Below are positions 1-64,000 of a DNA stretch of 64,000 nucleotides, in pieces. The translations under genes and the position numbers were made by a program. This DNA is from a virus. The notes below the pieces were generated by a model. That model worked only from the letters and a program-made list of their open reading frames with translations. It did not search any database and had not been told where the DNA came from. Position 1 is the first letter of the stretch; every line of letters starts with the position of its first letter. The stretch spans positions 1 through 64,000 of IMG/VR virus record IMGVR_UViG_3300048687_000070; one strand, written 5' to 3'.

Positions 1-743
1 GCAAAGCCCTCGAGGCGTACATCGCGGACGACAAGTTCACCGAAGCGTGGACCGCGACCGGGACGGTCGTTGGCGCCATCACCGCCCTCATCAAACGGAC
101 CCTCGCGGGCGCCGACGTCATCTCCTACATCACCGACGTCCCCATCGGGAGCAGGGCGTTCGACATTGAGGCCGACCCGTGGGCCGGTGCCCAGGAGATC
201 GCAGCCGCGGCCGGCGCCGAGGTGTTTAGCAATGCGGACGGCGTGTTCGTCATCGCCACACTCCCGGACCTGCTGACCACACCGCCCGTATGGGCGGTCG
301 AGGCGACCGAGGGTGGCGTCTACATTTCCGGCAACCGGGCCATGACCAGCGACAACGTGTTCAACGGTGTGATGGCTCGCGGGGAGAACACGACGGACGA
401 CGCCCCGCCCGTCAGCGCGCTGATCGTCGACAACGATTCAGGCTCACCCACCTATTGGGGCGGCCCGTTCGGCAAGCGGCCCAAGTTCATCTCCTCGTCG
501 ACGCTCACCACGGTGGACGCGTGCGCGGCAGCCGCCTCACTGGAGCTCGCCAAGGCCAAGGCGCCGAATGCGAGCGGCGACATCTCCTCGCTGCCTAATC
601 CAGCGCTGGAGCCGGGCGATGTCATCCGCCTCGCGCACCCCGACGGCGTGCGTGAACTCCATCAGGCTGCGTCGTTCGCCGTCCCGCTCGACGAGGGCGG
701 CGACTTCCCCATCACCACGATCAGCGCCAAGGAGGATGCGTGA
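1..743 (+). CDS. Tail-tip/baseplate protein, C-terminal part
   Basis: The reading frame is already open at base 3, so the true start is outside the window; about 246 residues are visible. The sequence resembles the C-terminal part of the DUF5047/baseplate-hub type of minor tail protein found in Streptomyces siphoviruses: beta-rich, with NDSGSPTYWGGPFG followed by a short helical segment and a final barrel-like stretch. It would sit at the tail tip, next to the fibre proteins encoded downstream. The stop overlaps the next gene's GTG by four bases, which implies translational coupling. The family assignment is by visual resemblance only. Confidence 0.6.
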   Translation, partial: KALEAYIADDKFTEAWTATGTVVGAITALIKRTLAGADVISYITDVPIGSRAFDIEADPWAGAQEIAAAAGAEVFSNADGVFVIATLPDLLTTPPVWAVEATEGGVYISGNRAMTSDNVFNGVMARGENTTDDAPPVSALIVDNDSGSPTYWGGPFGKRPKFISSSTLTTVDACAAAASLELAKAKAPNASGDISSLPNPALEPGDVIRLAHPDGVRELHQAASFAVPLDEGGDFPITTISAKEDA

Positions 744-1399
744 AATCCGGGCACGCCTCAACGCGCGACCTCGCCGCAGCCCTCAAGCAGTCGGCGCAAC
801 GGACAGGGGAGACCAGCCCATCCGTGCGCGGCGCGGACTGGCGGACCGCCGTCGTCACCGCAGTCGGCGACGGAACAGTTACCGCGGACGGCATTGTGTG
901 GCGCTGCCTGGAGACGTACTCGATGCCGCTCGTTGGTGATGTCGCGGTCGTCTCCCAGTCCGGGGCAGGGAGTTGCGTCGCCTTCGGTCGCCTCTCCTCC
1001 GGCGACCCGGGATGGGTACAGCCGTCCCTCGGCACCGGCTACACGCAGGGCAACACCACGTCCCAGGGCAACCTCAACGGCCCGATCCGCTACCGGCGCA
1101 TCTGGCAAGGCGGCTGGTGGATGGAATGGGACGGCGGCGCCACCCGCACCAGCGGCGCCCAGACCGACAACATCCTCTCCAGCGCACTCGCCACCACATA
1201 CCGGCCTACTGCCCGCGCGTCGATGGTGGTCGCCCGAAACGCGACCGCGATCACCGGCGTAGCCGCATCCACGTCCGTCTTCCACTCCTGCAAGGCCGAC
1301 TTCCAGCAGGACGGAACTGTCTCCCTCGTCTCCGCCACAGGAGGCGACACGGAGACCGCCTGGTTCTCCCTCAAAGGGGTCCGCTACCCACTCAGCTAG
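740..1399 (+). CDS. Tail protein with C-terminal beta domain
   Basis: This 219-residue protein starts with GTG in a GTGA overlap with the tail-tip gene. Residues about 20-95 look like a small OB-type barrel (repeated V-x-G-D-x-V and GDVAVVSQSG turns), which suits a tail-tip or baseplate protein. From about residue 95 a second domain begins (LGTGYTQGN...SQGNLNGPIRYR) that is recognisably related to the second half of the next gene product (positions 1669-2040). Position between the hub and the lysis genes supports a virion role in the distal tail. No enzymatic motif is visible. Confidence 0.55.
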   Translation: MKSGHASTRDLAAALKQSAQRTGETSPSVRGADWRTAVVTAVGDGTVTADGIVWRCLETYSMPLVGDVAVVSQSGAGSCVAFGRLSSGDPGWVQPSLGTGYTQGNTTSQGNLNGPIRYRRIWQGGWWMEWDGGATRTSGAQTDNILSSALATTYRPTARASMVVARNATAITGVAASTSVFHSCKADFQQDGTVSLVSATGGDTETAWFSLKGVRYPLS

Positions 1400-1407
1400 G
1401 AGGCCCT

Positions 1408-2043
1408 GTGCCCACCACAGACGCATACGGGCAGGGCATCCAACTTGCCTCGCTCACCGACGCCCCCGACCTCCCCAAAGCGATCTCGGATGTTGCGAAC
1501 GGTGTCATTCCCCGCGGGGTGATGCGGTTCGCGTCCGCGTCCGCCCGCGGCGCCACCCTCAGTTCCCCAGTGGCCGGGATGCTTGCCTGGCTTGCAGACT
1601 CCCGCTATCTCACCCTGTACGACGGTTCGGCCTGGGTCGTTATCTCGGCAGGAACGCAGGCATGGACTGCGGTGAGCCTCGCGACGGGATTCTCGAACAA
1701 CGACAACAACTCTCAAGGCAACTTGATGTACCGGGTAGTGAACCTGTTCGGCGAGCCCACCCTCATGTTCAAGGGTGGCCTGCACGTCGCGTACAGCGGC
1801 TCCCCATCGGTCATCGCCAACGGCGGCTACGTGACGTCGACACCGCTGCCCGCGACCGCGCGCCCGACCAACCTGCGCAGCCTCACCGGAGCCTGCTCCA
1901 CCGTCTCCTCCGACGTCCTCTCCGTGAAGATCGACGTTGGCACGGACGGCCGCATCCAGATCGTCGGCACCACCACCGCCACCGCCAACCCGAAGATCCA
2001 GCCCCCGTGGGTCAGCTTCAACAGCATCTTCTGCAGCCTCTGA
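1408..2043 (+). CDS. Minor tail protein
   Basis: GTG start preceded by a perfect AGGAGG at 1398-1403, four bases away; 211 residues. A longer open frame extends upstream to 973 but lies across the previous gene, so 1408 is preferred. The first 80 residues are a typical tail/fibre N-terminus with the phrase MLAWLADSRYLTLYDGSAW, also seen in phage fibre trimerisation regions. The last 110 residues are a paralogue of the C-terminal domain of the preceding gene (ATGF...NSQGNLMYRV). It is probably a distal tail protein exposed to the host surface. Confidence 0.55.
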   Translation: MPTTDAYGQGIQLASLTDAPDLPKAISDVANGVIPRGVMRFASASARGATLSSPVAGMLAWLADSRYLTLYDGSAWVVISAGTQAWTAVSLATGFSNNDNNSQGNLMYRVVNLFGEPTLMFKGGLHVAYSGSPSVIANGGYVTSTPLPATARPTNLRSLTGACSTVSSDVLSVKIDVGTDGRIQIVGTTTATANPKIQPPWVSFNSIFCSL

Positions 2044-2053
2044 GGAGCGCGTC

Positions 2054-2485
2054 ATGGCCACCGTCTGCAAGCTGTACCGCGGCGAAAAACCGCAGCTCAT
2101 CCCGCCCAACGTGTGGACGCTCGTCACCTACGAGAAGACCCTCTCCAACGACCGGTCGATGATGCGCGACCGGGCGCTGATCATGCCGCCGTTCGACGGC
2201 GACTTCATCTGGGCGCGCAACCTCCGCTGGGCGGCCATCGACATCCCAGACGGCGACACCCGCGTCCGCCAGATCATGTCCCGGTTCATCCGCGACCCGC
2301 ACGGCATCCGCGACGACACCGGGGCCGACGACCGGGTCGCCACACCCGGCCGCTCCTGGCAGACCGTGTGCTGGCCCTTCGCCGGCCAGGCCAATCAGGC
2401 CGTGGGCGTCGAGGTCTGGCACGACCACCACGAGGCGTGGCCCCTCGAGCACGCCCAATTCGTCGGCACAACCAGCGACTACTAG
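2054..2485 (+). CDS. Conserved tail-region protein
   Basis: 143 residues, ATG with GAGGAG at 2042-2047 overlapping the previous stop. It is rich in W and D and has no membrane segment or recognisable motif. Lying between fibre-type genes and the endolysin in a continuous operon, it is most likely a small virion or tail-tip accessory protein. I do not recognise the family. Confidence 0.5.
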   Translation: MATVCKLYRGEKPQLIPPNVWTLVTYEKTLSNDRSMMRDRALIMPPFDGDFIWARNLRWAAIDIPDGDTRVRQIMSRFIRDPHGIRDDTGADDRVATPGRSWQTVCWPFAGQANQAVGVEVWHDHHEAWPLEHAQFVGTTSDY

Positions 2486-2495
2486 AAGAGGCACC

Positions 2496-3347
2496 ATGGC
2501 CAAGACCGGTCCACAGCGCTACCCCGGCGCCAGCACGTCGTACTGGTACGGCTCGAAGTACCCCGGCTCCGCGATGGAGTCCAACGTGGTCGTCTGGCAC
2601 ACCACGGAGGGCACTTCGCTCCCCGGCTACAGCGGGGGAGCGGAGGCGCCCAACTTCACCGCCAAGCCGGACTTCAAGGCCAAGCGGCTCGTCTGGTACC
2701 AGCACTTCGACTTCGACGTCTCCTCCCGAGCCCTCGTCAACCAGAGCGGCGGCGTCGAGACCAACACGCTCAACGCGTGCCAGGTCGAGATCGTCGGCAC
2801 CTGCGACCCGACCACCCACGCGAAGTGGACGAAGGCCGGCTACGCGCACCTGTACGCACCCGACCTGCCTGACTGGGCGATCCGGGACCTGGGCGCCTTC
2901 GCGAAGTGGGCCAACGAGCAGCACGGTGTCCCGCTGTCCTCCGGACTGACGTTCAAGGCGTACCCGTCCAGCTATGGCAACAGCTCCGTGCGCATGAGCG
3001 CAGCCCGCTGGAACTCGTTCAAGGGCCACTGCGGACACCAGCACGTACCTGAGAACGACCACGGCGACCCGGGCGCGCTGCCCATGGCCGCCATCCTCGC
3101 CGCCGCCAAGGGCGGCACCACCCCTTCGACGAGCGGAGACCTCGACATGGAAGCCAAGGCCGTCAGCGCCGCGGTGTGGGACCGGGACGAAATCCCCGCC
3201 CCGCCGTCCGCCAGCACGTTCAAGACCAACCCGACCTGGAAGGCCGGTTCGTACCTGAAGGAGCTGTACGAGCGGCAGCTCGACGTCCTCGAGCAGGTCG
3301 CCACCCTCGCCAAGAAGGTCGACGAACTCAGCAAGAAGGTGAGCTGA
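2496..3347 (+). CDS. Endolysin, N-acetylmuramoyl-L-alanine amidase
   Basis: 283 residues. Residues 25-205 form an amidase_2/PGRP-type domain that cleaves the amide bond between muramic acid and the peptide stem of peptidoglycan. The zinc ligands are readable: His35 in VVWHTTEG, then GHQHVPENDHGDPG with His181 or His183 and Asp191. No signal peptide is present, so export would depend on the holin next door. The C-terminus (about 248-283) is a lysine-rich heptad coiled coil (LKELYERQLDVLEQVATLAKKV) rather than a known wall-binding repeat; it may drive oligomerisation. RBS AGAGG just upstream. Confidence 0.88.
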   Translation: MAKTGPQRYPGASTSYWYGSKYPGSAMESNVVVWHTTEGTSLPGYSGGAEAPNFTAKPDFKAKRLVWYQHFDFDVSSRALVNQSGGVETNTLNACQVEIVGTCDPTTHAKWTKAGYAHLYAPDLPDWAIRDLGAFAKWANEQHGVPLSSGLTFKAYPSSYGNSSVRMSAARWNSFKGHCGHQHVPENDHGDPGALPMAAILAAAKGGTTPSTSGDLDMEAKAVSAAVWDRDEIPAPPSASTFKTNPTWKAGSYLKELYERQLDVLEQVATLAKKVDELSKKVS

Positions 3348-3348
3348 C

Positions 3349-3711
3349 ATGCGCATATTCGGCCGTGAACCTGCTGTCATCCTGGGCATCGTCTCCGGCG
3401 CCCTGTCCCTGCTCGTCACGTTCGGCATCGGCCTGTCCTCCGAACAGGCCGGCGCCATCGTCGCCGTCATCTCCGCCGTGTTCGCTGCGATCACCGCGTG
3501 GATGACCCGCCCGATCGTGCCGTCCGCGTTCACCGGCCTCGTCGCCGCGGTCGTCGCACTGCTGGCCGCCTTCCACTACGAGGTCGCCCCCGAAACCGTC
3601 GGCTCCCTCAACGCGCTCGTGCTCGCCGTCCTGGTGTTCATCACCCGCGGGCAGGTCACCCCGTCCTCACCGCCGGCCCCCGCCGCGGCGAACGGCCCGA
3701 CCAGCGTCTAG
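3349..3711 (+). CDS. Holin
   Basis: 120 residues with hydrophobic segments at about 9-31, 33-51, 60-77 and 84-100, short polar turns, and a proline/alanine-rich cytoplasmic tail. Size, topology and location immediately after the endolysin fit a phage holin that forms lesions in the membrane to release the amidase. The start is one base after the endolysin stop, so the two are translationally coupled. Confidence 0.75.
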   Translation: MRIFGREPAVILGIVSGALSLLVTFGIGLSSEQAGAIVAVISAVFAAITAWMTRPIVPSAFTGLVAAVVALLAAFHYEVAPETVGSLNALVLAVLVFITRGQVTPSSPPAPAAANGPTSV

Positions 3712-3720
3712 GAGCAGCAC

Positions 3721-4017
3721 GTGCCCGATGAGCCGATCACCCTCGGCGAGCTCAGCCGACGCGTCGAGGATCGGCTCACCGACGTCCGCGACGACATCAA
3801 GCAACTCGGCGAACGCATCGACACCAAGGTCTCCCAAGAGGTCTACGACCTGCGGCACGAAGCACTCGCCGCCCGCGTCACCACCCTGGAAACCCTGCGG
3901 GAGAAAGACGCCGAACGCATCGTCGCCACACGACGATGGCTGATCGGAGCCGTCATTGTCCCCCTCGTCGGGATCCTCCTGCCCGTCATCATTCTGCTGC
4001 TGGGAGCGGGCTCATGA
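3721..4017 (+). CDS. Coiled-coil membrane protein, second lysis factor candidate
   Basis: 98 residues from GTG. Residues 8-65 are a charged amphipathic helix (LSRRVEDRLTDVRDDIKQLGERID), followed by one strongly hydrophobic C-terminal segment at about 73-95. This N-in coiled coil plus single tail anchor is common beside actinophage holins and may regulate the lysis pore. The stop overlaps the next ATG. A holin-like role is inferred from position and topology only. Confidence 0.55.
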   Translation: MPDEPITLGELSRRVEDRLTDVRDDIKQLGERIDTKVSQEVYDLRHEALAARVTTLETLREKDAERIVATRRWLIGAVIVPLVGILLPVIILLLGAGS

Positions 4018-4682
4018 CGCGATCAGCGATCCGCAAGGAAGAGAGCCGCTGGCGGCGAGGCGACTTCCTCGTCATCACATCCGCGATCCTGTTCGGCATC
4101 GCCATGGCATGGATCGTGCTGCGCGTCCAAGACCTCACCAGCGACCTCCAAACCCAGTACACCGCCCGCGACGCCCTCGCCCGCCAGGTCGAACGCCTCG
4201 GCGGGCAACCCGTCGCAGGACCACCCGGCTCCCGCGGCGAACCCGGCAAAACCGTGAAGGGGCCCCGCGGGCAGAACGGCGAGAAGGGGGAGACCGGCAA
4301 GCCCGGCAGCCCCGGACCGTCAGGCTCACCCGGCAAGAACGGCGGCGACGGGGACCAGGGCGACGAGGGAAGTACTGGCGAGCCCGGCCCTTCGGGATCG
4401 CCGGGCGCCGTAGGGGAGCAGGGAGCCGAAGGCTCTCAGGGCGAGCCCGGACCCGCAGGCCCTCAAGGGGAGCCGGGGCCGGCCGGAGCCGACGGCGAAG
4501 ACGGAGCGGACGGCCGCGACGGCAAGGACGGGCAGACCTGCCCCGACGGCTACTCCCTTCAGACGCCGGCCGCCGACCCCGACGCGCTCGTCTGCCGCCG
4601 CGACGCTGCACCCAACGACGGCGGTGACGAACCCGCGCCGCAGGCTGCCGGGTTGGACCCGACCCGCCGCCAGTACATCTAG
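4014..4682 (+). CDS. Collagen-like repeat membrane protein
   Basis: 222 residues starting in an ATGA overlap. Residues 17-38 form a single membrane segment, then a short coiled coil (about 38-62), then about 95 residues of uninterrupted Gly-X-Y triplets (GEPGK, GPRGQNGEKGETGKPG and so on), ending in a small Cys-containing domain with CPDGYSLQ and VCRRD. Collagen triplets form trimeric rods in phage fibres, but the transmembrane anchor and the lysis-cassette position point to a protein displayed on the infected or lysogenic cell, or to a spanin-like structure. Function unknown. Confidence 0.7.
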   Translation: MTRSAIRKEESRWRRGDFLVITSAILFGIAMAWIVLRVQDLTSDLQTQYTARDALARQVERLGGQPVAGPPGSRGEPGKTVKGPRGQNGEKGETGKPGSPGPSGSPGKNGGDGDQGDEGSTGEPGPSGSPGAVGEQGAEGSQGEPGPAGPQGEPGPAGADGEDGADGRDGKDGQTCPDGYSLQTPAADPDALVCRRDAAPNDGGDEPAPQAAGLDPTRRQYI

Positions 4683-4690
4683 GAGCCCGT

Positions 4691-4876
4691 GTGCCTGACC
4701 CGATCCCTGTCACACCGCGCGTCGACGAGTCTGCCGCCGATATGAGCAGCCTCGTACAACTCGGCCTGGCCGAACCACAGCCCGTACCCGAACCACCGCC
4801 GCCCGCCACGGACCCGTTCCAGGAGCCCGTATACCCGGGCCTCCCCGGCGGGTACGTGCCCGATGAGCCCGCATGA
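4691..4876 (+). CDS. Small proline-rich protein
   Basis: 61 residues from GTG with AGGAG at 4681-4685. More than a fifth of the residues are proline, with motifs PQPVPEPPPP and PGLPGGYVPDEP. It has no membrane span or Cys. It is the last gene before a strong terminator, so it closes the late operon. No family recognised. Confidence 0.45.
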   Translation: MPDPIPVTPRVDESAADMSSLVQLGLAEPQPVPEPPPPATDPFQEPVYPGLPGGYVPDEPA

Positions 4877-4880
4877 CAGT

Positions 4881-4914
4881 GCCCCGCCCTCCTGCTTCGG
4901 CAGGGGTGCGGGGC
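4881..4914 (+). terminator. Strong hairpin terminator closing the late operon
   Basis: GCCCCGC plus CCTCCTGC pair with GCAGGGGT plus GCGGGGC around a TTCG tetraloop. It lies between convergent genes (4691-4876 rightward, 4933-5583 leftward), so it probably works in both directions. No U-tract follows, as usual in Streptomyces. Confidence 0.8.
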
Positions 4915-4932
4915 GCTTCGTCGTGTTCGGGG

Positions 4933-5583
4933 CTAGTTCCAGCCGCCTGTGAAGTTGCTGTTCACCTGCGCCGAGCAGATGTTGTAACTCCCCGACGCGT
5001 GCCCCTTCTTCGTGTGGCCGTCGACCGTGACCGAGCAGTTGATGTCGCCGCCGCCCTGCAGCTGCGCCGACACGTGGAAGTACATGGCGTCATCGTTCAA
5101 CGTCAGCGTCTTCGTCATGGGCATTCCAGCGCCTTGCCGACTATCGCTGTCGCTGCCATACGTCGTGTCGACGCCCGCGGGCGCGGACCCCCACACCTTG
5201 AACACAACCTTCCCCGACGGCGCTTCGTCTTCGGCGGGCTTCGCCGCGGGCTTCTTGGCGGGGGTCGCAGCCTTCGGCTTGGCCGTCTTCGTGACCGTCA
5301 CGGTCGGCGCCGGCTTCGCCTTGCTGTCCTTGGCTGCGGGGGTCTTCGTCACCGTGACCGCAGGAGCGGGCTTCGAGCTTGCGACGGCCTTCTCGTCGCC
5401 GCCACCGGATGCGCCGATACCGACACCGATGAACAGGATCACGAACGCGGCGGGGATCACGAACCGCTTCTTCGCCCACTTCGGGCCGGACGGCGGCGGG
5501 AAGCCCGGCCCCGGCATTGCGGGCCCGGGCGGCACAGGCCCATTGAACGGCGGCTGGTGCGGCGGCGGTTGGTTGTACGACAT
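4933..5583 (-). CDS. MmpS-like secreted/membrane protein (moron candidate)
   Basis: 216 residues. A proline-rich cytoplasmic N-terminus (1-37) leads to one membrane segment (about 41-60: FVIPAAFVILFIGVGIG), then an Ala/Lys/Pro linker with three AVTVTKT-type repeats, then a C-terminal beta domain (about 125-216: VVFKVWGSAPAG...DINCSVTVDGHTKKGHASGSYNICSAQV) with paired cysteines. This matches the MmpS-family architecture known from mycobacterial transport accessory proteins and many Streptomyces proteins. Start chosen at 5583, with GGGGGG eight bases upstream. Single gene, antisense to the late operon, bounded by terminators: typical of a lysogenic-conversion gene. Confidence 0.7.
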   Translation of the reverse strand: MSYNQPPPHQPPFNGPVPPGPAMPGPGFPPPSGPKWAKKRFVIPAAFVILFIGVGIGASGGGDEKAVASSKPAPAVTVTKTPAAKDSKAKPAPTVTVTKTAKPKAATPAKKPAAKPAEDEAPSGKVVFKVWGSAPAGVDTTYGSDSDSRQGAGMPMTKTLTLNDDAMYFHVSAQLQGGGDINCSVTVDGHTKKGHASGSYNICSAQVNSNFTGGWN

Positions 5584-5697
5584 GAGTCCCCCCAAGTGAT
5601 GTGCGATGGCACATGACGGTAAGGGCGGATGTAGCGGCCATGAAAGACCAGTGATGGAGTTGTGACGAAAGCGTGAAGCTTCAACCGATCGGCGACA

Positions 5698-5729
5698 GGA
5701 GGGCCGGAGCCGACGGGCGCCGGCCCTCC
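5698..5729 (-). terminator. Terminator of the 5733-6197 gene
   Basis: Perfect ten-base arms GGAGGGCCGG and CCGGCCCTCC with a twelve-base loop, starting four bases past the stop of the leftward gene. Confidence 0.75.
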
Positions 5730-5732
5730 GCC

Positions 5733-6197
5733 CTAGACGGGCTGCGTCAGCTTCATAAACCGGCCGGACGCCACAGTGTGCACGGTCGCCGTGAGGAACG
5801 TCAGAGCGGTCTTGCCGTCTGGTGTCGTTCGGGGAGTGACTGCGAAGTCGACGGGGCTCATGCGCGGCAACTCGGCCCGGTTGTACGGCGACCCGGGGAT
5901 GGTGATGGCGGCTTCGATGCCAAAGTAGGGCAACGGAGACAGGAACGCATGCAGGCGCCGAATCTCCGCCTCGGCCGAGAACGTCGACCTGTGGTCCGGG
6001 AGGACCAGCCCCAGGGTCGCCAGCGCCGACTGGGCGACAGGGCGCCGAGCGCCGAAATCGAACGGGGCGTAGTCGGGCTCCTCGCGGTCGATGCTCAGAT
6101 CGAGCTGCCACAGTTCCCCAGAGTTCGACGTGATGTTCTCGCCGAGAGGCGTATCGAAGCGGATCCACTCGACGGTTGCAGGCGCCGTAGTCGTCAT
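5733..6197 (-). CDS. Hypothetical protein
   Basis: 154 residues, predicted mostly beta with phrases VEWIRFDTPLGENITSNSG and LDLSIDREEPDYAPFDFGARR. No membrane span or catalytic motif is visible. The open frame extends to 6335, but the start at 6197 is preferred because the -10-like hexamer TACCCT (complement of 6204-6209) lies at -12 to -7 of that ATG, which predicts a leaderless mRNA. Divergent from 6342. Confidence 0.55.
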   Translation of the reverse strand: MTTTAPATVEWIRFDTPLGENITSNSGELWQLDLSIDREEPDYAPFDFGARRPVAQSALATLGLVLPDHRSTFSAEAEIRRLHAFLSPLPYFGIEAAITIPGSPYNRAELPRMSPVDFAVTPRTTPDGKTALTFLTATVHTVASGRFMKLTQPV

Positions 6198-6341
6198 GCC
6201 GCGAGGGTAGCGGGCGGCAGGGGGACGGGCGGGCCGCCGCAGTCGAGGTAGCGCATAACGTTCCCTGAAGCGCTGCGAGTTGACCATGAAGGACTCTCGA
6301 TAACATGCCATATCGCGAGCGACAGAACGGTACAATTAGCT
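6198..6341. promoter_or_regulatory. Divergent leaderless promoter region
   Basis: Rightward, TACAAT at 6331-6336 sits six bases before the ATG at 6342; leftward, TACCCT (6209-6204) sits seven bases before the ATG at 6197. Neither start codon has a Shine-Dalgarno sequence. The -35 elements are weak. Confidence 0.6.
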
Positions 6342-6728
6342 ATGGCTGACGACCTGACACTCGGAGAGATCCGCCGCGAACTTCAGCGCCTCACATCCAT
6401 GGCTGGCAGTGCCGAGCGCCCCAAGCCGACCCGCATCAACCCGCCCGATCACCAATGGCCCGGCCACGAGTGGGATCTGCGCGAGATGACGCCGCAGGGC
6501 GGCACCAAAGAGAAGGTGTGGGTGATCCGCACCGTCGACGAGCAGGACACCGCCGACGGCTTGGTGTACGTCTCCACCCCCGAGTCGATGTACCCCGGCA
6601 TCGACTTCGTCCCCCTCTACGCCTCCGATGCGCGACAGCTCGCGATGGCACTGCTCGCGGCAGCAGACCGGGCGGACCACCAAGCGCTCGACATACCGCG
6701 TCTCGAAGACCGACGGAAGGTGAGCTGA
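6342..6728 (+). CDS. Hypothetical protein
   Basis: 128 residues, soluble, starting with a basic helix (LGEIRRELQRL) and a W-rich middle (HQWPGHEWDLREM). It has no RBS but a -10 TACAAT directly upstream, so translation is probably leaderless. It begins a short rightward operon that includes the recombinase at 7306. Function unknown. Confidence 0.5.
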   Translation: MADDLTLGEIRRELQRLTSMAGSAERPKPTRINPPDHQWPGHEWDLREMTPQGGTKEKVWVIRTVDEQDTADGLVYVSTPESMYPGIDFVPLYASDARQLAMALLAAADRADHQALDIPRLEDRRKVS

Positions 6729-6730
6729 CG

Positions 6731-7309
6731 ATGAGCGTTAACGTCCGCCTCGGTGATGAACAGGGCCTCGACCGGAGTCGTCGCTATCTGCGACCCGTCG
6801 CCCGCCTCCCCCTTGAAGGGCAGCCCGACGACACACACTGGGCCGTGTACCAGTGGCTGCCCCAGTTCGAGGCATGGGCCACCGGAACCGCGCTGTGCGG
6901 CTACTCGACTCAGCAGGGCTCGCTCCCAGAAGACACCACAGTGACGTGCGTGAACTGCGAGGAGTACCGGCCAACCTACGAGCGGATGTTGGACCCCACG
7001 CACGTCCCCGGCAGCGACGTCCCGATGACCGCCGAGGAGCTGCGCGACACCCTCGCCGAGATCATTCACGGACACAGCCGCAAGGACTCCAGCGACTGGG
7101 ACATAAACCAGGCTATGAACGCCGTGGAAGCCCACGTCGCCTACCGCATCGAGCACTTCCTCGCCGAACAGACGCAGGAACAGGTCCCACCGACTGAAGG
7201 TGATCAGCGGCCCTGCGGCTACACGAAGCGGCACCCCTCGCACACGTTCATGCGTCTGGAAGTCCCCTTCCAGTGCCCCGGTGAGCACGAGGCGGGGGGC
7301 GAGCGATGA
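6731..7309 (+). CDS. Putative zinc-binding protein
   Basis: 192 residues from ATG 6731, two bases after the previous stop. A Cys at about 53 (ALCGY) and CVNC at about 72-75 could form a zinc site; a second Cys pair, CGYTKRHPSH and FQCPGEH, closes the protein. The middle (100-150) is helical and charged. The stop overlaps the recombinase start, so it is co-translated with it and could be an accessory factor. Confidence 0.5.
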   Translation: MSVNVRLGDEQGLDRSRRYLRPVARLPLEGQPDDTHWAVYQWLPQFEAWATGTALCGYSTQQGSLPEDTTVTCVNCEEYRPTYERMLDPTHVPGSDVPMTAEELRDTLAEIIHGHSRKDSSDWDINQAMNAVEAHVAYRIEHFLAEQTQEQVPPTEGDQRPCGYTKRHPSHTFMRLEVPFQCPGEHEAGGER

Positions 7310-8325
7310 GCGGCGGCATCATCCCCCGCCAGCCAGACGCCGCCCCCGCCGTCCGTGACGCTGCGACGCTCGCCGTCCTCGCCGCGATGGAGCAGGCAGC
7401 CGAACAGCACCTCGACGCCATCCGCCCCAACAACACGAAACGCGGCTACGCCAACGACTGGAACCTCTGGACCGAGTTCCACGACTGGCTCGCCCAACAG
7501 ACCGGCCACCGGCTAGCGTTGACCGACGTCACGAAGGGCACGCTCGTCGGCTTCGTCGTCTGGCTCGACACCATCAAGCTCGCCGCGCCCACGTCGATCG
7601 ACCGGCGGATCACCGGGGTCACCGTCACCCTTCGGCGGGAGCACGGCATCGAGATCCCGAAGGAAGTCACCGTCGCCGCACGGCAAGCGCTGAAGCCGCT
7701 GAAGGCTGACGAGGAACGCCTCGCACGCGGCCGAGGAGCAGCCAAAGCTGCAACCCCTGACCAGCTCAGGCAGATGGCCGCCGCGGTACCGGACGGGCTC
7801 ACCGGCCTGCGCGACCGCGCCCTCTGGCTCATGGCCTTCTTCATCGCAGGGCGTTCCGCCGAAGTCGCCGCCCTCAAAGCCGAAGGCATCACCCTCCACA
7901 GCCAGGGCCTCAAAGTCCGAGTTCCCGGCGTCAAGGGAAAGCCTGCACGTGAAGTCGTCGTCGCCTACGACAGCAACCCTGACACCTGCCCCGTCCGGTC
8001 CTGGCTCACCTGGAAGGCAGCCAGCGGCATCACCACCGGAGCAGCCTTCCGCGCCATCGACGTCTGGGGTCACCTCGGCGACGGCCACCTCAGCGCCGAA
8101 GCCGTCCGCGAGATCATCGCCCGCAACGCCGAACGCGCAGGCGTCACCGTCCGCCTAACCGGCCACAGCATGCGCGCCGGATTCATCACCGCCTCACGCA
8201 TCGCAGGCAAGCGCGAAGAAAAGATCCGCGAACAGTCCGGCCACGCAGAAGGTAGCCCCATCTTCTGGCGCTACATCCGCGAAGCCGACAAGTGGGTCGA
8301 CGCGGCCAGCGAGGGCATCCTCTGA
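7306..8325 (+). CDS. Tyrosine recombinase (first of two)
   Basis: 339 residues. An N-terminal SAM-like core-binding domain (about 25-130) precedes the catalytic domain with Arg183 (FIAGRSAEV), His287 and Arg290 (LTGHSMRAGF), His313 (SGHAEG) and nucleophile Tyr323 (FWRYIRE). All five residues of the family are present, so it should be active. It performs strand exchange for integration, excision or dimer resolution. No excisionase-like gene or clear att repeat adjoins it. Its ATGA overlap with the 6731 gene and distance from the other integrase suggest a separate acquisition. Confidence 0.85.
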   Translation: MSGGIIPRQPDAAPAVRDAATLAVLAAMEQAAEQHLDAIRPNNTKRGYANDWNLWTEFHDWLAQQTGHRLALTDVTKGTLVGFVVWLDTIKLAAPTSIDRRITGVTVTLRREHGIEIPKEVTVAARQALKPLKADEERLARGRGAAKAATPDQLRQMAAAVPDGLTGLRDRALWLMAFFIAGRSAEVAALKAEGITLHSQGLKVRVPGVKGKPAREVVVAYDSNPDTCPVRSWLTWKAASGITTGAAFRAIDVWGHLGDGHLSAEAVREIIARNAERAGVTVRLTGHSMRAGFITASRIAGKREEKIREQSGHAEGSPIFWRYIREADKWVDAASEGIL

Positions 8326-8350
8326 CCATCTGCGCGAAGGGAGCGCCTGC

Positions 8351-8668
8351 ATGAACGCAGAGATCCACCCCACGGCGGACCCGCACCGTTTCACGATCCA
8401 CGACGGAGACGAGTGGATCGGGGAGATCGTCAAGGATGAGGACATCGAGAACGGCGTCCTCATGAGCGACGAGCACCTCTGGCTAGTCGAGATCTGGAGC
8501 CAGATGGGCACCGGGAAGAAGTGGGAGAAGAGCTGCGAGACCTGGGAAGAGACTGAGGAGTTCGTGCGCCAGGCGCATCGGGAGATGGTGGGCGAGCGGC
8601 GTGAACTGACCAAGGGCTCGCGTCCGCCGACCATCAGTACACCGACGGGCGGCCAGCGGCGTCGATAG
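8351..8668 (+). CDS. Hypothetical protein
   Basis: 105 residues, acidic N-terminal two thirds (HDGDEWIGEIVKDEDIENG, SDEHLWLVEIWSQMG) and a basic C-terminal tail. GAAGGGAG lies about eleven bases before the ATG. It is the last gene of the 6342 operon before a terminator. No family recognised. Confidence 0.5.
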   Translation: MNAEIHPTADPHRFTIHDGDEWIGEIVKDEDIENGVLMSDEHLWLVEIWSQMGTGKKWEKSCETWEETEEFVRQAHREMVGERRELTKGSRPPTISTPTGGQRRR

Positions 8669-8686
8669 CTGTGCCACACTGCCGGT

Positions 8687-8722
8687 GCGCCCCGCCTCTC
8701 ATCCCCCGTGGAGGCGGGGCGC
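8687..8722 (+). terminator. Hairpin terminator between convergent genes
   Basis: Twelve-base perfect arms GCGCCCCGCCTC and GAGGCGGGGCGC around a twelve-base loop. It serves the 8351 gene rightward and the 8730-8915 gene leftward. Confidence 0.8.
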
Positions 8723-8729
8723 TCGTGCG

Positions 8730-8915
8730 TCAGCTCTTCGCCTGGAGCACCTGCCCGACCTTCACCGACACGACCTCCACCGCGGTGCAGCCGGCGGCTT
8801 CTAGTTCGGCTTTGCGGTCTTCGGCGCTCTTCTTGTCGTAGTGGCAGACGGCGGCGTGATGCTTGCCGTTGCCGTCTGTCCAGGTCAGCCCGTAGTCATC
8901 CATGGTGATCGCCAT
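8730..8915 (-). CDS. Small hypothetical protein
   Basis: 61 residues: MAITMDDYGLTWTDGNGKHH, then a helix (KKSAEDRKAELEAAG) and a final beta hairpin. The frame continues upstream to 9011, but 8915 is preferred because CACAAT (complement of 8922-8927) sits at -12 to -7, predicting a leaderless transcript. Small proteins of this kind are common in Streptomyces chromosomes; function unknown. Confidence 0.5.
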   Translation of the reverse strand: MAITMDDYGLTWTDGNGKHHAAVCHYDKKSAEDRKAELEAAGCTAVEVVSVKVGQVLQAKS

Positions 8916-9009
8916 GCCGACATTGTGGATCACGGCACTGACAATGGCGGCGCGCGGCGTCGGCGCGCGAGGCGCATCCTGGAAGCAGGCCCTCGGAAGC
9001 AGGTGCGTC

Positions 9010-9429
9010 ATGGGCTTTCAGCCGACGAGCGTAACCACGCCCTTCTTCGGGATCGCCGGGCAGTGGACGCGCTCCGACCGCGAGGTCGCTGCCCTGGTGA
9101 TGAACTTCCTGCGGGGGCGGCGAGTGATTCGCGACTACGGCCCCCGGGAGCCCATCGAGGTCGCCCACTGCCTCGCGTCGGCGCGACGGTGCCGCGAAAC
9201 GCTCAGTGAGTACCTGGACATGGCCAGGCCCGGCCGCGCCCTGGCGGAGTGGATTGTCGCCCTGCGGGAGGCGTTCATGGACTTCGAGCAGGCCGCAGGC
9301 CCGGATGGGGTTCGGTTCGTCGAGGATCCCGCCGCGTTCATGGACGCCCTCGATGAGCTCCGCGCGACGGTCCGAGAGGCCAGCCGGTTCGTGGCGAAGA
9401 AGGCGAACGTCGCTGACCTCCCGTCGTGA
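9010..9429 (+). CDS. DUF6650-like protein
   Basis: 139 residues from ATG 9010. The opening VTTPFFGIAGQW followed by ALVMNFLRGRRVI and a long helical C-terminus resembles the DUF6650 family, whose function is not established. No strong RBS is seen. It stands alone between a leftward microgene and Ku. The family assignment is from memory of the sequence pattern. Confidence 0.5.
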   Translation: MGFQPTSVTTPFFGIAGQWTRSDREVAALVMNFLRGRRVIRDYGPREPIEVAHCLASARRCRETLSEYLDMARPGRALAEWIVALREAFMDFEQAAGPDGVRFVEDPAAFMDALDELRATVREASRFVAKKANVADLPS

Positions 9430-9558
9430 TCAGCGGGGTCTCGCGCCATTTGATCGTCGTGGGCTGTGGAGGCGGCGCTGCTGCCGGTCGTCCGATGTGC
9501 CTCGGCTGCTATGCCGTCCTAGCCTGGAAATCTCTCGGGGCTGTCTCGGAGGTTCGTC

Positions 9559-10479
9559 ATGCCCCATACGGTCTGGTCGGGGGCGATCAGCTTCGGCCTG
9601 GTCACGATCCCGATCCGCGTGTCGTCAGCAACGGAAGATCACTCGATCCGTTTCCACCAGTACCACCTGGAGGACATGGCCCGGGTCCGCACCCGGAAGG
9701 TCTGCGAGATCGAGGACCGAGAGGTCACCCAGGACGAGATCGGCAAGGGCTACGAGATCTCCAAGGATCAGATCGTGCCGATCTCTGACGACGAGCTCGA
9801 CGACATGCCTCTGCCGACGGCGAAGGCCATCGAGATCGCCGCGTTTATCCCGTACTCGGATATTGATCCGATCCAGATCGGCGACGGCTACTACCTTGAG
9901 GCCGACGGCCAGGTCGCCAACAAGCCCTACGTCCTGCTGCGGCGGGCGCTCGAGAGGAGCGATAAAGCGGCGATCGCCAAGTTCGCCTGGCACGGCAGGG
10001 AGCGCCTCGGCCTCCTCCGCGTGAAGGGCGAGACGATCGCCTTGCACGCCCTGAAGTGGCCCGACGAGGTCCGCTCGCCCGCCGGGATCGCCCCCAAGCC
10101 CGTCGACCTCGCCGAGAAGGAGATAGACGAGGCCCTGCTGCTCGTCGACTCGATGACCCGCGAGGAGGGCATCGACGGGGCGGACTGGGCCACCGACCGG
10201 TACACAGCCGCCCTCGAGGACGTCATCCACGCGAAGGCAGACGGCAAGGCTCCGCCCAAGGCCGAGGGAGACAAGGAGCCGACCGGGGATGTCGTCGACC
10301 TCATGTCGGCGCTGGAGCAGTCCGTGCGCCGCGCGAAGGAAGGCCGCGGCGACGGCAGGGATGCGGACGTGCACGAGCTGAAGCCGAAGAAGAAGACCGC
10401 GGCCAAGAAGATGACGGCGAAGAGTACGGCGAAGAAGACGACCAAGAAGGCTGCCTCAAAGAAGACGCGATCGGCCTGA
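9559..10479 (+). CDS. ku: Ku-type DNA end-binding protein
   Basis: 306 residues. It opens with the bacterial Ku signature MPHTVWSGAISFGLVTIPIRV and keeps the core beta-barrel through VDSMTREEGIDGADWATDRYTAALEDVI (about residue 230). The C-terminal tail, about 275-306, is almost pure Lys/Ala (KPKKKTAAKK...), typical of actinobacterial Ku and able to bind DNA. Bacterial Ku encircles double-strand ends and recruits the ligase LigD for non-homologous end joining; no ligD is in the window, so the host would supply it. GGAGG lies eight bases before the ATG. Mycobacteriophages Omega and Corndog also carry ku. Confidence 0.93.
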   Translation: MPHTVWSGAISFGLVTIPIRVSSATEDHSIRFHQYHLEDMARVRTRKVCEIEDREVTQDEIGKGYEISKDQIVPISDDELDDMPLPTAKAIEIAAFIPYSDIDPIQIGDGYYLEADGQVANKPYVLLRRALERSDKAAIAKFAWHGRERLGLLRVKGETIALHALKWPDEVRSPAGIAPKPVDLAEKEIDEALLLVDSMTREEGIDGADWATDRYTAALEDVIHAKADGKAPPKAEGDKEPTGDVVDLMSALEQSVRRAKEGRGDGRDADVHELKPKKKTAAKKMTAKSTAKKTTKKAASKKTRSA

Positions 10480-10492
10480 CCAGGGTCGACGC

Positions 10493-10858
10493 TCAGGCCC
10501 AGTCGTCGGACATCCACGTCTTCCGGCCGCGCAGCCCCGGCAGCGGATTGCACAGCGAGCAGGCGTCCATCCGCCGTTGCCCCACCTCGGCCAGCAGCTC
10601 TTCCGGCAGGTAGAAGTCGACGGGCGGCGGCTGCTTACGGCAGTTGCCGCGGTGGATGCAGTCGAGCGCGTCCTCGGTGCGGGACGGTTCGATGGTGAAG
10701 CGGCGCTCCCGGTACGAGGCCTCTTTCATGCGTTCCCAGTTGGCTGCCTGCTTCTCCAGCTCGGCGATCGTCTGCCGGGTCTGCTGCAGCTGGTACTCCA
10801 GCCACGCCGCTACGGCCCTGTGCTTAGCGAGGCGCTCCTCCGGATCTAGGTCGTGCAT
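10493..10858 (-). CDS. Coiled-coil/zinc protein, DUF6233-like
   Basis: 121 residues: an N-terminal helix-rich coiled coil (about 8-55) followed by two possible zinc half-sites, CIHRGNC at about 67-73 and CSLC at about 100-103, and an ending RGRKTWMSDDW. The layout recalls the Streptomyces DUF6233 family of unknown function. Its convergent neighbour is ku. A -10 TAGAAT on this strand predicts a leaderless mRNA. Confidence 0.55.
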   Translation of the reverse strand: MHDLDPEERLAKHRAVAAWLEYQLQQTRQTIAELEKQAANWERMKEASYRERRFTIEPSRTEDALDCIHRGNCRKQPPPVDFYLPEELLAEVGQRRMDACSLCNPLPGLRGRKTWMSDDWA

Positions 10859-10881
10859 GCGTTCGATTCTATGCTTGCGTC
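10859..10881. promoter_or_regulatory. Overlapping divergent leaderless promoters in 23 bp
   Basis: The leftward -10 TAGAAT is the complement of ATTCTA at 10866-10871; the rightward -10 TATGCT is 10870-10875. They share two bases, and each lies seven or eight bases before its start codon (ATG at 10858 and GTG at 10882). Confidence 0.55.
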
Positions 10882-11106
10882 GTGCACGCGACGATCAGGG
10901 GAGACGATGGCCGCATGGACCCCGCAGGCAGATACCGGCTCACGTTCGCGATCGACGGGAGCACAGTCATGGCCGGCTGGTGGGAGAAGGTGGGGAACGC
11001 GGAGGGCAAGTTCGCGGCTTGGAAGCGAGACCACGATGGCATTGCTGGCGCCCGCATCACCCTCGTCGACACCGAGACCGGCGAGACACTGACGTCCTGG
11101 CCGTAA
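10882..11106 (+). CDS. Small hypothetical protein
   Basis: 74 residues from GTG 10882; an alternative ATG is at 10915. Sequence RYRLTFAIDGSTVMAGWWEKVGNAEGKF then ITLVDTETGETLTSW suggests a compact beta fold. TATGCT at -12 to -7 favours the GTG. No family recognised. Confidence 0.5.
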   Translation: MHATIRGDDGRMDPAGRYRLTFAIDGSTVMAGWWEKVGNAEGKFAAWKRDHDGIAGARITLVDTETGETLTSWP

Positions 11107-11210
11107 CCCCGGCGTTGTCGGTGCCTGCCGATATCCTGGCGTCTGTCAGTGCTTGCTGCGCTCGAGCCCTGCTTCCCTGTACAGCGACGGGGGAGCAGGG
11201 CACGCTGCTG

Positions 11211-11405
11211 TCAGAAGGGCCGGTTGCTCGGGCAGAGAGGCGTTGAGCACCGATAGCTGACCACGCCGAGCGGATCGACGCTGTCCTCCAATGTGCCCGT
11301 GGCCTGGCGCCAGCTTGGTCGTATCGGCTTCTGGCAATCCTCGCAGAGCGGGCGAGGGAGTAGGCGCTTCTCGGATTGGCGGCATGACCGCGGCAGGTTG
11401 TCCAT
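11211..11405 (-). CDS. Possible small zinc-ribbon protein
   Basis: 64 residues with CEDCQKP at about 21-27 and YRCSTPLC at about 51-58, which could be two halves of a zinc ribbon. There is no good RBS. It lies in a 350-base stretch (11107-11453) that otherwise shows nothing definite, so it may be real or spurious. Confidence 0.35.
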   Translation of the reverse strand: MDNLPRSCRQSEKRLLPRPLCEDCQKPIRPSWRQATGTLEDSVDPLGVVSYRCSTPLCPSNRPF

Positions 11406-11453
11406 GCCGGGACCGTCCCACGGAAAACCGGGTTTGTCCGAGGCGCCTTCCCC

Positions 11454-11666
11454 CTATGCCGCGTCGGCTTCGGGCTCGGGATGCCGGACGAGCCGCTTGA
11501 GCTTCATCTCGACCTGGAGGCGGGGCAGCTCGGCCTCGGCGGCGAATGTGCCGATCCGCTCCTGTACCGCGAGCGCGGTCTCCACGGTCAGTGTCCCTTC
11601 CTGGATCTGCGTCCAGGCGGAACGTTCCAGCTCAACAAGGTCCGAGGGAAAGTCGATGTCGCTCAC
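11454..11666 (-). CDS. Small helical protein
   Basis: 70 residues from GTG, starting SDIDFPSDLVELERSAWTQIQEG and continuing as two amphipathic helices. Very similar small proteins recur in Streptomyces genomes; function unknown. The -10 hexamer TATGAT (complement of 11673-11678) lies exactly at -12 to -7, indicating leaderless translation. Confidence 0.6.
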   Translation of the reverse strand: MSDIDFPSDLVELERSAWTQIQEGTLTVETALAVQERIGTFAAEAELPRLQVEMKLKRLVRHPEPEADAA

Positions 11667-11700
11667 GGCGAGATCATAGATCGTTCACCGGTCATCCACG

Positions 11701-11719
11701 GCGACAGGTCGCCTGTCGC
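11701..11719. repeat. Perfect inverted repeat upstream of the 11666 gene
   Basis: GCGACAGG, spacer TCG, CCTGTCGC. It lies 35 bases upstream of the leftward start at 11666 and 27 bases before the -35 of the 11780 promoter. It could be an operator between the two divergent genes. Confidence 0.45.
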
Positions 11720-11745
11720 GGCGTGCGTATCTTTTCTAGTTCTTC

Positions 11746-11773
11746 TTGATTGCCAATCTAGATTGGCTAGCTT
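11746..11773 (+). promoter_or_regulatory. Promoter whose 16-bp spacer is a perfect palindrome
   Basis: -35 TTGATT (11746-11751) and -10 TAGCTT (11768-11773) are separated by exactly GCCAATCTAGATTGGC (11752-11767). The ATG at 11780 is the predicted +1. A dimeric repressor on the palindrome would block RNA polymerase. Confidence 0.65.
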
Positions 11774-11779
11774 GGTCTC

Positions 11780-12097
11780 ATGACGAGTGAGACTCCACAG
11801 CGCCTCATTCCCACCGGCTTCTGCTGGTGCGGTTGCGGCACTGAGACCGGCCTCGGCAGCTTCTTCACCCGAGGCCACGACAAGATCGCCGAAGCCGCCT
11901 TCATCGCCGCGCAACACGGCGGCTCCGTCGCCCGCCTCCTCGCGGACAACGACTTCGGCCCCGACGCCGAGCAATCTGTACGCGAGGCAGCCCTGGAGAG
12001 GGGCGGCTGGATCCACTGCTCAGTCGCCGGATGCAAATACGTCGGAGCCGAAGCCAGCGTCCGCAACCACGAAGCCAAACCCCACAAGGAGAAGTGA
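11780..12097 (+). CDS. Zinc-finger-like protein, Streptomyces type
   Basis: 105 residues. The opening GFCWCGCGTETGLGSFFTRGHDKIAE is a recurrent Streptomyces motif (Cys triplet with a downstream HD), and the C-terminus has a C2H2-like CSVAGCKYVGAEASVRNHEAKPH. It probably binds zinc and possibly nucleic acid. First gene of a three-gene rightward operon, driven by the palindrome promoter, apparently without a leader. Confidence 0.65.
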   Translation: MTSETPQRLIPTGFCWCGCGTETGLGSFFTRGHDKIAEAAFIAAQHGGSVARLLADNDFGPDAEQSVREAALERGGWIHCSVAGCKYVGAEASVRNHEAKPHKEK

Positions 12098-12382
12098 GTG
12101 AGCTACGAGATCAACCTGAATTTCCCGCACTTCGACTGGACCGTGCAGATGCCTGCGGTCCCGGCCAAGGGCGACGTCGTCGACTGGAGCGACTCCGAGA
12201 TCGGCGACACAAAGTGGCTTGTCACGGAGGTGATCTACACCGCCTCTCCCGACAGGGAAGGCTCCATCTACCTCGCCCTAGACCCGGGCGATGACTACAC
12301 AAAGGAACGGTCGGAACGCTTCAAGGCCGACCGGGTCGCCGCACTCAAGGCCAGCGCCGATGAAGAGGAGGCAGCTCAGTGA
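12098..12382 (+). CDS. Hypothetical protein
   Basis: 94 residues from GTG directly after the previous stop. Acidic and beta-rich at first (FPHFDWTVQMPAVPAKGDVVDW), with a charged helical tail. The GTG/stop arrangement implies coupling with both neighbours. No family recognised. Confidence 0.5.
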   Translation: MSYEINLNFPHFDWTVQMPAVPAKGDVVDWSDSEIGDTKWLVTEVIYTASPDREGSIYLALDPGDDYTKERSERFKADRVAALKASADEEEAAQ

Positions 12383-12795
12383 TCAGCAAGACGGGCCGCT
12401 ACTGGTCCACCGGAATCACTGTGGTGTGGAGCGAGCGCGCCCACACAATCAACGGCGTGCCTCACGGAGGATGGCGCGCCTCGCTCGACTTCTGTGACGA
12501 CGGCTTCGTCACCAACAGGACCGACGACGGACACGTCTCTACCGAGGGTGCGTTGCACACCCGCTACTTCATCCGGGACGACGGCGGCGAGAACGGTCTG
12601 ACCGTCGCGATCAACAGCCTGATCGAAGACGCCGCACGCCTCGACATCGACTTCCAGTCCTGGGACGCCGAGGCGCCGATGCTCTATTACAAGGGTGACG
12701 GCGAAGACCCCAACTCCGTACCCCCGCCCGGCTGGCGCGAGACGCTTCGAGCCGAAGCCGAACGCATCGGATGGCGCACTTACACAACCGTCTGA
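12379..12795 (+). CDS. Hypothetical protein
   Basis: 138 residues from GTG in a GTGA overlap. Alternating beta strands, with WRASLDFCDDGFVTNRTDDGHVSTEGALHTRYFIRDD as the clearest segment. The last gene of the 11780 operon, followed by a terminator. No family recognised. Confidence 0.5.
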   Translation: MISKTGRYWSTGITVVWSERAHTINGVPHGGWRASLDFCDDGFVTNRTDDGHVSTEGALHTRYFIRDDGGENGLTVAINSLIEDAARLDIDFQSWDAEAPMLYYKGDGEDPNSVPPPGWRETLRAEAERIGWRTYTTV

Positions 12796-12808
12796 GCCAG
12801 CACGATAC

Positions 12809-12841
12809 GAAGCCCCGGCCAGGACAAGTGGCCGGGGCTTC
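12809..12841 (+). terminator. Hairpin terminator
   Basis: Twelve-base arms GAAGCCCCGGCC and GGCCGGGGCTTC with a nine-base loop, 14 bases after the stop at 12795. It also separates the convergent gene at 12852. Confidence 0.8.
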
Positions 12842-12851
12842 GCCATGCAGA

Positions 12852-13031
12852 TTACGCCGCCTCCACGATCTCCCCACGCGCCGCCGCCGCCCACTCCACG
12901 ACGAGGAGCTCGTAGCGGGCCCGCTGCTCGGGGGTGAGCCGCACGGCAGGGTGCGGCCACAGCTCGCGGATCTCTTCATTCACGACCGCGGCCGAGCGCG
13001 CACGGCCCGAGGCCGGGGGAGTGGAGGGCAT
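12852..13031 (-). CDS. Small helical protein
   Basis: 59 residues: MPSTPPASGRARSAAVVNEE then LTPEQRARYELLVVEWAAAARGEI, a two-helix protein of a type repeated in Streptomyces genomes. A -10 TAGCGT (complement of 13038-13043) is at -12 to -7 of the ATG, so it should be leaderless. Function unknown. Confidence 0.55.
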   Translation of the reverse strand: MPSTPPASGRARSAAVVNEEIRELWPHPAVRLTPEQRARYELLVVEWAAAARGEIVEAA

Positions 13032-13095
13032 GCGTCCACGCTAGTCCGTGGCACTGACAGTGATCCATAGGGCAGCAGAACCGGCATATACCGAT

Positions 13096-13332
13096 CTACG
13101 GCTGCGGCAACTCCGTCACGAACGTGCCGATGCCCGGCTGCATCTCCGCGAGGCCTTCCTGGCGAAGCTCCTTCAACACCCGCCGCGCAGTCATCTGGGA
13201 GATGCCGAACTCGCCGCACATGTCCACGACGCTGGGCAGCCGCTCGCCGGGCGGGTACGTACCGTCGGCGATCCGCTCCGCCATCACGTCGTACACCTGT
13301 CGCCACCTGGGTACATCCGGCTCCCACTTCAT
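13096..13332 (-). CDS. GntR-type winged-helix regulator, minimal
   Basis: 78 residues, consisting almost only of a GntR DNA-binding domain: VYDVMAERIADGTYPPGERLPSVVDMCGEFGISQMTARRVLKELRQEGL then the wing IGTFV. The usual ligand-binding C-terminal domain is absent, as in many Streptomyces mobile-element regulators. Start 13332 chosen because TAGCGT (complement of 13340-13345) sits eight bases upstream and the frame upstream is low quality. It may bind the CGCCTATCG repeats 54 bases upstream. Confidence 0.75.
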   Translation of the reverse strand: MKWEPDVPRWRQVYDVMAERIADGTYPPGERLPSVVDMCGEFGISQMTARRVLKELRQEGLAEMQPGIGTFVTELPQP

Positions 13333-13385
13333 GATCCCGACGCTAAGACCGCCATGCCGGACAGGCGAGACGAGATCGCTCAGTC

Positions 13386-13403
13386 CGCCTATCGCGCCTA
13401 TCG
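13386..13403. repeat. Tandem CGCCTATCG pair between divergent genes
   Basis: Two perfect abutting copies of the nonamer CGCCTATCG (13386-13394 and 13395-13403), between the GntR gene and the 13491 gene. They are candidate operator half-sites. Confidence 0.4.
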
Positions 13404-13490
13404 CACCGGAGTATCGTTCAAAACCCAAGAACCCCCGCATCCGAGGCAACGGACCGGGGGCAGGCCGACGGCAACCAGCGGAGCGTCGAC

Positions 13491-13823
13491 ATGACCCAGC
13501 CTAGCCAGCACACGGCAACCGGCGAAGCTACTCGCGCGGCGCTCATCGACGAGGCCACCGCAGCGACCGGGATCCTCCCGCCCCACGACCGTCTCGTCGA
13601 CCTCGCCGCCCAGCTACGCACTGAACTGCGTGACCTGCTTCCTGTTGTGCAGGCTCGCGCCGACGGTATGAACCGGGGAACCACCGACTGGTACTCGTGC
13701 GACCGGGCCCTCGCCGGCGCCCGCGAAACCCTTGAGGGCGATCTGGGGGTCGGGCTGCGGTCCGCCGCTTTGCGTGTCGCCAGTCTCGGCCGGCTCCTTC
13801 GGGCGCTCGACGCCTACCGGTGA
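13491..13823 (+). CDS. DUF6415-like protein
   Basis: 110 residues, helical: LPPHDRLVDLAAQLRTELRDLLPVV then DWYSCDRALAGARETLEGDLGVG and a final helix. This pattern matches the Streptomyces DUF6415 family of unknown function, which often accompanies GntR and XRE regulators in mobile DNA. GGAG lies eight bases before the ATG. Confidence 0.55.
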   Translation: MTQPSQHTATGEATRAALIDEATAATGILPPHDRLVDLAAQLRTELRDLLPVVQARADGMNRGTTDWYSCDRALAGARETLEGDLGVGLRSAALRVASLGRLLRALDAYR

Positions 13824-13978
13824 CCTGCGGTTCACCCCAGAGCGTGACCGGTCGTCACACACGGGTGTGAAAAGAGTGCAGCAACCCTTGCACTGTGCAC
13901 CCTTTCCGGCATATGACATTGAACGCGAAAGTAAGTAGCGAGGAGGCCGCGCCCAGACCCCGCCCGGCCTACCGCCCG

Positions 13979-14212
13979 CTAGCGGAGTAGTTCGGAGATG
14001 TGCACTCGCAGCACGCGGGCGATCTTGAGGAGGGTCGTAATGGTCGGATTACCCTGACCGGATTCAATGCCCTGGTAGACGCTGCGGCTCACGGGGACAG
14101 CCAGGAGGACTTCTTCCTGGGTGAGATTGCGGTCCAGGCGTGCGGCGCGGATGCGGTTGCCGATGGCGCGGCGCTCGCTGAGCAGCCAGGCGTCGTCATC
14201 GGGGTGGTCCAC
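13979..14212 (-). CDS. XRE-family regulator
   Basis: 77 residues from GTG. The helix-turn-helix (IGNRIRAARLDRNLTQEEVLLAVPVSRSVYQGIESGQGNPTITTLLKIARVL) fills residues 17-68. It is a stand-alone repressor-type protein. The nested inverted repeat at 14232-14276, just upstream, is a natural autoregulatory site. Confidence 0.8.
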   Translation of the reverse strand: MDHPDDDAWLLSERRAIGNRIRAARLDRNLTQEEVLLAVPVSRSVYQGIESGQGNPTITTLLKIARVLRVHISELLR

Positions 14213-14231
14213 CCGTAAACGCTCTGCCGTT

Positions 14232-14276
14232 CATGATCACAAGTCAGCCCGGTATATCGGGCATTTTTTGATCATG
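14232..14276. promoter_or_regulatory. Nested inverted repeat with T-run
   Basis: Outer arms CATGATCA (14232-14239) and TGATCATG (14269-14276) enclose a GCCCG/CGGGC hairpin (14247-14262) followed by six Ts (14264-14269). Rightward it looks like an intrinsic terminator; leftward it is upstream of the XRE gene and could hold its operator. Confidence 0.5.
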
Positions 14277-14478
14277 GTTGGCCGGTGTCCGGCGTGTACC
14301 CATCGCGAGGAGATCGAACAGCCCTGCGGCATATGCAGCAGGGCTACAGGTAGTGTGAGTAATTCGTACACACGTTCGCTCGAAGGGGTGAACATCCGTG
14401 GCCCTGTGGATGCCGTTAGACAGAGAGGGAACCATGCGCACCGCCCCGCATTGGCAGGCCACACACAGGAGAACCGAC

Positions 14479-14724
14479 ATGGAGCGCCAGCAGATCCTCG
14501 ACCTCTATACATGGGAGGCCGGTGTCTGCTTCCGCCATCCCGCCAAGGGGGAGCAGCCGACGGCACTCGTGCAGGAGGTTCATCCGCGGACGGGGCCCAG
14601 TGAGGAAGTCCGCGCATGCGCGGACTGTGTGGTCGACCTCGAGCAGCAGCGCTGGCTTGCCGCCTGCGAAAGCGGTCACGCCTACCGCCCGGGACATGCT
14701 GGTGAGGCGCCTGATCAGGCGTAG
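14479..14724 (+). CDS. Small putative zinc-binding protein
   Basis: 81 residues from ATG 14479 with AGGAGA eight bases upstream. Cys at CFRHP, ACADC and AACESGH could bind a metal. The longer frame from 14398 lacks an RBS. It is the last rightward gene before the integrase. No family recognised. Confidence 0.55.
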   Translation: MERQQILDLYTWEAGVCFRHPAKGEQPTALVQEVHPRTGPSEEVRACADCVVDLEQQRWLAACESGHAYRPGHAGEAPDQA

Positions 14725-14999
14725 TCGCCGGGGAGGGCCTGGGGAGCAGAGTCCCACTGGGGGGCGCATGGAGAGGGTGGCGGAGTCTAGTCACTACTCC
14801 TCAGGTCAACTCAGGCCTACTCGATACCAGCAGGTCAGGCCGTAAGCGGACCCCTCGCCGAGCAAACGCCCAGCGTCCACGCCGAAGGGTCATCAGAACC
14901 ACCAGTAGAGCCAACCTCCCCATCCCACCTAGATCTCTGCCGGTGGGGCGGGTGCCTCTCGTTGGGCTCTGAACTGCACATACGCCGGTCGGGGGCTGG
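14725..14999. other. Gene-free segment beside the integrase, candidate attP
   Basis: 275 bases without a credible gene, directly downstream of the integrase, where phage attP sites often lie. It contains repeats that could be integrase arm sites: CTCAGGTCAA (14800-14809), CTCAGGCC (14810-14817) and GTCAGGCC nearby. No tRNA 3' end is visible. An attP role is inference. Confidence 0.35.
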
Positions 15000-16397
15000 T
15001 CACTCCTCGCCATCAACCGAAAGATCATTTTCGCTGGGGAGGATCTGGGGAGATCCAAGTTCAAGCGGATCATCAGGAGCCGCAGGCGACTCCACGGCCC
15101 CCGCCGACATGAAGCGACCAATCGCCTCACGCCCACGGCTGCCAGACTTCGGCATGAAGTGCACGTAAGTCCTCAGGGTAAACCCGGGATCCGAGTGCCC
15201 CAGCCAGTCGGCCAACTTCCCGATGTCCTCACCCTCCGAGAGCACCACACTCGCGAACGTGTGCCGCAACACGTGAAAGCCGTAATGCCGGGGCATGCTC
15301 CACGCCACCTTGTCCCACCCCCGCCGGCCGCCCTTCGGCTCCACGGGAGTCACCACCGGAGGGTCAATGAGGCCGGCCTTCACCAGAGCAGGCTTCCATG
15401 TGCGGTTGTTGAAGCTGTCCCTGTTGACCGCCCCACCCCGCTTGGTGTTCGAGTACCGCGATGTCACCAGCAACCTGACGGTCACCTTCGGCCGGTCCTC
15501 CCAGGCCAGGTTCGGACGGTCCGGATCCACCCACGGCAGCGTCACCTCCTGCGTCGGGAAAAGGTTCTGGTACTCCTTGACCGCCGCCGCCAGCTCCGGC
15601 GGGCACGGCGCCACACGCTCCTTGTTGCCCTTCGGGGGACCGAAGCCGAACTGCCCATTGGCCTTGATCACTTGCCGCACCACGTGGATGTCCTCGCCGT
15701 CGATGTCGTCCGGCGAGAAGCCGAACGCCTCCCCTTGCCGCAGGCCGGCGCCGAGCCCGAGCAGAAGCAGCACGGCGTACCGCTCCGGAAGGGCGTCGCG
15801 GACCGCGGCCACGGTCTCCTGAGGCCAGGCGATGGCCTTGGACTTCGGGATCCTGGGGGGCTTGAGGTCCGGATCGCGAAACGGGTTCGCGGGGATCCTC
15901 TTGGCCTTATGGGCGGCCTGCAGGATGGATGAGAAGTGGGCCCACGTGACAACCAGTGTGCCGACGTCGACACTCCGGTTCACCTTCGCCTGCCATGCGC
16001 GGATCTCGTCGAAGCCGATCCGGTTCAGGGGGAGGCTGCCAACGTGCGGCACGATGTGCCTGAACACCCGCGACCGAACGTTGAACTTGGAGCTTGGCGG
16101 GTAGCGGGTGGTGGGCCACCAGTAGTCATTGATGTAGTCGGCCAGGGCCATGGTGCCGTCGCGCGGGTCGTACCAGTCGCCGCGCCCACTGTCCGTCTGG
16201 GCGTTGGCCAGCCAGTCCTTCGCCGCCCCCAGCTGCTTGTCGGGGAACGACCGGGAACGCACACCGGGAATGCCGGTGACCTTGTACCGCATGCCCTGGC
16301 CGTGGCGTTTGGTGGGAACTCGGGTCGGCTTCTTCTTCGGGTCGTCCGGATCGGGCGGGCCCTGCTTGTACCACCGGTCCTCGATGTAGCCGGGCAT
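15000..16397 (-). CDS. int: Phage tyrosine integrase
   Basis: 465 residues, the full length of an actinophage tyrosine integrase. An N-terminal arm-binding segment (about 35-95) and a core-binding SAM-like domain (about 100-175) precede the catalytic domain with Arg220 (GAGLRQGE), His375 and Arg378 (FHVLRHTFAS), His401 (WLGHSDPG) and nucleophile Tyr411 (LRTYVHF). It would integrate the phage at attB and, with an excisionase, reverse the reaction. It is the second gene of a leftward unit with 16420-16863, transcribed toward the candidate attP. Confidence 0.93.
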   Translation of the reverse strand: MPGYIEDRWYKQGPPDPDDPKKKPTRVPTKRHGQGMRYKVTGIPGVRSRSFPDKQLGAAKDWLANAQTDSGRGDWYDPRDGTMALADYINDYWWPTTRYPPSSKFNVRSRVFRHIVPHVGSLPLNRIGFDEIRAWQAKVNRSVDVGTLVVTWAHFSSILQAAHKAKRIPANPFRDPDLKPPRIPKSKAIAWPQETVAAVRDALPERYAVLLLLGLGAGLRQGEAFGFSPDDIDGEDIHVVRQVIKANGQFGFGPPKGNKERVAPCPPELAAAVKEYQNLFPTQEVTLPWVDPDRPNLAWEDRPKVTVRLLVTSRYSNTKRGGAVNRDSFNNRTWKPALVKAGLIDPPVVTPVEPKGGRRGWDKVAWSMPRHYGFHVLRHTFASVVLSEGEDIGKLADWLGHSDPGFTLRTYVHFMPKSGSRGREAIGRFMSAGAVESPAAPDDPLELGSPQILPSENDLSVDGEE

Positions 16398-16419
16398 CCG
16401 TGCTCCCTGGTCCGTGAGT

Positions 16420-16863
16420 TCAGGCCGCGGCAGATCCGGGTGAGTCCATGGTGACGATCTCCCCGCGCCACAGCTGGAACCACTGTCCTCCGTCGAGGAA
16501 CTCCTCGATGGAGGGATTCAGGGTGTGCACGAACTCCTCCACGGATGCGGTAGGGGAGACGTAGAGGATGACGTCGCCCTTGTCCTCGCGTATGTACACG
16601 GGAGGCGTCGGCACGAGACGGGAGGGCTTGAACGTGACGCGGAGGGGGCTCTGCGGGTGGTCGGCCGAAAGGAACTCGCCCTCCCACAGCTGGAACCACT
16701 CGGCGTTCGCGAGGAAGTCACGGAGGGTTCCGTTGAGGGAGGGGATGAAGTCGCGCGGCTTGGCCTCTTGGGCGACGCGGATCTCGACGAGCCCGCGTTC
16801 CTCGCGCCAGTCGGATACGACTCCCGGCGGCAGGTCGTCGGCCTTGTAGACAACGCGCAGCAT
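16420..16863 (-). CDS. Duplicated-domain protein upstream of int
   Basis: 147 residues from ATG 16863 with GGGAGGG eight bases upstream. Two tandem copies of one module are clear: SLNGTLRDFLANAEWFQLWEGEFLS (about 54-78) and TLNPSIEEFLDGGQWFQLWRGEIVT (about 115-139). WFQLW(E/R)GE is identical except for one residue. It ends 22 bases before int and is probably co-transcribed with it, so it could be a recombination or lysogeny accessory. I do not recognise the family. Confidence 0.6.
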   Translation of the reverse strand: MLRVVYKADDLPPGVVSDWREERGLVEIRVAQEAKPRDFIPSLNGTLRDFLANAEWFQLWEGEFLSADHPQSPLRVTFKPSRLVPTPPVYIREDKGDVILYVSPTASVEEFVHTLNPSIEEFLDGGQWFQLWRGEIVTMDSPGSAAA

Positions 16864-16926
16864 GTGGCGCCCTCCCCTGTTGACGGTGCGCCTGTGACGG
16901 ATCGGTCGAAAGCGCACGGTTGTGGA

Positions 16927-16956
16927 AGGGTACGACCAGCGAACAGTTGGCCACAA
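16927..16956 (-). promoter_or_regulatory. Promoter for the int operon
   Basis: On the minus strand, -35 TTGTGG (complement of 16951-16956) and -10 TACCCT (complement of 16927-16932) are 18 bases apart. The leader to the ATG at 16863 is about 57 bases. Confidence 0.5.
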
Positions 16957-17023
16957 TGCGTTGCAGAAATATCTACTTGGGGACTTTTCCGATCACCGGG
17001 GTGCGAGTTGCGGGTGGGACGTG

Positions 17024-17452
17024 CTACTCCTCGCGACGCGCCCGCTCATCGGCTTCGATCATCGCGAGCCAGCGCTTCTGGTCCTGCTCCGACATGGCGC
17101 CGAGGTGGCCCATGATGATGCGCGCGGTGTTGCCGTAGCCGCGAAGTTCGGTCGCCTGGTAGTCGAGCCACTGATCCGCTGCGGCTTCCTTGACTCGCCG
17201 CTCGGACTTGCCCAGGGCGGCGGCGATCGCGCGGACGGTGACGACGTTGGGTGCGCTGGCCGGCGGGTTCTTGATGAGCTTCTGGAAGTACTGCCAGGAG
17301 ATGGATTCCCCGGTTACGGGGTCGGTGGCCGCCTTGCCGAGGTCGCGCAGGCTCCTGCCGTTGTCGAGCGCGTCCTGGATGAGCTGGGAGAGCGGTCCGA
17401 TGGGGGAGGGGTGGTCTGCGGGGGTGTCGGGAGCGGGTGCCGCTGCCGTCAT
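17024..17452 (-). CDS. Helix-turn-helix regulator, immunity repressor candidate
   Basis: 142 residues. An XRE-like domain spans about 20-95 (LSQLIQDALDNGRSLRDLGKAATDPVTGESISWQYFQKLIKN, then VVTVRAIAAALGKSERRVKEAAA), with a C-terminal helical part for dimerisation. The ATG at 17452 follows GGACGACGAGGAC; the frame runs back to 17545 but that extension is charged and low-complexity. It is divergent from a Cro-like gene across operator-like repeats, the classic arrangement of a lysogeny switch. Confidence 0.7.
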   Translation of the reverse strand: MTAAAPAPDTPADHPSPIGPLSQLIQDALDNGRSLRDLGKAATDPVTGESISWQYFQKLIKNPPASAPNVVTVRAIAAALGKSERRVKEAAADQWLDYQATELRGYGNTARIIMGHLGAMSEQDQKRWLAMIEADERARREE

Positions 17453-17553
17453 GTCCTCGTCGTCCTCTCGGTTCACTCTTCCACCGACTGTATCTAGGGA
17501 ACGTGGCGTGCGCGGGAAAACTACCAGCTCAGTGCGTACAACCATCCTCGTTC

Positions 17554-17659
17554 GTAGACGAATCGTCTACAGATCAATGTTAGCCAGCTACAGGCCCCGC
17601 GGATAGCCGACATTCGGGCGACCCAATCTGTAGACGGGGCGACACTATTTGTGGTCTAC
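17554..17659. promoter_or_regulatory. Operator-like sites of the lysogeny switch
   Basis: A perfect palindrome GTAGACG-AAT-CGTCTAC occupies 17554-17570. A second, spread pair is GTAGACG at 17630-17636 and GGTCTAC at 17653-17659. All lie in the 247-base gap between the repressor (17452) and the Cro-like gene (17700). Confidence 0.65.
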
Positions 17660-17699
17660 TCAGGTCAAGCCAAGGCCACTCCGAACCGCTGGAGAACCG

Positions 17700-17984
17700 T
17701 TGAGCTCTACCCGCTACACGCTCAAATCGCCCGCCGCGTTCAGGTGGGCCATGGAAAACCCTGGTCGCGGAGTTCCGTACTCGATCCGCACCCTCGCGGA
17801 AGCGAGCGGATGCAGCCCGGCGCTCATCCAGAAACTGGCCAACGGCAAGCAGACAACCGCAAACGTCCTCGACGCCCACTCCCTCGTGGAGTCCCTCGGC
17901 GTCGCCGTACTCGTCCTTTTCGCGCCCCCAGTGACACCAAAAAGTGTCACAGCGACTACGGACCATAGCTCTGAAGAGGAGTGA
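17700..17984 (+). CDS. Cro-like helix-turn-helix protein
   Basis: 94 residues from TTG 17700 with GGAG six bases upstream; an internal ATG is also possible. The HTH reads YSIRTLAEASGCSPALIQKLANGKQTTANVLDAHSLVESLGV. First gene of the rightward early operon and divergent from the repressor, it fits a Cro-type antagonist. A longer frame back to 17649 would run through the operator and is not preferred. Confidence 0.65.
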   Translation: MSSTRYTLKSPAAFRWAMENPGRGVPYSIRTLAEASGCSPALIQKLANGKQTTANVLDAHSLVESLGVAVLVLFAPPVTPKSVTATTDHSSEEE

Positions 17985-17986
17985 AA

Positions 17987-18274
17987 GTGGCCCGCAGTAC
18001 CCCCCAGCACAAGCAGGCCGCCCCACCCGGCTACTGCTGGATCAACGAAGCCGCCGTCCGCACAGGCCGAAGCATCGAAACCCTGTACAAGGACCGCAAG
18101 ATCCAGCGCAAGGGCGGCCACCTCCACGGCCCCCGGTCCACGACCATCAACCGCAACGCGGCCTGGCGCATCGCCGACATCGACGCCTGGCTCGCCAGCG
18201 CCAAGGACCTCGGCCCCGACGCAGACCAGCTCCACAACAGCCGGCCCGCCGAACCCGCCCGCGCCGCCGCCTAG
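17987..18274 (+). CDS. Excisionase-like winged-helix protein
   Basis: 95 residues; GTG 17987 chosen because AGAGGAG ends five bases before it (GTG 17981 is an alternative). GYCWINEAAVRTGRSIETLYKDRKIQRKGG...WRIADIDAWLAS is a MerR/Xis-type HTH_17 fold. In this position it could be the recombination directionality factor for the integrase at 15000. Confidence 0.6.
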   Translation: MARSTPQHKQAAPPGYCWINEAAVRTGRSIETLYKDRKIQRKGGHLHGPRSTTINRNAAWRIADIDAWLASAKDLGPDADQLHNSRPAEPARAAA

Positions 18275-18365
18275 AGCGGCAAACGGCCCCGACCGCCGGG
18301 CTCTCACACACCGGCAATCAGGGCCTCCGAGATCCACCTTCACCACTGAGAAGAAAGGGGACCCC

Positions 18366-19322
18366 GTGTCTCCGATGATCGCAGATCAGCCGAACGAGTT
18401 GATCCTCACCGAGTCCCGCACCATGCGGGCCCAGACCGCCGGCCGCGTCGACGTCCTCGACAAGGTCAAGGCGCTGGCACTGCTGCCCGACGGCATGCAC
18501 GCCACCACCGAAGGCATCGCGGCCTACTACGAGGTTGGCCAGGACGCCATCGAGAGCATCGTCCGACGGCACCGCGAAGAGCTGACCGAGAACGGCATGG
18601 AGACACTCCGCGGCGAGGCTCTGCGCGTCTTCAATGAGACTGTCAGCCTGACAGTCTCATCCCGGCGGAGCTCCCTGCGCGTCTTCTCCCGCCGAGCGAT
18701 CCTGAACGTCGGCCAGCTTCTGACCGACTCGGACGTCGCCCGCCAGGTCCGCACGTATCTGCTCGACGCCGAGGCCGAGACGGCTGACCAGTTCATGGTG
18801 CCGACGACGTTCGCCGGCGCGCTGGAGCTTGCCGCGCGACAGGCCCGCGAGTTGGAGGACGCCCGAGCCGAAAACTCGGAGCTGGTCGCGACGAACGCCC
18901 GCCTGTCGCCCAAGGCTCGCGTCGCGGACGACTACGAGGCCAACCCCGGGATCACTCCGACGGTGTTCCACAAGACGCACTTCCCCGAAGTCGGGGAGCG
19001 GGACTTCTTCGACCACCTGTACCGCAAGGACTACCTGATCGACCAGCGGAACACCCGCTGGGACGAGCGCAACAAGGAGTGGAAGGACGGCCCGGAGCAC
19101 GCACATCCGACTGCCAAGGGCAAGCGCTACTTCTACCTGGCGCCGAAGCTCGACCGGAACCGGGTGCGCCGCCAGCAGACCCTCGTGATTCCGGGCGAGG
19201 CGGAGCTGGACCTGGTCGCGGCGCTGGAGCGGGATGGGCTGCCGTCACGGAACCGGCCGGCTCTTCCGGGTGCTCAGGTCGTTCGCATGCCGCGGCAGCG
19301 GCGGAGTGGCGGTGCGGCATGA
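18366..19322 (+). CDS. Antirepressor-like DNA-binding protein
   Basis: 318 residues from GTG. The N-terminal 130 residues contain a helical DNA-binding module (LPDGMHATTEGIAAYYEVGQDAIESIVRRH...SSRRSSLRVFSRRAILNVGQLL), followed by a coiled coil (about 145-185). The C-terminus (VADDYEANPGITPTVFHKTHF...FYLAPK) resembles a KilAC-type domain. Such two-part proteins commonly act as phage antirepressors or early regulators. Family call is by architecture; the exact N-terminal family is uncertain. Confidence 0.6.
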   Translation: MSPMIADQPNELILTESRTMRAQTAGRVDVLDKVKALALLPDGMHATTEGIAAYYEVGQDAIESIVRRHREELTENGMETLRGEALRVFNETVSLTVSSRRSSLRVFSRRAILNVGQLLTDSDVARQVRTYLLDAEAETADQFMVPTTFAGALELAARQARELEDARAENSELVATNARLSPKARVADDYEANPGITPTVFHKTHFPEVGERDFFDHLYRKDYLIDQRNTRWDERNKEWKDGPEHAHPTAKGKRYFYLAPKLDRNRVRRQQTLVIPGEAELDLVAALERDGLPSRNRPALPGAQVVRMPRQRRSGGAA

Positions 19323-19795
19323 CGGACCGCCTGTCGCCGCAGCGCGAATCCGAGATCCGCGAGCGTGCCGAGGCTGCGACGCCCGGCCCGTGGACGGTGG
19401 AAGCGGACCGCCAGAGGCTGCACCGCTACGTGTTGGACGCGGACGGGCTCGTCTACATCGACTTCGGGTACGTCGGGAACCGCACCCAGGACGACGCCGA
19501 GTTCACCGCCCACGCCCGCGCCGACGTGCCTGCGCTCCTCGCCGAGTTGGCTGCGGTCCGCGCCGAACGCGACGAGCTACAGGCCCGCTCCCGCAGGCTG
19601 ATCGAGCAGTGGAACAAGCGGGCCGAGACGTGGGCGCCGCTGTCCAGTCCGGAGAAGAACCCGGAGACGTTCGATCACTACCGAGCCCTGTGCAGCGCTT
19701 ACTGCGAGACCGCCGACAACCTGCACAACGTCCTCAACGGCCTCGACCCGGACGTTCCGTGGCACCTCCGCAAGTCCGAGGAGACGACGTCATGA
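19319..19795 (+). CDS. Early phage protein, Ead/Ea22-like
   Basis: 158 residues from an ATGA overlap. The N-terminal ATPGPWTV and DAEFTAHARADVPALLAELAAVRAERDEL motifs recur in many phage early proteins of the Ead/Ea22 type, whose function is unknown. The remainder is helical with two Cys near residue 122. Confidence 0.55.
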   Translation: MTDRLSPQRESEIRERAEAATPGPWTVEADRQRLHRYVLDADGLVYIDFGYVGNRTQDDAEFTAHARADVPALLAELAAVRAERDELQARSRRLIEQWNKRAETWAPLSSPEKNPETFDHYRALCSAYCETADNLHNVLNGLDPDVPWHLRKSEETTS

Positions 19796-20031
19796 GCGCT
19801 CTCGCCTTCCTCACCCACCTGTCCGGCGGCGACCTGCCCGCCACCGCGGTCCGCGAGTCGCGCTGTCTGAAGGCGCCGATTGGCTGCGGTCAGCCGCTGG
19901 TCTCCCCGGAGGCCACCGCCCGCGTCTTCCGCCGCGCTTCCGAGGCGGCCCGCTACCACGCCGAATGGCAGATCACGGGCTTGTGCCCGGACTGCCAGGA
20001 CGCCCTCGACGTCGAGGAGGCAGACCTGTGA
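19792..20031 (+). CDS. Small zinc-ribbon protein
   Basis: 79 residues. CLKAPIGC (about 25-32) and CPDC (about 65-68) form a probable four-Cys zinc site around a short helix. Overlaps both neighbours by four bases. No function can be assigned. Confidence 0.6.
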   Translation: MSALAFLTHLSGGDLPATAVRESRCLKAPIGCGQPLVSPEATARVFRRASEAARYHAEWQITGLCPDCQDALDVEEADL

Positions 20032-20468
20032 GCACCGACATCGCCGCCCTGGACACGTCGCTGGCCCGTGTGGAGCCGGCCGCGATCCTCCTGGAGGCCG
20101 CCTATAAGGCGCACTCCCGTTCCGACCGGATCGGTGACGCGAACGCCGCATGGCTGGTGACTCACCCGTCCGTCAACTACCCGAGCAGCACGCCCGATGG
20201 CTGGGATCACCACATCGCCCAGCTCACCAAGTTGAACGAGCTGCACCGCAAGGTCGCGGAGTTCAACCGGCTCCATCCGGTCGGCACACCGGTCAGCGCC
20301 TACCCCGGCTGCCGCCCCGAGTTCGACAGCAACTGCACCCGCCTGCACACCGTGACCCGCAGCCGCGCCGAAGTTCTGAGCGGCCACACCGCCGTCGTCT
20401 GGGTCAAAGGCGAAAGCTCCTGCATCCAGCTCTCTCACATCGACATCCGCACCGGAGGCGCCAAGTGA
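20028..20468 (+). CDS. Hypothetical early protein
   Basis: 146 residues from GTG in a GTGA overlap. Helical N-terminus (VEPAAILLEAAYKAHSRSD) then a mixed domain with HTVTRSRAEVLSGHTAVVWVKG. No recognised family. Confidence 0.5.
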   Translation: MSTDIAALDTSLARVEPAAILLEAAYKAHSRSDRIGDANAAWLVTHPSVNYPSSTPDGWDHHIAQLTKLNELHRKVAEFNRLHPVGTPVSAYPGCRPEFDSNCTRLHTVTRSRAEVLSGHTAVVWVKGESSCIQLSHIDIRTGGAK

Positions 20469-20716
20469 CTGCCCACATCATCGGCGGCCTGGTCTACGAC
20501 CTCGCTGACGGCCCGGTCGGCGCCGAGTTCAACCGCAGCGCCTTCGACGGCAGCCCGCAGCAGCGCCTCGTGCTCGGCGAGGGCAACGGCAAGCTCTCCG
20601 TCTCCCTCACCACCACGACGGTCGAGGGCGTCGACGACCTGATCGAAGCCCTGCACCGCATCCGCGACGACAAGATCCGCCAGACCGTGATCGAGCAGCT
20701 GCCGGAGGTGGCGTAG
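20465..20716 (+). CDS. Small hypothetical early protein
   Basis: 83 residues from GTG overlapping the previous stop. Beta-rich centre (LSVSLTTTTVEGVDDLIEALHRI) and C-terminal helix. No recognised family. Confidence 0.45.
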   Translation: MTAHIIGGLVYDLADGPVGAEFNRSAFDGSPQQRLVLGEGNGKLSVSLTTTTVEGVDDLIEALHRIRDDKIRQTVIEQLPEVA

Positions 20717-21124
20717 ATGGACAGCGCCACGAGCGTCGTGCCTGCGCGGTTTGCGGGACAGGTCACGCGTACCGGTGATTGCTGGACCTGGACCGGAACC
20801 CTTCGCGACGACGGCTACGGAAAGTTCAGTGGCCGACAGGCTCATCGCGTGGTCTACGAGCACATGGTTGGCCCGATAGCAGCCGGCCTGGAACTAGATC
20901 ACCTGTGCCGGAACAAGGCCTGCGTCAATCCCACTCACCTGGATCCGGTGTCCCGGCTGGAGAACATCCGCCGTCGCTACTCGACCTACACACACTGCAA
21001 GTGGGGGCACGAGTTCACGCTCGACAACACGTACACGATGCCCAACGGGCGCCGAGCGTGCCGACGATGCCGTACCGCCGCGAGTGACCGTTATCGGGCA
21101 CGCCGGAAGGCGAGGAAGTCATGA
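20717..21124 (+). CDS. HNH endonuclease
   Basis: 135 residues, free-standing HNH_3 type: AHRVVYEHMVG (His43), then LELDHLCRNKACVNPTHLDPVSRLENIRR with Asp61/His62, Asn71 and His74 as the beta-beta-alpha-metal core. A zinc ribbon follows (C94, C115, C118). Such enzymes nick or cut DNA and are often homing elements inserted between phage early genes. Confidence 0.85.
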   Translation: MDSATSVVPARFAGQVTRTGDCWTWTGTLRDDGYGKFSGRQAHRVVYEHMVGPIAAGLELDHLCRNKACVNPTHLDPVSRLENIRRRYSTYTHCKWGHEFTLDNTYTMPNGRRACRRCRTAASDRYRARRKARKS

Positions 21125-21291
21125 TCCCTCGTCTCGCTGACGAAGAGGTCACGGAGCTCGCGAAGGTCGACCAGGCCGCCCACGAGGACTTCGGCCGCGA
21201 CGAGGGCAGTTGGACGCCGCCCCAGTGGCGCCGCTACTTCGCCGACATCGACGCCGTCCACGCCCAATTCCCGCACGGGGAGGCCGCATGA
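21121..21291 (+). CDS. Small acidic protein
   Basis: 56 residues: MIPRLADEEVTELAKVDQAAHEDFGRDE then WTPPQWRRYFADIDAVHAQF. Start in ATGA overlap with the HNH gene and stop in ATGA overlap with the next gene, which strongly supports it as real. Function unknown. Confidence 0.6.
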   Translation: MIPRLADEEVTELAKVDQAAHEDFGRDEGSWTPPQWRRYFADIDAVHAQFPHGEAA

Positions 21292-21650
21292 CCGCCGTCG
21301 TCCTAGAGCAGCCCGTCGCTGACGTCGTAGCGGTCCTCGAGCAGGCCGCCGCGGTTATCGAGGCCAATGGGTTCACCAAGCGCTACCTGTACGACCGCCG
21401 CCAGGCGGGGGCAGGGAAGTCGCTCCGGTTCTGCCGAGTCGACGTCATCGGCGCCCTGAATATCGCCGCCCACGGAACCCCGGTCTACGCCGGATCCCCG
21501 GCTGTGGCCTCCGCGGAAGCGGCACTGCTGGCGCGCATCACGGAGGCAGCAATCGTCACGTGGAACGACGCGACCGGGCGCACAGCGGCCGACGCCGTGG
21601 CCCTCCTGCGCAACACCGCAACAGAACTACAGGCGGAGGAGGCCAAGTGA
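21288..21650 (+). CDS. DUF6197-like protein
   Basis: 120 residues, helical, with RFCRVDVIGALNIAAHGTP and ITEAAIVTWNDATGRTAADAVALLRNTA. This is the pattern of DUF6197, widespread in actinophages and Streptomyces, without known function. Confidence 0.6.
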   Translation: MTAVVLEQPVADVVAVLEQAAAVIEANGFTKRYLYDRRQAGAGKSLRFCRVDVIGALNIAAHGTPVYAGSPAVASAEAALLARITEAAIVTWNDATGRTAADAVALLRNTATELQAEEAK

Positions 21651-21844
21651 CCGCCATCGTCCCGGAGCCGGCGACCGCGCTGGAGGCCATCGTCGGCGCA
21701 CCCCGCCTCGCCGTCCCCGGCCTCAACGCCTGGCTCGGCAAGTCCGACTTCCAGCAGTCCCTCGACGACGGATTCACCGAGTCCTACGAGGACTTCTGCA
21801 CCCGCATCAGCAACACCGACACCACCACCGGGGGAACCGCATGA
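21647..21844 (+). CDS. Small hypothetical protein
   Basis: 65 residues from GTG in GTGA overlap. A central AWLGKSDFQQSLDDGFTESYEDFCTRI helix pair; no motif. Confidence 0.45.
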   Translation: MTAIVPEPATALEAIVGAPRLAVPGLNAWLGKSDFQQSLDDGFTESYEDFCTRISNTDTTTGGTA

Positions 21845-22311
21845 CCATCCACCTTCCGCAGGACGCCTACATCAATGCGGTCGTCGAGGCGCTCACCGCC
21901 GCCGGGTTCGAGCCGGCCGAGGAATTCACCGACGACACCGACACCCGCGGCACCTACCAGTTCCTCCGCGCCGTCATCACCCTCGACGCCGACACCTCCG
22001 GTCTCGACCCGAAGCGGTTCCGGCACGGCCTGATCCTCATCTGGGAGTGGCACACCGGCATCGAAGCGGCCGAGGGTGAGCCCGAGCGCGGCCCGTCGTG
22101 GGAGTGGGCCCGCCTCGTCGACGAGCACGGGCAGTCCGGCGAACGCGAGGGCTTCACCGCGCTCGGCTACCCGTCGCCCGCCTACATCGTCGAAAGCCTC
22201 CGCGCGCTCATCGCCCACCGCAACCAGTCCACGCCCGCCGCCGCGTGGGAGCACGCCGACGAGCTGGACGCCGCCTGCCAGACGTGGGGTGCGAAGGAGG
22301 CAGGCCAGTGA
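21841..22311 (+). CDS. Hypothetical early protein
   Basis: 156 residues, alpha/beta, with YQFLRAVITLDADTSGL and LILIWEWHTGIEAAEG, then a C-terminal helix. The central strands suggest a small enzyme-like or binding fold, but no family is recognised. ATGA overlap with the previous gene. Confidence 0.5.
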   Translation: MTIHLPQDAYINAVVEALTAAGFEPAEEFTDDTDTRGTYQFLRAVITLDADTSGLDPKRFRHGLILIWEWHTGIEAAEGEPERGPSWEWARLVDEHGQSGEREGFTALGYPSPAYIVESLRALIAHRNQSTPAAAWEHADELDAACQTWGAKEAGQ

Positions 22312-22493
22312 ACGCCGGAGACGCCTACCGCACCGCACAGTTCCTCGCCGACGACGGCCACACCGACTCGGACGCGCTCACCCACGCCGACATCGACGTC
22401 GCCGCAGACCTCGCCGGCGCCAACCGGCCCGAGACAAGCAACGACCGGCACACCGTCCGCCTCGCCCTCGACACCATCGGAGGCCAGCAATGA
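22308..22493 (+). CDS. Small hypothetical protein
   Basis: 61 residues from GTG overlapping the previous stop: NAGDAYRTAQFLADDGHTDSD, two short helices. No function visible. Confidence 0.45.
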   Translation: MNAGDAYRTAQFLADDGHTDSDALTHADIDVAADLAGANRPETSNDRHTVRLALDTIGGQQ

Positions 22494-22981
22494 ACCTCGC
22501 CCAGGATCTCCGCACCCGCGCCAAGCACCGCGGCATGAAGCCGTGGGAGCTCATCCAGAAGATCGGACGTCTCGAGCGGGAGAGCGCCGCCAAGGACCGG
22601 GAAGCCGACGCCCTCACCTGCACGCTGGTCCAACTCGCCACCGAAGTCGACGGACTGAAGCGGGAGCGCAACGACCTGAAGGACAGCCTCGACGCCGCCG
22701 CCGTCGACTACGCGGGCCTCAACCAGGATCTCGAAGCGGCGAACGCCGAGGTGGCCCGGCTCCGCGACGAACTCGCCCCGCACCGAGCGGCCGAGGCCAA
22801 CGTGAACGCGGTCGACGTCCCGCCGATGGAACGCGACACCAGCGCCGTCGAGGACCAGGCGACCGCGCCGATCGAAGTCCTCACCCTGCCGCAGGCGTTC
22901 GGCACCGACCCGGCGCACGTCCCGTCGTGGGCCCGCGACACCGACACCCAGCCGATCCCGCGCGCCAACCCGGCCGCCTGA
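22490..22981 (+). CDS. Coiled-coil protein
   Basis: 163 residues. Residues about 20-105 are a continuous charged coiled coil (LERESAAKDREADALTCT...LKRERNDLKDSLDAA); the last 50 are flexible and Pro-rich. It is the end of the first early sub-operon, before a hairpin at 23037. Confidence 0.5.
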   Translation: MNLAQDLRTRAKHRGMKPWELIQKIGRLERESAAKDREADALTCTLVQLATEVDGLKRERNDLKDSLDAAAVDYAGLNQDLEAANAEVARLRDELAPHRAAEANVNAVDVPPMERDTSAVEDQATAPIEVLTLPQAFGTDPAHVPSWARDTDTQPIPRANPAA

Positions 22982-23036
22982 CTCGCCGGGCCGCCGGATG
23001 ACACCGGCCGGCCAGGCCCGGCGCCCAAACGAAAAG

Positions 23037-23061
23037 CCCCGGATGCTTCCGACACCCGGGG
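23037..23061 (+). terminator. Weak hairpin in the leader of the clamp-like gene
   Basis: CCCCGG and CCGGGG pair around a 13-base loop between two early genes; it may attenuate read-through. Confidence 0.35.
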
Positions 23062-23089
23062 GACCACCAGCATCCCACAGGGAGATCCC

Positions 23090-24133
23090 GTGACCACGAT
23101 CAACGCCCATCAGCTCGGTCGACTCATCGACAAGACGGTCGACCACATGGGCTCCGCGTATGTCGAAACGCTCAACGGCATCCGTCTCGACGTCGACGCC
23201 CAGTACCTGTACGCGGTCGCCTCCGACCGGTACACGATCGCCGTCGCCCGCTACCAGCTGAACGCCGACGAGCAGCAGGAGCCGTGGGCGCGCACCATCC
23301 CCGCCACCTACCTGCGCTCCATCCGCGAGTGGCTCCAGCAGATCGAAGGCGCCGGACTCGTCACGATCAGCACCAACGAGGACCGGCTCACCTTCAAGAG
23401 CCCGCACAGCGAACTGACGATCTCCGTCAGCCCCGGCATCGAATTCCCCGACTGGCGCGGCATCCTCCGCCTGCAGATCGAGCAGGCAGCCGACGGCAGC
23501 GAGACCTTCCCTGCTCTCAACCCCGGCTTCCTGGCCCGCTTCAACAACGGCGACACCGTGCGTCTCCGGATCACGGGAGACGACAAGCCGGTGCTGTTCT
23601 TCGCCGAAGACTTCCTCGGCGCACAGATGCCCACCAAGCACGCCGGCATCTACCCGGTCGGCAAGGAGGACTTCAACGGCGCCCACCAGGCGTGGCTGTG
23701 GACGCTCGCCGCCGGCGCCAAGGACTCCAGCATGGACGGCCCCGCCTTCGAGGAAGACCGGCCCCGCTACGAGGCCACCACCGACATCCGTAAGACCGGC
23801 GAGGCACTGCTGCAGCAGACGCTCGGCTCGGGCTGGGACATGAGCGGCAAGTCGACCCGCCTCCCCGACGAGTTCCTCGCCCACGTCATCGGCGCAGTCA
23901 ACGGCTGGTCTGCCTTCCGATACCTCAACGCCCTGTACAACGCCGACCCGCGAGCCGCCGCCGCGATCGTCGCCGAGGTAGCCGACGAACTCGACTCCGG
24001 AGAGATCGGCGAGTTCGCATGGGACGCCGCCAAGAAGGCCGGCTTCGACCCGCAGCAGTGGCACGACGACTACGAGGCCCACCGCAAGGAGCGCGCCGAG
24101 AAGGACGCCGCCAAGACCGAGACCGCCGCCTGA
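23090..24133 (+). CDS. Sliding-clamp-like protein (DnaN-related)
   Basis: 347 residues from GTG. Two clamp-type modules are suggested: LIDKTVDHM...IRLDVDAQYLYAVASDRYTIAVARY (about 8-65) and, ending near 180, PVLFFAEDFLGAQMPTK, which resembles the end of a DnaN domain. Residues about 185-347 are a different, helical, charged extension. A phage clamp would tether the host polymerase to phage DNA or recruit the exonuclease/annealase encoded next. The host DnaN has three domains in about 375 residues, so this is a divergent version. GGGAGA precedes the start. Confidence 0.6.
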   Translation: MTTINAHQLGRLIDKTVDHMGSAYVETLNGIRLDVDAQYLYAVASDRYTIAVARYQLNADEQQEPWARTIPATYLRSIREWLQQIEGAGLVTISTNEDRLTFKSPHSELTISVSPGIEFPDWRGILRLQIEQAADGSETFPALNPGFLARFNNGDTVRLRITGDDKPVLFFAEDFLGAQMPTKHAGIYPVGKEDFNGAHQAWLWTLAAGAKDSSMDGPAFEEDRPRYEATTDIRKTGEALLQQTLGSGWDMSGKSTRLPDEFLAHVIGAVNGWSAFRYLNALYNADPRAAAAIVAEVADELDSGEIGEFAWDAAKKAGFDPQQWHDDYEAHRKERAEKDAAKTETAA

Positions 24134-24185
24134 CCAACAACCACAGACCGCCGTGTCGAGCCCGCCCCCAGGGCTCCACGGCACC

Positions 24186-24227
24186 AGGCCCGCCGGGGCG
24201 ACCCCCCCCCGGAGCCCCGGCGGGCCT
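24186..24227 (+). terminator. Strong hairpin with nine-C loop tract
   Basis: AGGCCCGCCGGGGC pairs with GCCCCGGCGGGCCT around a loop with a run of nine Cs (24202-24210). It separates the clamp-like gene from the recombination genes. Confidence 0.75.
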
Positions 24228-24255
24228 CCCTTCGCACACCCTTTTGGAGCTCGAA

Positions 24256-24546
24256 ATGCAGAACATGAGCCGCGAGGAACTCATCAGCCTCCTCGACAAC
24301 ATCAAGGACCGCGTTGCCTCCGGTGACAGCCTCGAAGGCAATCTCCAGTACCTGCTCGCCGATGTTGATGCCGAACATCCCTACGACGTAGCCGCCACCT
24401 TCCGAGTCGGCAACCGGACGGGGCAGGGCGGCTGCATCCTGATCGGCGCCGACTCCGGCCCTCTCGGCTGCAAGTGCGGCGACACGGTCGGCCCGTTCGA
24501 CGCGAAGACCGGCCGCTGCGAGACCTGCACCGAGGCCGCCGCATGA
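24256..24546 (+). CDS. Small zinc-ribbon protein
   Basis: 96 residues from ATG 24256 with GGAG upstream. A helical first third, then a C-terminal zinc ribbon CKCGDTVGPFDAKTGRCETC (about 72-91). Precedes and overlaps the exonuclease gene. Confidence 0.6.
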   Translation: MQNMSREELISLLDNIKDRVASGDSLEGNLQYLLADVDAEHPYDVAATFRVGNRTGQGGCILIGADSGPLGCKCGDTVGPFDAKTGRCETCTEAAA

Positions 24547-25418
24547 CCACGATCGCCGAGCCGACGACCACCGAGGCGCCCGCCCTGGGCCTGCACACGG
24601 ACCTCTCCAACGAGGCCTACCACGCGGACAAGACGAGCCTGTCGTCGTCCGGCGCCCGCAAGCTCCTGCCGCCGTCCTGCCCCGCCAAGTTCCGCTGGGA
24701 GCAGGACAACCCGCAGCCGGCCAGCAAGACGTTCGACTACGGCAACGCCGCCCACAAACTCGTGCTCGGCAACGGCCCGCAGCTCGTCGTCATCGACCAC
24801 GACACCTGGAACACCAAGGCCGCCAAGGCCGCGGTCGCCGAGGCCCGCGCCATGGGCGCCATCCCCCTCAAGCGGCACGAGATGCAGATGGTCGCCGACA
24901 TGGCCACCGCCATCCGACGCCACCCGCTCGCCGCCGCGCTCCTCGACCCCGCCTACGGGGCGCCCGAACAGTCCGGGTTCTGGATCGACGGCCCGTCCGG
25001 GATCCGGCGCCGAGTCCGCTTCGACTGGCTGCCCTCCATGCAGGGAGGCCGACTGATCGTCCCCGACTACAAGACAGCCGCCGACGCCAGCGACGACGCC
25101 TTCCAGAAGGCCATCGACAAGTACGGCTACAACCAGCAAGCCGCCTGGTACGAGGAAGCCGCCCAAGCCCTCGACTTCGGAGACGAGACCACCGAACTCC
25201 TCTTCGTGGTCCAGGAGAAGACGGCCCCCTACCTGGTCAACGTCATCGGCCTCGACTACTTCGCCCGCGAGATCGGCCGCGCCAAGAACCGGGCCGCCAT
25301 CGAGACCTTCGCCGAGTGCACCGAGAGCGGCAACTGGCCCGGCTACGCCGACGAAAACCCCAACTACGTGCCTCTGCCCGGCTGGGCCGAGAACCGCGAC
25401 AAGGAGATCTACCTGTGA
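24543..25418 (+). CDS. PD-(D/E)XK exonuclease, RecE/DUF3799-like
   Basis: 291 residues. The nuclease core is visible: FDYGNAAHKLVLG with His71, Glu142, RFDWLP with Asp161, VPDYKTA with Asp175 and Lys177, and KYGYNQQAAWYEE with Gln198. This matches the YqaJ/RecE-like group that degrades one strand of linear duplex DNA. It is followed, with a four-base overlap, by a candidate annealing protein, as in lambda Red and Rac RecET pairs. Confidence 0.8.
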   Translation: MTTIAEPTTTEAPALGLHTDLSNEAYHADKTSLSSSGARKLLPPSCPAKFRWEQDNPQPASKTFDYGNAAHKLVLGNGPQLVVIDHDTWNTKAAKAAVAEARAMGAIPLKRHEMQMVADMATAIRRHPLAAALLDPAYGAPEQSGFWIDGPSGIRRRVRFDWLPSMQGGRLIVPDYKTAADASDDAFQKAIDKYGYNQQAAWYEEAAQALDFGDETTELLFVVQEKTAPYLVNVIGLDYFAREIGRAKNRAAIETFAECTESGNWPGYADENPNYVPLPGWAENRDKEIYL

Positions 25419-26287
25419 GCTTCCCCGCCCCCACCCAGCCGGCCACCCAGATCGGGCAGGCCACCGCGATCGAGCTCTCGCGTGCCGAGGCCGAGGTCAA
25501 GGCCGCCGTGTTCGTCGCCAAGCAGAACCCGCGCAACATCCAGACCGCGCAGGCCGAAATGCGCTTCGTGTGCAGCCAGCTCGCCGTCGCCGAGAAGGCG
25601 TTCTTCTCGTACCCGAAGGCGAAGCAGATCATCAAGGGCCCGTCCATCCACCTCGCCCGCGAACTCGCCCTGATCTGGGGCAACCTCCAGCACGGAACCA
25701 TGGAACTGTCCCGCGACACCGCGGCCGGCCAGTCCGAGATCCTCGCCTACGCCTGGGACCTGGAGCGCAACTCCCGCAGCTCCCAGATCTTCATCGCCCC
25801 GCACGTCACGGACACCAAGCAGGGCAAGAAGAACCTCACCGATCTTCGCGACATCTACGAGAACAACAGCAACCTCGGCGCCCGCCGCCTCCGAGAAGCG
25901 ATCTTCGCGGTCCTGCCGGCCTGGTTCGTCGCCGAAGCCGTGACGCTCTGCCAGCAGACGATCGACAACGGCAACGGAACCCCGCTCGCAGAGCGGATCG
26001 AAACGGCCGTCCGCGAGTACAAGGCCGTCGGCGTCACGCTCCAGCAGCTGGAGAAGAAGCTCGGCCGACCGCAGGCCGAGTGGACCGACAAGGACGCAGG
26101 CGAACTCCAGGTCATCTACCAGTCCGTGTACCGCGGCGAGATCACCCGCGACCAGGCCTTCCCGCCCGAGCACATCACCGGCGCCGAGATCACCAAGAAG
26201 CGCGAGACGCCGACGGCGAACGACCACGCGCAGGAACCCAAGCCCGAGCCGGCCGACTGGCCCGAGACCGTACAGCCCCCGCAGTAG
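25415..26287 (+). CDS. RecT-like single-strand annealing protein (candidate)
   Basis: 290 residues from GTG overlapping the exonuclease stop. A conserved-looking core runs from NIQTAQAEMRFVCSQLAVAEKAFFSY through KGPSIHLARELALIWGNLQHG and LRDIYENNSNLGARRLREAIFAVLPAWFVAEAV, then a Pro/Glu-rich tail. Pairing with a RecE-like nuclease is the main argument for an annealase; I recognise the gene from actinophage operons but cannot confirm the RecT fold by eye. Confidence 0.6.
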   Translation: MSFPAPTQPATQIGQATAIELSRAEAEVKAAVFVAKQNPRNIQTAQAEMRFVCSQLAVAEKAFFSYPKAKQIIKGPSIHLARELALIWGNLQHGTMELSRDTAAGQSEILAYAWDLERNSRSSQIFIAPHVTDTKQGKKNLTDLRDIYENNSNLGARRLREAIFAVLPAWFVAEAVTLCQQTIDNGNGTPLAERIETAVREYKAVGVTLQQLEKKLGRPQAEWTDKDAGELQVIYQSVYRGEITRDQAFPPEHITGAEITKKRETPTANDHAQEPKPEPADWPETVQPPQ

Positions 26288-26301
26288 CCCGCACACGCCT
26301 G

Positions 26302-26328
26302 ACCCGGCTGCGGGCAATGCAGCCGGGT
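26302..26328 (+). terminator. Hairpin after the recombination genes
   Basis: Ten-base perfect arms ACCCGGCTGC and GCAGCCGGGT, seven-base loop, 14 bases after the stop at 26287. A terminator or attenuator within the early operon. Confidence 0.65.
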
Positions 26329-26347
26329 CCCCAACAGGAGACCACAC

Positions 26348-26623
26348 ATGACCAACCAGACGTCCGACTTCCGCTCCACCTCCGCGCAGGAGTGGGCTGA
26401 CGCCCTCCAGACGAGCAAGCTCCAGCCCGGCCCGACCTTCGGCTACCAGATGGTCGACGGCACCTGGACCTGCGCCCTGCACCTCGCCATCAGCAGCGAG
26501 CTCACGGCCGACGCGCAGCGCCTCCTCGCCGCCGAACTCCAGCAGGCCATCAGCGACACCGTGAACCGCGTCCTCTACCTGGACCCCGTCAGCGTCCGCG
26601 TCCGCGAGGAGGCGGCCCGATGA
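26348..26623 (+). CDS. Small hypothetical early protein
   Basis: 91 residues, with AGGAG nine bases before ATG. An N-terminal helix (TSAQEWADALQTSK) then a strand and long helix (SELTADAQRLLAAELQQAISDTVNRVLY). No family. Confidence 0.5.
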   Translation: MTNQTSDFRSTSAQEWADALQTSKLQPGPTFGYQMVDGTWTCALHLAISSELTADAQRLLAAELQQAISDTVNRVLYLDPVSVRVREEAAR

Positions 26624-27015
26624 AGGCACTGACCATCAAACAGCCCTGGGCGGACGCGATCGCCCACAGCACGAAGCGGACCGAGAACCGCACCTGGACC
26701 ACTCGCTACCGCGGCCCGATCCTCATCCACGCCGGCGTCAGCTACGACCGCCACGCCGACCTGCCCGACGGCACCGTCGTACTCGACTGGCCCGACTACC
26801 GGGGCGCGATCATCGCGACCGCCGAACTCGCCGACGTCCACTTCTCTGCTGGTTGCTGCACGCCGTGGGGCGAACCGGACGTCTACCACTGGCAGCTCAC
26901 CGAGGTGTACGCCCTGCCGGAGCCCGTACTCACCAAGGGACGCCTGCAGCTGTGGACGCCAGCGCCCGCCATCATCCGCGCCGCCCTCGACCAGGTCGAG
27001 GAGGACGCGTCATGA
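26620..27015 (+). CDS. ASCH-domain protein
   Basis: 131 residues: MKALTIKQPWADAIAHSTKRTENRTW, RGPILIHAG, GAIIATAELADVH and YHWQLTEVYALPEPV are the strand and loop signatures of the ASCH/PUA-like beta-barrel. These proteins bind RNA or modified nucleobases; some hydrolyse N4-acetylcytidine. Phages often carry them; the substrate here is not predictable. Confidence 0.75.
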   Translation: MKALTIKQPWADAIAHSTKRTENRTWTTRYRGPILIHAGVSYDRHADLPDGTVVLDWPDYRGAIIATAELADVHFSAGCCTPWGEPDVYHWQLTEVYALPEPVLTKGRLQLWTPAPAIIRAALDQVEEDAS

Positions 27016-27377
27016 GCGCCCAACTTCAGTTCCCCGAGCCGGTCCACGGCGCCATCAGCCCCGCCGCGGCCGAGCAGGCGAAGGCCAACGGCATAGCCCG
27101 CGCCACCGAGAACACGAACCCCGACTGGGCGACGGCCTGCCGCAACGCGATCACCGTCATGGCCCGCCGCGGCATCCCGTTCCAGGCCGCCGACCTCATC
27201 GCCGAACGCCTCGTCGACGAGCCGGACTCCACCGCCCGCTGGGGCGCCGCCTTCAACGGCGCCGCCCGCGCAGGCCTCATCGAGGAAGCCGGCTTCGTCA
27301 AGTCCAAGCGCGCCACCGTCCACGGCTCCATCTGCAAGCAGTGGACCGGCACCGCGCAGGGGAGGGCCGCCGCGTGA
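27012..27377 (+). CDS. Winged-helix-like early protein
   Basis: 121 residues. A helical domain with RNAITVMARRGIPFQAADLIAERLVDEPDSTARWGAAFNGAARAGLIEEAGF and a C-terminal hairpin resembles a compact winged helix that may bind DNA. ATGA overlap with the ASCH gene. This family is common beside actinophage replication genes. Confidence 0.5.
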   Translation: MSAQLQFPEPVHGAISPAAAEQAKANGIARATENTNPDWATACRNAITVMARRGIPFQAADLIAERLVDEPDSTARWGAAFNGAARAGLIEEAGFVKSKRATVHGSICKQWTGTAQGRAAA

Positions 27378-27637
27378 AAGAGGACGTCCTCGCCGCGATC
27401 GCCACGTTCGCGACGCTCACCGAGCTCATCACCTGGCTCCTCATCGCCGCCGCCGCCATCGGCTACACGGTCATCGGCTGGCTCACCTACCGGATCGTCC
27501 ACCTCACCGCCGCCGCCATCGCCGACCGGCACCGCCTCCGCCGCGACCTCCGCCGCCTGGAGAGCTACATCAACCACCCCAGCGTCCGCCGCTACCACGA
27601 CAGCGTCCAACCCGCCCGGAAGGAGGAGACGCCATGA
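27374..27637 (+). CDS. Single-span membrane protein
   Basis: 87 residues from GTG. One or two hydrophobic helices at about 14-48 (LTELITWLLIAAAAIGYTVIGWLTY), then an arginine-rich cytoplasmic tail. In the early operon, so a superinfection or membrane-anchoring role is possible but unproven. Confidence 0.5.
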   Translation: MKEDVLAAIATFATLTELITWLLIAAAAIGYTVIGWLTYRIVHLTAAAIADRHRLRRDLRRLESYINHPSVRRYHDSVQPARKEETP

Positions 27638-28485
27638 CCAGCACCAAGACCCTCCCGCCGCACGGAACCTACGCCCGCGCCAACGGCAGCCCCGGAAGGC
27701 GCCCCGCATGCCACTGCGAGCCGTGCCGGACCACACGTAACCGCATCAAGAAGCGCAACAAGGTCAACCGAGAGCTCGGCCGCGCAGCCATGGTCAACGC
27801 CACCTCCGCGCGAGCCCACTTGGCATTACTGCGGCAGACCATGACCTGGCCGCAGATCGCGGACCGCACCTCCTGCGAAGAAGGGCACCTCCGGGAGATC
27901 GCTGTCGGCAAGGTTCCGACCATCCGGCGCACCACGCTCAACAAAGTGCTCGCAACGAAGCCCGAGCCGCCAGCCCCCGGCAAGTTCGTCGACGCCACCG
28001 GCACCATCCGCCGGGTACGTGCCCTCCGAGCCGTCGGCTACTCGGCGACGAACATCGCCACATCGTTCGGGTTCGCCGAGACCCACGTCCGCCAGATCTC
28101 CCGCGGCACCCAGCCGACCGTGCGGCAGCGCATCGCCGACAAGATCGCCGCCGTCTACGCGGAAATCAGCAACCTGCCTGTACCCATCGGTGCGGGCGCG
28201 ACCATGTCCCGCAACTACGCGGCAGCCCAAGGATGGGCGCCACCCGGAGCCTGGGACGACATCGACGACCCAAACTCCACGCCGGATACGACGGTCATCG
28301 AGCTCAACTTCCACGAGCGTGCCGAACTCCGCCGCGAAGAGATCATCCACTTCGCCTGGTGCGGCCACACCCCCGAGCAGATCCTCGACCGCCTCAACGG
28401 CGAAGTGTCCATCTCCACCGTCCGCGCCGTCGTGCACGAGTGGCGCACCGGGGAGAAGCGCGACCGGAAGCAGGTGGCCGCGTGA
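27634..28485 (+). CDS. Multi-HTH early regulator
   Basis: 283 residues. An N-terminal basic zinc-like motif (HGTYARANGSPGRRPACHCEPCRTTRN) is followed by two helix-turn-helix units: MTWPQIADRTSCEEGHLREIAVGKVPTIRRTTLNKVL (about 70-105) and GYSATNIATSFGFAETHVRQISRGTQPTVRQRIADKI (about 133-170), then a C-terminal helical domain with a third HTH-like stretch. It probably binds DNA; the same scaffold recurs in the next gene. Confidence 0.6.
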   Translation: MTSTKTLPPHGTYARANGSPGRRPACHCEPCRTTRNRIKKRNKVNRELGRAAMVNATSARAHLALLRQTMTWPQIADRTSCEEGHLREIAVGKVPTIRRTTLNKVLATKPEPPAPGKFVDATGTIRRVRALRAVGYSATNIATSFGFAETHVRQISRGTQPTVRQRIADKIAAVYAEISNLPVPIGAGATMSRNYAAAQGWAPPGAWDDIDDPNSTPDTTVIELNFHERAELRREEIIHFAWCGHTPEQILDRLNGEVSISTVRAVVHEWRTGEKRDRKQVAA

Positions 28486-28913
28486 ACGCCAACCGTGTCG
28501 GCGCCGGCCAGCGCGAACGCCTCTACGCCTCCACCACCGTCACCTTCGACGGCGACCTCGACCTCATCGCCATCGACCGTGCCCTCAACGGTGAACACGT
28601 GAAACTCACCGCCGATGAGAAGCGGTACGCGGCACGGATCCTCGACGCCCGCGGATATGACTTGACTGCCATCGGGAAGCGCATCGGCTCCGACCGCACC
28701 ACCGTCGAGGGCTGGAAGAGGAACGACTGGAAGCCCGGCCCTTCGTCCATACCGCCGACGTACAGCCTCCCCGCCGAGCCGAAGTGCGGCGAGCCCCGCA
28801 TGTACCGCCGACACCTCAAGAACGGCGAGAAGCCGTGCGACGCCTGCCGCGCCGCCAACGCTGCCGCCGACCGCCGATACCGGCTCACCGGCAGCCGCGC
28901 ACCAGCCGCGTGA
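28482..28913 (+). CDS. HTH and zinc-motif protein
   Basis: 143 residues from GTG overlapping the previous stop. A central HTH (GYDLTAIGKRIGSDRTTVEGWKRNDW) and a C-terminal zinc-like motif CGEPRMYRRHLKNGEKPCDACRAANAAADRRYRLTG, similar to the N-terminal motif of the 27634 product. The pair may act on the same DNA. Confidence 0.6.
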   Translation: MNANRVGAGQRERLYASTTVTFDGDLDLIAIDRALNGEHVKLTADEKRYAARILDARGYDLTAIGKRIGSDRTTVEGWKRNDWKPGPSSIPPTYSLPAEPKCGEPRMYRRHLKNGEKPCDACRAANAAADRRYRLTGSRAPAA

Positions 28914-28974
28914 CCGGCCGCCGCGCCGGGACCTGACCAACCCGCCTCACCCGCTCCGCCAGAGAGAAGTTCTC

Positions 28975-30000
28975 ATGCCCTGGGTCCGTTTGGACGATCG
29001 CTTCCCCTCGCACCGCAAGGTGGCGCTGCTGTCCGATCGCGCCTTCAGGCTGTACATCTCGGGCCTCTGCTGGTGCTCGGAGAACCTCACCGAAGGCAAG
29101 ATCCTCGACCGTGAACTCGCCGTCGTGTCCCGAGTCCGAGGCCTCAAGGCCGCCGCGAAAGAGCTCGAAGAAGCCCACCTGTGGGATCGGGTTAGCGGCG
29201 GCTGGCAGATCCACGACTACCTCGAATACAACCCCGAGCGCGCCAAGATCCAGGCCGATCGTCAGGCCAATGCCGCCCGGCAGCAGTCATTCCGCGACCG
29301 GAAGAAAGCGGAGCGCGCAGCCAAGAAGGTCGCCGAAGAAGCAGCCCGTAACGCCATGCGTAACGGCGTTACGGACCCTGCCGAGAACGGCGAAAACGAT
29401 ACGACGGCGACAGGAACGCGACACGACGACGACACGACGACGCGAGAAAGCCACGCGCAAAATCAGCGATCGTCGCAGGTCAGCGAGATTCGTAACGCCG
29501 TTAATAACGGCACCCCCGTCCCACTCCCCGTAGTTCCTCCTACGGAGGAACTACAACAACAGAAAGCTAGCTACGAAGAGCCCGCCCGCATCGGCGATCG
29601 CCCCCGCATCCCCGATGCCTCGCGCCCCCTCGTCGACAAGATCACCGCCCAAGGCATGGTCGTCGGCTGGGACCTGCAGCCCAACGAGTGGTTCCTCATC
29701 GACGCCCTCATCCGTCGCTGCGGCGTGGACGCCCTCGTCGTCTCCGCGGTCGGCAGCTGGCAGGGCGCCCGCAGACAGCCCCGTTCCGCCCGCTACTTCA
29801 TCCCGGCATGGCGAGACGTGCCCGACGCGATCACCCCAGAAGCGCCCCACGAACACTCCCTGCCCATCGCGGTCGGACAGGTCGTTCCGATCAACGGCCA
29901 GCAGCGCCCCGCCACTTCAGACCTCCGCACCCAACAGGCGATCGAGACCGGTCGCCGCCTGCAAGCCCTCGCCGACGCCAAGAACCAGGAGAACCGATGA
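28975..30000 (+). CDS. Replication initiator-like winged-helix protein
   Basis: 341 residues. The first 95 residues form a winged helix (MPWVRLDDRFPSHRKVALLSDRAFRLYISGLCWCSENLTEGKI...LEEAHLWDRVSGGWQIHDY), like lambda-O/DnaD-type phage initiators. A Thr/Asp/Arg-rich linker (about 110-205) is encoded by DNA full of repeats, and a C-terminal helical domain (about 205-320) could contact a helicase loader. The ATG follows AGAGAGAAG. The origin-like repeats inside the gene support an initiator role. Confidence 0.65.
   Translation: MPWVRLDDRFPSHRKVALLSDRAFRLYISGLCWCSENLTEGKILDRELAVVSRVRGLKAAAKELEEAHLWDRVSGGWQIHDYLEYNPERAKIQADRQANAARQQSFRDRKKAERAAKKVAEEAARNAMRNGVTDPAENGENDTTATGTRHDDDTTTRESHAQNQRSSQVSEIRNAVNNGTPVPLPVVPPTEELQQQKASYEEPARIGDRPRIPDASRPLVDKITAQGMVVGWDLQPNEWFLIDALIRRCGVDALVVSAVGSWQGARRQPRSARYFIPAWRDVPDAITPEAPHEHSLPIAVGQVVPINGQQRPATSDLRTQQAIETGRRLQALADAKNQENR
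29347..29554. other. Candidate replication origin inside the replication gene
   Basis: Within the linker-coding part of 28975-30000: CGTAACGCC (29347-29355), palindrome CGTAACG-G-CGTTACG (29359-29373), CGTAACGCCGTTA plus AATAACGG (29491-29510), and a perfect inverted repeat with arms GTAGTTCCTCC (29530-29540) and GGAGGAACTAC (29544-29554). The segment is more A/T- and ACGA-rich than its surroundings. The layout parallels the lambda origin, which lies inside gene O. Confidence 0.6.
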
Positions 30001-30683
30001 TCAGCTACGAAGAGGCCGGACAGCTCCTAGGTCTCGCCGCCGCCCGAGACCAGCGCACCGTCGGAGACGCCGACGTCCTCGCCTGGCACGCAGACCTCAA
30101 CACGGCGGGCGTCTCCTACGCCGACGCCAGCGCCGCCCTCACCCGCTTCTACGCCGTCGACATGGCCGGCCTCGAACCCGAGAAGCGCCGCCGCGTCACC
30201 ACCCCCGACGTCATCGGCATCGCCCGCAAGATCCGCAACGAGCGCCTCGCCAACTTCACCTACGAACCGCCACCCGGTGACTCCGACCCGGACTATGTCC
30301 GGCGCCTCCGCGGCCAGATCGAAGCCACCGCCAGCGGGCAGGTACCGCCACCGCGGGAGCGCCCCGCCCTGGAGGGCGAGCCCAGCGCGCAGATGCGAGC
30401 CCTCGTTGCCGGGATCGGGCGCCCCGTCGCCGACACCGACGAGGAAGCCGCCGCGGAGGCCGAGCGCGACACCGTCCGCCGCTCCGGACCGCTCGGCCGG
30501 GAGTGCCCCAAGTGCGCGGCTGCCATCGGCCGGCCGTGTCGCACACCCCGCGGCAAGGAGCGTGCACCGCATCCGGCCCGCAAGGGCGAGACAGCGAACC
30601 CCGAGGAAGAGCGCGCCGAGATGGACCGGCGCCGCGCCGCCTCCGCCGCCTCCCTGCAACGCCGCCAAGAGGAGATCGCCTGA
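29997..30683 (+). CDS. Replication-accessory protein with zinc motif
   Basis: 228 residues, ATGA overlap with the initiator-like gene. The N-terminal 95 residues are helical (ADVLAWHADLNTAGVSYADASAALTRFY...VTTPDVIGIARKIRNERLANF), typical of proteins paired with actinophage initiators and possibly a helicase-loader analogue. About 168-192 is a zinc mini-domain, CPKCAAAIGRPCRTPRGKERAPHPAR. The rest is charged and flexible. Confidence 0.55.
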   Translation: MISYEEAGQLLGLAAARDQRTVGDADVLAWHADLNTAGVSYADASAALTRFYAVDMAGLEPEKRRRVTTPDVIGIARKIRNERLANFTYEPPPGDSDPDYVRRLRGQIEATASGQVPPPRERPALEGEPSAQMRALVAGIGRPVADTDEEAAAEAERDTVRRSGPLGRECPKCAAAIGRPCRTPRGKERAPHPARKGETANPEEERAEMDRRRAASAASLQRRQEEIA

Positions 30684-30976
30684 TGGACGCCAACGACCCG
30701 CGCATGGACCTCGTCGACTGCGAGCTCGCCCGCATGCGCTACGAGGCCGGCGACACCGGCATCCAGATCGCAGAAGGCTGGGCGGCCGCCGCGGTGTACG
30801 CGATCCTCGCCGTCCACGAAGGCCGGGCCAAAGACCCGCGATCCTTCCCGGGCTTCGGTGACGGCACTCCGGAGGAGACAGCCCGCCGCATCGTCGCCCG
30901 GCTCCTCGACGCCGGATGGCGACCACCGGACGCCGAATGCCTCGACGTGCCGGAGATCCCGGAGTCTGCGTCGTGA
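30683..30976 (+). CDS. Hypothetical early protein
   Basis: 97 residues starting at the last base of the preceding stop. Helical, with MDLVDCELARMRYEAGDTGIQIAEGWAAAAVYAIL. No motif. Confidence 0.5.
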   Translation: MDANDPRMDLVDCELARMRYEAGDTGIQIAEGWAAAAVYAILAVHEGRAKDPRSFPGFGDGTPEETARRIVARLLDAGWRPPDAECLDVPEIPESAS

Positions 30977-31290
30977 GCGACTTCGAGCCGGAGATCGACG
31001 ACATCCGGGCGATGCGCCGCGAGAACGGCGGCGCCGACCTGAAGGCGTTCCTCCGCCAGCAGATCGCGAACGGCCGCACCCGCCGTGAACAGCCCGCCGC
31101 AGGGCCGGTGTTGAAGCCGCCCGGCCACCGCCCCGGCGCCTGGCCGCCCGGTTGTAGCCCGCCCGGCCCACCGCCGGAACGCCAGATACCCGACCACGTG
31201 TGGCGGGCCGCAGCCCGCCACACCAGCAACGAGACCAACCGACCCGACGAGCCGTGCGACTGCGGCAACTGCCCTGAGGAGACCCGATGA
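30973..31290 (+). CDS. Hypothetical early protein
   Basis: 105 residues from GTG in overlap. A charged helix first, a Pro-rich centre (GHRPGAWPPGCSPPGPPPE), then CDCGNC at the C-terminus as a possible metal half-site. Confidence 0.5.
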   Translation: MSDFEPEIDDIRAMRRENGGADLKAFLRQQIANGRTRREQPAAGPVLKPPGHRPGAWPPGCSPPGPPPERQIPDHVWRAAARHTSNETNRPDEPCDCGNCPEETR

Positions 31291-31592
31291 CCCTGCATTC
31301 CGGCGCCCCGATGCCCGACAGCCTGCGGCACTTCATGCGCGCCAAGCAGCACCCGGCCCGCTCCGTGCCGTGCCCGCACTGCGGGGCGCACGCCCACCAG
31401 CCGTGCCATCTCCGCACTGCCAACCGGCAGTTGGTTCAGCCGCACCCGCAGCGGGTCTCGGACTGGGCGCAGACGACGGCCTGCTGCCCCGAGTGCCAGG
31501 TCGAGCCGGCCATCCAGTGCCACGACGACGGCCGCGCCCGCAACACCGTTCACGCCCGCCGCTACCAGGAAGCCGAGGAAGTCGCCGCATGA
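31287..31592 (+). CDS. Double zinc-motif protein
   Basis: 101 residues with CPHCGAHAHQPCHL (about 29-42) and CCPECQVEPAIQCHDDGRARNTVHARRY (about 67-94). Both match the short CxxC...C...H pattern also present at the end of the 29997 product, so these may be related mini-domains. Confidence 0.6.
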   Translation: MTLHSGAPMPDSLRHFMRAKQHPARSVPCPHCGAHAHQPCHLRTANRQLVQPHPQRVSDWAQTTACCPECQVEPAIQCHDDGRARNTVHARRYQEAEEVAA

Positions 31593-31933
31593 CCGCCAAC
31601 CGCAAGGCTCGCACTGAGGGCGACACGGCGATCTCCCGGGTCGTGGGGCAGAACCTCAAGCGCCTGCGGGCCGCCCGTGGGCTGTCCCAGCGCCGACTGG
31701 TGGCACTGGCGCAGGAGAAGGGTTTCCGCCTCAATCACGCCTCGTACTCCCGAATCGAGCTGGGCCGCAATGCGAAGGGCGGGCTGCGCGCGGTCACCGT
31801 TGACGAACTGGTGGCCTACGCCACGGTTCTCGAGGTCCGGCCCGAGCGCTTGCTTGAGGAGCCGACGTGTCTCGCCTGCTGCGGCGCGCCGCCTGCAGGG
31901 TTCGCATGCCGCGAGTGCGGAGCCGAGTCGTGA
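31589..31933 (+). CDS. XRE-family protein with Cys-rich tail
   Basis: 114 residues. The HTH is VVGQNLKRLRAARGLSQRRLVALAQEKGFRLNHASYSRIELGRNAKGG; the last 20 residues hold CLACCGAPPAGFACREC, a four-to-five Cys zinc ribbon. A regulator inside the early operon, possibly redox- or metal-responsive. Confidence 0.7.
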   Translation: MTANRKARTEGDTAISRVVGQNLKRLRAARGLSQRRLVALAQEKGFRLNHASYSRIELGRNAKGGLRAVTVDELVAYATVLEVRPERLLEEPTCLACCGAPPAGFACRECGAES

Positions 31934-32145
31934 CTGCGCTCGACCGCCTGATGGCGGAGTCTCTGCCGACAGGCACGTTCGGTCACGCCGTCCCCGAGAG
32001 GCCGCGCGTCCTCGAGCGGCGGTCCCTCTGGACGGCGACCGAGCAGGCCGCCCATGTGGCAGCGCTGGAAGCCGAGTTGGACCGCCTCGAAGGCCGTGGC
32101 ACCGGCAAGCCGGCGCTGCGGGTGATTGACGGCGAGGCCGCGTGA
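31930..32145 (+). CDS. Small helical protein
   Basis: 71 residues from GTG in overlap with the XRE gene: RRSLWTATEQAAHVAALEAELDRLEG is the main helix. No motif. Confidence 0.45.
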   Translation: MTALDRLMAESLPTGTFGHAVPERPRVLERRSLWTATEQAAHVAALEAELDRLEGRGTGKPALRVIDGEAA

Positions 32146-32351
32146 TGCCGCGCGTCGTGTCCCGCCTGGGTGACCGGTGGCCGCCCGGGTCGCGCCCGCG
32201 GGGCCTGTGCGGCGGTCTGGAGCACCGCTGGACGCCTCAACCCGGCCCCGGCGGCCCTCGCGTCGTCCGGGAGGCTCCTGGGCGCTCTCAGAGCCGCACA
32301 GGGCGTCGCGGCGCCACTGGCCTCAACCCCGGGCCGTGGGGCCGCGGATGA
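32142..32351 (+). CDS. Arg/Pro/Gly-rich small protein (tentative)
   Basis: 69 residues of low-complexity composition. The evidence for reality is structural: it starts in a GTGA overlap with the preceding stop and ends in an ATGA overlap with the next start. Composition resembles a shadow frame, so confidence is low. Confidence 0.35.
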   Translation: MMPRVVSRLGDRWPPGSRPRGLCGGLEHRWTPQPGPGGPRVVREAPGRSQSRTGRRGATGLNPGPWGRG

Positions 32352-32551
32352 CCACCCCGCCCGCCCCGCGCTGCGCCGCCTGCCGTCGCCGCCTGAGGCG
32401 CCCCACCACATCGGGTCTCGGCCCGGTCTGCGAGAAGCGCCTCCAGCCCATCCACACCCCGACCGCCGCGAGCAGCGGGCCAGTGCCCGTGACCGACGGC
32501 CAGGTCGAACTGCCGCTGACCGAACACCAACCAACCCTCTGGAGCCTGTAA
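32348..32551 (+). CDS. DUF6011-like zinc protein
   Basis: 67 residues: CAACRRRLRRPTTSGLGPVCEKRL is the typical treble-clef-like Cys motif with GLGPVC of the DUF6011 type. The C-terminus is flexible. Function unknown. Confidence 0.55.
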   Translation: MTTPPAPRCAACRRRLRRPTTSGLGPVCEKRLQPIHTPTAASSGPVPVTDGQVELPLTEHQPTLWSL

Positions 32552-32988
32552 TGACCACACGAGTTCGCACCCATACGCCGGACCGCGAGAACCCGGACGG
32601 CTCGACGACGATCCACCTGAAGCGCGCCTGCAACGGCTGCGGTCTGAAGCTCGGTGACGTCGAGGACTGGGACGTCGACGACCGCGGTGAACTGACCGAC
32701 GTGCGTGACGAGTGCGCGCACTGCCAGCCGGTCGTCGAAGCGGAGCTCGCCGGCTGCCGTACCTGGGAGTTGCTGCCGCGGAACATCGCCCGCGTCGACA
32801 ACGACATCGACCAGTACGGGGTGTTCGCGAAGGGCCACTGGCAGGAGGTCGACGGCAAGCTGCAGGTTGTCGGGCTGCGCATCGGCGCGGGCGAGGACCG
32901 GGTGGTGGCCCGATTCGGCGACTGGATCATCCGCCGCCCGGACGGGACGTGGGCCGTGCACGCCGCGCCGAAGGAGGCGCAGCGATGA
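32551..32988 (+). CDS. Zinc-binding phage early protein
   Basis: 145 residues. CNGCGLKLGDVEDWDVDDRGELTDVRDECAHC (about 27-58) is a zinc ribbon; the C-terminal part (YGVFAKGHWQEVDGKLQVVGLRIG...FGDWIIRRPDGTW) shares the GDWIIR beta motif with the 36131 product. Confidence 0.6.
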   Translation: MTTRVRTHTPDRENPDGSTTIHLKRACNGCGLKLGDVEDWDVDDRGELTDVRDECAHCQPVVEAELAGCRTWELLPRNIARVDNDIDQYGVFAKGHWQEVDGKLQVVGLRIGAGEDRVVARFGDWIIRRPDGTWAVHAAPKEAQR

Positions 32989-33194
32989 CCGATCCCCGTG
33001 TCCGCGCTCTCGCCGAGGCCTACCACCGCACCGTCCAGCCGAAGACCACGGAGCCCCGGGCGTGGAACGACCTGACCGGTGCCGAGCAGAACCGGCTCCT
33101 GTGGGACGCCGAGCGCTGGCTCACCGCAGCCGTCGAGGCCGGTATCGCACCCGCCCAAGAGATCAGCAGCCCGACCCGAAGGAGCAGCAAGTGA
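32985..33194 (+). CDS. Small helical early protein
   Basis: 69 residues; ATGA overlap. RAWNDLTGAEQNRLLWDAERWLTAAVEAG recurs in actinophage small proteins. Unknown function. Confidence 0.5.
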   Translation: MTDPRVRALAEAYHRTVQPKTTEPRAWNDLTGAEQNRLLWDAERWLTAAVEAGIAPAQEISSPTRRSSK

Positions 33195-33469
33195 CCACCT
33201 ACCGAATCGAGTTCGGCCCGGCCTGGCCCGTCCCGCCGATCACCGTCGACTTCAGTGACCGCACTCAGGCTGCCCGCACTGTCGCCGAGCACGCCATCCC
33301 TCACCTGCGTCCCGTCCTCGCCGAGAAGGGGCGGTCGGAGCTGGCGGACTGCTTCTTCCAGACCAACCGGGAGCTGACGGCGGGCCAGTTCATGTGGCTC
33401 GACCTGGCGGGCGAGAAGGCCGCCCAGTTCTGCCCGGCCCGGCTGACCGTCGTGGAGGCGCAGCGATGA
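33191..33469 (+). CDS. Hypothetical early protein
   Basis: 92 residues from GTG overlapping the previous stop. Beta strand opening (YRIEFGPAWPVPPITVDFSD) and helical middle. No family. Confidence 0.5.
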   Translation: MTTYRIEFGPAWPVPPITVDFSDRTQAARTVAEHAIPHLRPVLAEKGRSELADCFFQTNRELTAGQFMWLDLAGEKAAQFCPARLTVVEAQR

Positions 33470-33858
33470 GTGCCCCGACTCGTATCCAGCGCCGCCGTAC
33501 CGCCGGGTGGCGCGCCCCGGAGGGTGCCGTGTATGTCGGTCGCCCGACCCGCTTCGGGAACCCGGCTCGCCTGATCCGTGTCGACCACGGCCAGTTGATC
33601 GTCCGCTGGGATCTGAACGGCATCCCTGTCGGCACTTGGCCGGCCGACGGAGTGGATGCCCGCCGCTACGCCACCGAGCTGTACGCATCGTGGATCAACC
33701 AGCCCGAGCAGGAGAGCGCCCGGAAGCTTTTCCGCGCCCTGCTGTATGGCCGCGATCTCCTGTGCTGGTGCCCGCTCCCGGAGCCCGGCCAGCCCGACCA
33801 CTGCCACGGTGCGGTGCTGCTGCGGCTCAGCAACTCGACGGCCGGGGTGCAGCGATGA
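33466..33858 (+). CDS. DUF4326 protein
   Basis: 130 residues: RIQRRRTAGWRAPEGAVYVGRPTRFGNP, then a central strand pair, then FRALLYGRDLLCWCPLPEPGQPDHCHGAVLLRL. Both blocks are diagnostic for DUF4326, a phage and bacterial family with conserved Cys/His that may bind nucleotide or metal. Biochemical role unknown. Confidence 0.85.
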   Translation: MSAPTRIQRRRTAGWRAPEGAVYVGRPTRFGNPARLIRVDHGQLIVRWDLNGIPVGTWPADGVDARRYATELYASWINQPEQESARKLFRALLYGRDLLCWCPLPEPGQPDHCHGAVLLRLSNSTAGVQR

Positions 33859-34277
33859 CCGGCCAGCCCGCCGTGATCGAGTGCCTGTACGGCATTGAGG
33901 CCGGTCACTACGACGGCAACGACGAGTGGCAGCCGCAGCGTGTCGTCGCCTTCCGGATCACGAAGAAGACCGCTCGGCGGATCTACTACGACGCCAACCT
34001 GACCGGCAACCGGGCGGCGCAGATCCGCTTTGTGCCACGGCAGTTGATCGAGGCCGAGGGCACGGTCTGCCGCAAGTCCGCTGGTTGGTGGGAGTCCGAC
34101 CTTCAGCTGTGGCTGGAGCCGCCGCAGACATGGCCGCCCAAGCAGCAGCCGGACTTGAACCAGCTGAAGTCCGAGATGGCCGCAGCGCACCCCGACCGCG
34201 GCGGCACAGATGAGGCGTTCATCGCGGCCAGGCGCCGATACGAGGACGCAAAGGCCGCCAGCACCCCCGCCCCGTGA
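33855..34277 (+). CDS. Phage protein ending in a J-domain-like fragment
   Basis: 140 residues. The first 100 form a beta-rich domain (VIECLYGIEAGHYDG...VVAFRITKKTARRIYYDANL). The C-terminus LNQLKSEMAAAHPDRGGTDEAFIAARRRYEDAKA carries the HPD tripeptide and surrounding helices of a J-domain, which stimulates Hsp70 ATPase. The first J-domain helix is missing or degenerate. A DnaK-recruiting role is possible, as phage replication systems use host DnaJ/DnaK. Confidence 0.6.
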   Translation: MTGQPAVIECLYGIEAGHYDGNDEWQPQRVVAFRITKKTARRIYYDANLTGNRAAQIRFVPRQLIEAEGTVCRKSAGWWESDLQLWLEPPQTWPPKQQPDLNQLKSEMAAAHPDRGGTDEAFIAARRRYEDAKAASTPAP

Positions 34278-34287
34278 TCACAGCAGC

Positions 34288-34316
34288 GCACCGCCCGGCG
34301 CGTATCCGGGCGGTGC
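34288..34316 (+). terminator. Hairpin between early sub-operons
   Basis: Eleven-base perfect arms GCACCGCCCGG and CCGGGCGGTGC, loop CGCGTAT. It lies 10 bases after the stop at 34277. Confidence 0.7.
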
Positions 34317-34351
34317 TCCGCCGATCGTCCCACAGCCCACAGGAGAACCCC

Positions 34352-35353
34352 ATGACTGAGAAGCCCGAGACCTGCCCGAACTGCCATCACTCGCACCACC
34401 TGCCCGGCACTGAGTGCGCGACCCCGGTCAACCACGGCCCGAACCGATTCCACCTCTGCCTCTGCCTGGCCCGACCGGGCGCGGCGGCTGCTTGCCCGCC
34501 CCAGATGACCTGCCAGGGCGGGACGCTCGGATACAGCGACATCTGGTATCTCCAGCGCGGGCACACCGTGTCGACACCAGACGGAGAGATCTCGCCGGAA
34601 GTCCTGACCGCCGCCCCGTCTGCGCCCGCCGACCAGAACCTCCGCGACCGCATCCGCCGCGCGATTTGCGAGGCTGAGGGCTTCGCTTGGGACACCGACA
34701 TGCTGGAGCCCGACGAGTACGGCGAAGTCGCCGACGCCGTCCTGGCCGTCCTCCCCGCGGGGGCCACGGCTGACATCCGGAAGCTCGTCAAGCGCCTTGT
34801 CGCCCACGCGAAGGGCTTTCAGGACGTGCTCGACGAGGGCGATAGCGGGGCGTGGGGGAGGACGGTCGGCGCGGACATCGAGGAGCTGCGTGCCGCTGTG
34901 GTCGACCGTCCCGCGCCCGCCGACCGGGCCGCCGTGGCAGACGTCGCAGCGGCCATCGTCGCGGCGCTCCAGGAGCGGGCCGGTGAACTGTCCGATCTGG
35001 CCGAGGAGCAGATGCGCCCGAGCCTGGAAGAGCGAGCGCAGGAGTGGCGCGAGGCAGCGTCCGTCGCGCGCCGCATGGTCGACGAGGCGCAGCAGGCTCC
35101 GCCCGCCGTCGATCGCCGCGACGTGCAGGCCGTCCTCACCGAAACCGTCGCCGTGTACGCCGCCGACCGGCTCGGCGTGAGCGTGGCCGATGTCCTGGAC
35201 GCCGCCGCCGACGCTTCGGCCGCCAAGCGCGCCCCGACACGGCCTGCCGGGTGGGCGCAGGGCCGGGAGTGGAAAGCCGACCTGCTCCACCAGCAGGCCG
35301 ACGCGATGCGGGCCGCCGACGAGGCGCAGCAGGCGGGGGAGGGTCGTGGCTGA
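34352..35353 (+). CDS. Large hypothetical early protein
   Basis: 333 residues from ATG 34352 with AGGAGA upstream (a GTG at 34274 is less likely, as it would read through the hairpin). A Cys/His-rich N-terminus (CPNCHHSHHLPGTEC...CLCLARPG...CPP) suggests a zinc site. About 100-333 are helical, with two long stretches (RAAVVDRPAPADRAAVADVAAAIVAALQERAGELS and VAVYAADRLGVSVADVLDAAAD). No known function. Confidence 0.55.
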   Translation: MTEKPETCPNCHHSHHLPGTECATPVNHGPNRFHLCLCLARPGAAAACPPQMTCQGGTLGYSDIWYLQRGHTVSTPDGEISPEVLTAAPSAPADQNLRDRIRRAICEAEGFAWDTDMLEPDEYGEVADAVLAVLPAGATADIRKLVKRLVAHAKGFQDVLDEGDSGAWGRTVGADIEELRAAVVDRPAPADRAAVADVAAAIVAALQERAGELSDLAEEQMRPSLEERAQEWREAASVARRMVDEAQQAPPAVDRRDVQAVLTETVAVYAADRLGVSVADVLDAAADASAAKRAPTRPAGWAQGREWKADLLHQQADAMRAADEAQQAGEGRG

Positions 35354-35711
35354 CGACCAGGCGACGTGGGGCCGCTACGGAACGCCGTGCGCCAACGAGC
35401 GCTACCTCGCGCACTTCGGGCTGCAGGTCGATCCGTGGCGGCTCGATGAGTGCCGGGAGTGCGAGTTCTGCGGGAGCTGCCAGATCCACATCTGCTACCG
35501 CGACGACGCGTCCACGCTCCTGCACCGCGACTGGTTCAAGGACTTCGCGAACCCAGACGACACCGTGTGCGGGCATGTGGGCGGACCGGCGCATCTCGTG
35601 CCGAGCCAATACCAGCCCCGGCCCTGCCAGCTCCCGGCCGGCCATGAGGGCAAGCACCGGTCCCGCATGGGCTGGTCCTGGCCCGTCGCCAAGACAGCAC
35701 CCGCCAACTAG
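35346..35711 (+). CDS. Cys-rich zinc protein
   Basis: 121 residues from GTG. CRECEFCGSCQIHIC (about 36-50) is a dense Cys cluster; CGHVGGPAHLV and CQLPAGHEGKHRSRMGW give further Cys/His. The C-terminal CxLPxGHxGxH phrase is common in actinobacterial mobile-element proteins. Possibly two zinc sites. Confidence 0.6.
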   Translation: MADDQATWGRYGTPCANERYLAHFGLQVDPWRLDECRECEFCGSCQIHICYRDDASTLLHRDWFKDFANPDDTVCGHVGGPAHLVPSQYQPRPCQLPAGHEGKHRSRMGWSWPVAKTAPAN

Positions 35712-35732
35712 CCCACCCACCTGGAGGAATCC

Positions 35733-36131
35733 GTGTCATATCCGCAACTGCTCACCCCCGCCGAGAAGCTCACCGACGCGAAGGAGCGGCTGAGTATCCC
35801 GACGGTCGTCGCCATCTGCGGCTCCACCCGCTTCATGGACGACATGAACGCCGCCGACGCCGAGCTCACGTGGGCCGGCCACATCGTCGTCAAGCCCGGC
35901 TGCAACATGAAGCAGCCCCACGAACTGTGGGCCGACGAGACGGAAGCCGAGGCCGGGAAGCAGCGGCTCGACGATCTCCACCGGGCGAAGGTCAGGCTCG
36001 CCGACCAGGTGCTCGTCGTCGGCAACTACGTGGGCGACTCGACCCGCGCGGAGATCGCCTACGCGCGGGAGTTGGGCAAGCCCGTCACGTTCACCCACCC
36101 CGAGGTGGACCCGGCAGGGGATGCGGCCTGA
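35733..36131 (+). CDS. Nucleoside 2-deoxyribosyltransferase-like protein
   Basis: 132 residues from GTG with CTGGAGG eight bases upstream. VVAICGSTRFMDDM at the N-terminus and ADQVLVVGNYVGDSTRAEIAYARELGKPVTF near the C-terminus are the substrate-binding motifs of the Rossmann-like DUF4406/NDT group, including a glutamate in STRAEIAYA at the usual nucleophile position. It could salvage or edit deoxynucleosides during phage replication. Confidence 0.7.
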   Translation: MSYPQLLTPAEKLTDAKERLSIPTVVAICGSTRFMDDMNAADAELTWAGHIVVKPGCNMKQPHELWADETEAEAGKQRLDDLHRAKVRLADQVLVVGNYVGDSTRAEIAYARELGKPVTFTHPEVDPAGDAA

Positions 36132-36394
36132 TGCCCCGATTCCGTAAGCGGCCTGTCGAGATCGAGGCGCAGCAGTTCACCCGCGAGACGTTCCGCGCCG
36201 GAGTCCGCTTCGTACCGCTCGACCAGTTCGGATCGGCCGGAGAGGCGGACGACGGCACCGTCTTCATGACCATCAAGACGCTCGAAGGCGTCATGCGCGT
36301 CGACGAAGGCGACTGGATCATCCGAGGCGTCGAAGGCGAGCACTACCCCTGCAAGCCCGCGATCTTCGACAAGACCTACGAGCCCGCCAACTAG
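36131..36394 (+). CDS. Conserved phage protein with GDWIIR motif
   Basis: 87 residues. FRKRPVEIEAQQFTRETF, VDEGDWIIRGVEGEHYPCKPAIFDKTYE is a widespread phage family of unknown function. Start is at the last base of the preceding stop. A terminator follows. Confidence 0.7.
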   Translation: MPRFRKRPVEIEAQQFTRETFRAGVRFVPLDQFGSAGEADDGTVFMTIKTLEGVMRVDEGDWIIRGVEGEHYPCKPAIFDKTYEPAN

Positions 36395-36405
36395 CCCACC
36401 CCCTT

Positions 36406-36438
36406 GGGGTGGGGCGGCATCCTCCGCCGCCCCACCCC
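36406..36438 (+). terminator. Strong terminator-like hairpin
   Basis: Thirteen-base perfect arms GGGGTGGGGCGGC and GCCGCCCCACCCC, seven-base loop. Confidence 0.8.
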
Positions 36439-36458
36439 GCACCGACAGGAGACGCACC

Positions 36459-37043
36459 GTGCATGATCCGCTGACCGTCGCGTTCGAGATCCGCCGCCCC
36501 TGGCCACGGACCGAAAACTGGAAGACTGAGCAAGCCGCGCGCACCGGACAGCGCTGGCAGATCGGCGCCGCCTTCTGGGTGCTCGCTGGCCGTGGCCTCT
36601 ACTGGCCCTGCATGATCACCGTCTGGCACCGGGACCCGTCTGGCTATGACGACACCACCTGTCACGGCAAGCGGTGGCGTCTCCACCTTCACCACTGGCG
36701 CATTCAGGTGTCGCTCCTACAGCATCTGCGCCGCCGCCTCCGTACCCGGTGCGCATGGTGCGGCGGGCGTGACCGAAAGGGTGACGCGATCAACGTGTCC
36801 CATGACTGGGACCGCCCGCGAACCCGGTGGTGGCAGGGCGAACGGGGTCTCTACCACCGCGACTGCTCGCTGATCAGGAGCGCTCACTCGACCTGCGTCT
36901 GTGATCAGCCCGTACTCGAACACGACGGGTGGGGGAGGTGCGCGCGCTGCACTCGTCACCGGAGCTACGGCGCGACAGCCGAGTGGATAGACCGGGCCCG
37001 AATGCTGTCTGCCCTCCCGCACGGAGAGCGGAGCCAGTCGTGA
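36459..37043 (+). CDS. Hypothetical early protein with zinc motifs
   Basis: 194 residues from GTG with AGGAG upstream. The first 90 residues contain many Trp (RRPWPRTENWKTE, FWVLAGRGLYWPCMITVW). CAWCGGR, CSLI...CVCDQ and CARCTRH provide six Cys that could form two zinc ribbons. No family recognised. Confidence 0.55.
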   Translation: MHDPLTVAFEIRRPWPRTENWKTEQAARTGQRWQIGAAFWVLAGRGLYWPCMITVWHRDPSGYDDTTCHGKRWRLHLHHWRIQVSLLQHLRRRLRTRCAWCGGRDRKGDAINVSHDWDRPRTRWWQGERGLYHRDCSLIRSAHSTCVCDQPVLEHDGWGRCARCTRHRSYGATAEWIDRARMLSALPHGERSQS

Positions 37044-37237
37044 CCGCCCGCCGACAGCCCGTCATGCCGTCGCTGCGTATGTGGCAGATCCTCACCCGCT
37101 GCTACCGCGGCGAGAACCGCGGCGATGTCCTTGAACGCGCCCTCGTCATGCTCGCCAACGCCGACGGCCACCTGCTGCCCAACGGGCAGATCAAGAACGG
37201 CGTCGGCGGCAGGCCTGTCACCCGGAGGCCGTCATGA
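37040..37237 (+). CDS. Small hypothetical protein
   Basis: 65 residues from GTG in overlap: MPSLRMWQILTRCYRGENRGDVLERALVMLANADG. Basic and helical; no motif. Confidence 0.45.
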   Translation: MTARRQPVMPSLRMWQILTRCYRGENRGDVLERALVMLANADGHLLPNGQIKNGVGGRPVTRRPS

Positions 37238-37398
37238 CCGGCCCGTCGTCCACCCCCCGCGCCGAGCACACGCCCCGCCCCAACGTTTGGTGGATCACCA
37301 CCGTCGGATGGTCCGGCGAGCAGGTCATAGCCGACGACGCTCCCGACCCCAAGCCGAACCGGGCCACCCGACGAGCCGCACGACGGAGGAAGAAGTGA
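37234..37398 (+). CDS. Small basic protein
   Basis: 54 residues: a Trp-containing strand (NVWWITTVGWSGEQVIADD) and a strongly basic tail (RATRRAARRRKK). It starts and ends in four-base overlaps with its neighbours, which supports it. Possibly nucleic-acid binding. Confidence 0.55.
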   Translation: MTGPSSTPRAEHTPRPNVWWITTVGWSGEQVIADDAPDPKPNRATRRAARRRKK

Positions 37399-37601
37399 AC
37401 CGCCACACCGCCAACACGATCACCGACGAAGCCCTCGACGCCCTGTACGACGAGCTCGACGCCCTCCGCGTCCCCGGCGCCGACGGTGCGCCGACCGTGC
37501 CGCTGTACCGGTGGCAGGACGAACGCCGCCGCCGCGTCATAGCCGAACGCGAACTCGCCGGCGTCCGCGCCGAACTCGCCCGGCGCCGCAACCACCGCTG
37601 A
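37395..37601 (+). CDS. Small helical protein
   Basis: 68 residues from GTG in overlap: ITDEALDALYDELDALRVPG then RWQDERRRRVIAERELAGVRAELARR, a coiled coil. Unknown function. Confidence 0.5.
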   Translation: MNRHTANTITDEALDALYDELDALRVPGADGAPTVPLYRWQDERRRRVIAERELAGVRAELARRRNHR

Positions 37602-37642
37602 GCCACAGCCCGCCCCGCACGCCCGCCAAGGAGCACCACGCC

Positions 37643-38281
37643 ATGCACCTCGACGACGCCACTGTCCCCGCCTGCTCGATCTGCCGCAGCGGCCTGTACG
37701 AGTACGAGTTGAACCACCAGGCCTGCCGGCCGTGTGCCGACCGCATTGACCAGCAGCTGCGGGGGCTCGCCGGATCGGACGGCCTGTACGCCCGCCTGCG
37801 CCTTGCTCTCACCCCCGGATCGGGCGGGGGCGGCCCCGCGGTCTCGGGGAGCCGCACAGCCCCGCTCCCGGTCCGCCTGGAGCCGCTGTCGCTGTCGTCC
37901 CGCGGCGGCATCGTCACGATCCTGCAGACCTGGCTCGTCGACTGGCACGAGCAGCTCGCGTACCGGTACCCGCGGTGGGACGGCAACCTGCAGCAGCAGT
38001 GTGACCAGGCCGTCCAACGCCTCCGCGTCCTCCTGCCCTGGGCGGTCGAACAGCACCCCGCCATCGCAGAGTTCGCCCACGAACTGGCCACGATCACGCG
38101 CCAGTGCCGCGGACAGGTCGACGGCGAACGCCCGCCCCGCCGCGTCCACGTCGAATGCGGCTGCGGGCAACGGCTCAGCTTCACGCTCGACACGCTCGGG
38201 CTGCGCTGCCCCACCTGCCAGACCCAGCACGGGCACGGGGAGCTGTTGCGGCTCCCGCTGGCGGAGAGACGGGCGGCGTGA
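37643..38281 (+). CDS. Two-zinc-ribbon early protein
   Basis: 212 residues from ATG 37643 with AAGGAG upstream; the longer frame from 37511 overlaps the previous gene. An N-terminal ribbon CSICRSGLYEYELNHQACRPC, a helical middle (ILQTWLVDWHEQLAYRYP) and a C-terminal ribbon CGCGQRLSF...LRCPTCQ. Proteins of this layout are frequent in Streptomyces phages, often with WhiB-like neighbours, but none is here. End of the early operon. Confidence 0.65.
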   Translation: MHLDDATVPACSICRSGLYEYELNHQACRPCADRIDQQLRGLAGSDGLYARLRLALTPGSGGGGPAVSGSRTAPLPVRLEPLSLSSRGGIVTILQTWLVDWHEQLAYRYPRWDGNLQQQCDQAVQRLRVLLPWAVEQHPAIAEFAHELATITRQCRGQVDGERPPRRVHVECGCGQRLSFTLDTLGLRCPTCQTQHGHGELLRLPLAERRAA

Positions 38282-38322
38282 AGCACTCGACCCGCTAACA
38301 GATCTCCGAATCCACGACGAGT

Positions 38323-38358
38323 AAGGCCCCCGTCAGGCATTGGCCTGGCGGGGGCCTT
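38323..38358 (+). terminator. Terminator ending the early operon
   Basis: AAGGCCCCCGTCAGGC pairs with GCCTGGCGGGGGCCTT (one T-G mismatch) around ATTG. Confidence 0.85.
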
Positions 38359-38380
38359 CTGCATCCCTGAAGGAGTCTCC

Positions 38381-38569
38381 ATGAAAGACATCGCCAATGC
38401 CGACCCTGCCGTCCTCGCCATCCTTGGTGGAACCGCATGCACCATCACCTTGATTATCGTCGTCGGATGGATCGCTAACGGCATCGTCCAGGCAGGTGAC
38501 CGGACTGGCGTCGCCGCGTGCTTCCGGGCCCTCGGCGAACTGGTGAAGTCGTTTCGGCGACGAGCGTGA
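38381..38569 (+). CDS. Small membrane protein
   Basis: 62 residues with GAAGGAG upstream. One membrane helix at about 10-34 (VLAILGGTACTITLIIVVGWIANGI) and a basic C-terminus. It is convergent with 38572-38766. Function unknown. Confidence 0.5.
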   Translation: MKDIANADPAVLAILGGTACTITLIIVVGWIANGIVQAGDRTGVAACFRALGELVKSFRRRA

Positions 38570-38571
38570 CC

Positions 38572-38766
38572 TCAATCCCGGGACGGCACCCGGGCGGCCA
38601 GGTTCCCCAGCAGGTACCGGGCGAACTCCTCGTCGACCCTGTCGCCGTCGAGGACCGCGGCGAGCAGCATCAGCAGCTCCTGCGCCTCCTCCAACGTCAA
38701 CAGGGGGAGGCGCACGGCCGGCGGATCCACGGCCATCGGCACGTCAGGGAAATCGTCCACGAGCAG
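38572..38766 (-). CDS. Small helical protein
   Basis: 64 residues from GTG 38766, chosen because the frame above it runs through a terminator. LPLLTLEEAQELLMLLAAVLDGDRVDEEFARYLLGNLAARVP is amphipathic and looks genuine. Unknown function. Confidence 0.45.
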   Translation of the reverse strand: MLVDDFPDVPMAVDPPAVRLPLLTLEEAQELLMLLAAVLDGDRVDEEFARYLLGNLAARVPSRD

Positions 38767-38777
38767 CACAACGACAC

Positions 38778-38806
38778 GGCCCCCACCTCGACACGAGGTG
38801 GGGGCC
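38778..38806 (-). terminator. Perfect 13-bp hairpin
   Basis: GGCCCCCACCTCG and CGAGGTGGGGGCC around ACA. It lies after the stop of the leftward gene 38842-39138. Confidence 0.8.
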
Positions 38807-38841
38807 GCGGTCGTGCGTGCGGGGTCAGGCGGCAACGGGCC

Positions 38842-39138
38842 TCAGCCCGCGTCAGGCAGCTGCTCATCCGCAGGCAGCGGCGGCACCTCCTTGAGCCCGG
38901 CCGCCTTCGCGGCCTCTCGCCGCGGATCCCTCAACACCGATCGGATCCACGACTTCGTCAACCCCAGCCGTGCAGCCAGCGCATCCATCGGCACCCCACG
39001 CCGGTTAGCCGCACTCAACGCCAAATTCCGGCGCAACTTCAGCCGGCTCACCGCAGCATCCGACGCCAGCCAGCGATGCCATACCGCCGCGAACGCCAAC
39101 AATGCCTGACCGGATAAGTGGTCCCACTTGTCCTTCAC
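38842..39138 (-). CDS. HTH DNA-binding protein
   Basis: 98 residues from GTG 39138 (GGGGGG upstream; an ATG at 39165 is possible). The HTH is GVPMDALAARLGLTKSWIRSVLRDPRR. The N-terminus is a helical domain rich in Ala and Trp. Probably a small regulator of the leftward cassette. Confidence 0.55.
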   Translation of the reverse strand: MKDKWDHLSGQALLAFAAVWHRWLASDAAVSRLKLRRNLALSAANRRGVPMDALAARLGLTKSWIRSVLRDPRREAAKAAGLKEVPPLPADEQLPDAG

Positions 39139-39231
39139 GAGGCCCCCCAGAGGTTGAAGCCACAACCCGTTGAAAGGTCACCGTCAGACGGAATGCGGGC
39201 CTCGACAAGAGCGCAGAACGGCGCACACAAC

Positions 39232-39265
39232 GCCCCCGCAACTGCGACGGCGCAGCAACGGGGGC
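39232..39265 (-). terminator. Hairpin with internal bulge
   Basis: GCCCCCG/CGGGGGC outer stem and CTGCG/CGCAG inner stem; downstream of the leftward microgene at 39293. Confidence 0.6.
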
Positions 39266-39292
39266 GCATGCGGGGCTCGCGGGGGAGCCGTC

Positions 39293-39409
39293 TCAGGCGC
39301 GAGAAACCTCGAGCCCCTCCGGCAGTACCGGTCGCGGCCAGTCGAATACCTCCGCCAGGAGCATCCGCGCCGCGGTGTCGTGCTCGAACTCCGACCGGTT
39401 CGGCGGCAT
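39293..39409 (-). CDS. 38-residue microprotein
   Basis: MPPNRSEFEHDTAARMLLAE then a short FDWPRPVLPEGLEVSRA end. It is too short for most gene callers, but codon usage is high-GC third-position, a terminator follows, and it lies in the same orientation as its neighbours. RBS is weak. Tentative. Confidence 0.4.
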   Translation of the reverse strand: MPPNRSEFEHDTAARMLLAEVFDWPRPVLPEGLEVSRA

Positions 39410-39432
39410 TGCCAGAAGGCGAGGGCTCGGTG

Positions 39433-40026
39433 CTAGGCGCCGGCCACGCTAGTGCTCATGCCAACGATCAGCGCTTTGCCGGTGGAGCGACTCACTAAGC
39501 CTTGGGCGACTAGTAGCTGAAGTCCACGGCGGACGGTGAGTTGACTGACGCCGAACTCGAAGGCCAAGGACACGACTCCAGGAAGCTGCGCCCCCGTGTC
39601 GTAATCTCCGGACGTGATCTGTTGCGAGATCTGCTCGGCGACAAGCTCAGGCATTGAGATCTTCCGCCGCCTGCTCTCCTTGTCCACGGCGAGACCTCGC
39701 AGGAAGAGAGCTTCCTTCGCGGCCTTGGCGCGAGGAGATGCGGCCTGCTTAGGGGGCTGCCAGCCTTGATCCCGATCAGCGACAGTCGGGACGTGTGCCC
39801 GATTGTGGATTGCGCCCTCGGTGCGTATCGCGGCGAGTTCAGCGACTTCCGCCTCCCGTCGAGACTCGAACCACTGGACTCGCTCCCCGCGGACATCTGG
39901 CCACCAGGTCTTGGCGTGTTCCAGGGCGTGCTGCTTCCACCGGCGGTGCGGGTTGCTAGAGATCCCGACGTACAGGAGGCGGTCGTCCGCGTCGTAGAGG
40001 CGGTATAGAGCGGTCCGTTCCGTCAT
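39433..40026 (-). CDS. GIY-YIG nuclease/winged-helix fusion
   Basis: 197 residues. Residues 5-75 are a GIY-YIG-type domain (ALYRLYDADDRLLYVGISSNPHRRWKQHA...VQWFESRREAEVAELAAIR), with the catalytic Tyr pair, Arg and Glu positions present. Residues 120-190 are a GntR winged helix (VAEQISQQITSGDYDTGAQLPGVVSLAFEFGVSQLTVRRGLQLLVAQGLV). This couples a nuclease fold to sequence-specific DNA binding. It overlaps the upstream XRE gene by four bases, so the two are co-expressed. Confidence 0.75.
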   Translation of the reverse strand: MTERTALYRLYDADDRLLYVGISSNPHRRWKQHALEHAKTWWPDVRGERVQWFESRREAEVAELAAIRTEGAIHNRAHVPTVADRDQGWQPPKQAASPRAKAAKEALFLRGLAVDKESRRRKISMPELVAEQISQQITSGDYDTGAQLPGVVSLAFEFGVSQLTVRRGLQLLVAQGLVSRSTGKALIVGMSTSVAGA

Positions 40027-40772
40027 TCTGGCCTCCGGCTATACCGTGCCAGCGCGCCCTGGGTTGTGGACGCTTCCTGAAGTGAGAGCGCCCATGGTCC
40101 GGTGTTGGTGTCCATGTCCTTGCCGAAGCCCACCCACTTGCCGATCATGCGTGTGCCTGTCGGCTCGACGAGCATCTGGATCGCCCCGTGGTAGCGGGCG
40201 CCCCGGTAGTAGCCGTCGGTTGCGGTCTGCTCAACCCAGGTGCCGGTAATGACGCTGCCGTCGACCGTCAGGTCCATGGTCAGCGGGGAGTCCGGGTTCG
40301 TGGACGCGCCAGGGAGGGATCGGACCGTGAGGCGGTTCCCACGCTGGAGCACGAGCACGTAGTGCTGGGCGACGAAGGTCTCGTCGCGCCCACTGGAGTA
40401 GAACTCGTAGCGCGACAGCCAGACACCGTTGTAGCTGCTCCGGGGGGACGCCTGGGGTACCGGGCCCGGGGCCGGCGGGGCGACACCTTCCGGAGATGGC
40501 CGGACGTCGTGACCACCAGAGCCGTCTTCGGAGACGTGAGGGAAGTTGGCCGACGCGGAGAAGCCGAGCTCCTCGACCGCCATTCCGGTTACTGCTTCAA
40601 GGGCGCGAATGTAGGGCGGCTGAGGGCGCCGTGTCTGCCCTGACTCCCATCGTTGGACGAGCCGCTTGTTGGCTGCTGCTGCCCCGTTCTCCTTGAGCGC
40701 GGATGCGAAGCCCTCCTGACTCAGGAGCATGCCCATGCGGACAGCCCGGAGTGTGGCGTTTGGTGTCGTCAT
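40023..40772 (-). CDS. XRE regulator with C-terminal beta domain
   Basis: 249 residues. The HTH spans 8-72 (RMGMLLSQEGFASALKENGAAAANKRLVQRWESGQTRRPQPPYIRALEAVTG). A Pro-rich linker leads to a beta-barrel-like sensor (about 112-235: YNGVWLSRYEFYSSGRDETFVAQHYVLVLQRGNRLTVRSL...MIGKWVGFGKDMD). This design recurs in Streptomyces mobile elements. A -10-like TACCGT lies eight bases before the ATG, so translation is probably leaderless. Confidence 0.75.
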   Translation of the reverse strand: MTTPNATLRAVRMGMLLSQEGFASALKENGAAAANKRLVQRWESGQTRRPQPPYIRALEAVTGMAVEELGFSASANFPHVSEDGSGGHDVRPSPEGVAPPAPGPVPQASPRSSYNGVWLSRYEFYSSGRDETFVAQHYVLVLQRGNRLTVRSLPGASTNPDSPLTMDLTVDGSVITGTWVEQTATDGYYRGARYHGAIQMLVEPTGTRMIGKWVGFGKDMDTNTGPWALSLQEASTTQGALARYSRRPE

Positions 40773-40919
40773 GCAAGTAACGGTAGCCAGCGAAGCTAGG
40801 GAATGACACCGGTTTGACGCCCTAATGACGTCAAAGGGACGTCACGTTTGCCGTCGCGGGAAGCGGAGGTGCGGGGTCACTGTGTGGTCATGACTGATCA
40901 CGGCATGCCCCCGGCTCGG

Positions 40920-41138
40920 CTATTCCTCGGTCCCTGGCGTCTCGCTGGCGCCAGCGGCCAGCACGATCCGCCGCACCTGTTGGCGGGTGTACCCCGTCGC
41001 GTCGCAGATGTCCTTCTGGGTTACGCCGTCGCTGTCGGCGTCCCGAATGGCGACAGCAAGCGCCTGGCGCAGGACTTCAGTCCGCATCTCGGCGTCCCTG
41101 AACTGCTTCGCCACCTGCTCCAGTGATCGCTTGTCCAT
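40920..41138 (-). CDS. Small HTH protein
   Basis: 72 residues from ATG 41138: MDKRSLEQVAKQFRDAEMRTEVLRQALAVAIRDADSDGVTQKDICDATGYTRQQVRRIVLAAG. Helical N-terminus plus a Trp-repressor or sigma-like HTH. Frequent in Streptomyces integrative elements near Spd/Tra modules. The sequence just upstream (CATGCAAGT on the plus strand) is shared with the XRE gene start. Confidence 0.65.
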   Translation of the reverse strand: MDKRSLEQVAKQFRDAEMRTEVLRQALAVAIRDADSDGVTQKDICDATGYTRQQVRRIVLAAGASETPGTEE

Positions 41139-41197
41139 GCAAGTTAGTGTCCCATCCGCTGGCATGTGACATGACGTTACGTGAACAGCTCGAAATT

Positions 41198-41323
41198 GCC
41201 TAGGTCTAACGCTTGACGGAGGGAACATCGTGTTCCTATGGTGGAGCTCGTTGGAAGGCAAGACGCCAACAAAAATGGCCCCGCCCGGTGTTGGAGCACC
41301 GAAGCGAGGCCTAGGTCAGACGC
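41198..41323. repeat. Direct repeat flanking the transfer-module promoter
   Basis: GCCTAGGTCTAACGC (41198-41212) and GCCTAGGTCAGACGC (41309-41323) match at 13 of 15 bases and bracket the promoter and leader of the 41347 operon. Confidence 0.45.
41213..41242 (+). promoter_or_regulatory. Promoter with palindromic spacer for the transfer operon
   Basis: -35 TTGACG (41213-41218), 18-base spacer, -10 TATGGT (41237-41242). The spacer contains the perfect palindrome GGAACA-TCG-TGTTCC (41222-41236). Leader of about 98 bases to the ATG at 41347. Confidence 0.7.
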
Positions 41324-41346
41324 CCTCAGTACAGGGAGACCAACTC

Positions 41347-41790
41347 ATGAGCACAACCGTACAGCCCGCGCCCCTGGCGCTGGAGTCCACTTCCCGTCTC
41401 GTCCCGGCGATGGTTGGCCGGCCGGGCGCCACGCAGACCGTATGGATCACCTGCCCCGCATGGTGCTCCCAGGACCACCTCGCTGACCGTGAGGTCGCGA
41501 TCGAGGACATCGACCACTACTCGACCCCGTCGGGCTGGAGTGTCGGTTCGATCCTCGCCCCTGACGAGGCCGTGCACGACCTGTACGTGCGGGTCCACTC
41601 GGACCCGATGCACGAGCTGCCCGCTCTGCGTGAGGCGCATGTCCTCCTCGGCAACGGCTCGCCGTTCGACTCGTACCTGACGCCGGACATGGCGGAGGCG
41701 ACGGCCGACGAGCTGGTCGCCATGGCCTCCCAGATCCGCCAGGCCGCCACCATCGCCCGCGAGCAGCAGGTCGGGGAGGTGTCGTCATGA
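41347..41790 (+). CDS. DUF6907-like protein
   Basis: 147 residues from ATG 41347 with AGGGAGA upstream. VWITCPAWCSQDHLADREVAIEDIDHYS is the Cys/His motif of Streptomyces DUF6907 proteins, which are common at the start of Spd/Tra modules. ELVAMASQIRQAATIAREQ forms a C-terminal helix. Frames starting further upstream lie in the leader and are not supported. Confidence 0.65.
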   Translation: MSTTVQPAPLALESTSRLVPAMVGRPGATQTVWITCPAWCSQDHLADREVAIEDIDHYSTPSGWSVGSILAPDEAVHDLYVRVHSDPMHELPALREAHVLLGNGSPFDSYLTPDMAEATADELVAMASQIRQAATIAREQQVGEVSS

Positions 41791-42005
41791 CGACCACCCT
41801 GAGCCCCGCCGACGTTGCCGCCCACGAGCTGGCCTCCTATGTCCGTCCCCGCCGGATCCTGCAGCGTTTCCCGGCTGGTGGCCCGCGCGGCTCCTGGCCG
41901 GCGGAGGAGTACGCGAACCAGCGTCGCCTGGAGGGTCAGCCCGCCGAGGTCGTGATGGATCTTCGGTCTGACGCGTTCCTGGTGATCGTCCGGGAGGCGT
42001 CGTGA
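41787..42005 (+). CDS. Small hypothetical protein
   Basis: 72 residues in ATGA overlap: VAAHELASYVRPRRILQRFPAGGPRGSWPAEEYANQRR. Unknown function; part of the transfer operon. Confidence 0.5.
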   Translation: MTTTLSPADVAAHELASYVRPRRILQRFPAGGPRGSWPAEEYANQRRLEGQPAEVVMDLRSDAFLVIVREAS

Positions 42006-42265
42006 GTGGCTCTCGGTTGACGTCCGCGGTGCAGGCGGTGATTGCGGTCGGTCGGGCGATGCGGGCTGCGGATCCGTTGCCGGATGCGTCGCCGTGGCTG
42101 GTGTTTGAGCTGCGGGATCCGGCCGGCGAGCTGCTTTTTGACGGTCATCTGTCGTGGCTGGGTGCGGAGCGGGTGGTGGCGGTGTTGGAGGCGGCTGCGG
42201 CCGTGCAGCACCGTCGGCCGGCCGCTCCGACTCGCCCGCGGTTGCATCTGGTGCGTAACCCCTAG
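42002..42265 (+). CDS. Small hypothetical protein
   Basis: 87 residues from GTG in overlap. Helix-strand-strand-helix pattern with WLVFELRDPAGELLFDGHLSWLGAERVVAVLEAAAAVQ. No family known. Confidence 0.5.
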   Translation: MSGSRLTSAVQAVIAVGRAMRAADPLPDASPWLVFELRDPAGELLFDGHLSWLGAERVVAVLEAAAAVQHRRPAAPTRPRLHLVRNP

Positions 42266-42350
42266 ACCGCCGCGGTCGACGGTCGATCCCCCCATCCCGT
42301 CGGCCGCGGCGCCCACCCACACCCCAACTTCCCGAGAGGGCTTGATCGTG

Positions 42351-42590
42351 ATGTCTCCGTTCCTGTCCGACGCCGATCTGGGCGTCACCGACATCGGCCG
42401 CAAGAAGCGCGCCTCGACGACCGTCGGCGACGTGTCGGACGCCTACGCCGCCCAGCTGATCGACGAGTACCTGGCCGCGCGCGCCGCCCGCAGCTTCGAG
42501 CTCATGGCGTTGATCCGCGACCACGCCGCCGCGATCGACCCGCTCCTCGTCGACGAGCTCGACGGCATCGACTACCCGGCCGCCGCCTGA
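42351..42590 (+). CDS. Small acidic helical protein
   Basis: 79 residues; start at ATG 42351 (GTG 42348 possible). SDAYAAQLIDEYLAARAARSFELMALIRDHAAAIDPLLVDELDG. No motif. The 85 bases before it contain no gene. Confidence 0.5.
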   Translation: MSPFLSDADLGVTDIGRKKRASTTVGDVSDAYAAQLIDEYLAARAARSFELMALIRDHAAAIDPLLVDELDGIDYPAAA

Positions 42591-42733
42591 TGTGGGGCCA
42601 GCTGCTGGTCATCGTCATCGTCGGCGCCCTGTTCCTCGCGACGGGCTGGCTTCGGTGGCGCATCGAGCAGCCGGAGCGGGTCGAGTGTCGTGGCCACGGC
42701 TGCTGCCACACCTGCTGCAAGGGAGCTGCGTGA
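42590..42733 (+). CDS. 47-residue membrane microprotein
   Basis: Membrane helix at about 4-22 (QLLVIVIVGALFLATGWLRW) and a Cys-rich tail, CRGHGCCHTCC. It begins and ends at overlaps with both neighbours, which supports it. Small membrane proteins of this kind are typical of the Spd (spread) functions of Streptomyces plasmids. Confidence 0.6.
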   Translation: MWGQLLVIVIVGALFLATGWLRWRIEQPERVECRGHGCCHTCCKGAA

Positions 42734-43113
42734 TGGCCGCCGTTGACATCACGTCGTTCGGCTACCTGCACGACGGGCCGCCGGCCGCGCACCTGACGGT
42801 CGATCTGCGCCAGCACTTCCGCGACCCGCACGTTAGCCCGGAGCTGCGCCACATGACCGCCGACGACGAGCCGGTCCGTACCGCGGTCCTGAACACGCCC
42901 GGCCTCTCTGCGCTGGTGCAGGCCGTGACCGCGGCGGTCGAGGCGTTCGCGTCCGGCCCGTCCGCCGGTGCCGTCACGGTCGCCGCCGGGTGTGCGGGAG
43001 GCCGGCATCGCGCTCCCACATTTGCCCGCGCTCTTGCCGACCTGCTTTCTGCAGCCGGCCACCAAATCACCGTCCAACACCGCGACATGGACAAGCCCGT
43101 CGTCCAGCGGTGA
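42733..43113 (+). CDS. Stand-alone RapZ C-terminal-domain protein
   Basis: 126 residues: VDITSFGYLHDGPPAAHLTVDLRQHFRDPH, ELRHMTADDEPVRTAVLNTPG and VAAGCAGGRHRAPTFARALADLL...HRDM are the signature blocks of the RapZ C-terminal domain. In enterobacteria this domain binds GlcN6P and small RNA and works with an N-terminal ATPase, which is absent here. The CxGGRHR loop is intact (CAGGRHR), so ligand or RNA binding may be kept. It lies in the transfer operon, with a tRNA-like hairpin immediately after the stop. Confidence 0.8.
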   Translation: MAAVDITSFGYLHDGPPAAHLTVDLRQHFRDPHVSPELRHMTADDEPVRTAVLNTPGLSALVQAVTAAVEAFASGPSAGAVTVAAGCAGGRHRAPTFARALADLLSAAGHQITVQHRDMDKPVVQR

Positions 43114-43120
43114 ACCGGCA

Positions 43121-43162
43121 GCCCCGATGGTCGCAGGCCGGGTTCGACTCCCGGCCGGGGCA
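43121..43162 (+). ncRNA. tRNA-like minihelix (T arm plus acceptor)
   Basis: GCCCCGA (43121-43127), ten-base connector, T-stem CCGGG (43138-43142), loop TTCGACT, CCCGG (43150-43154), then CCGGGGC (43155-43161) and A. Six of seven acceptor pairs form. D and anticodon arms are absent, so it is not a normal tRNA. It could be a tRNA remnant, an old att core from a tRNA-integrating element, or a functional minihelix. Confidence 0.5.
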
Positions 43163-43201
43163 CGCACCACCAACTCGTTCACCGAATCAAAGGAGTACGT
43201 C

Positions 43202-43432
43202 ATGGGCCTGTGGCCGCGCAGCAACCGTTTCGAGGACGCCCGTCAGCAGCCGATCAGCGAGAGCAGCACGCGTGAGGCGGTGTCGAACCTGTCCGCGATG
43301 GCGAAGGCGTCGGAGGCCTCCGGGGACAGCCAGTCGGCGGCGACGGCGCGGGAGGCGTTGGACATGGAGCTGGACACCCTCCACGAGATCAGGAACCTGC
43401 AGGCGCACGGATTCAAGCAGCCGAAGCGCTAA
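43202..43432 (+). CDS. Small transfer-operon protein
   Basis: 76 residues from ATG 43202 with AAAGGAG upstream. Helical: EAVSNLSAMAKASEASGDSQSAATAREALDMELDTLHEIRNLQAHG. It shares the MGL start context and RBS layout with 43576. Unknown function. Confidence 0.5.
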   Translation: MGLWPRSNRFEDARQQPISESSTREAVSNLSAMAKASEASGDSQSAATAREALDMELDTLHEIRNLQAHGFKQPKR

Positions 43433-43442
43433 CCCCCTGGTC

Positions 43443-43486
43443 GCCGCGGGCGGGTGTTCACGGTTCCCCTCCGTCCCGCCCGCGGC
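43443..43486 (+). terminator. Long inverted repeat after 43432
   Basis: Twelve-base perfect arms GCCGCGGGCGGG and CCCGCCCGCGGC with a 20-base loop. Confidence 0.65.
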
Positions 43487-43575
43487 TCCCAGCCTCGGCC
43501 CGAGTTCCCGTCGTATGCCGCAAGGCAGACCGAGGCGCGCACCACCAACCGAACCCAACCCGAGAGGAGCCCTTC

Positions 43576-43725
43576 ATGGGCCTGCGCGACAAGATTTTTG
43601 GCACGCCGGAGCAGCAGGAGCACAACGCCCGCTTCAACAACCGGGACACCGACCCGGACAGCGAGGAGTACCTGGCCTCCCACGACCGGGTCATCGCCGC
43701 GGAGAAGACGGCGAAGAAGGCGTGA
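43576..43725 (+). CDS. 49-residue charged protein
   Basis: MGLRDKIFGTPEQQEHNARF then DTDPDSEEYLASHDRVIAAEKTAKK. GAGAGGAG upstream; stop overlaps the next ATG. Typical of small Spd-region genes. Confidence 0.55.
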   Translation: MGLRDKIFGTPEQQEHNARFNNRDTDPDSEEYLASHDRVIAAEKTAKKA

Positions 43726-43907
43726 TGGCCGCCTACCACTGCAAGCAGGACGAGACGCACGCCGAACTGCACGCCGGCGGGGCGAACCTGCCGTGCACCC
43801 AGTGCAAGGCCCACGCGAACAGCATGCCCATCGCGGGCGGCTGTCTGATCGTGACGCTCGTGTCCACCGCCATTGGCGCACTGCTGTACGGCCGGAAGAA
43901 GACCTGA
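43725..43907 (+). CDS. Small zinc/membrane protein
   Basis: 60 residues. YHCKQDETHAELHAGGANLPCTQCKAH is a metal-binding N-terminus; about 35-55 is a membrane helix (AGGCLIVTLVSTAIGALLYG). Likely a spread-type accessory of the transfer apparatus. Confidence 0.6.
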   Translation: MAAYHCKQDETHAELHAGGANLPCTQCKAHANSMPIAGGCLIVTLVSTAIGALLYGRKKT

Positions 43908-43939
43908 ATCCGAACCAACCGCCTGGAGAGGAGGCCGTC

Positions 43940-44143
43940 ATGCGGCCCCTGAAAGTCCTGCTCGTGACGGCCGTCCTCGCCCTGTTCGGCGCCTGCCCGT
44001 CGCTCGCCACCGCCCTCGGTGACGCGCTCGGCCTCGTGTTCGGCGGCGCCGCACAGATCGTCACCCAGCCCGCGCTGTTGCTCGCCGTGGCCCTCGGTGG
44101 CCTCGTTGCCGTCGTCGCCCGGCGTGGCCGGAGGGCCATCTGA
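43940..44143 (+). CDS. Small two-span membrane protein, Spd-like
   Basis: 67 residues with GAGAGGAGG upstream. Hydrophobic helices at about 5-28 and 43-61, basic C-terminus RRGRRAI. This resembles the small membrane Spd proteins encoded just before traB on Streptomyces plasmids, which help DNA spread through the mycelium. Confidence 0.6.
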   Translation: MRPLKVLLVTAVLALFGACPSLATALGDALGLVFGGAAQIVTQPALLLAVALGGLVAVVARRGRRAI

Positions 44144-44430
44144 TGCCGATCACCCTGCCCGCGTTCCTGACCCGCCATAAGGAGAGCCCGGTGTCCGAGA
44201 CCACCGCCCCTGCCGAGAACGGACCCAATGTCCTGATGCGGTTCCTCACCCTGGGAGGAGCTATCGCGATCGTCACCGGGTCCGGCAGCTACGGGGCCGA
44301 GGACTGCCACTGGAAGTGCCTCGGCTGCGACGACACGGACAACGGCATCCCCCGATGGGGCTGGAACGCGCGGGACGCAGCCAACGCCCACGCGGGGCAG
44401 TGCCGGGCGATGCCGAAGCCGGGGGCGTGA
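44143..44430 (+). CDS. Zinc-motif protein of the transfer operon
   Basis: 95 residues. CHWKCLGCDDTDNG and HAGQC supply four Cys and a His. Stop lies one base before the next GTG. Proteins with this CxxCL(G)C motif occur beside Spd/Tra genes; role unknown. Confidence 0.6.
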   Translation: MPITLPAFLTRHKESPVSETTAPAENGPNVLMRFLTLGGAIAIVTGSGSYGAEDCHWKCLGCDDTDNGIPRWGWNARDAANAHAGQCRAMPKPGA

Positions 44431-44431
44431 C

Positions 44432-45244
44432 GTGAACAGCCCACCTTCCCGCGCCCGGTGGGATCCGCTCGTCGCGGTATCCCTGATCGCCGGTGTCGGC
44501 TTCACTGCGATCGCCGAGTACCAGCTCGCCAGAAAGATCGGCTCCCCGGTACCCGTGGCGGTACTACTGCCCGTGGCATTGGACGTGTACGTGGTCGCCG
44601 CCATCCGCCGCTCTCGCGGCCGGGACATCGCACTCGCACTCCTCCTCATGGGCGTCGCGCAGGTGTCGGCGCACATGCTCGAAGCCGGCGTCGTCGAGAT
44701 TTCAGTACCGCTCGTCGCGGCCGTCTCCGTCCTGGTACCGCTCGTCATCTGGCGGGTGCACGCGCTGGCGGTACTGCCGAAGAAGCAGCCCGCCGGTACC
44801 GGTACCGCCCCGGCCGTGAGCGAGCCGGTTCCGGACGCCACCGTCGAGCGAGTACCGGCATCCGCGCCCGCCCCGGTACCGCCTGCGGTACCGGTACCGC
44901 CCGCGAGCCGCCCGGAACTCGAGGCCGTACCGGAAGCAGTACCGGCCCCGGTACCGGTACGGCCGCGCCGCCCGAACAGCCAGAAGACGCCGCGCAGTAC
45001 CGCCCCGAAGTCCCGGCAGAAGAAGACCGGTACCGGCTCGTTCGACGACCACGTCCGCACCGCCATCGGCTGGCTCGGCGACGAACCGGACCTGTCCGGT
45101 ACCGCCATCGGCGAGCGGCTCGGTACCGGCGACTCCTACGGCCGCCGCGTGCGCCGCGAAGCCCTCGCGAAGGCCGGTACCGAACCGGCTCCTGGCCCCG
45201 AGCACCGGGACCACAACACCGACCAAATCCTCACCGGAAGCTGA
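44432..45244 (+). CDS. SpdB/DUF2637-like membrane protein
   Basis: 270 residues from GTG. Four hydrophobic helices in the first 115 residues (LVAVSLIAGVGFTAIAEYQLARKIG, VAVLLPVALDVYVVAAI, IALALLLMGVAQVSAHML, VPLVAAVSVLVPLVIW) match the DUF2637/SpdB2 type. A Pro/Val/Ala-rich linker (about 118-205) and a C-terminal HTH-like region follow (SFDDHVRTAIGWLGDEPDLSGTAIGERLGTGDSYGRRVRREAL). SpdB proteins cooperate with TraB in intramycelial spread. The gene has a remarkable density of GGTACC sites. Confidence 0.75.
   Translation: MNSPPSRARWDPLVAVSLIAGVGFTAIAEYQLARKIGSPVPVAVLLPVALDVYVVAAIRRSRGRDIALALLLMGVAQVSAHMLEAGVVEISVPLVAAVSVLVPLVIWRVHALAVLPKKQPAGTGTAPAVSEPVPDATVERVPASAPAPVPPAVPVPPASRPELEAVPEAVPAPVPVRPRRPNSQKTPRSTAPKSRQKKTGTGSFDDHVRTAIGWLGDEPDLSGTAIGERLGTGDSYGRRVRREALAKAGTEPAPGPEHRDHNTDQILTGS
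44548..45181 (+). repeat. Cluster of GGTACC palindromes inside the SpdB-like gene
   Basis: Twelve exact GGTACC hexamers begin at 44548, 44734, 44794, 44800, 44875, 44886, 44892, 44949, 45029, 45098, 45122 and 45176; five more GTACC with another first base lie between them. They encode Val-Pro in one frame and Gly-Thr in another, so the repeat is at DNA level. Candidate recognition sites for the adjacent TraB-like translocase. Confidence 0.65.
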
Positions 45245-45247
45245 CCC

Positions 45248-47389
45248 ATGAGCGCCCACCACACCGCGCCGGCCGACCCGAAGCCCGCCCTGAAACTCGT
45301 TCCCTCGACCGACACGGCCGTGCAGGTGTCGACTCGCCCGGAGCGGCGCCGCCTGCGCGCGGACCGACTGCGGCGCATCGTCGTCGCCACCCGCAACAAC
45401 CCGGGGTACCGGCTCGCCGTCCGGCACGGCGCCTACACCCTCGGCGGGACCCGCATCCTGACCCGTCGCGCCTGGGACGCACGGACCGCGGCCCGGTACG
45501 AGCGGATGATGCGCATCGCCGAAGCGTCCGGGAACGAGGAGGCCACACGGGTGTGGGAGCAGCGGGCCCACGCCTACCGGTTCGCCCGGCGCCGCGGACG
45601 CATGGAACTCCTGCAACTGATCCTCAACGCGCCCAAGGCGGTAGCCATGGGCGCGGGCGCAACCGCTGGCGTTCTCCTGCTGCTCGGGATGATGCTGGCC
45701 GCTGCCAGGGAAGACATCAGTGACGTCCTCGTCCCGCTCAACGCCGTGATTCAGCTGGTCAGCTGGGTTGCGTTCATCGCGGGCGTCGTCTGGCGGCCGT
45801 TGCTGGTGTCGCTGCCGTTCCTCGCTCTGGCCGGGGCGTGGGCGGTCGGACGCCACCAGAAGTCCGCACCGGTATGGGCACTGCCCGTCGACCCCGGCGA
45901 GCAGGGCATCGTCCCGGACGAGAACGCCATCATGCGGGCGCTGGGCAAGCTGAGCATCGCGGAGCTCAATGCGGCCATCAAGGAGGGCTGGCAGCCGCGT
46001 TGGGTGCAGGGCACCGTCCGCTCCGGCAACGGCTATCACGCCCAGCTGCAGCTTCCTCTTGGCGCCCCCGTCGAGATGATCATCAAGAAGAAGAATGTTC
46101 TCGCGCACAACCTGCTCCGCAAGCCCGTCGAAGTGTGGCCCACCGAGCCGCCCCGCATGCCTGGCGTCCTCGACCTGTGGGTCGCCGACCAGGGCTCCCT
46201 GTCCGGGAAGATCCCGAGTTGGCCGCTGCTGCACGAGGGCACGACCGACTACTTCGAGGGCGTTCCCCTCGGCGTGTCCCAGCGCGGTGATCCGATCATC
46301 GGGAAACTGATGGCCGCGAACTACATGGTCGGCGGGATCATGGGATCCGGTAAATCGTCGCTGGTCATCTCGCTGCTTCTGGGCGCCGCCCTCGATCCGA
46401 TCGTCGACATCGAGGCCTACGTCATGGCCTACAACGTCGACTACGACCCGCTCAAGCCCCGCATGAGCGTCCTGGTCAAGGGCGACGACGACGAGCAGCT
46501 GAAGACCGCCCTCGACCGGCTGCGCAGCCTGACCAACGAGGTCACCGAACGCGGCAAGCTGCTGGAGGAGCTCGGCGGCGAGACCACCAAGCTGACGCGG
46601 GAGCTTTCGCTGAGGGACCAGCGGATGCGGCCCAAGGTCATCGTTTTCGACGAGTGCCACGAGCTGTTCATGCACAAGGGCTACGGCAAAGAGGCCGCTG
46701 AACTGGCCATTCGCGTCATGAAGAAGGCCCGCAAGGTCGGTATCACCCTCATCTGGGTCACCGTGTCGCCGACCGCCGACAGCATCCCGCGCGACGTCAC
46801 CCGCAACACGAGTCACCGTGTCGCGTTCGCCGTCGGCGACCACGTCGCCAACGACGGACTGCTCGGCTCCGGCCGCCACAAGGCCGGCATCACCGCCACC
46901 ACACTCATCCCCGGCGAGGACGTCGGCACCGCCGTCACCGTCGGCTTCACCAGCAAGCCGTTCGAGGTGGTGCGCGCCCACTACGTGGCCCGCGACCCGG
47001 AAAAGAACATCGACCAGGTCACGCCCGTCGTCGAGCGCTCCTTGACGGCGTACAAGCGCGGCGACGTGTGGGAGGTGCCCGCACCCGAGAGGGTCGACCA
47101 CCTCGTCGACATCGCGAAAGTCCTCGGCCACGAACCCAAGCTGCTCACCCAGGACGTCCTGCACGAACTCCACAACCTGAACCCGGACGTCTACGGCGAG
47201 TGGACGTTCCGGGACCTGCGCAGCGTCCTCGACACGGCCGGCCACGGCGAGTACAAGACCGGCGGGCGCCAGCACGTCAGCCTCGACCGCATCCTCGACG
47301 CCATCGCCGCCCGCGACGAATACGCCTCCGAGGACGCCGTAGAGATCGGCTACAGCGAGGGAGGCGATGAGGGAGGAAGCGATACGTGA
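45248..47389 (+). CDS. TraB/FtsK-like DNA translocase
   Basis: 713 residues. Membrane helices at about 131-153 and 165-200 anchor a cytosolic FtsK/SpoIIIE-type motor with Walker A GIMGSGKS (363-370) and Walker B KVIVFDECH (463-471), followed by the arginine-finger region and a C-terminal winged-helix-like part (about 630-700). This is the architecture of Streptomyces TraB/TraSA proteins, which move double-stranded DNA between cells through a hexameric pore, recognising short clt repeats. Its location after an SpdB-like gene supports a conjugative rather than a cell-division role. Confidence 0.85.
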   Translation: MSAHHTAPADPKPALKLVPSTDTAVQVSTRPERRRLRADRLRRIVVATRNNPGYRLAVRHGAYTLGGTRILTRRAWDARTAARYERMMRIAEASGNEEATRVWEQRAHAYRFARRRGRMELLQLILNAPKAVAMGAGATAGVLLLLGMMLAAAREDISDVLVPLNAVIQLVSWVAFIAGVVWRPLLVSLPFLALAGAWAVGRHQKSAPVWALPVDPGEQGIVPDENAIMRALGKLSIAELNAAIKEGWQPRWVQGTVRSGNGYHAQLQLPLGAPVEMIIKKKNVLAHNLLRKPVEVWPTEPPRMPGVLDLWVADQGSLSGKIPSWPLLHEGTTDYFEGVPLGVSQRGDPIIGKLMAANYMVGGIMGSGKSSLVISLLLGAALDPIVDIEAYVMAYNVDYDPLKPRMSVLVKGDDDEQLKTALDRLRSLTNEVTERGKLLEELGGETTKLTRELSLRDQRMRPKVIVFDECHELFMHKGYGKEAAELAIRVMKKARKVGITLIWVTVSPTADSIPRDVTRNTSHRVAFAVGDHVANDGLLGSGRHKAGITATTLIPGEDVGTAVTVGFTSKPFEVVRAHYVARDPEKNIDQVTPVVERSLTAYKRGDVWEVPAPERVDHLVDIAKVLGHEPKLLTQDVLHELHNLNPDVYGEWTFRDLRSVLDTAGHGEYKTGGRQHVSLDRILDAIAARDEYASEDAVEIGYSEGGDEGGSDT

Positions 47390-47454
47390 GGGAGAAATCC
47401 CTCCGCGCCTCCCCACCTGCCTCCCCACGCCTGACCTGCACAAAGGCCCGGTTG

Positions 47455-47532
47455 GGGAGGCAAGGGAGGCAAGGGAGGCAGCCCTCCCAAGACCCCGGAA
47501 AACGCGCTGCGGCCTCCCCTCGGCTGCCTCCC
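47455..47532. repeat. GGGAGGCAA tandem repeats and inverted repeat after traB
   Basis: Three tandem nonamers at 47455-47463, 47464-47472 and 47473-47481 (the last ending in G). GGGAGGCAGCC (47473-47483) is the perfect complement of GGCTGCCTCCC (47522-47532). Further GGGAGG copies lie in the end of the traB-like gene. The rest of the 173-base gap holds no gene. Possible clt-type locus or terminator. Confidence 0.5.
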
Positions 47533-47562
47533 TCCCCACCCCGACACCGAAGGAGAACCGGC

Positions 47563-48192
47563 ATGAGCGGCACGGTGAAAGTGCAGCAGATGACGGTCGA
47601 CGGGGCACCGTACACGTGCCCCGAGTGCGACTCGCACACGTTCACACTCGACGGCCACCCGGTCTTCGACGCGCTCCCCGCGATAGCCAACTGCGACTTC
47701 TCGCACCACTGGGACGACTCGTTGATCACCGGTGACACGCTCGTGATGATCCGCGGTTCGCGTACCGGCCGCCCCCGCGCCCACGACGAGGACACGTTCG
47801 ACGTCACCCACAACGGCATCCGGTTCGAAGGCACCCTCGTACCCGAACTCGTCTACGACGACCTCCGTCAGGCCGGCCGCATCTACTGGAAGCGGATCAT
47901 CAAGCCCACCGTGCGGAAGAAGAAGCGGGCCGCGCTGCGCACCCTCGCCCGCCCCGGAAAGCAGGCTGCACGCAAGGCCCGCGACGCCGCATCGGCAACC
48001 AAGGCCGCCACCATCGCCGCCGCCTGGACCGCCCAGACCGGCGGCTACCAAGACGACGCCGACTACCAGAGCGAGTCCGTCATCCCCTGCGGAGCGGGCT
48101 GCACCGACGGCTACTTCCCCCTCGACACCCATATCCACGGCGCCGCCCAAGTCCGGTGCTCCGTATGCCACGGAACCGGCGAAACCCTGTAA
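47563..48192 (+). CDS. Zinc-ribbon protein of the transfer module
   Basis: 209 residues from ATG 47563 with AAGGAG upstream. An N-terminal CPECDSHTFTLDGH, a middle strand-rich region, a basic helical stretch (TVRKKKRAALRTLARPGKQAARKARDAA) and a C-terminal CGAGCTDGYFPLDTHIHGAAQVRCSVCHGTG ribbon. It may bind DNA or RNA. Starts upstream of 47563 run through the repeat region. Confidence 0.6.
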   Translation: MSGTVKVQQMTVDGAPYTCPECDSHTFTLDGHPVFDALPAIANCDFSHHWDDSLITGDTLVMIRGSRTGRPRAHDEDTFDVTHNGIRFEGTLVPELVYDDLRQAGRIYWKRIIKPTVRKKKRAALRTLARPGKQAARKARDAASATKAATIAAAWTAQTGGYQDDADYQSESVIPCGAGCTDGYFPLDTHIHGAAQVRCSVCHGTGETL

Positions 48193-48206
48193 GGAGATCC
48201 AACCCC

Positions 48207-48695
48207 ATGACCATGCCGCTGCCCGAGCCGCGCCCGACCATCCAGGCCGGGCAGCGGCAGCTCTCCCCGGAGACCCGGAAGATTCTCGACGAGATCGAGA
48301 CCGTGTACAGCAAGTCCGTACCGACATCGGTGCGCGTTGAGGAAGTGCCGCACCCGGCCCCGCCAGCCGTCCAGCAGCCCGGCCGGCCCCCCATGAGCCC
48401 GCGGGCGACCGGGGTGTCCGTGATGCTCGTCGCCGGCGGCTTCTTCTCCCTGTGCCTCGGCGCGGCGACCTCGATGGTCCTGTACTTCTCGCAGGCCGCC
48501 AACGAGACCGTCGTCATCACCCTGTGCGCGGCGCCCCCCGCCGTGTTCCTGTCGCTCGGCGCCCTCGTCAAGAAGATCCGCAAGGCGATGCCCGACGAGC
48601 ACCACCACCACTACGAGGCGCCAGTGTTCCAGGACCAGCGCACCACCCACACCGAGACCCGCGGCGTGTGGGCGCGCACCAACAACACGCAGTAG
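48207..48695 (+). CDS. Two-span membrane protein, Spd-like
   Basis: 162 residues with AAGGAG upstream. Pro-rich cytoplasmic N-terminus, membrane helices at about 68-92 and 100-124, then a charged His-rich tail (MPDEHHHHYEAPVFQDQ). It closes the transfer operon. Confidence 0.6.
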   Translation: MTMPLPEPRPTIQAGQRQLSPETRKILDEIETVYSKSVPTSVRVEEVPHPAPPAVQQPGRPPMSPRATGVSVMLVAGGFFSLCLGAATSMVLYFSQAANETVVITLCAAPPAVFLSLGALVKKIRKAMPDEHHHHYEAPVFQDQRTTHTETRGVWARTNNTQ

Positions 48696-48748
48696 TTGAC
48701 GCGTTGACGTGGGCGAACGTAACGTGTGATTCGCTGGTCTTAAGTGTC

Positions 48749-48779
48749 AAGAGGGCTACCTGATGCAGGTGGCCCTCTT
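48749..48779 (+). terminator. Terminator of the transfer operon
   Basis: AAGAGGGCTACCTG pairs with CAGGTGGCCCTCTT around ATG, followed by TGCG. Confidence 0.75.
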
Positions 48780-48798
48780 TGCGTTCCCGGAGGTGACC

Positions 48799-49035
48799 AT
48801 GACCGCCTCCACCCGCGGCCTGCTCACGGAGGGCGAGGCCGCCTACTACGCGGGCCGGCCCGGCGCCACGATCCGCCGGTGGGCCCACGAAGGCCGCATC
48901 CACCGGCACGGCTCGGGCCGCGGCAACGTCCGCTACAGCGTGTTCGAGCTCCCCAAAGCCGAACGCGACGAATGGACCCGCGCGCTGCTCGCGCCCGGCG
49001 CAACCCCACCTCTCCCCGCGGTCCGCGCCGCATAG
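48799..49035 (+). CDS. MerR/excisionase-like HTH protein
   Basis: 78 residues from ATG 48799 with GGAGG upstream. LLTEGEAAYYAGRPGATIRRWAHEGRIHRHGSGRGNVRYSVFELP is a winged-helix HTH_17 domain. It may regulate the following fibre genes or serve as a second recombination directionality factor. Confidence 0.7.
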   Translation: MTASTRGLLTEGEAAYYAGRPGATIRRWAHEGRIHRHGSGRGNVRYSVFELPKAERDEWTRALLAPGATPPLPAVRAA

Positions 49036-49037
49036 AC

Positions 49038-49103
49038 CGGGGCGGCTGCTCACCGCCCCGACGTCCCGCCGCCCCACTACCCCCCAGGTACAGGCGGCGG
49101 GAC
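49038..49103 (+). terminator. Two tandem hairpins
   Basis: CGGGGCGG/CCGCCCCG (49038-49060) and GTCCCGCCGCC/GGCGGCGGGAC (49063-49103), between the HTH gene and the first fibre gene. Confidence 0.65.
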
Positions 49104-49146
49104 ACCCCCACCCCGCGCCACGCGGCGCCCAGTTGAAGGAGGCCGC

Positions 49147-49533
49147 GTGGCCGACAACCTCAGCGCGACAGCCGAGAACCTCGCCCTGGACTGGCTCACA
49201 GGCGTCGGCGCACCGACCCGGCCCAGCGCGCCGCTCAAGGTCGCACTCGTCACCGCCAACGGCTCTGACACCACCGCAGGCACCGAAGTCACCGGCGGCT
49301 CCTACACGCGGCAGACGCTCACCGTCGCCGCAGCCGCAACCGGCGCCACCGCCAACGCGGCCGACATCGTGTTCACCGGCATGCCCGCCACAACCATCGT
49401 CGGAGTCGAAGTCTGGGACAGCGCCAGCACCCCGATACGCCTCTGGTACGGGGCGCTCGCCACCCCCCGCACGCCAGCCGCCGGAGACGACAGCCGCTTC
49501 ACCGCAGGACAGCTCACTCTGTCCCTGTCCTGA
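49147..49533 (+). CDS. Minor structural/tail fibre protein
   Basis: 128 residues from GTG with AAGGAGG upstream. The opening ADNLSATAENLALDWLTGVGAPTRP and the beta-sandwich that follows are typical of small virion proteins encoded with fibres in Streptomyces siphoviruses. Confidence 0.65.
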   Translation: MADNLSATAENLALDWLTGVGAPTRPSAPLKVALVTANGSDTTAGTEVTGGSYTRQTLTVAAAATGATANAADIVFTGMPATTIVGVEVWDSASTPIRLWYGALATPRTPAAGDDSRFTAGQLTLSLS

Positions 49534-49545
49534 CAGGGAGGCGCC

Positions 49546-50655
49546 ATGCCGTCGCTCTCCCTCCTCGTGGACAACTTCAACGACAACGACATGGGCCCCG
49601 AATGGGGCGACTCCTACGCCGGCGCCACCGAGACCGGAGGCCGGGCCCGCGTCCCCGTCGTAGCAGGAACCTACGCCGGCTACCAGACCGGCCGAGCCTG
49701 GACCTTCGCCGGCGCCACCGTCTACCTCAAGCTCGCCACCAGGCCCGCCGCATCCACAGGCACCGACGTGTCCGCGAACTTCCTCGTAACCAGCAGCGTC
49801 GACGGCACGTCGATCGGCTTCAAGTACAACGCGGTCACCGCCATGCTGCGCATGCAGTCGAACGTCGACTACTACGACACGGACGGCGTCGAGATCGCCT
49901 ACTCGGCGACCGATCACCTGTGGCTGAGACTCCGCGAAGACGGCACCAACGTCTACTGGGACACCTCGCCGAACGGCAGCACGTGGACCAACCGGCGGAC
50001 GCTCGCCACCCCCTCCTGGATTACAGCGGCCGTCGACACGTGCGCGCTCGACCTGTACGCCTACCGCAACGCAGGCGTCAGCGACTACGCCGAGTTCGAC
50101 AACGTCAACACGATGTCCGACGGGGCTGTGTGGGACCTGGTGGCAGCCCTGTCGGGCCAGTCGGCCCTCACGGCAGCAGTCAAGTCGACGACAGTCCTGA
50201 CAGCCGCACTGAGCGCGGAAAGCAGCCTCACCGCATCCGCCACACAGGCCCTGAACGTGTCGGCCGACCTCGCTGTAACAGGCACGCTGACCGCCGACCT
50301 GAACAACACCGAGATTCCGGAGGTGGCAGCAATGGCCGCCGGAGACCTCGACCTGTACATCGAGCAAGGCGCCACGTTCGTCCAGACGTACACGGTCACC
50401 GACCTCGACTTCACATGGGCCGGCTGGGCGGCGCGAGGCCAGATCCGGTCCGCCGCCAACAGCGCGGGCGAACTCCTCCTCGACCTCACCGCACACCTGA
50501 CCGTCGATGGGCCCGCCGTGCGCCTCGCCATTCCCGCCACCGTCACCCAGACCCTCACCCGCAACGGGCGCTGGGACCTGGAGATGGTCAACGGGCCGAC
50601 CGTCGTCCGCATCCTCAACGGGCGCGTCCACATCAGCCCGGAGGTGACCCGGTGA
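49546..50655 (+). CDS. Fibre protein: lectin-like and LtfC-like domains
   Basis: 369 residues. Residues 8-200 form a concanavalin-like jelly-roll (DNFNDNDMGPEWGDSYAGATETGG...LWLRLREDGTNVYWDTSPNGSTW), a carbohydrate-binding fold. About 200-255 is an Ala/Ser/Thr repeat linker. About 262-369 matches the LtfC/p132/Gp6 beta-sandwich of actinophage fibres (LDLYIEQGATFVQTYTV...WDLEMVNGPTVVRILNGRVHI). It probably binds host surface polysaccharide. Confidence 0.7.
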   Translation: MPSLSLLVDNFNDNDMGPEWGDSYAGATETGGRARVPVVAGTYAGYQTGRAWTFAGATVYLKLATRPAASTGTDVSANFLVTSSVDGTSIGFKYNAVTAMLRMQSNVDYYDTDGVEIAYSATDHLWLRLREDGTNVYWDTSPNGSTWTNRRTLATPSWITAAVDTCALDLYAYRNAGVSDYAEFDNVNTMSDGAVWDLVAALSGQSALTAAVKSTTVLTAALSAESSLTASATQALNVSADLAVTGTLTADLNNTEIPEVAAMAAGDLDLYIEQGATFVQTYTVTDLDFTWAGWAARGQIRSAANSAGELLLDLTAHLTVDGPAVRLAIPATVTQTLTRNGRWDLEMVNGPTVVRILNGRVHISPEVTR

Positions 50656-52577
50656 AAATCCAGGTCACCGGCGAAACCACCGCCGACGAGATCACCGTCA
50701 ACGGCGGCAAGCCCTCCACCGTCATCGAAGTCGCCGCCGGGCTCGTCTCCTCCGTCAACGGGCGCACCGGCGGAGTCGACGGCCTCGCCGAAACCGCCGC
50801 CATCCCCGGCATCGCCGCCGACGTCGCCACCGGCATCAGCGACGCCGCGGTCGGCGCCCACAACGGGCAGACCGCAGGCGTGCATGGCATCCCCGACACG
50901 ACGGCGCTCCTCACCGCCGTCCCGTTCGACGACGACGCCATCCGCGACATCACCGCCAACTCGCAGGCGGGCACCAGTAGTCATGCGGCCCGCGCCGACC
51001 ACACACATGGCGGAGGCGGCGGGAGCGGCCTCACCGGCGTCTACGACGTCACCCGCGGGCCGTACAACGCTGTCGGCAACGGCAGCCACGACGACCTCGA
51101 TGCGATCCAGGACGCGCTCGACGACGCGTATGCAGCCGGCGGCGGCATCGTCTACCTGCCGCCCGGACGCACCTACGCGATCAGCGACTACCTGCACATC
51201 CTCACCGGGACGACGGTCCTAGCGCACGGGGCCACCATCAAGGGCATCGCCAACCGCGGCCTCGTGAAGCTGTTCCGGGACTCGGAGACGACGACGACCG
51301 GCTACAACGGGCACTCCCGGATCCGGATCCGTGGCGGTATCTGGGACGTCAACGCCGCCAACGCGGGCGTCGGCACGGTCACGGCGATCGTCGACGGATT
51401 CCTGATGGGCCACAACAACGACGTGCTCTTCGACGGCGTCACCGTGCGAAACGTGTCCGGCGCGCACGGCATCGACATGACTGCCTCGCAGAACGTGCGG
51501 ATCATCGGCTGCCGCTTCGAAGGGTTCAAAGACAACACCAGCGACCAGTCCTCCAGCTTCCGTGAGGCGATCCAGCTCGACTACGCGATGACCGGCTCTG
51601 GTATCAACGGCGCCTTCGACAACACGCCTTCGCGGAACGTGTACATCGAGGGCTGCTACTTCGGGCCGTCCTCCCGCCTCGGCGGCTTCGGGCGTGCGGT
51701 CGGCTCCCACACCAGCGTCAGCGCGACCGTCTGGTGCGAGAACATCCACATCCGTGGCTGCCGCATCGAAGCCACCACGCAAGAGGGCATCCGTGCCTAC
51801 GCGTGGCGCAACGCCGTCATCGCCGACAACATCATCTCCGGAACCGGCCTCTCCGGAATCATGGTCACCGGGCCCGACCCGGCCGTCGCCGGATACGCCA
51901 ACCTGTGCCAGAACATCAGCGTCGACAACAACACCGTCGCCGCACCCGGCTCCGCCAGCGGCAGCCCCATCCGCGTCACCGGATACGCCACCGCCCGGCC
52001 CACCGGCATCACCATCACCCGCAACACCGTGACCGGATCCCTGTCGACCGGCATCTACGTGTCCCAGGCCGACACCCCGCAGATCGCCACCAACCGAATC
52101 CTGGCCTGCACCAGCAGCAGCATCTACGCGATCAACAGCGCCGCTCCGCACATCGCGACCAACCATGTCAACGGAGCTGGCGGTGCCAGCATCGGCGTCG
52201 ACACCTGCACCGGCGGACACGTCACCGGCAACGACGTCGAAGGCGCCGGAGGCCACGGCATCCTCATCGCCGGCGCCTCCAACGTCAGCGTCGCCACCAA
52301 CCGCGTCGTCGGCGCCATCGGATCAGGCATCCGGGCTGCAGGCACCGGCACGGTCCGGCCCCGGATCATCGGCAACACCATCCTCCGGAACGGCGTCGCC
52401 GCCACCTTCGGGCTCGACGTCGCCGCCTCGGCCACCGACGCCCTGGTCATCAACAACGACCTCACCGGCTCGACATGGCCCGGCAGCACCGCCTACAACC
52501 TGGTCGGCACCCGGCAAATCCTCGACTGGACAGGCGCCGTAGGCGTCACCGCCCCCGGCCAGAACCTCGCCAGCTAG
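50652..52577 (+). CDS. Beta-helix tailspike (pectin-lyase fold)
   Basis: 641 residues from GTG in overlap. An N-terminal virion-attachment region (1-110) ends in the trimeric HTHGGGGG motif. A right-handed parallel beta helix follows (about 125-600), starting YNAVGNGSHDDLDAIQDALDDAYAAGGGIVYLPPGRTY and continuing as repeated N-x-x-I/V rungs (NVRIIGCRFEGF, NIHIRGCRIEATTQEGI, GITITRNTVTGSLSTGI). Such spikes bind or cut host capsule or teichoic polymers. No specific catalytic triad can be named from sequence. Confidence 0.8.
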   Translation: MKIQVTGETTADEITVNGGKPSTVIEVAAGLVSSVNGRTGGVDGLAETAAIPGIAADVATGISDAAVGAHNGQTAGVHGIPDTTALLTAVPFDDDAIRDITANSQAGTSSHAARADHTHGGGGGSGLTGVYDVTRGPYNAVGNGSHDDLDAIQDALDDAYAAGGGIVYLPPGRTYAISDYLHILTGTTVLAHGATIKGIANRGLVKLFRDSETTTTGYNGHSRIRIRGGIWDVNAANAGVGTVTAIVDGFLMGHNNDVLFDGVTVRNVSGAHGIDMTASQNVRIIGCRFEGFKDNTSDQSSSFREAIQLDYAMTGSGINGAFDNTPSRNVYIEGCYFGPSSRLGGFGRAVGSHTSVSATVWCENIHIRGCRIEATTQEGIRAYAWRNAVIADNIISGTGLSGIMVTGPDPAVAGYANLCQNISVDNNTVAAPGSASGSPIRVTGYATARPTGITITRNTVTGSLSTGIYVSQADTPQIATNRILACTSSSIYAINSAAPHIATNHVNGAGGASIGVDTCTGGHVTGNDVEGAGGHGILIAGASNVSVATNRVVGAIGSGIRAAGTGTVRPRIIGNTILRNGVAATFGLDVAASATDALVINNDLTGSTWPGSTAYNLVGTRQILDWTGAVGVTAPGQNLAS

Positions 52578-52587
52578 GAGACCCGTC

Positions 52588-52920
52588 ATGCCCCGCACCA
52601 CACTCACCGCCGTCCAGGCTTCGCGCGCGGGCACGACGCTCCCGACCGCGACCGCGGGCGATGCTGTCAACGGCAATCAGATCAACAACGACGGCCGCGT
52701 CGTCCTCATCGTCAAGAACACCAACGCGGCCACGACCGCACGCACGATCACCTTTGCGACCACGGTGAAGGTCGACGGGCTCACCGCACCCACCCGCAGC
52801 GAGACCATCCCCGCAGGCGAGACCCAGGCGTTCGGGCTGTTCCCGCCCAACGACTACGGCACCGTGCTCCAGATCAACGTCGACAACGCCGAGCTCACCA
52901 TCAGCGCCATCCACGTGTGA
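52588..52920 (+). CDS. Small structural protein
   Basis: 110 residues, all-beta (VVLIVKNTNAATTARTITFATTVKVDG...SETIPAGETQAFGLF). Immunoglobulin-like virion decoration or fibre cap is likely from fold and position. AGGAG is upstream. Confidence 0.6.
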   Translation: MPRTTLTAVQASRAGTTLPTATAGDAVNGNQINNDGRVVLIVKNTNAATTARTITFATTVKVDGLTAPTRSETIPAGETQAFGLFPPNDYGTVLQINVDNAELTISAIHV

Positions 52921-53011
52921 GCGACAGGAACGTTACGACCCTGCCACAGGCGTACCCGCGTGTGCGCGATGCCTCTACTCTCCCTATGTCAACAGGACAT
53001 TGGGGGGATTC

Positions 53012-53188
53012 ATGGCAAAGATCAGAACACGGCAGAAGATGGGATGGATCGCGATCACGTTCCACTGGACGATGATCGTATGCACTGTGGGGCTCTGGAC
53101 GCCCATCTACCTGGCTGCACGCAGAAGGCGCGTCACCATCACACAGATCCCCAACGGATACCAAGGGCCCGTACCGCCCATGCGCTAG
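53012..53188 (+). CDS. Small membrane protein
   Basis: 58 residues from ATG 53012 with GGGGG upstream. One hydrophobic helix (about 10-34: MGWIAITFHWTMIVCTVGLW) and a basic tail. Located just before the HNH/terminase genes; function unknown. Confidence 0.5.
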   Translation: MAKIRTRQKMGWIAITFHWTMIVCTVGLWTPIYLAARRRRVTITQIPNGYQGPVPPMR

Positions 53189-53211
53189 GCGACGTACAGG
53201 TGGGGTGACTG

Positions 53212-53595
53212 ATGCCCGTTGCCCCGCCTACACGATGTTGCATCGCTGCATGCCATGAGCTGGCCATCAAGCGTGGTCGATGTGAGGAGCATCAGCCTGA
53301 GCCATGGGCTGATCGCCCCTCGCCTCAAGAGCGTTACGGCATGAGCAGTGGCACGATGCGCGCACTCAAGGCCAGGGTCATGCAGCGTGATCACGGATGC
53401 TGCTATGTGTGCGGCGGCGAGGACGCCGACGAGCTGGAACACAAGATCCCCGTGAGCCAGGGCGGAGCCGCACGTGACCTCGACAACCTCGGACTGATCC
53501 ACTCCGAGCCCTGCCACCGCGAGAAGACCGCGCGCGAAGCCCTCGAAGGCAGCCGGCGCGCCCGCGCCAAGCGCGCGACCCGATCCCGGGGGTAG
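53212..53595 (+). CDS. HNH endonuclease of the packaging module
   Basis: 127 residues. The core is RDHGCCYVCGGEDADELEHKIPVSQGGAARDLDNLGLIHSEPCHREKT with His77, Asn92 and His102 plus the Cys pair 64/67 and Cys101. HNH proteins next to terminase genes are required for cos cleavage in several HK97-like phages, so this probably works with TerL at the adjacent cos. Confidence 0.85.
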   Translation: MPVAPPTRCCIAACHELAIKRGRCEEHQPEPWADRPSPQERYGMSSGTMRALKARVMQRDHGCCYVCGGEDADELEHKIPVSQGGAARDLDNLGLIHSEPCHREKTAREALEGSRRARAKRATRSRG

Positions 53596-53717
53596 GGGAG
53601 TCAAAATCACGGCGCAAGATCACTGGGGGACCGACGCGGCCAGTCAGGATGGCGCGCGCTCACTACGTACATAAGGGGCAGGCCTCCGACCTGCGGCGAT
53701 GCCGAGGGGAGACGATC
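53596..53717. other. Candidate cos region
   Basis: 122 bases without a gene between HNH and the small terminase. It includes TCAAAATCAC and AAGATCAC, imperfect repeats in an otherwise GC-rich stretch. A cos role is inferred from HNH-TerS position; no end sequence is visible. Confidence 0.35.
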
Positions 53718-54182
53718 ATGCCTCGTACCGCCAAGCCGGCGACCCTGAAGTTGATCGAGGGCCGGGCGGTCGGCCGGGACTCCGGGGGCCGCAAGGTCGA
53801 GAAGGGGCCGGCCTTCAAGCGGGTCCCGCCGGAGGCCCCGGAGTGGCTGTCCGAGGAGGCGGCCGCGGAGTGGGAGCGGGTGATGCCGGAGCTGTCCCGC
53901 CTGGATCTGGTGAAGGAGTCGGACCGGGCGGCCCTGGCGTCCTACTGCGAGGCGTGGGCGACGTTCCGCGAGGCGACGGAGACGGTTCAACGCGACGGTC
54001 TGACGATCGAGGCGCGGCAGGGAACGCTCGCGCACCCTGCGGTGGCGATCGCCCGCGCGGCGGGCCGCGAAGTGCGGTCGTGGGCGGCGCACTTCGGGCT
54101 GACTCCGTCGACGGAGCAGGCTCTGGCGCGAAGCGGGGGCGACGATGGCGACGAAGCGAACCCGTTCGCCGGCTCCGGCTGA
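53718..54182 (+). CDS. terS: Terminase small subunit (P27 type)
   Basis: 154 residues from ATG 53718 with GGGGAGA upstream. LKLIEGRAVGRDSGGRKVEKGPAFKRVPPEAPEWLSEEAAAEWERVMPEL and the helical DNA-binding remainder are the P27 family pattern. It recognises the packaging site and loads the large subunit. It overlaps terL by 38 bases. Confidence 0.85.
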   Translation: MPRTAKPATLKLIEGRAVGRDSGGRKVEKGPAFKRVPPEAPEWLSEEAAAEWERVMPELSRLDLVKESDRAALASYCEAWATFREATETVQRDGLTIEARQGTLAHPAVAIARAAGREVRSWAAHFGLTPSTEQALARSGGDDGDEANPFAGSG

Positions 54183-55866
54183 GCTGGGGATCAGTGCCGA
54201 GGTCGCCTGGTACATGAAGGAGCGGGGTATCCCGCTGCCGGACTGCCCGCCGAAGGTGCAGACCCCGAATCCGGGCGAGGCGCCGGGTGCGGTGTTCGAT
54301 CCGGCGAAGGTGGACCGGGTACTGACGTCGTTCCATCTGCTGCGGCACACGCAGGGCAAGTGGGCGGGCAAGCCGCTGGATCCGGATCCGTGGCAGGTGG
54401 CCTATGTGCTTGCGCCCGTCTTCGGGTGGGTGCGCTGGGACGACGAGGCCGAGGGCTACGTGCGGATCGTCCGCAAACTGTACGTGGACGTGCCACGGCG
54501 TAACGGTAAGACGACGCTGTCGGGAGGCATCGCCGTCTACCTGATGGCGGCGGACTCCGAGCCGGGCGCCCAGGTGTACGCCGCGGCGACCAGCGAGAAG
54601 CAGGCCCGGTACACGTTCGACCCGATCAAGACGATCGCGGAGCGGGCGCCGGCGTTGAAGGGCAACGTCAAGGCGTACACGAAGAAGATCACGCACCCGG
54701 CGTCGGGCTCATACTTCACGGTGGTCTCGTCGGTGGCGGAGGCCCTGCATGGGGCGAATGTCCACGGTGGCATCATCGACGAGCTGCACGTCCACAAGAG
54801 CCCGGATCTCGTCGAGACGATCGAGACGGGCACCGGCTCCAGGCGTCAGCCTCTCGTGGTGATCATCACGACGGCGGATGAGGGCAAGCAGGAGTCGATC
54901 TACGACCGGAAGCGGCAGTACATCGAGCAGCTGGCCCGCGGCTCCCTGCACGACCTGGACACCTACGGCGTGGTGTGGGGCGCGGACGAGGACGACAATC
55001 CTCACGACGAGGCGACCTGGCGCAAGGCGAACCCCGGCTACGGCGTATCCCCTTCGGCCGCGTACCTGCGCGGCGCGTCCGCCGAGGCCCAGCAGTCGCC
55101 CGCGGACCTGGCGAAGTTTCTGCGCCTGCACTTGGGTATCCGCACCAAGCAGTCGACGCGCTTCCTGATGATGGACTCCTGGGACAACAACGCGGGCCTC
55201 GTCGACGAGGAGGCGCTGCGCGGCCGGGACACCTGGGGCGGCCTCGACCTCGCGTCGACGTCCGACCTGTGCGCGCTGTGCTGGCTGTTCCCGGACGACG
55301 AGACGGGAACGCTGGATGCGCTGTGGCGGTTCTGGACACCGGAGGACAACCTCAAGGCGCTGGACAAGCGCACCGCGGGCGCGGCGACGAAGTGGGTGCG
55401 GCAGGGCTACCTGACGACAACGCCCGGCAACGTCGCCGACTACGACTTCATCGTCGAGCAGATCAAGCGCGACCGGGACGCGTTCACGGTGAAGAGCATC
55501 GGCTACGACCCCTGGAACGCCTCGCAGTTGACGAACACACTGGTCGCGGAGCGGGCGCCGATGGTGAAGGTCCGGCAGGGCTTCGCCACCATGAGCCCGG
55601 TCTTGAAGGAGATTCAACGGCTGGTGCTGCAGGGCACCCCGCGGGCTCCGGCGTTGCGGCACGGCGGCCATCCGGTGGTGCGCTGGTGCGTCGACAACCT
55701 TGCCGTGACCATGGACCCGGCGGGCAATGTGAAGCCCGACAAGGCCAACTCGGGTGACAAGATCGATGGCGTGTCTGCGCTGGCCACCGCCATGGCAGAG
55801 ATCGTGGCCCGGCCCCCGAAGCGGCGTTCCGCATACGAGGACGCCGACGAAATGATGATCGTGTGA
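54145..55866 (+). CDS. terL: Terminase large subunit
   Basis: 573 residues. ATPase domain with Walker A VPRRNGKTT (116-124) and Walker B GIIDEL (209-214, Asp212/Glu213); nuclease domain starting with WGGLDLAST (Asp368) and a late acidic motif DGVSALATAMAE. HK97/phiC31-like TerL that packages DNA into proheads and cuts at cos. Confidence 0.93.
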   Translation: MATKRTRSPAPAELGISAEVAWYMKERGIPLPDCPPKVQTPNPGEAPGAVFDPAKVDRVLTSFHLLRHTQGKWAGKPLDPDPWQVAYVLAPVFGWVRWDDEAEGYVRIVRKLYVDVPRRNGKTTLSGGIAVYLMAADSEPGAQVYAAATSEKQARYTFDPIKTIAERAPALKGNVKAYTKKITHPASGSYFTVVSSVAEALHGANVHGGIIDELHVHKSPDLVETIETGTGSRRQPLVVIITTADEGKQESIYDRKRQYIEQLARGSLHDLDTYGVVWGADEDDNPHDEATWRKANPGYGVSPSAAYLRGASAEAQQSPADLAKFLRLHLGIRTKQSTRFLMMDSWDNNAGLVDEEALRGRDTWGGLDLASTSDLCALCWLFPDDETGTLDALWRFWTPEDNLKALDKRTAGAATKWVRQGYLTTTPGNVADYDFIVEQIKRDRDAFTVKSIGYDPWNASQLTNTLVAERAPMVKVRQGFATMSPVLKEIQRLVLQGTPRAPALRHGGHPVVRWCVDNLAVTMDPAGNVKPDKANSGDKIDGVSALATAMAEIVARPPKRRSAYEDADEMMIV

Positions 55867-55878
55867 CGGGGGTGGGCT

Positions 55879-56097
55879 GTGTTCGCGTGGCGTCGTACCG
55901 CAGTGCGTAAGCGGGTTGTGGTGAACCTGGCGGACAAGGCTTTCTCCGGGGTGCTGTGGGCGCAGCGCGGCCCGCTCCTGGTCCTGCGCGACGTGGAACT
56001 GCTGGAGGCCGGCCGGGAGGCTGCGCGGGTGGATGGCGAGGTCGTCGTGGAGCGGTCCCGCATCGAGTTCACCCAGGTGCTGGCGGGCGGTGGCTGA
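55879..56097 (+). CDS. Small head-module protein
   Basis: 72 residues from GTG. Beta-rich: VVVNLADKAFSGVLWAQRGPLLVLRDVELLEAGREA. A conserved small gene between terL and portal in Streptomyces phages; role unknown. Its stop overlaps the portal ATG. Confidence 0.55.
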   Translation: MFAWRRTAVRKRVVVNLADKAFSGVLWAQRGPLLVLRDVELLEAGREAARVDGEVVVERSRIEFTQVLAGGG

Positions 56098-58031
56098 TGG
56101 CGTTCGTGGTGTCCTCTGGGCAGATGCAGCTGACGGGTGCGGGGTCGCTGCTGTCGTATGGGGCGGCGTCGCCGCTGTCGCAGGCATCGTGGGAATACGC
56201 GGCGATGTGGCGGGCTCAGCCGCAGGTGCGCACGGTGGTCAACTTCCTGGCCAGGAACATTGCGCAGCTCGGCCTGCACACGTACCGCCGGGTGTCGGAC
56301 ACGGACCGGCAGCGCCTGACGGATCATCCTGTGGCGCAGCTCCTCGGCGAGCCGCTGCCACGGGTGACGACATACCGGCTCATTGAGCGCCTGATCTCGG
56401 ATCTGGCGATCTACGACGAGGCGTACTGGATCAAATGGAATCGTGACGGCCGCCGACTGCTGCTCCCGGTCCCGCCCACGCTGATCCGCCCCTCTGAGGG
56501 CAACTGGGTCGCACCCAAGGAGTACGTGACGGCCGGCGGGATCAAGTTCGATCCGGAGCAGGTCGTGCACTTCCACGGCTATTCGCCGGAGGATCTAGTC
56601 GTCGGGGCCTCGCCGTTGGATGCCCTGCGTGCGCTGCTCCTTGAGGAGAGCGAGTCGACGAAGCAGCGGGCCGCGATGTGGCGCAACGGCGCCCGCGCGA
56701 CCGGTGTGCTGGTGCGTCCCGCGGATGCCGAACCGTGGTCGCCGGAGGCGAAGCGGCGGTTCGGTGAGATGTGGCGGACGTTCTCGCAGGGGGGTGGCGC
56801 CGAGGGCGGTACGCCGATCCTTGAGGACGGCATGACGTATGACCAGATCGCGATCGATCCGCAGCGCGCCCAGTACATCGAGTCCCGCAAGCTGTCGCGC
56901 GAGGAGGTCGCTGCGGCCTACCACATTCCTCCGCCGCTGGTCGGGATCCTGGATCACGCGACGTACTCGAACATCACCGAGCAGCACAAGATTCTCTATC
57001 AGGACACGCTCGGCCCTTGGCTGACGATGGTGCAGCAGGAGGTTTCGGCGAACCTGCTCTCCGACCTGCCGGACAGCAAGGACGTCTACGTCGAGTTCAA
57101 CATCGCGGAGAAAATGCGCGGGAGCTTCGAGGAGCAGGCCGCCGCCGCGTCGACGGCGACGGGCGGGCCGTGGATGACCCGCAATGAGCAGCGCGCCCGG
57201 TTCAATCTGCCGCAACTGCCGGACGGCGACGAGCTGATCACGCCGATGAACGTCACCGAGGGCGGGATGGCATCACCTCGGGACACCGCGCCGGAGCCTG
57301 ACGCACTCCCAAAAGCGCGAGCCCGGCAGGTGACCACCAAGGCCGGGCAGCCTTCGGAGGCGTCTCCGCTCGATGACCTGCGCGAGCAGTTCGCGACGGA
57401 GCTCGGTGGTCTCACCGACGCGCAGTTCGCCGACCTTGTCGAGTCGGCGCCGGGTGGCGTGGATACGGTGAGGGCCTGGTGGGAGAGCGGGCGCGCGGTG
57501 CGCCAGGCCCGCTTCCTGAAGGTCATCAACGACTACATGGTCCGCGCTGGCCTGCTTGCAGCGCGCCGCGTCCTGGATGAGTTCAACGCGTCCGGAGATG
57601 GCTGGTCCGCAGAGGTGATGGATCCCTGGCTGGCCGCGGCGGCACTGCACCACGCGGAACTGCATGACGCGGCCGGCCAGCAGGCGGCGGTGGAGGCGGC
57701 CGAAGCCCCGACCGAGGAGGGCGGCATCGCGGGCGCCCTGCTTCTGGCCGGCGGCCTGTGGGCGCTGGCCGCACTGCGGCGCAGCGAGACCGCGGTGACC
57801 GAGGCGGTGTCCTTCGGTGGTCACGATGCCGCGACGGCGTCCGGACTGAGCCACAAGGAGTGGCACACGACGAGCGGTCATCCCCGCTCGCAGCATGCCG
57901 CCTTGAACGGGGAGAAGGTCCCCGTCGACGCCCTGTTCTCCAACGGGCTGCGTTGGCCCGGCGATGCGACGGGCGATGCGGATGAGACAGCGAACTGCCG
58001 CTGCGTATTGACGTATTCACTGACGGAGTAG
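56097..58031 (+). CDS. Portal protein fused to a MuF-type head protein
   Basis: 644 residues. Residues 1-400 are an HK97-type portal (WRAQPQVRTVVNFLARNIAQLGLHTYRR; GYSPEDLVVGASPLDALRALL; REEVAAAYHIPPPLVGILD). After a flexible linker (about 395-430), the C-terminal 200 residues carry MuF-like features ending ALNGEKVPVDALFSNGLRWPGD and ETANCRC. The portal forms the dodecameric DNA gate; MuF domains assist head assembly or enter with DNA. They are usually separate genes. Confidence 0.88.
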   Translation: MAFVVSSGQMQLTGAGSLLSYGAASPLSQASWEYAAMWRAQPQVRTVVNFLARNIAQLGLHTYRRVSDTDRQRLTDHPVAQLLGEPLPRVTTYRLIERLISDLAIYDEAYWIKWNRDGRRLLLPVPPTLIRPSEGNWVAPKEYVTAGGIKFDPEQVVHFHGYSPEDLVVGASPLDALRALLLEESESTKQRAAMWRNGARATGVLVRPADAEPWSPEAKRRFGEMWRTFSQGGGAEGGTPILEDGMTYDQIAIDPQRAQYIESRKLSREEVAAAYHIPPPLVGILDHATYSNITEQHKILYQDTLGPWLTMVQQEVSANLLSDLPDSKDVYVEFNIAEKMRGSFEEQAAAASTATGGPWMTRNEQRARFNLPQLPDGDELITPMNVTEGGMASPRDTAPEPDALPKARARQVTTKAGQPSEASPLDDLREQFATELGGLTDAQFADLVESAPGGVDTVRAWWESGRAVRQARFLKVINDYMVRAGLLAARRVLDEFNASGDGWSAEVMDPWLAAAALHHAELHDAAGQQAAVEAAEAPTEEGGIAGALLLAGGLWALAALRRSETAVTEAVSFGGHDAATASGLSHKEWHTTSGHPRSQHAALNGEKVPVDALFSNGLRWPGDATGDADETANCRCVLTYSLTE

Positions 58032-58033
58032 CC

Positions 58034-58921
58034 ATGCGGATCAAATCCTGCCCGGTGCGGATCAAGGCCGCGGGCACCCATGAAGGCACCGACGAGGGCG
58101 TGTTCGAGGCCATCGTCGCCGCCTACAACCTGGACAGCGTCGGCGACAAGATCGCGCCGGGCGCATTCGCCGAGACCCTCGCCGAGTGGAAGGGGCGCGG
58201 CGACCCGATCCCGGTCCTGTGGTCGCACATGTCCCACGACCCCGAGTACCACATCGGCTACGTCGAGGATGCCGAGGAGCGCCCTGAGGGCCTGTGGGTG
58301 AAGGCCCGCATCGACCTCGACGAGGGCACGAAGGCCGCCCAGGTCTACAAGCTGATGAAGGGCCGCCGGGTCACCCAGTTCTCCTTCGCCTACGACGTGG
58401 AAGAGGGCTCCTGGGTCGACGAGAAGGAAGGCCCCGGCCACTACGAGCTGCGCAAGCTGAAGCTGTACGAGGTGGGCCCGACACTGATCGGAGCCAATCA
58501 GGCCACCGAGCTGCTGGACGTGAAGTCCGCGGCCGGTGCCTCTCTGCGCATCGCCATGGACGGCGCGACCACGCAGTTCGCCGACGAGGCGTGCACGGCC
58601 GTCGAGAAGGCCATGGACGACCACCTCACGCACGTGCGCGAGGCCGTGACCGCGGCCATCGACGCCAAGGCTGGCAGGACGCTGTCGGCCGCCAACGAGG
58701 AACGCGTTCGTGAGATCGCGCGCCTTTCCACGGAGCTGCTGGACTCCCTGCCCTCCAGCACCGAAGACGCCGAGAAGGCCACGCCGACCCCGCCTGAGTC
58801 CGCCTCGCCGCAGGAGCCTGCGGCCAAGGCCGACGAGCAGGCCCGGCCCGGAACCGCCTCGCTCCGTCTGCGCACCGACATCGAGGTTTTCGCCCTCGGT
58901 GCCTCCACGCTCACGGACTGA
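58034..58921 (+). CDS. HK97-type prohead protease
   Basis: 295 residues. The U35 protease domain (1-165) has the catalytic His65 in LWSHMSHDP, Ser117 in TQFSFAYDV and Glu146 in LYEVGPTLIG. The C-terminal 130 residues are helical and acidic, and may act as a scaffold segment. It cleaves scaffold/delta peptides during capsid maturation. Confidence 0.9.
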   Translation: MRIKSCPVRIKAAGTHEGTDEGVFEAIVAAYNLDSVGDKIAPGAFAETLAEWKGRGDPIPVLWSHMSHDPEYHIGYVEDAEERPEGLWVKARIDLDEGTKAAQVYKLMKGRRVTQFSFAYDVEEGSWVDEKEGPGHYELRKLKLYEVGPTLIGANQATELLDVKSAAGASLRIAMDGATTQFADEACTAVEKAMDDHLTHVREAVTAAIDAKAGRTLSAANEERVREIARLSTELLDSLPSSTEDAEKATPTPPESASPQEPAAKADEQARPGTASLRLRTDIEVFALGASTLTD

Positions 58922-58930
58922 GGAGACTCA

Positions 58931-60241
58931 ATGAGCAAGGTCAAGGAGCTCACGGACGAGCTCACGCATCACTTGAAGGCCCTGCAGGACATCTCGGCGA
59001 AGACCGAGGAAGAGAACCGGGACTTCACCGACGAGGAGCGTTCGCTCGTCGTCGAGCACATGGAAAAGGCCAAGGCCGCCAAGGAGTCTCTGACCCAGGC
59101 CAAGGCGGACGGCGACATGCTGAAGGCCATCGCCGAGCTCGGTGACAGCATCGGTGTCACCGAGACCAAGAGCGAGAAGCGCACCCCGTCCGGGCTGATC
59201 GTGCCCGAGCGCAAGAGCGTTGGCGAGCACTACGTCGACTCGCCGGAGTACAAGAGCCTGCTGGCCACCGCCCCCAACGGAGGGTTCGGCGCCAAGCAGC
59301 GCGTGCAGTCCCTGCCGACCGGGTTCAAGAGCCTGGTCACCGGCACCTCGGACACCTCCGGCGGCGCGTTCGTGCAGAACGACTACCTCGGCCTGCAGGT
59401 CGCCGCAGACGCCTTCCAGCGCCCGCTGACCCTGCGCGACGTCGTCACGTCCGGCACGACGACGTCCGACACCGTCGAGTACGTGCGGATGACCAGCTAC
59501 ACCAACAACGCGGCCCCGGTGGCGGAGGCCACGTCGTCGGCAGCCCCGACGGCTCCGGGCGGAGCGGGCGCCCTGGTCAACAACGCGGGGGGCGGCTACA
59601 AGCCGGAGTCGGCGCTGGCCGCGGCGAAGGTCACCACGCCGGTCCGCACGATCGCCCACTGGATCCCGATCACGAAACGGGCCCTGTCGGACGCCGCGCA
59701 GATCCGCACCCTCATCGACGCCTTCCTCCGCTACGGCCTGGAGGAGGAGCTCGAAGACCAGATGATCGGCGGTGACGGCACCGGCGAGAACTTCGAGGGC
59801 CTCGGCAACGTGTCAGGCGTGCAGGCGCAGGCCTGGGACACCAACGCGCTCACCACGCTACGCAAGGCCAAGACGAAGGTCCGCCTCGTCGGCCGCTCGC
59901 TGGCCAACGCCTACCTGCTCAACCCGGCCGACCTGGAGTCCATCGACCTCCTGCAGGACAACGAGGCCCGCTACTACTTCGGCGGCCCTGCCGGCGTCGG
60001 CACTGCAGGCACCCTGTGGGGCCTGCCGGTCATCGAGACCGAGGCCGTCCCCTCAGGCGTCGGCTACGTCGGCGACTTCCGCAAGGCGATCCTGTGGGAC
60101 CGCGAGCAGGCATCGATCAGCGTCACCGACAGCCACGCCGACTTCTTCGTCCGCAACCTCGTCGCGATCCTCGCCGAGATGCGGGCCGCGTTCGGCGTCA
60201 TCCAGCCCAACGCCTTCGTCGAGGTCGACCTCACCGCCTAA
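58931..60241 (+). CDS. Major capsid protein (HK97 fold)
   Basis: 436 residues. An N-terminal coiled-coil delta region (about 1-60) and the HK97 core (about 95-436), with typical strands ALAAAKVTTPVRTIAHWIPITKRALSDAAQI, LEDQMIGGDGTGENFEGLGN and the C-terminal FGVIQPNAFVEVDL. Directly after the protease. AGGAG upstream. Confidence 0.93.
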   Translation: MSKVKELTDELTHHLKALQDISAKTEEENRDFTDEERSLVVEHMEKAKAAKESLTQAKADGDMLKAIAELGDSIGVTETKSEKRTPSGLIVPERKSVGEHYVDSPEYKSLLATAPNGGFGAKQRVQSLPTGFKSLVTGTSDTSGGAFVQNDYLGLQVAADAFQRPLTLRDVVTSGTTTSDTVEYVRMTSYTNNAAPVAEATSSAAPTAPGGAGALVNNAGGGYKPESALAAAKVTTPVRTIAHWIPITKRALSDAAQIRTLIDAFLRYGLEEELEDQMIGGDGTGENFEGLGNVSGVQAQAWDTNALTTLRKAKTKVRLVGRSLANAYLLNPADLESIDLLQDNEARYYFGGPAGVGTAGTLWGLPVIETEAVPSGVGYVGDFRKAILWDREQASISVTDSHADFFVRNLVAILAEMRAAFGVIQPNAFVEVDLTA

Positions 60242-60251
60242 GGAGGCTGAC

Positions 60252-60464
60252 ATGACGTACCTGAATGCAGCCGCCGGCGCGGCCCGGGAGGGCAAGCAGA
60301 CGGCGGCCGTCGCCGACGCAGGCGCGGCGACCTCGGTTGTCGCCGCTGGGGCCAACCCGACGAAGGCCGAGTACGACGCGCTGCGTGCCGACTATCTGGC
60401 GCTGCGCACCAAGGTCAACGCGCTGCTGGCGGCGATGCGCACGTCCGGCCAGCTCGCGCCGTGA
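60252..60464 (+). CDS. Head fibre-like small protein
   Basis: 70 residues with AAGGAGG upstream. Ala-rich start and a coiled-coil end (ADYLALRTKVNALLAAMRTSGQL), the pattern of actinophage head-fibre or decoration proteins. Confidence 0.6.
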   Translation: MTYLNAAAGAAREGKQTAAVADAGAATSVVAAGANPTKAEYDALRADYLALRTKVNALLAAMRTSGQLAP

Positions 60465-60805
60465 CGCTCATCAACTCGCGGATGGTTCGAGGGCGGTGTC
60501 CGTGCGGCGCCGAGCATGCGGCGTGCGGTCCGCCCTCCACCAGTCAGCCGGTCCTCGAACATCTGGAGGTGGCCGCCGTGGGCGGACCGCTGAAGAAGTA
60601 CACCGTCACCTCGGCCAGCGGCGTCGAAACGGTCATGAAGCTCAACCAGGCCGACGCCCGATTCCATGGCGTCCTGGGCGAGCCGGAGCCTGCTCCTGTC
60701 GCAGGCGAGGGCGAAGAGAAGGCCCCCGTGAAGAAGCGCGCCACCAGCAACAAGGCCCGGACCGCGGCCAACAAGGACGGCGGTACGAACGGTGGCGACG
60801 ACTGA
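60461..60805 (+). CDS. Hypothetical head-module protein
   Basis: 114 residues from GTG in overlap. CPCGAEHAACG gives a metal-binding start, then a short beta domain (KKYTVTSASGVETVMKLNQADA) and a Lys/Ala tail. Conserved position in such operons; role unknown. Confidence 0.6.
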   Translation: MTLINSRMVRGRCPCGAEHAACGPPSTSQPVLEHLEVAAVGGPLKKYTVTSASGVETVMKLNQADARFHGVLGEPEPAPVAGEGEEKAPVKKRATSNKARTAANKDGGTNGGDD

Positions 60806-61346
60806 TTATCTGGCCGAACCGGCAGACCTGGCGATCTGGCTGGGCGTACCGGCCACGGACCCGAAGCTGCTACAGGCCCTGGCCGCGGCATCCAGCCGGT
60901 TCCGCGGCCAGGTTCGCCACCACGTCTCACTCGTCACCGACGACCTCCTGACGCTGGACGGCAACGGCTCGCGGTCGGTCCTGTTGCCCGCCGAGCCGGT
61001 CGCTGCCGTCACCTCGCTGCTACTGAACGGCGACCCGCTCGTGGACGGTACGGACTTCGAATGGTCCGAGGACGGCTATGTACGGCGCCTGGGCTGCGGC
61101 CTGTGGCCCAACAAGCTGCGCTGCATCCGGATCACGTACAGCCACGGCTACGCCGAGATTCCGGAGGACATCGCGGAGGCTGTTATCGATCAGGCGCGCG
61201 CCCAGCACGCTGTCCGACCTGGTGTGCAGTCCGTACAGGTGGGCGGCCAGTCGGTGGCGTTCGGCGCCCAGGCGTCGATCGGCGTGACCGCGCAGTGGTC
61301 GGCTGCGGTCGCCAAGTACCGGCTCAACCGGGGTGACCGGACATGA
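60792..61346 (+). CDS. Head-tail connector (gp6-like)
   Basis: 184 residues from GTG. LAEPADLAIWLGVPATDPKLLQALAAASSRFRGQV and the LNGDPL/YVRRLG/ITYSHGY strands match the HK97 gp6/lambda gpW-type adaptor that binds below the portal. Confidence 0.75.
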   Translation: MATTDYLAEPADLAIWLGVPATDPKLLQALAAASSRFRGQVRHHVSLVTDDLLTLDGNGSRSVLLPAEPVAAVTSLLLNGDPLVDGTDFEWSEDGYVRRLGCGLWPNKLRCIRITYSHGYAEIPEDIAEAVIDQARAQHAVRPGVQSVQVGGQSVAFGAQASIGVTAQWSAAVAKYRLNRGDRT

Positions 61347-61696
61347 CGCTGATGTTCGAACAGGCCATCGTCATCGTGAGGGCCCCGCTCGTCGCGGACC
61401 GCTACCAGAACAAGACGCGGGACTGGAGCAACGCTGCCCGTGTTCCCGTCGAGGGCGTCAACGTACAGCCGGCTGGCGCTCCCGTGCGCTCCGAGGAGGA
61501 CACCGTGGACCGGCAGACCACGGTCACCACATGGACCCTGCAGACACGGGAGGGCGTCGACCTCGATCTGATGGCGACGGACCGGGTCGAGTTCGACGGC
61601 ATGACGTTGGAAGTCGACGGCAAGGTCGGGCGCTGGCCCGATCCGTTCACCGGAGCCGTGCACCACGTCGAGGCCCGGCTGAAGGAGATCGACTAA
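61343..61696 (+). CDS. Head closure protein
   Basis: 117 residues. Beta-barrel pattern (VPVEGVNVQPAG, RVEFDGMTLEVDGKVGRWPDP) of the HK97 gp7/SPP1 gp16-like stopper family. Overlaps both neighbours. Confidence 0.65.
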   Translation: MTLMFEQAIVIVRAPLVADRYQNKTRDWSNAARVPVEGVNVQPAGAPVRSEEDTVDRQTTVTTWTLQTREGVDLDLMATDRVEFDGMTLEVDGKVGRWPDPFTGAVHHVEARLKEID

Positions 61697-62064
61697 TGGC
61701 CCGCACCCAGTTCATCCTGGACCGGCGCATGTTCAGTCAGATCGCTTCCAGTCCCGAGATGGCCGCGTACCTGCTCGCCCTGGCCAATCGCGGCAAGGCG
61801 ATCGCGGACGCGCTTGCCCCGTCCTATAGCGGCCCGACCTGGGGCGGCGGGACACGCGCGAACGACTACAAACGATCTCTGGAAGCGAAGTTGGACCGCA
61901 CCAGCTTCGGCTGGCGCAGCGAGATCGCAGCGAACGTCGCCTACGCCGTGCAGGTCGAGTTCGGCACCGGCCGCCCGTACACGTCCCAGGAGCGCCCCCA
62001 GGAAGGCCATTCACCGAAGTGGCGAACGCTGGGCCGCTCCCTGGAAGCCCTGAGGAGCACCTGA
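61696..62064 (+). CDS. Neck protein, HK97 gp10-like
   Basis: 122 residues. MAAYLLALANRGKAIADALAPSYSG then VAYAVQVEFGTGRPYTSQERPQEGHSPKW is typical of HK97 gp10 neck proteins. Start at the last base of the previous stop. Confidence 0.75.
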   Translation: MARTQFILDRRMFSQIASSPEMAAYLLALANRGKAIADALAPSYSGPTWGGGTRANDYKRSLEAKLDRTSFGWRSEIAANVAYAVQVEFGTGRPYTSQERPQEGHSPKWRTLGRSLEALRST

Positions 62065-62267
62065 TGCCCCGTATCAAGCTCGCCCACTGGCTGGGCTCTC
62101 GCAGGCCCGGCGACGAGATCGACGTGAGCGACGGGGAGGCTGCCGCGCTCGCGCGCGACGGCCGTGTCGCAGAGGTCGTCGCACCGCCTGCAGCGCTCAT
62201 GCCAGAGCCCGCCCGGGAGGCGCCGGCCGAGCCCGAGCCTGTTGTGACGGGCCGCAAGCGGCGATGA
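62064..62267 (+). CDS. Small neck-region protein
   Basis: 67 residues. IKLAHWLGSRRPGDEIDVSDGEAAALARDGRVAEVV is a compact beta motif seen in small phage proteins of this locus; a Pro/Glu-rich tail follows. Unknown role. Confidence 0.6.
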   Translation: MPRIKLAHWLGSRRPGDEIDVSDGEAAALARDGRVAEVVAPPAALMPEPAREAPAEPEPVVTGRKRR

Positions 62268-62665
62268 CGCTGCCGGTGGCGCCGATGCCCGACGTCGAGC
62301 AGGTGGCCATCGGCCTGCTGTCCGAGGTCCTCGATCCTGCGGTGACGGTCACGAGCGAGTGGCCGGAGGGGCTCGCACAAACCCTGCCGGTCGTCGCCGT
62401 ATCCCTCGGCCCCGGAGGCGGATCCGGCGTCAAGGCGGTGACCGCCAACCGCGGACTCGACATCGACATCCTCGCCGAGACGAAGGGCGAGGCGTTCGAC
62501 TTGGCGGCGCTCGTCTCCGCTCAGCTTCTGGCAGCGCAGGGCACGGTCCGGCCCGGCGCCCGCATCTACGGCGTTGAGGAGACCAGCCTCATCTGGCTGC
62601 CTGACCAGGTCACGAACATCCCCCGCTATGTGCTGGTGATGTCCCTGGTGGTTCGCCCCGCGTAG
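62264..62665 (+). CDS. Tail terminator-like protein
   Basis: 133 residues, ATGA overlap. PDVEQVAIGLLSEVLDPAVTVTSEWP, VTANRGLDIDILAETKGEAFDLAALV and YVLVMSLVVRPA fit the tail terminator/completion family (lambda gpU-like), between the neck protein and the tail tube. Confidence 0.65.
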   Translation: MTLPVAPMPDVEQVAIGLLSEVLDPAVTVTSEWPEGLAQTLPVVAVSLGPGGGSGVKAVTANRGLDIDILAETKGEAFDLAALVSAQLLAAQGTVRPGARIYGVEETSLIWLPDQVTNIPRYVLVMSLVVRPA

Positions 62666-62746
62666 CTCGACCAACCCGCGCTCCCTCACCCATTTCACCC
62701 GTCGGCGTGTGGCCGTGCGGGTCCTCGCTATGCCTGGAGGCATCCC

Positions 62747-63310
62747 GTGGCAAACGACGCCGACAACGTGCGCGTTGGTCTCAACGGTTCTGTGTACATC
62801 GCCCCGAAGGGCACGACCGCCCCGGTCGATCTGGATGCGGCGTGGGCGGACGGCTGGGTGGATCTCGGCTACCTGTCGGACGACGGCGTGGAGATGTCGT
62901 ACTCGACGGACTCGGAGGACGTGGGCGCCTGGCAGTCCCTCAGCCCGATCCGGAAGATCCTGACGGGTGTCGACATGACGCTGGCGTTCACCGCGCTGGA
63001 GTTGAAGACGTCCACGATGACGCTCTACTTCCCGAGCGCCACGATGGAGGACATCGGCGGCTCGGTCCACAAGCTCAGCATCCCGGCCGCTCCGGCGCCG
63101 GATGAGCGGGCGATCGGTCTGGAGTGGGTCGACGGCGACATCAAGAACAGGCTCGTCATCGCCCGCGGCGAGGTCACCGACCGTGAGTCGATCACGATGG
63201 CCCGCTCCGGTGCGGTCGGTCTCGGCATGACCGTGTCCGCCTATGCCGACACAGCGCCGGAGATCGCCGTGTGGCTGTCCAACGACCCCGCATGGGGTGC
63301 CGCCGCGTAG
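62747..63310 (+). CDS. Major tail protein
   Basis: 187 residues from GTG. ADNVRVGLNGSVYIAPKGTTAPVDLDAAW, VEMSYSTDSEDVGAWQSLSPIRKILTGVDMTLAFTALEL are the tail-tube pattern of actinophages. CTGGAGG is upstream. Confidence 0.88.
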   Translation: MANDADNVRVGLNGSVYIAPKGTTAPVDLDAAWADGWVDLGYLSDDGVEMSYSTDSEDVGAWQSLSPIRKILTGVDMTLAFTALELKTSTMTLYFPSATMEDIGGSVHKLSIPAAPAPDERAIGLEWVDGDIKNRLVIARGEVTDRESITMARSGAVGLGMTVSAYADTAPEIAVWLSNDPAWGAAA

Positions 63311-63321
63311 CTCCCTCTTCT

Positions 63322-63358
63322 CCCCGGCAGGCACGCACGCGGGTCGCGCCTGCCGGGG
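63322..63358 (+). terminator. Hairpin between tail tube and chaperone genes
   Basis: Eleven-base perfect arms CCCCGGCAGGC and GCCTGCCGGGG, 15-base loop. It may set a higher level of tail-tube mRNA. Confidence 0.65.
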
Positions 63359-63388
63359 TCCAACCCGCGAACCCGCAAGGAGAACCGC

Positions 63389-63718
63389 ATGCCCAGCAAG
63401 ACCACCGGTACCGAGGTCGTCGACCTCAACTCGCTTGCCCAGCAGCGCCGCGATGCGCTGCCGGAGCCGACGACGTACAACCTGTTCGATGTCGAGTTCA
63501 CGCTGCCACCCATCAAGGGCCTGCCCTTCTCGCTGCAGGAGCGGGTCGGTGACCTCGACAACACCGTCGAGGTCCTCAAGGAGCTCCTCGGCGCTACGAA
63601 GGTCAAGGAGATGTATGCCGCCGGGTACACGTTCGGCGACCTGGAGCTGATCGCCGAGCAGTGGCAGCAGCGTTCCGGGATGGAGCCGGGGGAATCGGTG
63701 GCCTCCGCCGCTTCCTAG
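63389..63718 (+). CDS. Tail assembly chaperone, G-like
   Basis: 109 residues. Acidic helical protein (TYNLFDVEFTLPPIKGLPFSLQERVGDLDNTVEVLKELLG) in the invariant place between major tail and tape-measure genes. Near its end is the slippery heptamer at 63688. AAGGAGA upstream. Confidence 0.8.
   Translation: MPSKTTGTEVVDLNSLAQQRRDALPEPTTYNLFDVEFTLPPIKGLPFSLQERVGDLDNTVEVLKELLGATKVKEMYAAGYTFGDLELIAEQWQQRSGMEPGESVASAAS
63688..63694 (+). other. Predicted -1 ribosomal frameshift site
   Basis: G GGG GAA read as Gly-Glu in frame; slipping back one base gives GGG GGA. The new frame is open to the window edge and avoids the TAG at 63716. Confidence 0.7.
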
Positions 63719-64000
63719 AGCGGTACGGGGAGGCCGTCGAGTGGGACATCGCCCGGTACTGGCCGGGCCGGTCCCTGCTGGAGCTGTACCGCGGGGACAT
63801 GTCGTGGCGTGAGCTGCGGGTCTTCCTGAAGTTCCTGCCGGCGGATGCGGCGACCGCGCGCGCGGTACGCGGCTCGTCGGCGGAAGAGGACGCCTGGACG
63901 CTCGACCGGCAGCTGCTGGCGTCCGCCGTGGACGCGATCCGCGAGAACACGTTCGCCACGGTCAAGCTCGGCGGCGATCCGAAGAAGACCGGGCGCCTGA
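63688..64000 (+). CDS. Tail assembly chaperone, T-like extension (partial)
   Basis: After -1 slippage the product continues GGIGGLRRFLERYGEAVEW then DIARYWPGRSLLELYRGDMSWRELRVFLKFLPADAATARAVRG, through the end of the window. This is the usual GT fusion that assists tape-measure assembly. It has no own start codon or RBS, and the C-terminus is cut off. Confidence 0.75.

Follow-up and report, generated by a model that had tools for sequence, protein, structure and literature searches.

Several phages have been described in which the replication origin is, or has been proposed to be, inside the initiator gene. In lambda, the iterons are found in the middle of the initiator gene, O, together with an AT-rich region (PMC7466680, PMC6022878), and in SPP1 the initiator gp38 binds direct repeats of oriL within gene 38, with the helicase loader encoded next to it (PMC6316719). 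For 80alpha, an origin inside the initiator gene (ORF20) has been proposed (PMC5499656). For mycobacterial prophages that carry a separate group of RepA proteins, the authors saw no repeats and guessed that the origin was either within repA or upstream of it (PMC7157519). For the RepA-like initiators of actinophages, the open-access literature searched gave no mapped origin.

The gene considered here is part of the IMG/VR record IMGVR_UViG_3300048687_000070, a viral record of 88,184 bp, of which positions 1 to 64,000 were analyzed (64,000 nt, referred to as the window). From the sequence comparisons presented here, it is very probable that this gene carries, in the stretch encoding its flexible linker, a lambda/SPP1-like origin of a temperate Streptomyces phage. 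As in lambda, the predicted origin is in the middle of an initiator gene, the product of which would have an N-terminal DNA-binding domain and a C-terminal partner-binding domain with a linker between them; the iterons would be beside a candidate AT-rich region, and a helicase-loader-like gene is next (PMC6022878, PMC7466680). Unlike the four 18-bp iterons of lambda, the words found here are about 9 bp long, are spaced by 12 bp and form two clusters 125 bp apart. Compared to lambda, a C-rich repeat tract, a second class of repeats in the spacer and a covarying hairpin are present in addition, and the tract and the hairpin are also outside the description of SPP1 in the papers cited. Similarly to SPP1 G38P and 80alpha ORF20, the locus has a predicted winged-helix replisome organizer, direct repeats within the gene and a putative loader next to it (PMC6316719, PMC5499656); in contrast to these, its initiator has no Pfam or NCBIfam match to their families, the repeats are different and no helicase gene was found in the record. 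Both the protein family and the gene order with a helicase loader are shared with the initiators of phrog_2447 and phrog_3926 (Blett gp42 and SoJo gp39). While the origin-in-initiator kind is already known, this family, the hairpin and the C-rich tract appear to be new to the literature.

The initiator and the product of the next gene

The initiator gene (28975-30000, + strand) encodes a protein of 341 aa of the RepA-like or replisome-organizer type, as indicated by its phrog matches and by its homologues, which carry the annotation RepA-like replication initiator. In a profile search, the gene matched phrog_30000 (7.8e-35) and phrog_2447, "replication initiation protein" (5.5e-28), the latter over residues 1-213, which represent the N-terminal domain and the linker. 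In an AlphaFold model built from 23 relatives, residues 7-87 (28993-29235, + strand) form a winged-helix domain with a pLDDT of about 90, the putative reader of the iterons. This domain is followed by a long helix (residues 87-129), a disordered stretch (residues 131-207, with pLDDT <50 at 131-180 and 183-207) and a C-terminal helical domain (residues 214-288; 29614-29838, + strand), which comparison of relatives indicates to be swappable. The phrog match and the modeled winged helix agree with the preliminary description, in which the product was called a winged-helix initiator-like protein. According to the model and the fold matches, a DNA-binding-type N-domain, a flexible linker and a C-domain are arranged as in the initiators of initiator-embedded origins.

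A fold search with VIA gave winged-helix matches alone (Z ≤8.8), and proteins with the name "replisome organizer" were among the viral fold matches. ORC/Cdc6 was also among the winged-helix matches in the same range (Z ≤8.8) and was not taken as kinship, and the AAA+ lid-like matches of the C-terminal domain alone (Z ≤6.1) were inside the chance range. Foldseek of the initiator against the PDB gave nothing significant and a sequence search of solved structures gave no relevant match. For the lambda O family, there was no Pfam match above the cut-off and no NCBIfam match, and for Rep_3 and RepA of P1 and F (iteron-plasmid Rep), there was no Pfam or NCBIfam match. Judged by similarity, the initiator belongs with the RepA-like actinophage initiators and is not a sequence member of the lambda O or iteron-plasmid Rep families.

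The next gene (29997-30683, + strand), which overlaps the initiator gene at an ATGA, is helicase-loader-like and has a zinc-finger-like motif. Its product matches PF24623 (1e-7) and can be aligned with gp40 ("helicase loader") of the Streptomyces phage SoJo at 29% identity, including shared invariant C/H residues. In SoJo, the gene for a "RepA-like replication initiator" adjoins the "helicase loader" gene, and in Microbacterium phage Blett the annotated initiator is followed by a helicase loader and then by a DnaB-like helicase. By homology at this level of identity and by synteny with annotated loaders, a helicase loader is predicted to be encoded beside the initiator. A search of the 88-kb record, which may be a fragment, gave no member of the DnaB, DnaB_C and IstB/DnaC-like families; the absence of a DnaB-like helicase from this possibly incomplete record is consistent with host-dependent replication. 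GC skew, proposed earlier as a check on the origin, has no turn at the initiator gene in the window and is uninformative for a mosaic prophage. Elsewhere in the record, two different integrase genes (7306-8325, + strand, and 15000-16397, - strand) suggest a hybrid or nested element, and an FtsK/SpoIIIE-like gene (45248-47389, + strand) is positioned between the early genes and the structural genes, an arrangement known from conjugative elements of actinomycetes.

Repeats in the DNA encoding the linker

The word CGTAACG is found four times in the initiator gene, at 29347-29353 (+), 29359-29365 (+), 29367-29373 (-) and 29491-29497 (+). Extended to 9 bp, these words form cluster I (29347-29373, + strand; copies at 29347-29355 (+), 29359-29367 (+) and 29365-29373 (-)), which is kept in a clade of 33 members, and cluster II (29491-29511, + strand), in which the copy at 29491-29499 is followed at a spacing of 12 bp by a degenerate fifth iteron, AATAACGGC, at 29503-29511. 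This fifth iteron was overlooked in the preliminary description, and many relatives have AGTAACGG in its place. The repeated words and the two palindromes that had been reported, CGTAACG-G-CGTTACG (29359-29373) and TAACG-C-CGTTA (29493-29503, in cluster II), were all recovered, and the clustering is beyond chance. In the window, the CGTAACG 7-mer is mildly over-represented, with 9 copies versus 4.4 expected, which is unremarkable as 4 of 100 shuffles were as high; the four copies of CGTAACGSC in the 88,184-bp record are all inside 29347-29499, and four CGTAACG words in the gene were reached by 1 of 2000 synonymous-codon shuffles. The repeats occupy codons 125-194, where the long helix ends and the disordered stretch is encoded. 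The claim that the repeats are confined to the disordered linker is nearly correct, the exception being iteron one and half of the next (codons 125-129), which encode the end of helix 87-129.

Direct copies are spaced by 12 bp and the inverted pair by 7 bp. The distance from cluster I to cluster II is 125 bp in 26 of 28 genes and 137 bp in the other 2, and the sequence of the spacer (29374-29490, + strand) has diverged despite this fixed length; the spacer is wholly absent in four relatives (L011 and L013-L015). A second repeat, CGACACGA, is found in the spacer at 29419-29426 and 29430-29437, and represents a repeat class that was absent from the earlier account; 28 relatives have 74 copies versus 5.5 expected.

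DNA repeats could be a by-product of selection at the protein level for a repetitive, Asn/Gly/Pro-rich flexible linker, as the 12-bp spacing is a multiple of the codon and the linker is of low complexity and disordered. However, synonymous shuffles preserve the protein yet lose the repeats. In the linker DNA of 20 homologues, mostly 40-67% identical, GTAACG was found 94 times, versus 4.7 expected and a maximum of 16 in protein-keeping codon-usage shuffles. This word is spelled by CGT, AGT or GGT followed by AAC; Arg, Ser and Gly thus interchange freely before Asn, provided that the codon is NGT, and the DNA is constant. The codon AGT is used for none of the 209 Ser residues outside the linker in these homologues and 18 times in the linker, making GTAACG. 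Repeated 7-mers in the linker were above synonymous shuffles (p≤0.05) in 60 of 80 non-redundant relatives, the other 20 not being significant singly. For the winged-helix and C-terminal regions, the corresponding figures were 11 of 80 and 5 of 59, respectively. Significant linker repeats were also found in the Streptomyces phages SV1, Eklok, SoJo and ToastyFinz, which have an unrelated N-domain and a related C-domain; gp15 of phage VWB had no significant linker repeats. Moreover, in short initiators that consist of the winged helix only (Propionibacterium phages E6 and Anatole, Arthrobacter phage TripleJ and Glutamicibacter phage BIM BV-113), the repeats overlap the stop codon or come after it, out of the coding frame, which rules out a purely protein-level reason and marks the site as DNA. 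The hairpin and the C-rich tract, too, occur in all three frames. As a full explanation, protein-level selection is thus refuted by the synonymous shuffles, the frame variation and the non-coding equivalents, and we regard it as extremely improbable. By these measures, selection acts on the linker at the level of DNA, and repeats that are conserved as DNA within the initiator gene are a feature of initiator-embedded phage origins.

In a survey of 106 distinct loci sharing the winged-helix domain, different repeat words were found at the same place, including GACGCGTC (12-bp spacing), GTAAC, GTGAC and GCAAA types. The 33-member winged-helix clade of the initiator is entirely of the GTAAC type (support 100/94); over the tree as a whole, there are 7-9 changes of iteron type. 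This tracking of the winged-helix clade by iteron type is consistent with reading of the iterons by the winged helix; such co-inheritance could also result from adjacency (physical linkage) alone. C-terminal domains cross iteron types and are frequently closer to each other than expected from the iterons, as in the pairs L043/L015 (78%), L099/L017 (69%), L040/L004 (61%), L098/L090 (60%) and L026/L005 (59%). One exception is L090, which has GTAAC iterons and a winged helix (gene from position 4) that groups with the GACGCGTC type. Arg89, shared by L090 and the GTAAC clade, is a possible specificity switch; in a search for residues that determine the iteron type, R89 was the single position where L090 agrees with its iterons, but other relatives break this rule and the residue is no more than a lead.

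Co-evolution with the winged helix would also be expected if the repeats were an operator, at which the initiator binds its own coding region and represses or blocks transcription of the replication operon, with the origin being elsewhere; self-binding sites within a gene can act as roadblocks. However, the sites are in the middle of the gene rather than at a promoter, and past the stop codon in the phages with short initiators, and the C-rich tract, the hairpin and the helicase-loader gene alongside fit an origin better. An operator in place of an origin is therefore improbable, and the two roles can coexist. The direct and inverted repeats would also be typical of a parS-like partition site, but no ParA/ParB gene was seen alongside in the limited set of neighbours scanned; the terminase gene (54145) is 24 kb away from the repeats, which speaks against a packaging signal, and tracking of the initiator's winged helix by the repeats further argues against both of these functions, either of which would be most surprising here.

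The hairpin, the C-rich tract and the AT-rich patch

The perfect 11-bp hairpin (29530-29554, + strand), with arms GTAGTTCCTCC (29530-29540) and GGAGGAACTAC (29544-29554) and the loop TAC, is present as initially described, and an arm of at least 11 bp in the gene was reached by 6 of 2000 synonymous-codon shuffles. Its stem covaries among relatives (24 doubly changed cells, 99.1% paired; 0 of 500 shuffles were as high), and its reading frame differs between relatives, with all three frames being used. A perfect hairpin of 8-14 bp was found in all 23 related genes with a C-terminal domain of type T1, whatever their iterons, and in 0 of 18 T2 and 0 of 3 T3 genes. In the more distant SV1-like genes, the C-terminal domain is related and a separate hairpin of this type is lacking. 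In hairpin-less genes of another C-terminal type (L016, L017, L075-L078, L084 and others), a conserved TCTATGGCTGATGTAG, which encodes M/VADV, is found after the iterons. Further long perfect hairpins in the window, at 38777-38807, 18634-18660 and 31198-31223 (arms of 14, 12 and 11 bp, respectively), are possibly terminators.

The hairpin could, alternatively, be an RNA element of the operon messenger, that is, an attenuator or a translation control, separate from the origin. It includes CCTCC/GGAGG, covariation alone cannot separate RNA from DNA, and, because it follows the C-terminal type, the hairpin is separable from the iterons. On the other hand, there is no U tract and no start codon past the GGAGG, an Rfam search of the region gave no match, and the hairpin is placed just outside the iterons in every case. 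In addition, G-U pairs were found in 1 of 108 stem cells, and this scarcity suggests a DNA palindrome rather than RNA. Taking both sides into consideration, a role in RNA is a rather doubtful explanation, if one to be kept in mind.

A C-rich tract at 29512-29531 (+ strand), which was missed in the preliminary description, is a weak copy of the CCCG[T/A] repeats of the relatives. In 42 of 89 relatives, as compared to an expectation of 2.1, there were chains of at least three CCCG[T/A] words spaced by 5-6 bp; these chains used all three frames, and neither the winged-helix nor the C-terminal regions had a clear excess of them. In phages E6 and Anatole, (CCCGTA)n is found in DNA that is non-coding. 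C-richness in itself was not above the codon-shuffle expectation, which was exceeded only by the CCCG[T/A] chains with this spacing. The AT-richest 36 bp of the gene (29546-29581, + strand; 56% AT versus 35%) represent a candidate unwinding element; this patch is modest and its position shifts among relatives.

A predicted and possibly modular origin

The locus is read as an origin because of the DNA-level selection, the spacing of the repeats, the non-coding repeats, the tracking of the winged-helix clade by iteron type, the covariation of the hairpin, the identity of the gene, the synteny with the loader and an order like that in lambda and SPP1. Evidence counted against this reading includes the adjacency of iterons and winged helix, the 7-9 changes of iteron type, L090, VWB gp15, the 20 of 80 relatives without significant repeats, the flat GC skew and the modest, shifting AT-rich patch. 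Overall, the earlier proposal of a cis-acting initiator/origin unit is supported at the level of sequence by the DNA-level conservation, the fixed spacing, the constant place of the repeats by the winged-helix region and their non-coding equivalents.

In the mechanism that we propose, based on what is known of the family and on lambda and SPP1, the N-terminal winged helix would bind the iterons, with dimers probably occupying the inverted pairs, and the iteron-bound initiator would wrap the origin, with the strain opening the DNA rightward, around the hairpin and the AT-rich patch. Host DnaB would then be recruited to the exposed strand by the C-terminal domain together with the helicase-loader-like product, and replication would run in theta mode. 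Once single-stranded, the hairpin may serve as a loading or priming signal, which is the least certain step.

More tentatively, and with the odds somewhat against it, the origin could be modular, with iterons matched to the winged helix and the hairpin to one type of helicase-recruiting C-domain, joined by the CCCG[T/A] tract as a new opening or strand-capture element. The question raised is by what means a GC-rich phage origin is opened, and at which site the helicase is loaded. The locus and its relatives represent a natural experiment in initiator-origin co-evolution, which includes several swapped chimaeras and L090 as the one exception, and could also supply small replicons as candidates for use in Streptomyces vectors. 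Across a large group of actinophages, origins would be predictable from sequence alone, whether coding or not, and, if the modular reading is true, recombination at this seam would let these phages alter the specificity of the origin and the recruitment of the helicase separately.

Follow-up and report, generated by a model that had tools for sequence, protein, structure and literature searches.

A probable TraB-type conjugation cassette as an exchangeable module of an integrative Streptomyces-type phage

Can a phage carry the conjugation machinery of Streptomyces plasmids and actinomycete integrative elements (AICEs), and what might it use that machinery for? The question arises from a locus in the first 64,000 nucleotides of IMG/VR record IMGVR_UViG_3300048687_000070 (hereafter the window), where an initial annotation placed a TraB/FtsK-like translocase among Spd-like genes within a single phage genome. 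Our analysis makes it probable that an integrative Streptomyces-type phage here carries, as an exchangeable module, a TraB-type cassette for conjugative transfer (Table 1): three repressor-like genes that diverge from the operon, Spd-like membrane genes, TraB, and a candidate for clt, the cis-acting transfer site, with TraB-specific octamers.

Table 1. Features of the transfer module and its phage context (window coordinates)
Feature	Coordinates	Strand	Basis
Tyrosine integrase of middle prophage unit	15000..16397	-	Phage_integrase 8e-11
GIY-YIG domain fused to GntR-type HTH, Kor-like position	39433..40026	-	Pfam GntR 6.3e-14, GIY-YIG 1e-7
HTH-like regulator, travels with TraB-bearing modules	40023..40772	-	no Pfam match
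Small KorA-like HTH repressor candidate	40920..41138	-	Pfam HTH_23 8.5e-5, KORA 5e-4
DUF6907 protein, first gene of transfer operon	41347..41790	+	Pfam DUF6907 4.2e-17
Three small soluble ORFs	41787..42590 (41787-42005, 42002-42265, 42351-42590)	+	gene calls
47-aa one-span membrane ORF, Cys-rich end	42590..42733	+	sequence; no family
RapZ C-terminal-domain protein	42733..43113	+	Pfam RapZ_C 8.9e-26
Two small soluble ORFs	43202..43725 (43202-43432, 43576-43725)	+	gene calls
60-aa microprotein, Cys-rich, one span	43725-43907	+	gene calls, hydropathy
67-aa microprotein, two spans	43940-44143	+	gene calls, hydropathy
95-aa microprotein, Cys/His-rich	44143-44430	+	gene calls, hydropathy
SpdB-like protein	44432..45244	+	270 aa, four membrane spans, C-terminal HTH-like tail
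TraB-type DNA translocase	45248..47389	+	membrane helices, FtsK motor, C-terminal winged helix; profiles, model, tree
Candidate clt	47350..47540 (about)	+	8 RGGGAGGC/GCCTCCCY octamers around TGACCTGC (47432)
209-aa protein, Cys-pair (zinc-ribbon-like) motifs	47563..48192	+	weak zinc-finger matches only
Two-span membrane protein, phage-associated partner gene	48207..48695	+	phrog_19266 3.5e-38
HTH_17/excisionase-like or MerR-like small DNA-binding protein, right edge	48763..49035	+	phrog_2474 7.4e-9, HTH_17 3.4e-4
Small and large terminase	53718-55866	+	TerL about 60% by tblastn against Arthrobacter and Gordonia phages
Portal	56097-58031	+	Phage_portal 6e-81
Protease	58034-58921	+	virion gene map
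Capsid	58931-60241	+	Phage_capsid 2.6e-42

The translocase at the center of the locus bears out its first description. Its ORF is intact (713 aa) and encodes a Walker A motif, GIMGSGKS (residues 363-370), and a Walker B motif, VIVFDE (residues ~464-469), both unchanged or almost so across 23 relatives. Profile searches match the protein to phrog_1358, annotated 'FtsK/SpoIIIE-like' (1.2e-20), and to Pfam FtsK_SpoIIIE at 3.6e-5, a value slightly below the cut-off in the protein scan and above it in the genome scan. Alongside the FtsK motor fold, the AlphaFold2 model contains a C-terminal winged helix, while hydrophobic N-terminal helices are visible both by hydropathy and in the model, where confidence is moderate. 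The protein is thus a TraB-type FtsK translocase, for which we infer a transfer activity. In phylogenetic analysis it clusters with the TraBs of AICEs and plasmids, and is placed neither with host FtsK, which falls outside the TraB group, nor with a phage packaging motor; pIJ101 Tra and ZL12 gp71 sit on long branches and their placement is unsure.

The genes around traB follow the layout of Streptomyces plasmid and AICE transfer regions, as first proposed: TraB, Spd-like, regulator, and cis-site parts are kept in AICEs and in other phages. The SpdB/DUF2637-like label given to the gene before traB stands on position, architecture, and a group profile match, but not on a direct Pfam match of its own, of which there is none. 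The protein is orthologous to membrane genes that precede traB in the same position in loci L012, L015, L018, and L019, its membrane part being 54-56% identical to the latter three, and hhalign matches the profile of these orthologues to a DUF2637-containing group (94%, E 1e-7). We consider the label good by position and architecture, and moderate by sequence. The small membrane or Cys-rich ORFs expected before traB are likewise present, as is the two-span membrane protein after it, which is 35-48% identical to proteins of sister phages L160, L168, and L169. The SpdB-like protein and the microproteins are without strong sequence links to proven Spd proteins. Several smaller genes recur beside other traB genes or in related elements. 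For instance, the 95-aa microprotein has a 43% relative directly upstream of traB in phage L008 and a 38% relative in AICE L024; DUF6907 genes lie upstream of traB in L008 and its relatives (cluster c6); the RapZ-C protein is 73-76% identical in AICEs L025, L027, and L030 and in phage L014; and the ORFs starting at 41787 and 42351 have relatives in sister phages that are 43-61% identical.

The unit extends further left than first described, to three repressor-like genes that diverge from the transfer operon (39433-41138). The GIY-YIG/GntR protein has a 45% identical relative at the same place in sister phage L168, and the adjacent regulator is 67-76% identical in sister phages; TraB is present in five of the six viral records found with the latter. 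The KorA-like candidate is 71-72% identical in sister phages L168 and L171, and 71-75% identical to opposite-strand ORFs that border the tra operon on its left in L019 and L034. At the right edge, the small DNA-binding protein has relatives at the same place in sister phages. A search for insertion-boundary repeats around the module returned only short, chance-level matches.

The initial annotation overlooked a repeat-rich cis element directly 3' of traB, newly recognized here, and the predicted clt code that it suggests is the main interest of the locus. Eight of the 24 RGGGAGGC/GCCTCCCY sites in 88 kb sit in this element (at 47358, 47407, 47419, 47454, 47463, 47472, 47512, and 47526), compared with a maximum of two per 200 bp in shuffled sequence. 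Alignment indicates that the element is conserved and common to phages and AICEs, with divergent TraBs having different octamers in the same position. Repeat type tracks the winged helix (AUC 0.98) and not the motor (0.23), as expected of a TraB recognition sequence, although the association could in part reflect physical linkage, since the winged-helix codons adjoin the repeats. The repeats are what a cis-acting transfer site would be expected to look like, and we predict that they are clt.

That the module truly resides in a phage is clear, although the picture of one module in one phage genome needs amendment on two counts. First, the 88-kb record comprises parts of three related prophages in tandem, of which the middle unit is complete and holds the transfer module. 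By gene map and family assignment, this one unit has intact genes for terminase, portal, capsid, tail, and lysis, as in a temperate tailed phage, and its integrase is 36-38% identical to AICE integrases; the host element is an integrative Streptomyces-type phage. An exact att core sought between 14-15 and 80.5-81.3 kb gave only short, chance-level matches. Second, the module is no oddity of a single phage. The same arrangement occurs in at least 10 other phage loci, which excludes an assembly accident, and many independent records have it ahead of their head genes; in INPHARED, neither tblastn with TraB nor megablast with 24 kb of the window found a match. Candidate loci were set aside where their context spoke against a phage: L043, with a capsid gene on the same contig, is an AICE close to a prophage; L034, proposed from a tape-measure-like 1.4-kaa protein, is AICE-like, with an integrase by a tRNA-Ser gene and no head genes; and L016, proposed on the same basis, has RepSA set against it. 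The tape-measure-like 1.4-kaa protein is also found in L015 and L019.

Phage-borne TraBs do not form a single lineage (AU p=7e-52). Sister phages hold quite different TraBs, in different TraB/repeat pairs, in the same slot with the same regulators, and many lack TraB altogether; TraB is therefore dispensable for the phage life cycle. The phages' versions of the transfer cassette are interchangeable among related prophages, and the cassette is a swappable module.

We favor a conjugation cassette because the motor, an FtsK-family protein whose Walker residues are invariant and whose C terminus is a winged helix, groups with AICE TraBs and apart from host FtsK; because the conserved 3' repeats track that winged helix across phages and AICEs; because sister phages exchange TraB/repeat pairs within a constant slot, and independent records repeat the arrangement upstream of head genes; and because conjugative plasmid-phages, pZL12 and pFP4, provide precedents. 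Its most likely function would be to carry the circular phage genome, once excised, from hypha to hypha or through septa. The parts, their conservation, the phylogeny, and the repeat/winged-helix correspondence are observed, and the regulation, binding, pumping, and transfer described next are inferred. In the prophage state, the regulators would hold the transfer operon off. Once the phage genome has excised and circularized, membrane-anchored TraB hexamers may bind the RGGGAGGC repeats via the winged helix and, assisted by SpdB-like proteins, pump the double-stranded circle via hyphal tips or septa into the adjacent compartment, where the integrase would insert it.

The same machine and cis site would also be used if TraB served only intramycelial spread or segregation, moving genomes across septa such that every compartment carries the prophage or replicates the phage, rather than inter-strain mating. 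Plasmid Spd genes do serve intramycelial spread, and spreading has been argued to be a stability function (PMC4170104). Even so, we consider so restricted a role unlikely: AICEs with the same TraB type and repeat have the same parts, accepted there as a conjugation system, and both activities are steps of one process in Streptomyces. Less likely still is that the module is a decaying, functionless AICE remnant whose repeats are a terminator or operator. Modules of different origin in one slot, the many sister phages without TraB, and inverted repeat pairs able to form hairpins would suit such a remnant, but every cassette ORF and motor motif is intact, the arrangement is found again in several phage lineages, no AICE replication or integration genes remain beside the module, and a terminator would not need to vary by TraB type in step with the winged helix. 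A role in DNA packaging or chromosome handling, as a phage motor or captured host FtsK, is highly improbable and rejected on phylogeny and context, since, despite a position upstream of head genes and a weak terminase-family PHROG match (6e-7), the protein has N-terminal membrane helices, close relatives in AICEs that lack packaging genes, and no place with host FtsK, and the phage has its own large terminase.

Viewed as a conjugation cassette, the locus can be set beside several known systems. The TraB/TRS system of pSVH1 and its relatives shares a membrane-anchored FtsK-type motor, a winged helix, and 8-bp repeats, which in the window are the predicted target. The repeats differ: RGGGAGGC in the window, against the pSVH1 octamer GACCCGGA; sister phage L161 has ACCCGGAC-type repeats, and sister phages L168 and L170 have GTTTCG and CCCGGAC repeats, respectively. 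The principle of a membrane-anchored motor with a winged helix and an 8-bp repeat target has been set out for TraB/TRS (PMC4170104). AICEs, the pSAM2-like integrative elements of actinomycetes, have in common with the window element the TraB family, the SpdB-like, DUF6907, RapZ-C, and KorA-like genes, the order of these genes, and the repeats 3' of traB. The window element differs in having genes for head, tail, terminase, and lysis, and none of its genes belongs to the Prim-Pol (c4) or VapE-like (c27) clusters that AICEs have beside traB. The element would work like an AICE yet is classed otherwise, with integrase, TraB, and a full virion gene set.

Dual-mode Streptomyces plasmid-phages, pZL12 and pFP4, have already been described (PMC3583192, PMC4170104), and the window element is therefore a new integrative variant beside them. 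As cited in a later paper (PMC3583192), pZL12 conjugates and requires a major tra gene and adjacent genes for this; the window similarly has a tra gene and adjacent transfer genes beside virion genes. ZL12 also resembles the window in its FtsK-like gp071, a neighbor, gp070, related to the 48207-48695 protein (37% identical), an upstream membrane gene (gp073), and a GntR regulator, with head genes on the other side. However, its FtsK gene sits at the end of a very long branch and has no octamer element right 3' of it, whereas the window TraB falls in the AICE family together with the regulators and the cis element. Further, pZL12/ZL12, pFP4, and pSLE1 persist as plasmids, while the window phage has an integrase and lies in a tandem prophage array. 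PHROG 1358 (FtsK/SpoIIIE-like) and 19266 (unknown) are the families of TraB and the 48207-48695 protein, but their annotation, moron or unknown function, includes neither a conjugation role nor a cis site.

A broader proposal, which we offer tentatively and consider rather doubtful, is that Streptomyces prophages and AICEs draw on a common stock of transfer cassettes that use a DNA address code, in which winged helix and 3' octamers are matched pairs exchanged en bloc. Where an AICE and a prophage share an octamer, such as RGGGAGGC, each could then mobilize the other, and prophages might routinely travel from hypha to hypha as naked double-stranded circles. According to a 2022 study, a clt motif had not been described even for pSAM2; the study also raised the question of whether elements can hijack each other's TraB (PMC9513070); the predicted clt sites offer testable specificities for AICEs. 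If the cassette works, integrative phages of filamentous actinomycetes could spread not only as particles but also by contact, a second route that needs no receptor, and one element would have both conjugation and phage infection as alternative modes.

The initial annotation placed a Spd/TraB conjugation module within this phage genome, and its central ATPase is borne out: family matches identify the 713-residue TraB as an FtsK/SpoIIIE-type ATPase, the Walker motifs lie where they had been assigned, and residues G363, G366, S367, G368, K369, D468 and E469 are invariant across a 23-sequence alignment. FtsK motors were the sole matches among PDB sequences (profile search, 2e-7). In an AlphaFold2 model (mean pLDDT 71.7), long helices at the N-terminus are followed by a RecA-type core, and the C-terminus shows a winged-helix pattern; Foldseek matched this model to FtsK motors (1.7e-13), followed by the conjugation coupling protein TcpA. 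Grouping with host FtsK, sought as a refutation, was not seen: host FtsK lies outside in a 59-sequence tree, in which the window TraB belongs to a clade of phage and actinomycete integrative element (AICE) sequences. The proposed SpdB/DUF2637-like gene upstream stands in part. Although this four-span protein has no Pfam match of its own, it aligns with equivalently placed genes of loci L012, L015, L018 and L019, and their joint profile matches a DUF2637 group (94%, E 1e-7). The transfer unit extends leftward to take in three divergent regulator genes. The KorA-like HTH among them shares 71-75% identity with ORFs on the minus strand that mark the left margin of the tra operons in L019 and L034. 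The RapZ C-terminal domain protein is among the most conserved genes of the pool shared by phages and AICEs (73-76% identity between versions).

Features of the prophage array, its transfer region and compared loci
Feature	Position	Strand	Remark
Integrase	15000-16397	minus	left end of middle unit
Integrase	record 81215-82468		single loose family with 15000-16397
Second tyrosine recombinase, one per unit	7306-8325; record 77066-78103		past lysis region, separate from left-end integrase
Candidate Ku-type DNA end-binding protein	9559-10479		left unit; read by eye
Candidate DNA polymerase sliding clamp	23090-24133		early operon; read by eye
GIY-YIG+GntR regulator	left of transfer operon	divergent	
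HTH-like regulator	left of transfer operon	divergent	no Pfam match
KorA-like HTH regulator	left of transfer operon	divergent	relatives in L019, L034
RapZ C-terminal domain protein	42733-43113		free-standing
Four-span protein	44432-45244	plus	
TraB	45248-47389	plus	
Tape-measure-like protein	L016:12135-16199	minus	
Tape-measure-like protein	L034:16277-20734	minus	
Tape-measure-like protein	L015:17474-21730	plus	
CCCGGAC repeat	3' of traB		L157, L161, L170, L171
GTTTCG repeat	3' of traB		L168, L053
CTAGC-type repeat	3' of traB		L054, L055, L056, L059, L061
CACGCC repeat	3' of traB		L169

The source IMG/VR record is 88184 bp long, and the window covers its first 64 kb. Gene calls and self-comparison show that the record is a tandem array of related prophages: one is complete (about 14.5-81 kb), preceded by the last part of another and followed by the beginning of a third. 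Blocks within 1-13937 share about 75-88% identity with record 71394-80278, and 24460-25421 is 94% identical to record 87235-88184; no clear att repeat was found in the array. The middle unit runs from integrase through the early operon (18-36 kb) and transfer region to tail, terminase, portal, capsid and tape-measure genes, with large terminase, portal and capsid being clear family members, and reaches a presumed lysis region near 75 kb.

Phage carriage of TraB extends beyond this record. IMG/VR and GTDB contigs yielded 38 relatives. In L005, L006, L008, L009, L012 (one element with L017), L014, L018, L032 and also the more distantly related L044, phage genes of terminase, portal, protease and capsid type follow traB within a few kb; L007 has TerL, with capsid farther along. 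Most of L020-L031, L035 and L036 instead show the AICE layout of Prim-Pol, VapE-like, Xis and integrase genes. AICE-rich clades also contain phage-borne TraBs, the AU test rejects a single phage grouping (p 7e-52), and the tree requires six or more phage/AICE changes. L016, L034 and L015 are AICE-like, without head genes, have TraBs close to those of phages and encode tape-measure-like proteins (1350-1485 aa); two of the three partially match an NlpC/P60 peptidoglycan hydrolase.

Of 48 viral records gathered mostly through capsid similarity, nine have a TraB-like match (26-35% identity), in the same slot in those examined; absence elsewhere is weak evidence because some records are fragments. 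TraB is present in five of six records found with the regulator at 40023-40772. In the sister phage L168 (62 kb), regulators, RapZ-C, two-span protein, HTH protein and tail genes are ordered as in the window, around a TraB just 35-37% identical. In TraB-less sisters (L158, L159, L162-L167) other membrane genes occupy the slot, possibly another spreading or exclusion module. There (about 4-12 kb, capsid downstream), a ZL12 gp073-related membrane protein of roughly 500 aa precedes four to six small membrane proteins, with no obvious ATPase. Sampling of 60 Streptomyces genomes revealed traB-like genes in 31, of which only one (G115) had traB <10 kb from a PF04860 portal; phage carriage is therefore uncommon but recurrent.

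Published TraB biology suggests how such a module most likely operates. The phage genome would excise, circularise and present its repeats to TraB hexamers anchored in the membrane. These would pump double-stranded DNA into an adjacent hypha or compartment; Spd-like proteins would aid spread, and the integrase would re-insert the transferred genome. The main rival, intramycelial spreading instead of mating, would employ an identical machine.

TraB recognises 8-bp TRS repeats within clt, the cis-acting transfer site (PMC4170104), and a candidate clt directly follows traB here. Eight RGGGAGGC/GCCTCCCY sites fall in about 190 bp from the last traB codons onward, of 24 in the entire 88-kb record; first-order Markov resampled sequence gave at most two per 200 bp. 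A 23-locus alignment defines the conserved 3' pattern as AGGGAGTTCTCCCT, two GCCTCCC, TGACCTGC, two AGGGAGGC and GCCTCCCTCCCT. Phages and AICEs both have it, L044 (35% TraB identity) and Pseudonocardia L037 among them. Of 55 traB 3' regions, 32 contain TGAYCWGC, versus 4% of background windows. Other TraB subfamilies carry a different repeat in the same place. L044 and L048 share the window's repeat type with motors 25-26% and winged helices 42-44% identical to its own, whereas L168, with a different repeat, has 37% and 19%, respectively. Over pairs with <45% motor identity, winged-helix identity separated same- from different-repeat pairs with AUC 0.98 and motor identity with 0.23, for non-independent pairs and repeat classes set post hoc upon inspection. 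By sequence comparison, repeat type tracks the winged helix and not the motor. Block recombination alone would also couple the two, because winged-helix codons adjoin the repeats.

Two conjugating plasmid-phages that also form particles are on record: pZL12 (PMC3583192), whose conjugation depends on a tra gene and adjacent genes, and pFP4 (PMC4170104). ZL12 has a layout comparable to the window's. The pZL12-like PhiNon1 of Nonomuraea integrates as well, with no tra function stated in the passages considered (PMC5431353). In open-access literature, incompletely covered, we found no account either of TraB cassettes carried by integrative Streptomyces prophages or of the 3' repeat element. We regard the transfer module as a variation on a known kind of element, and the predicted TraB/octamer code as its most valuable novelty.
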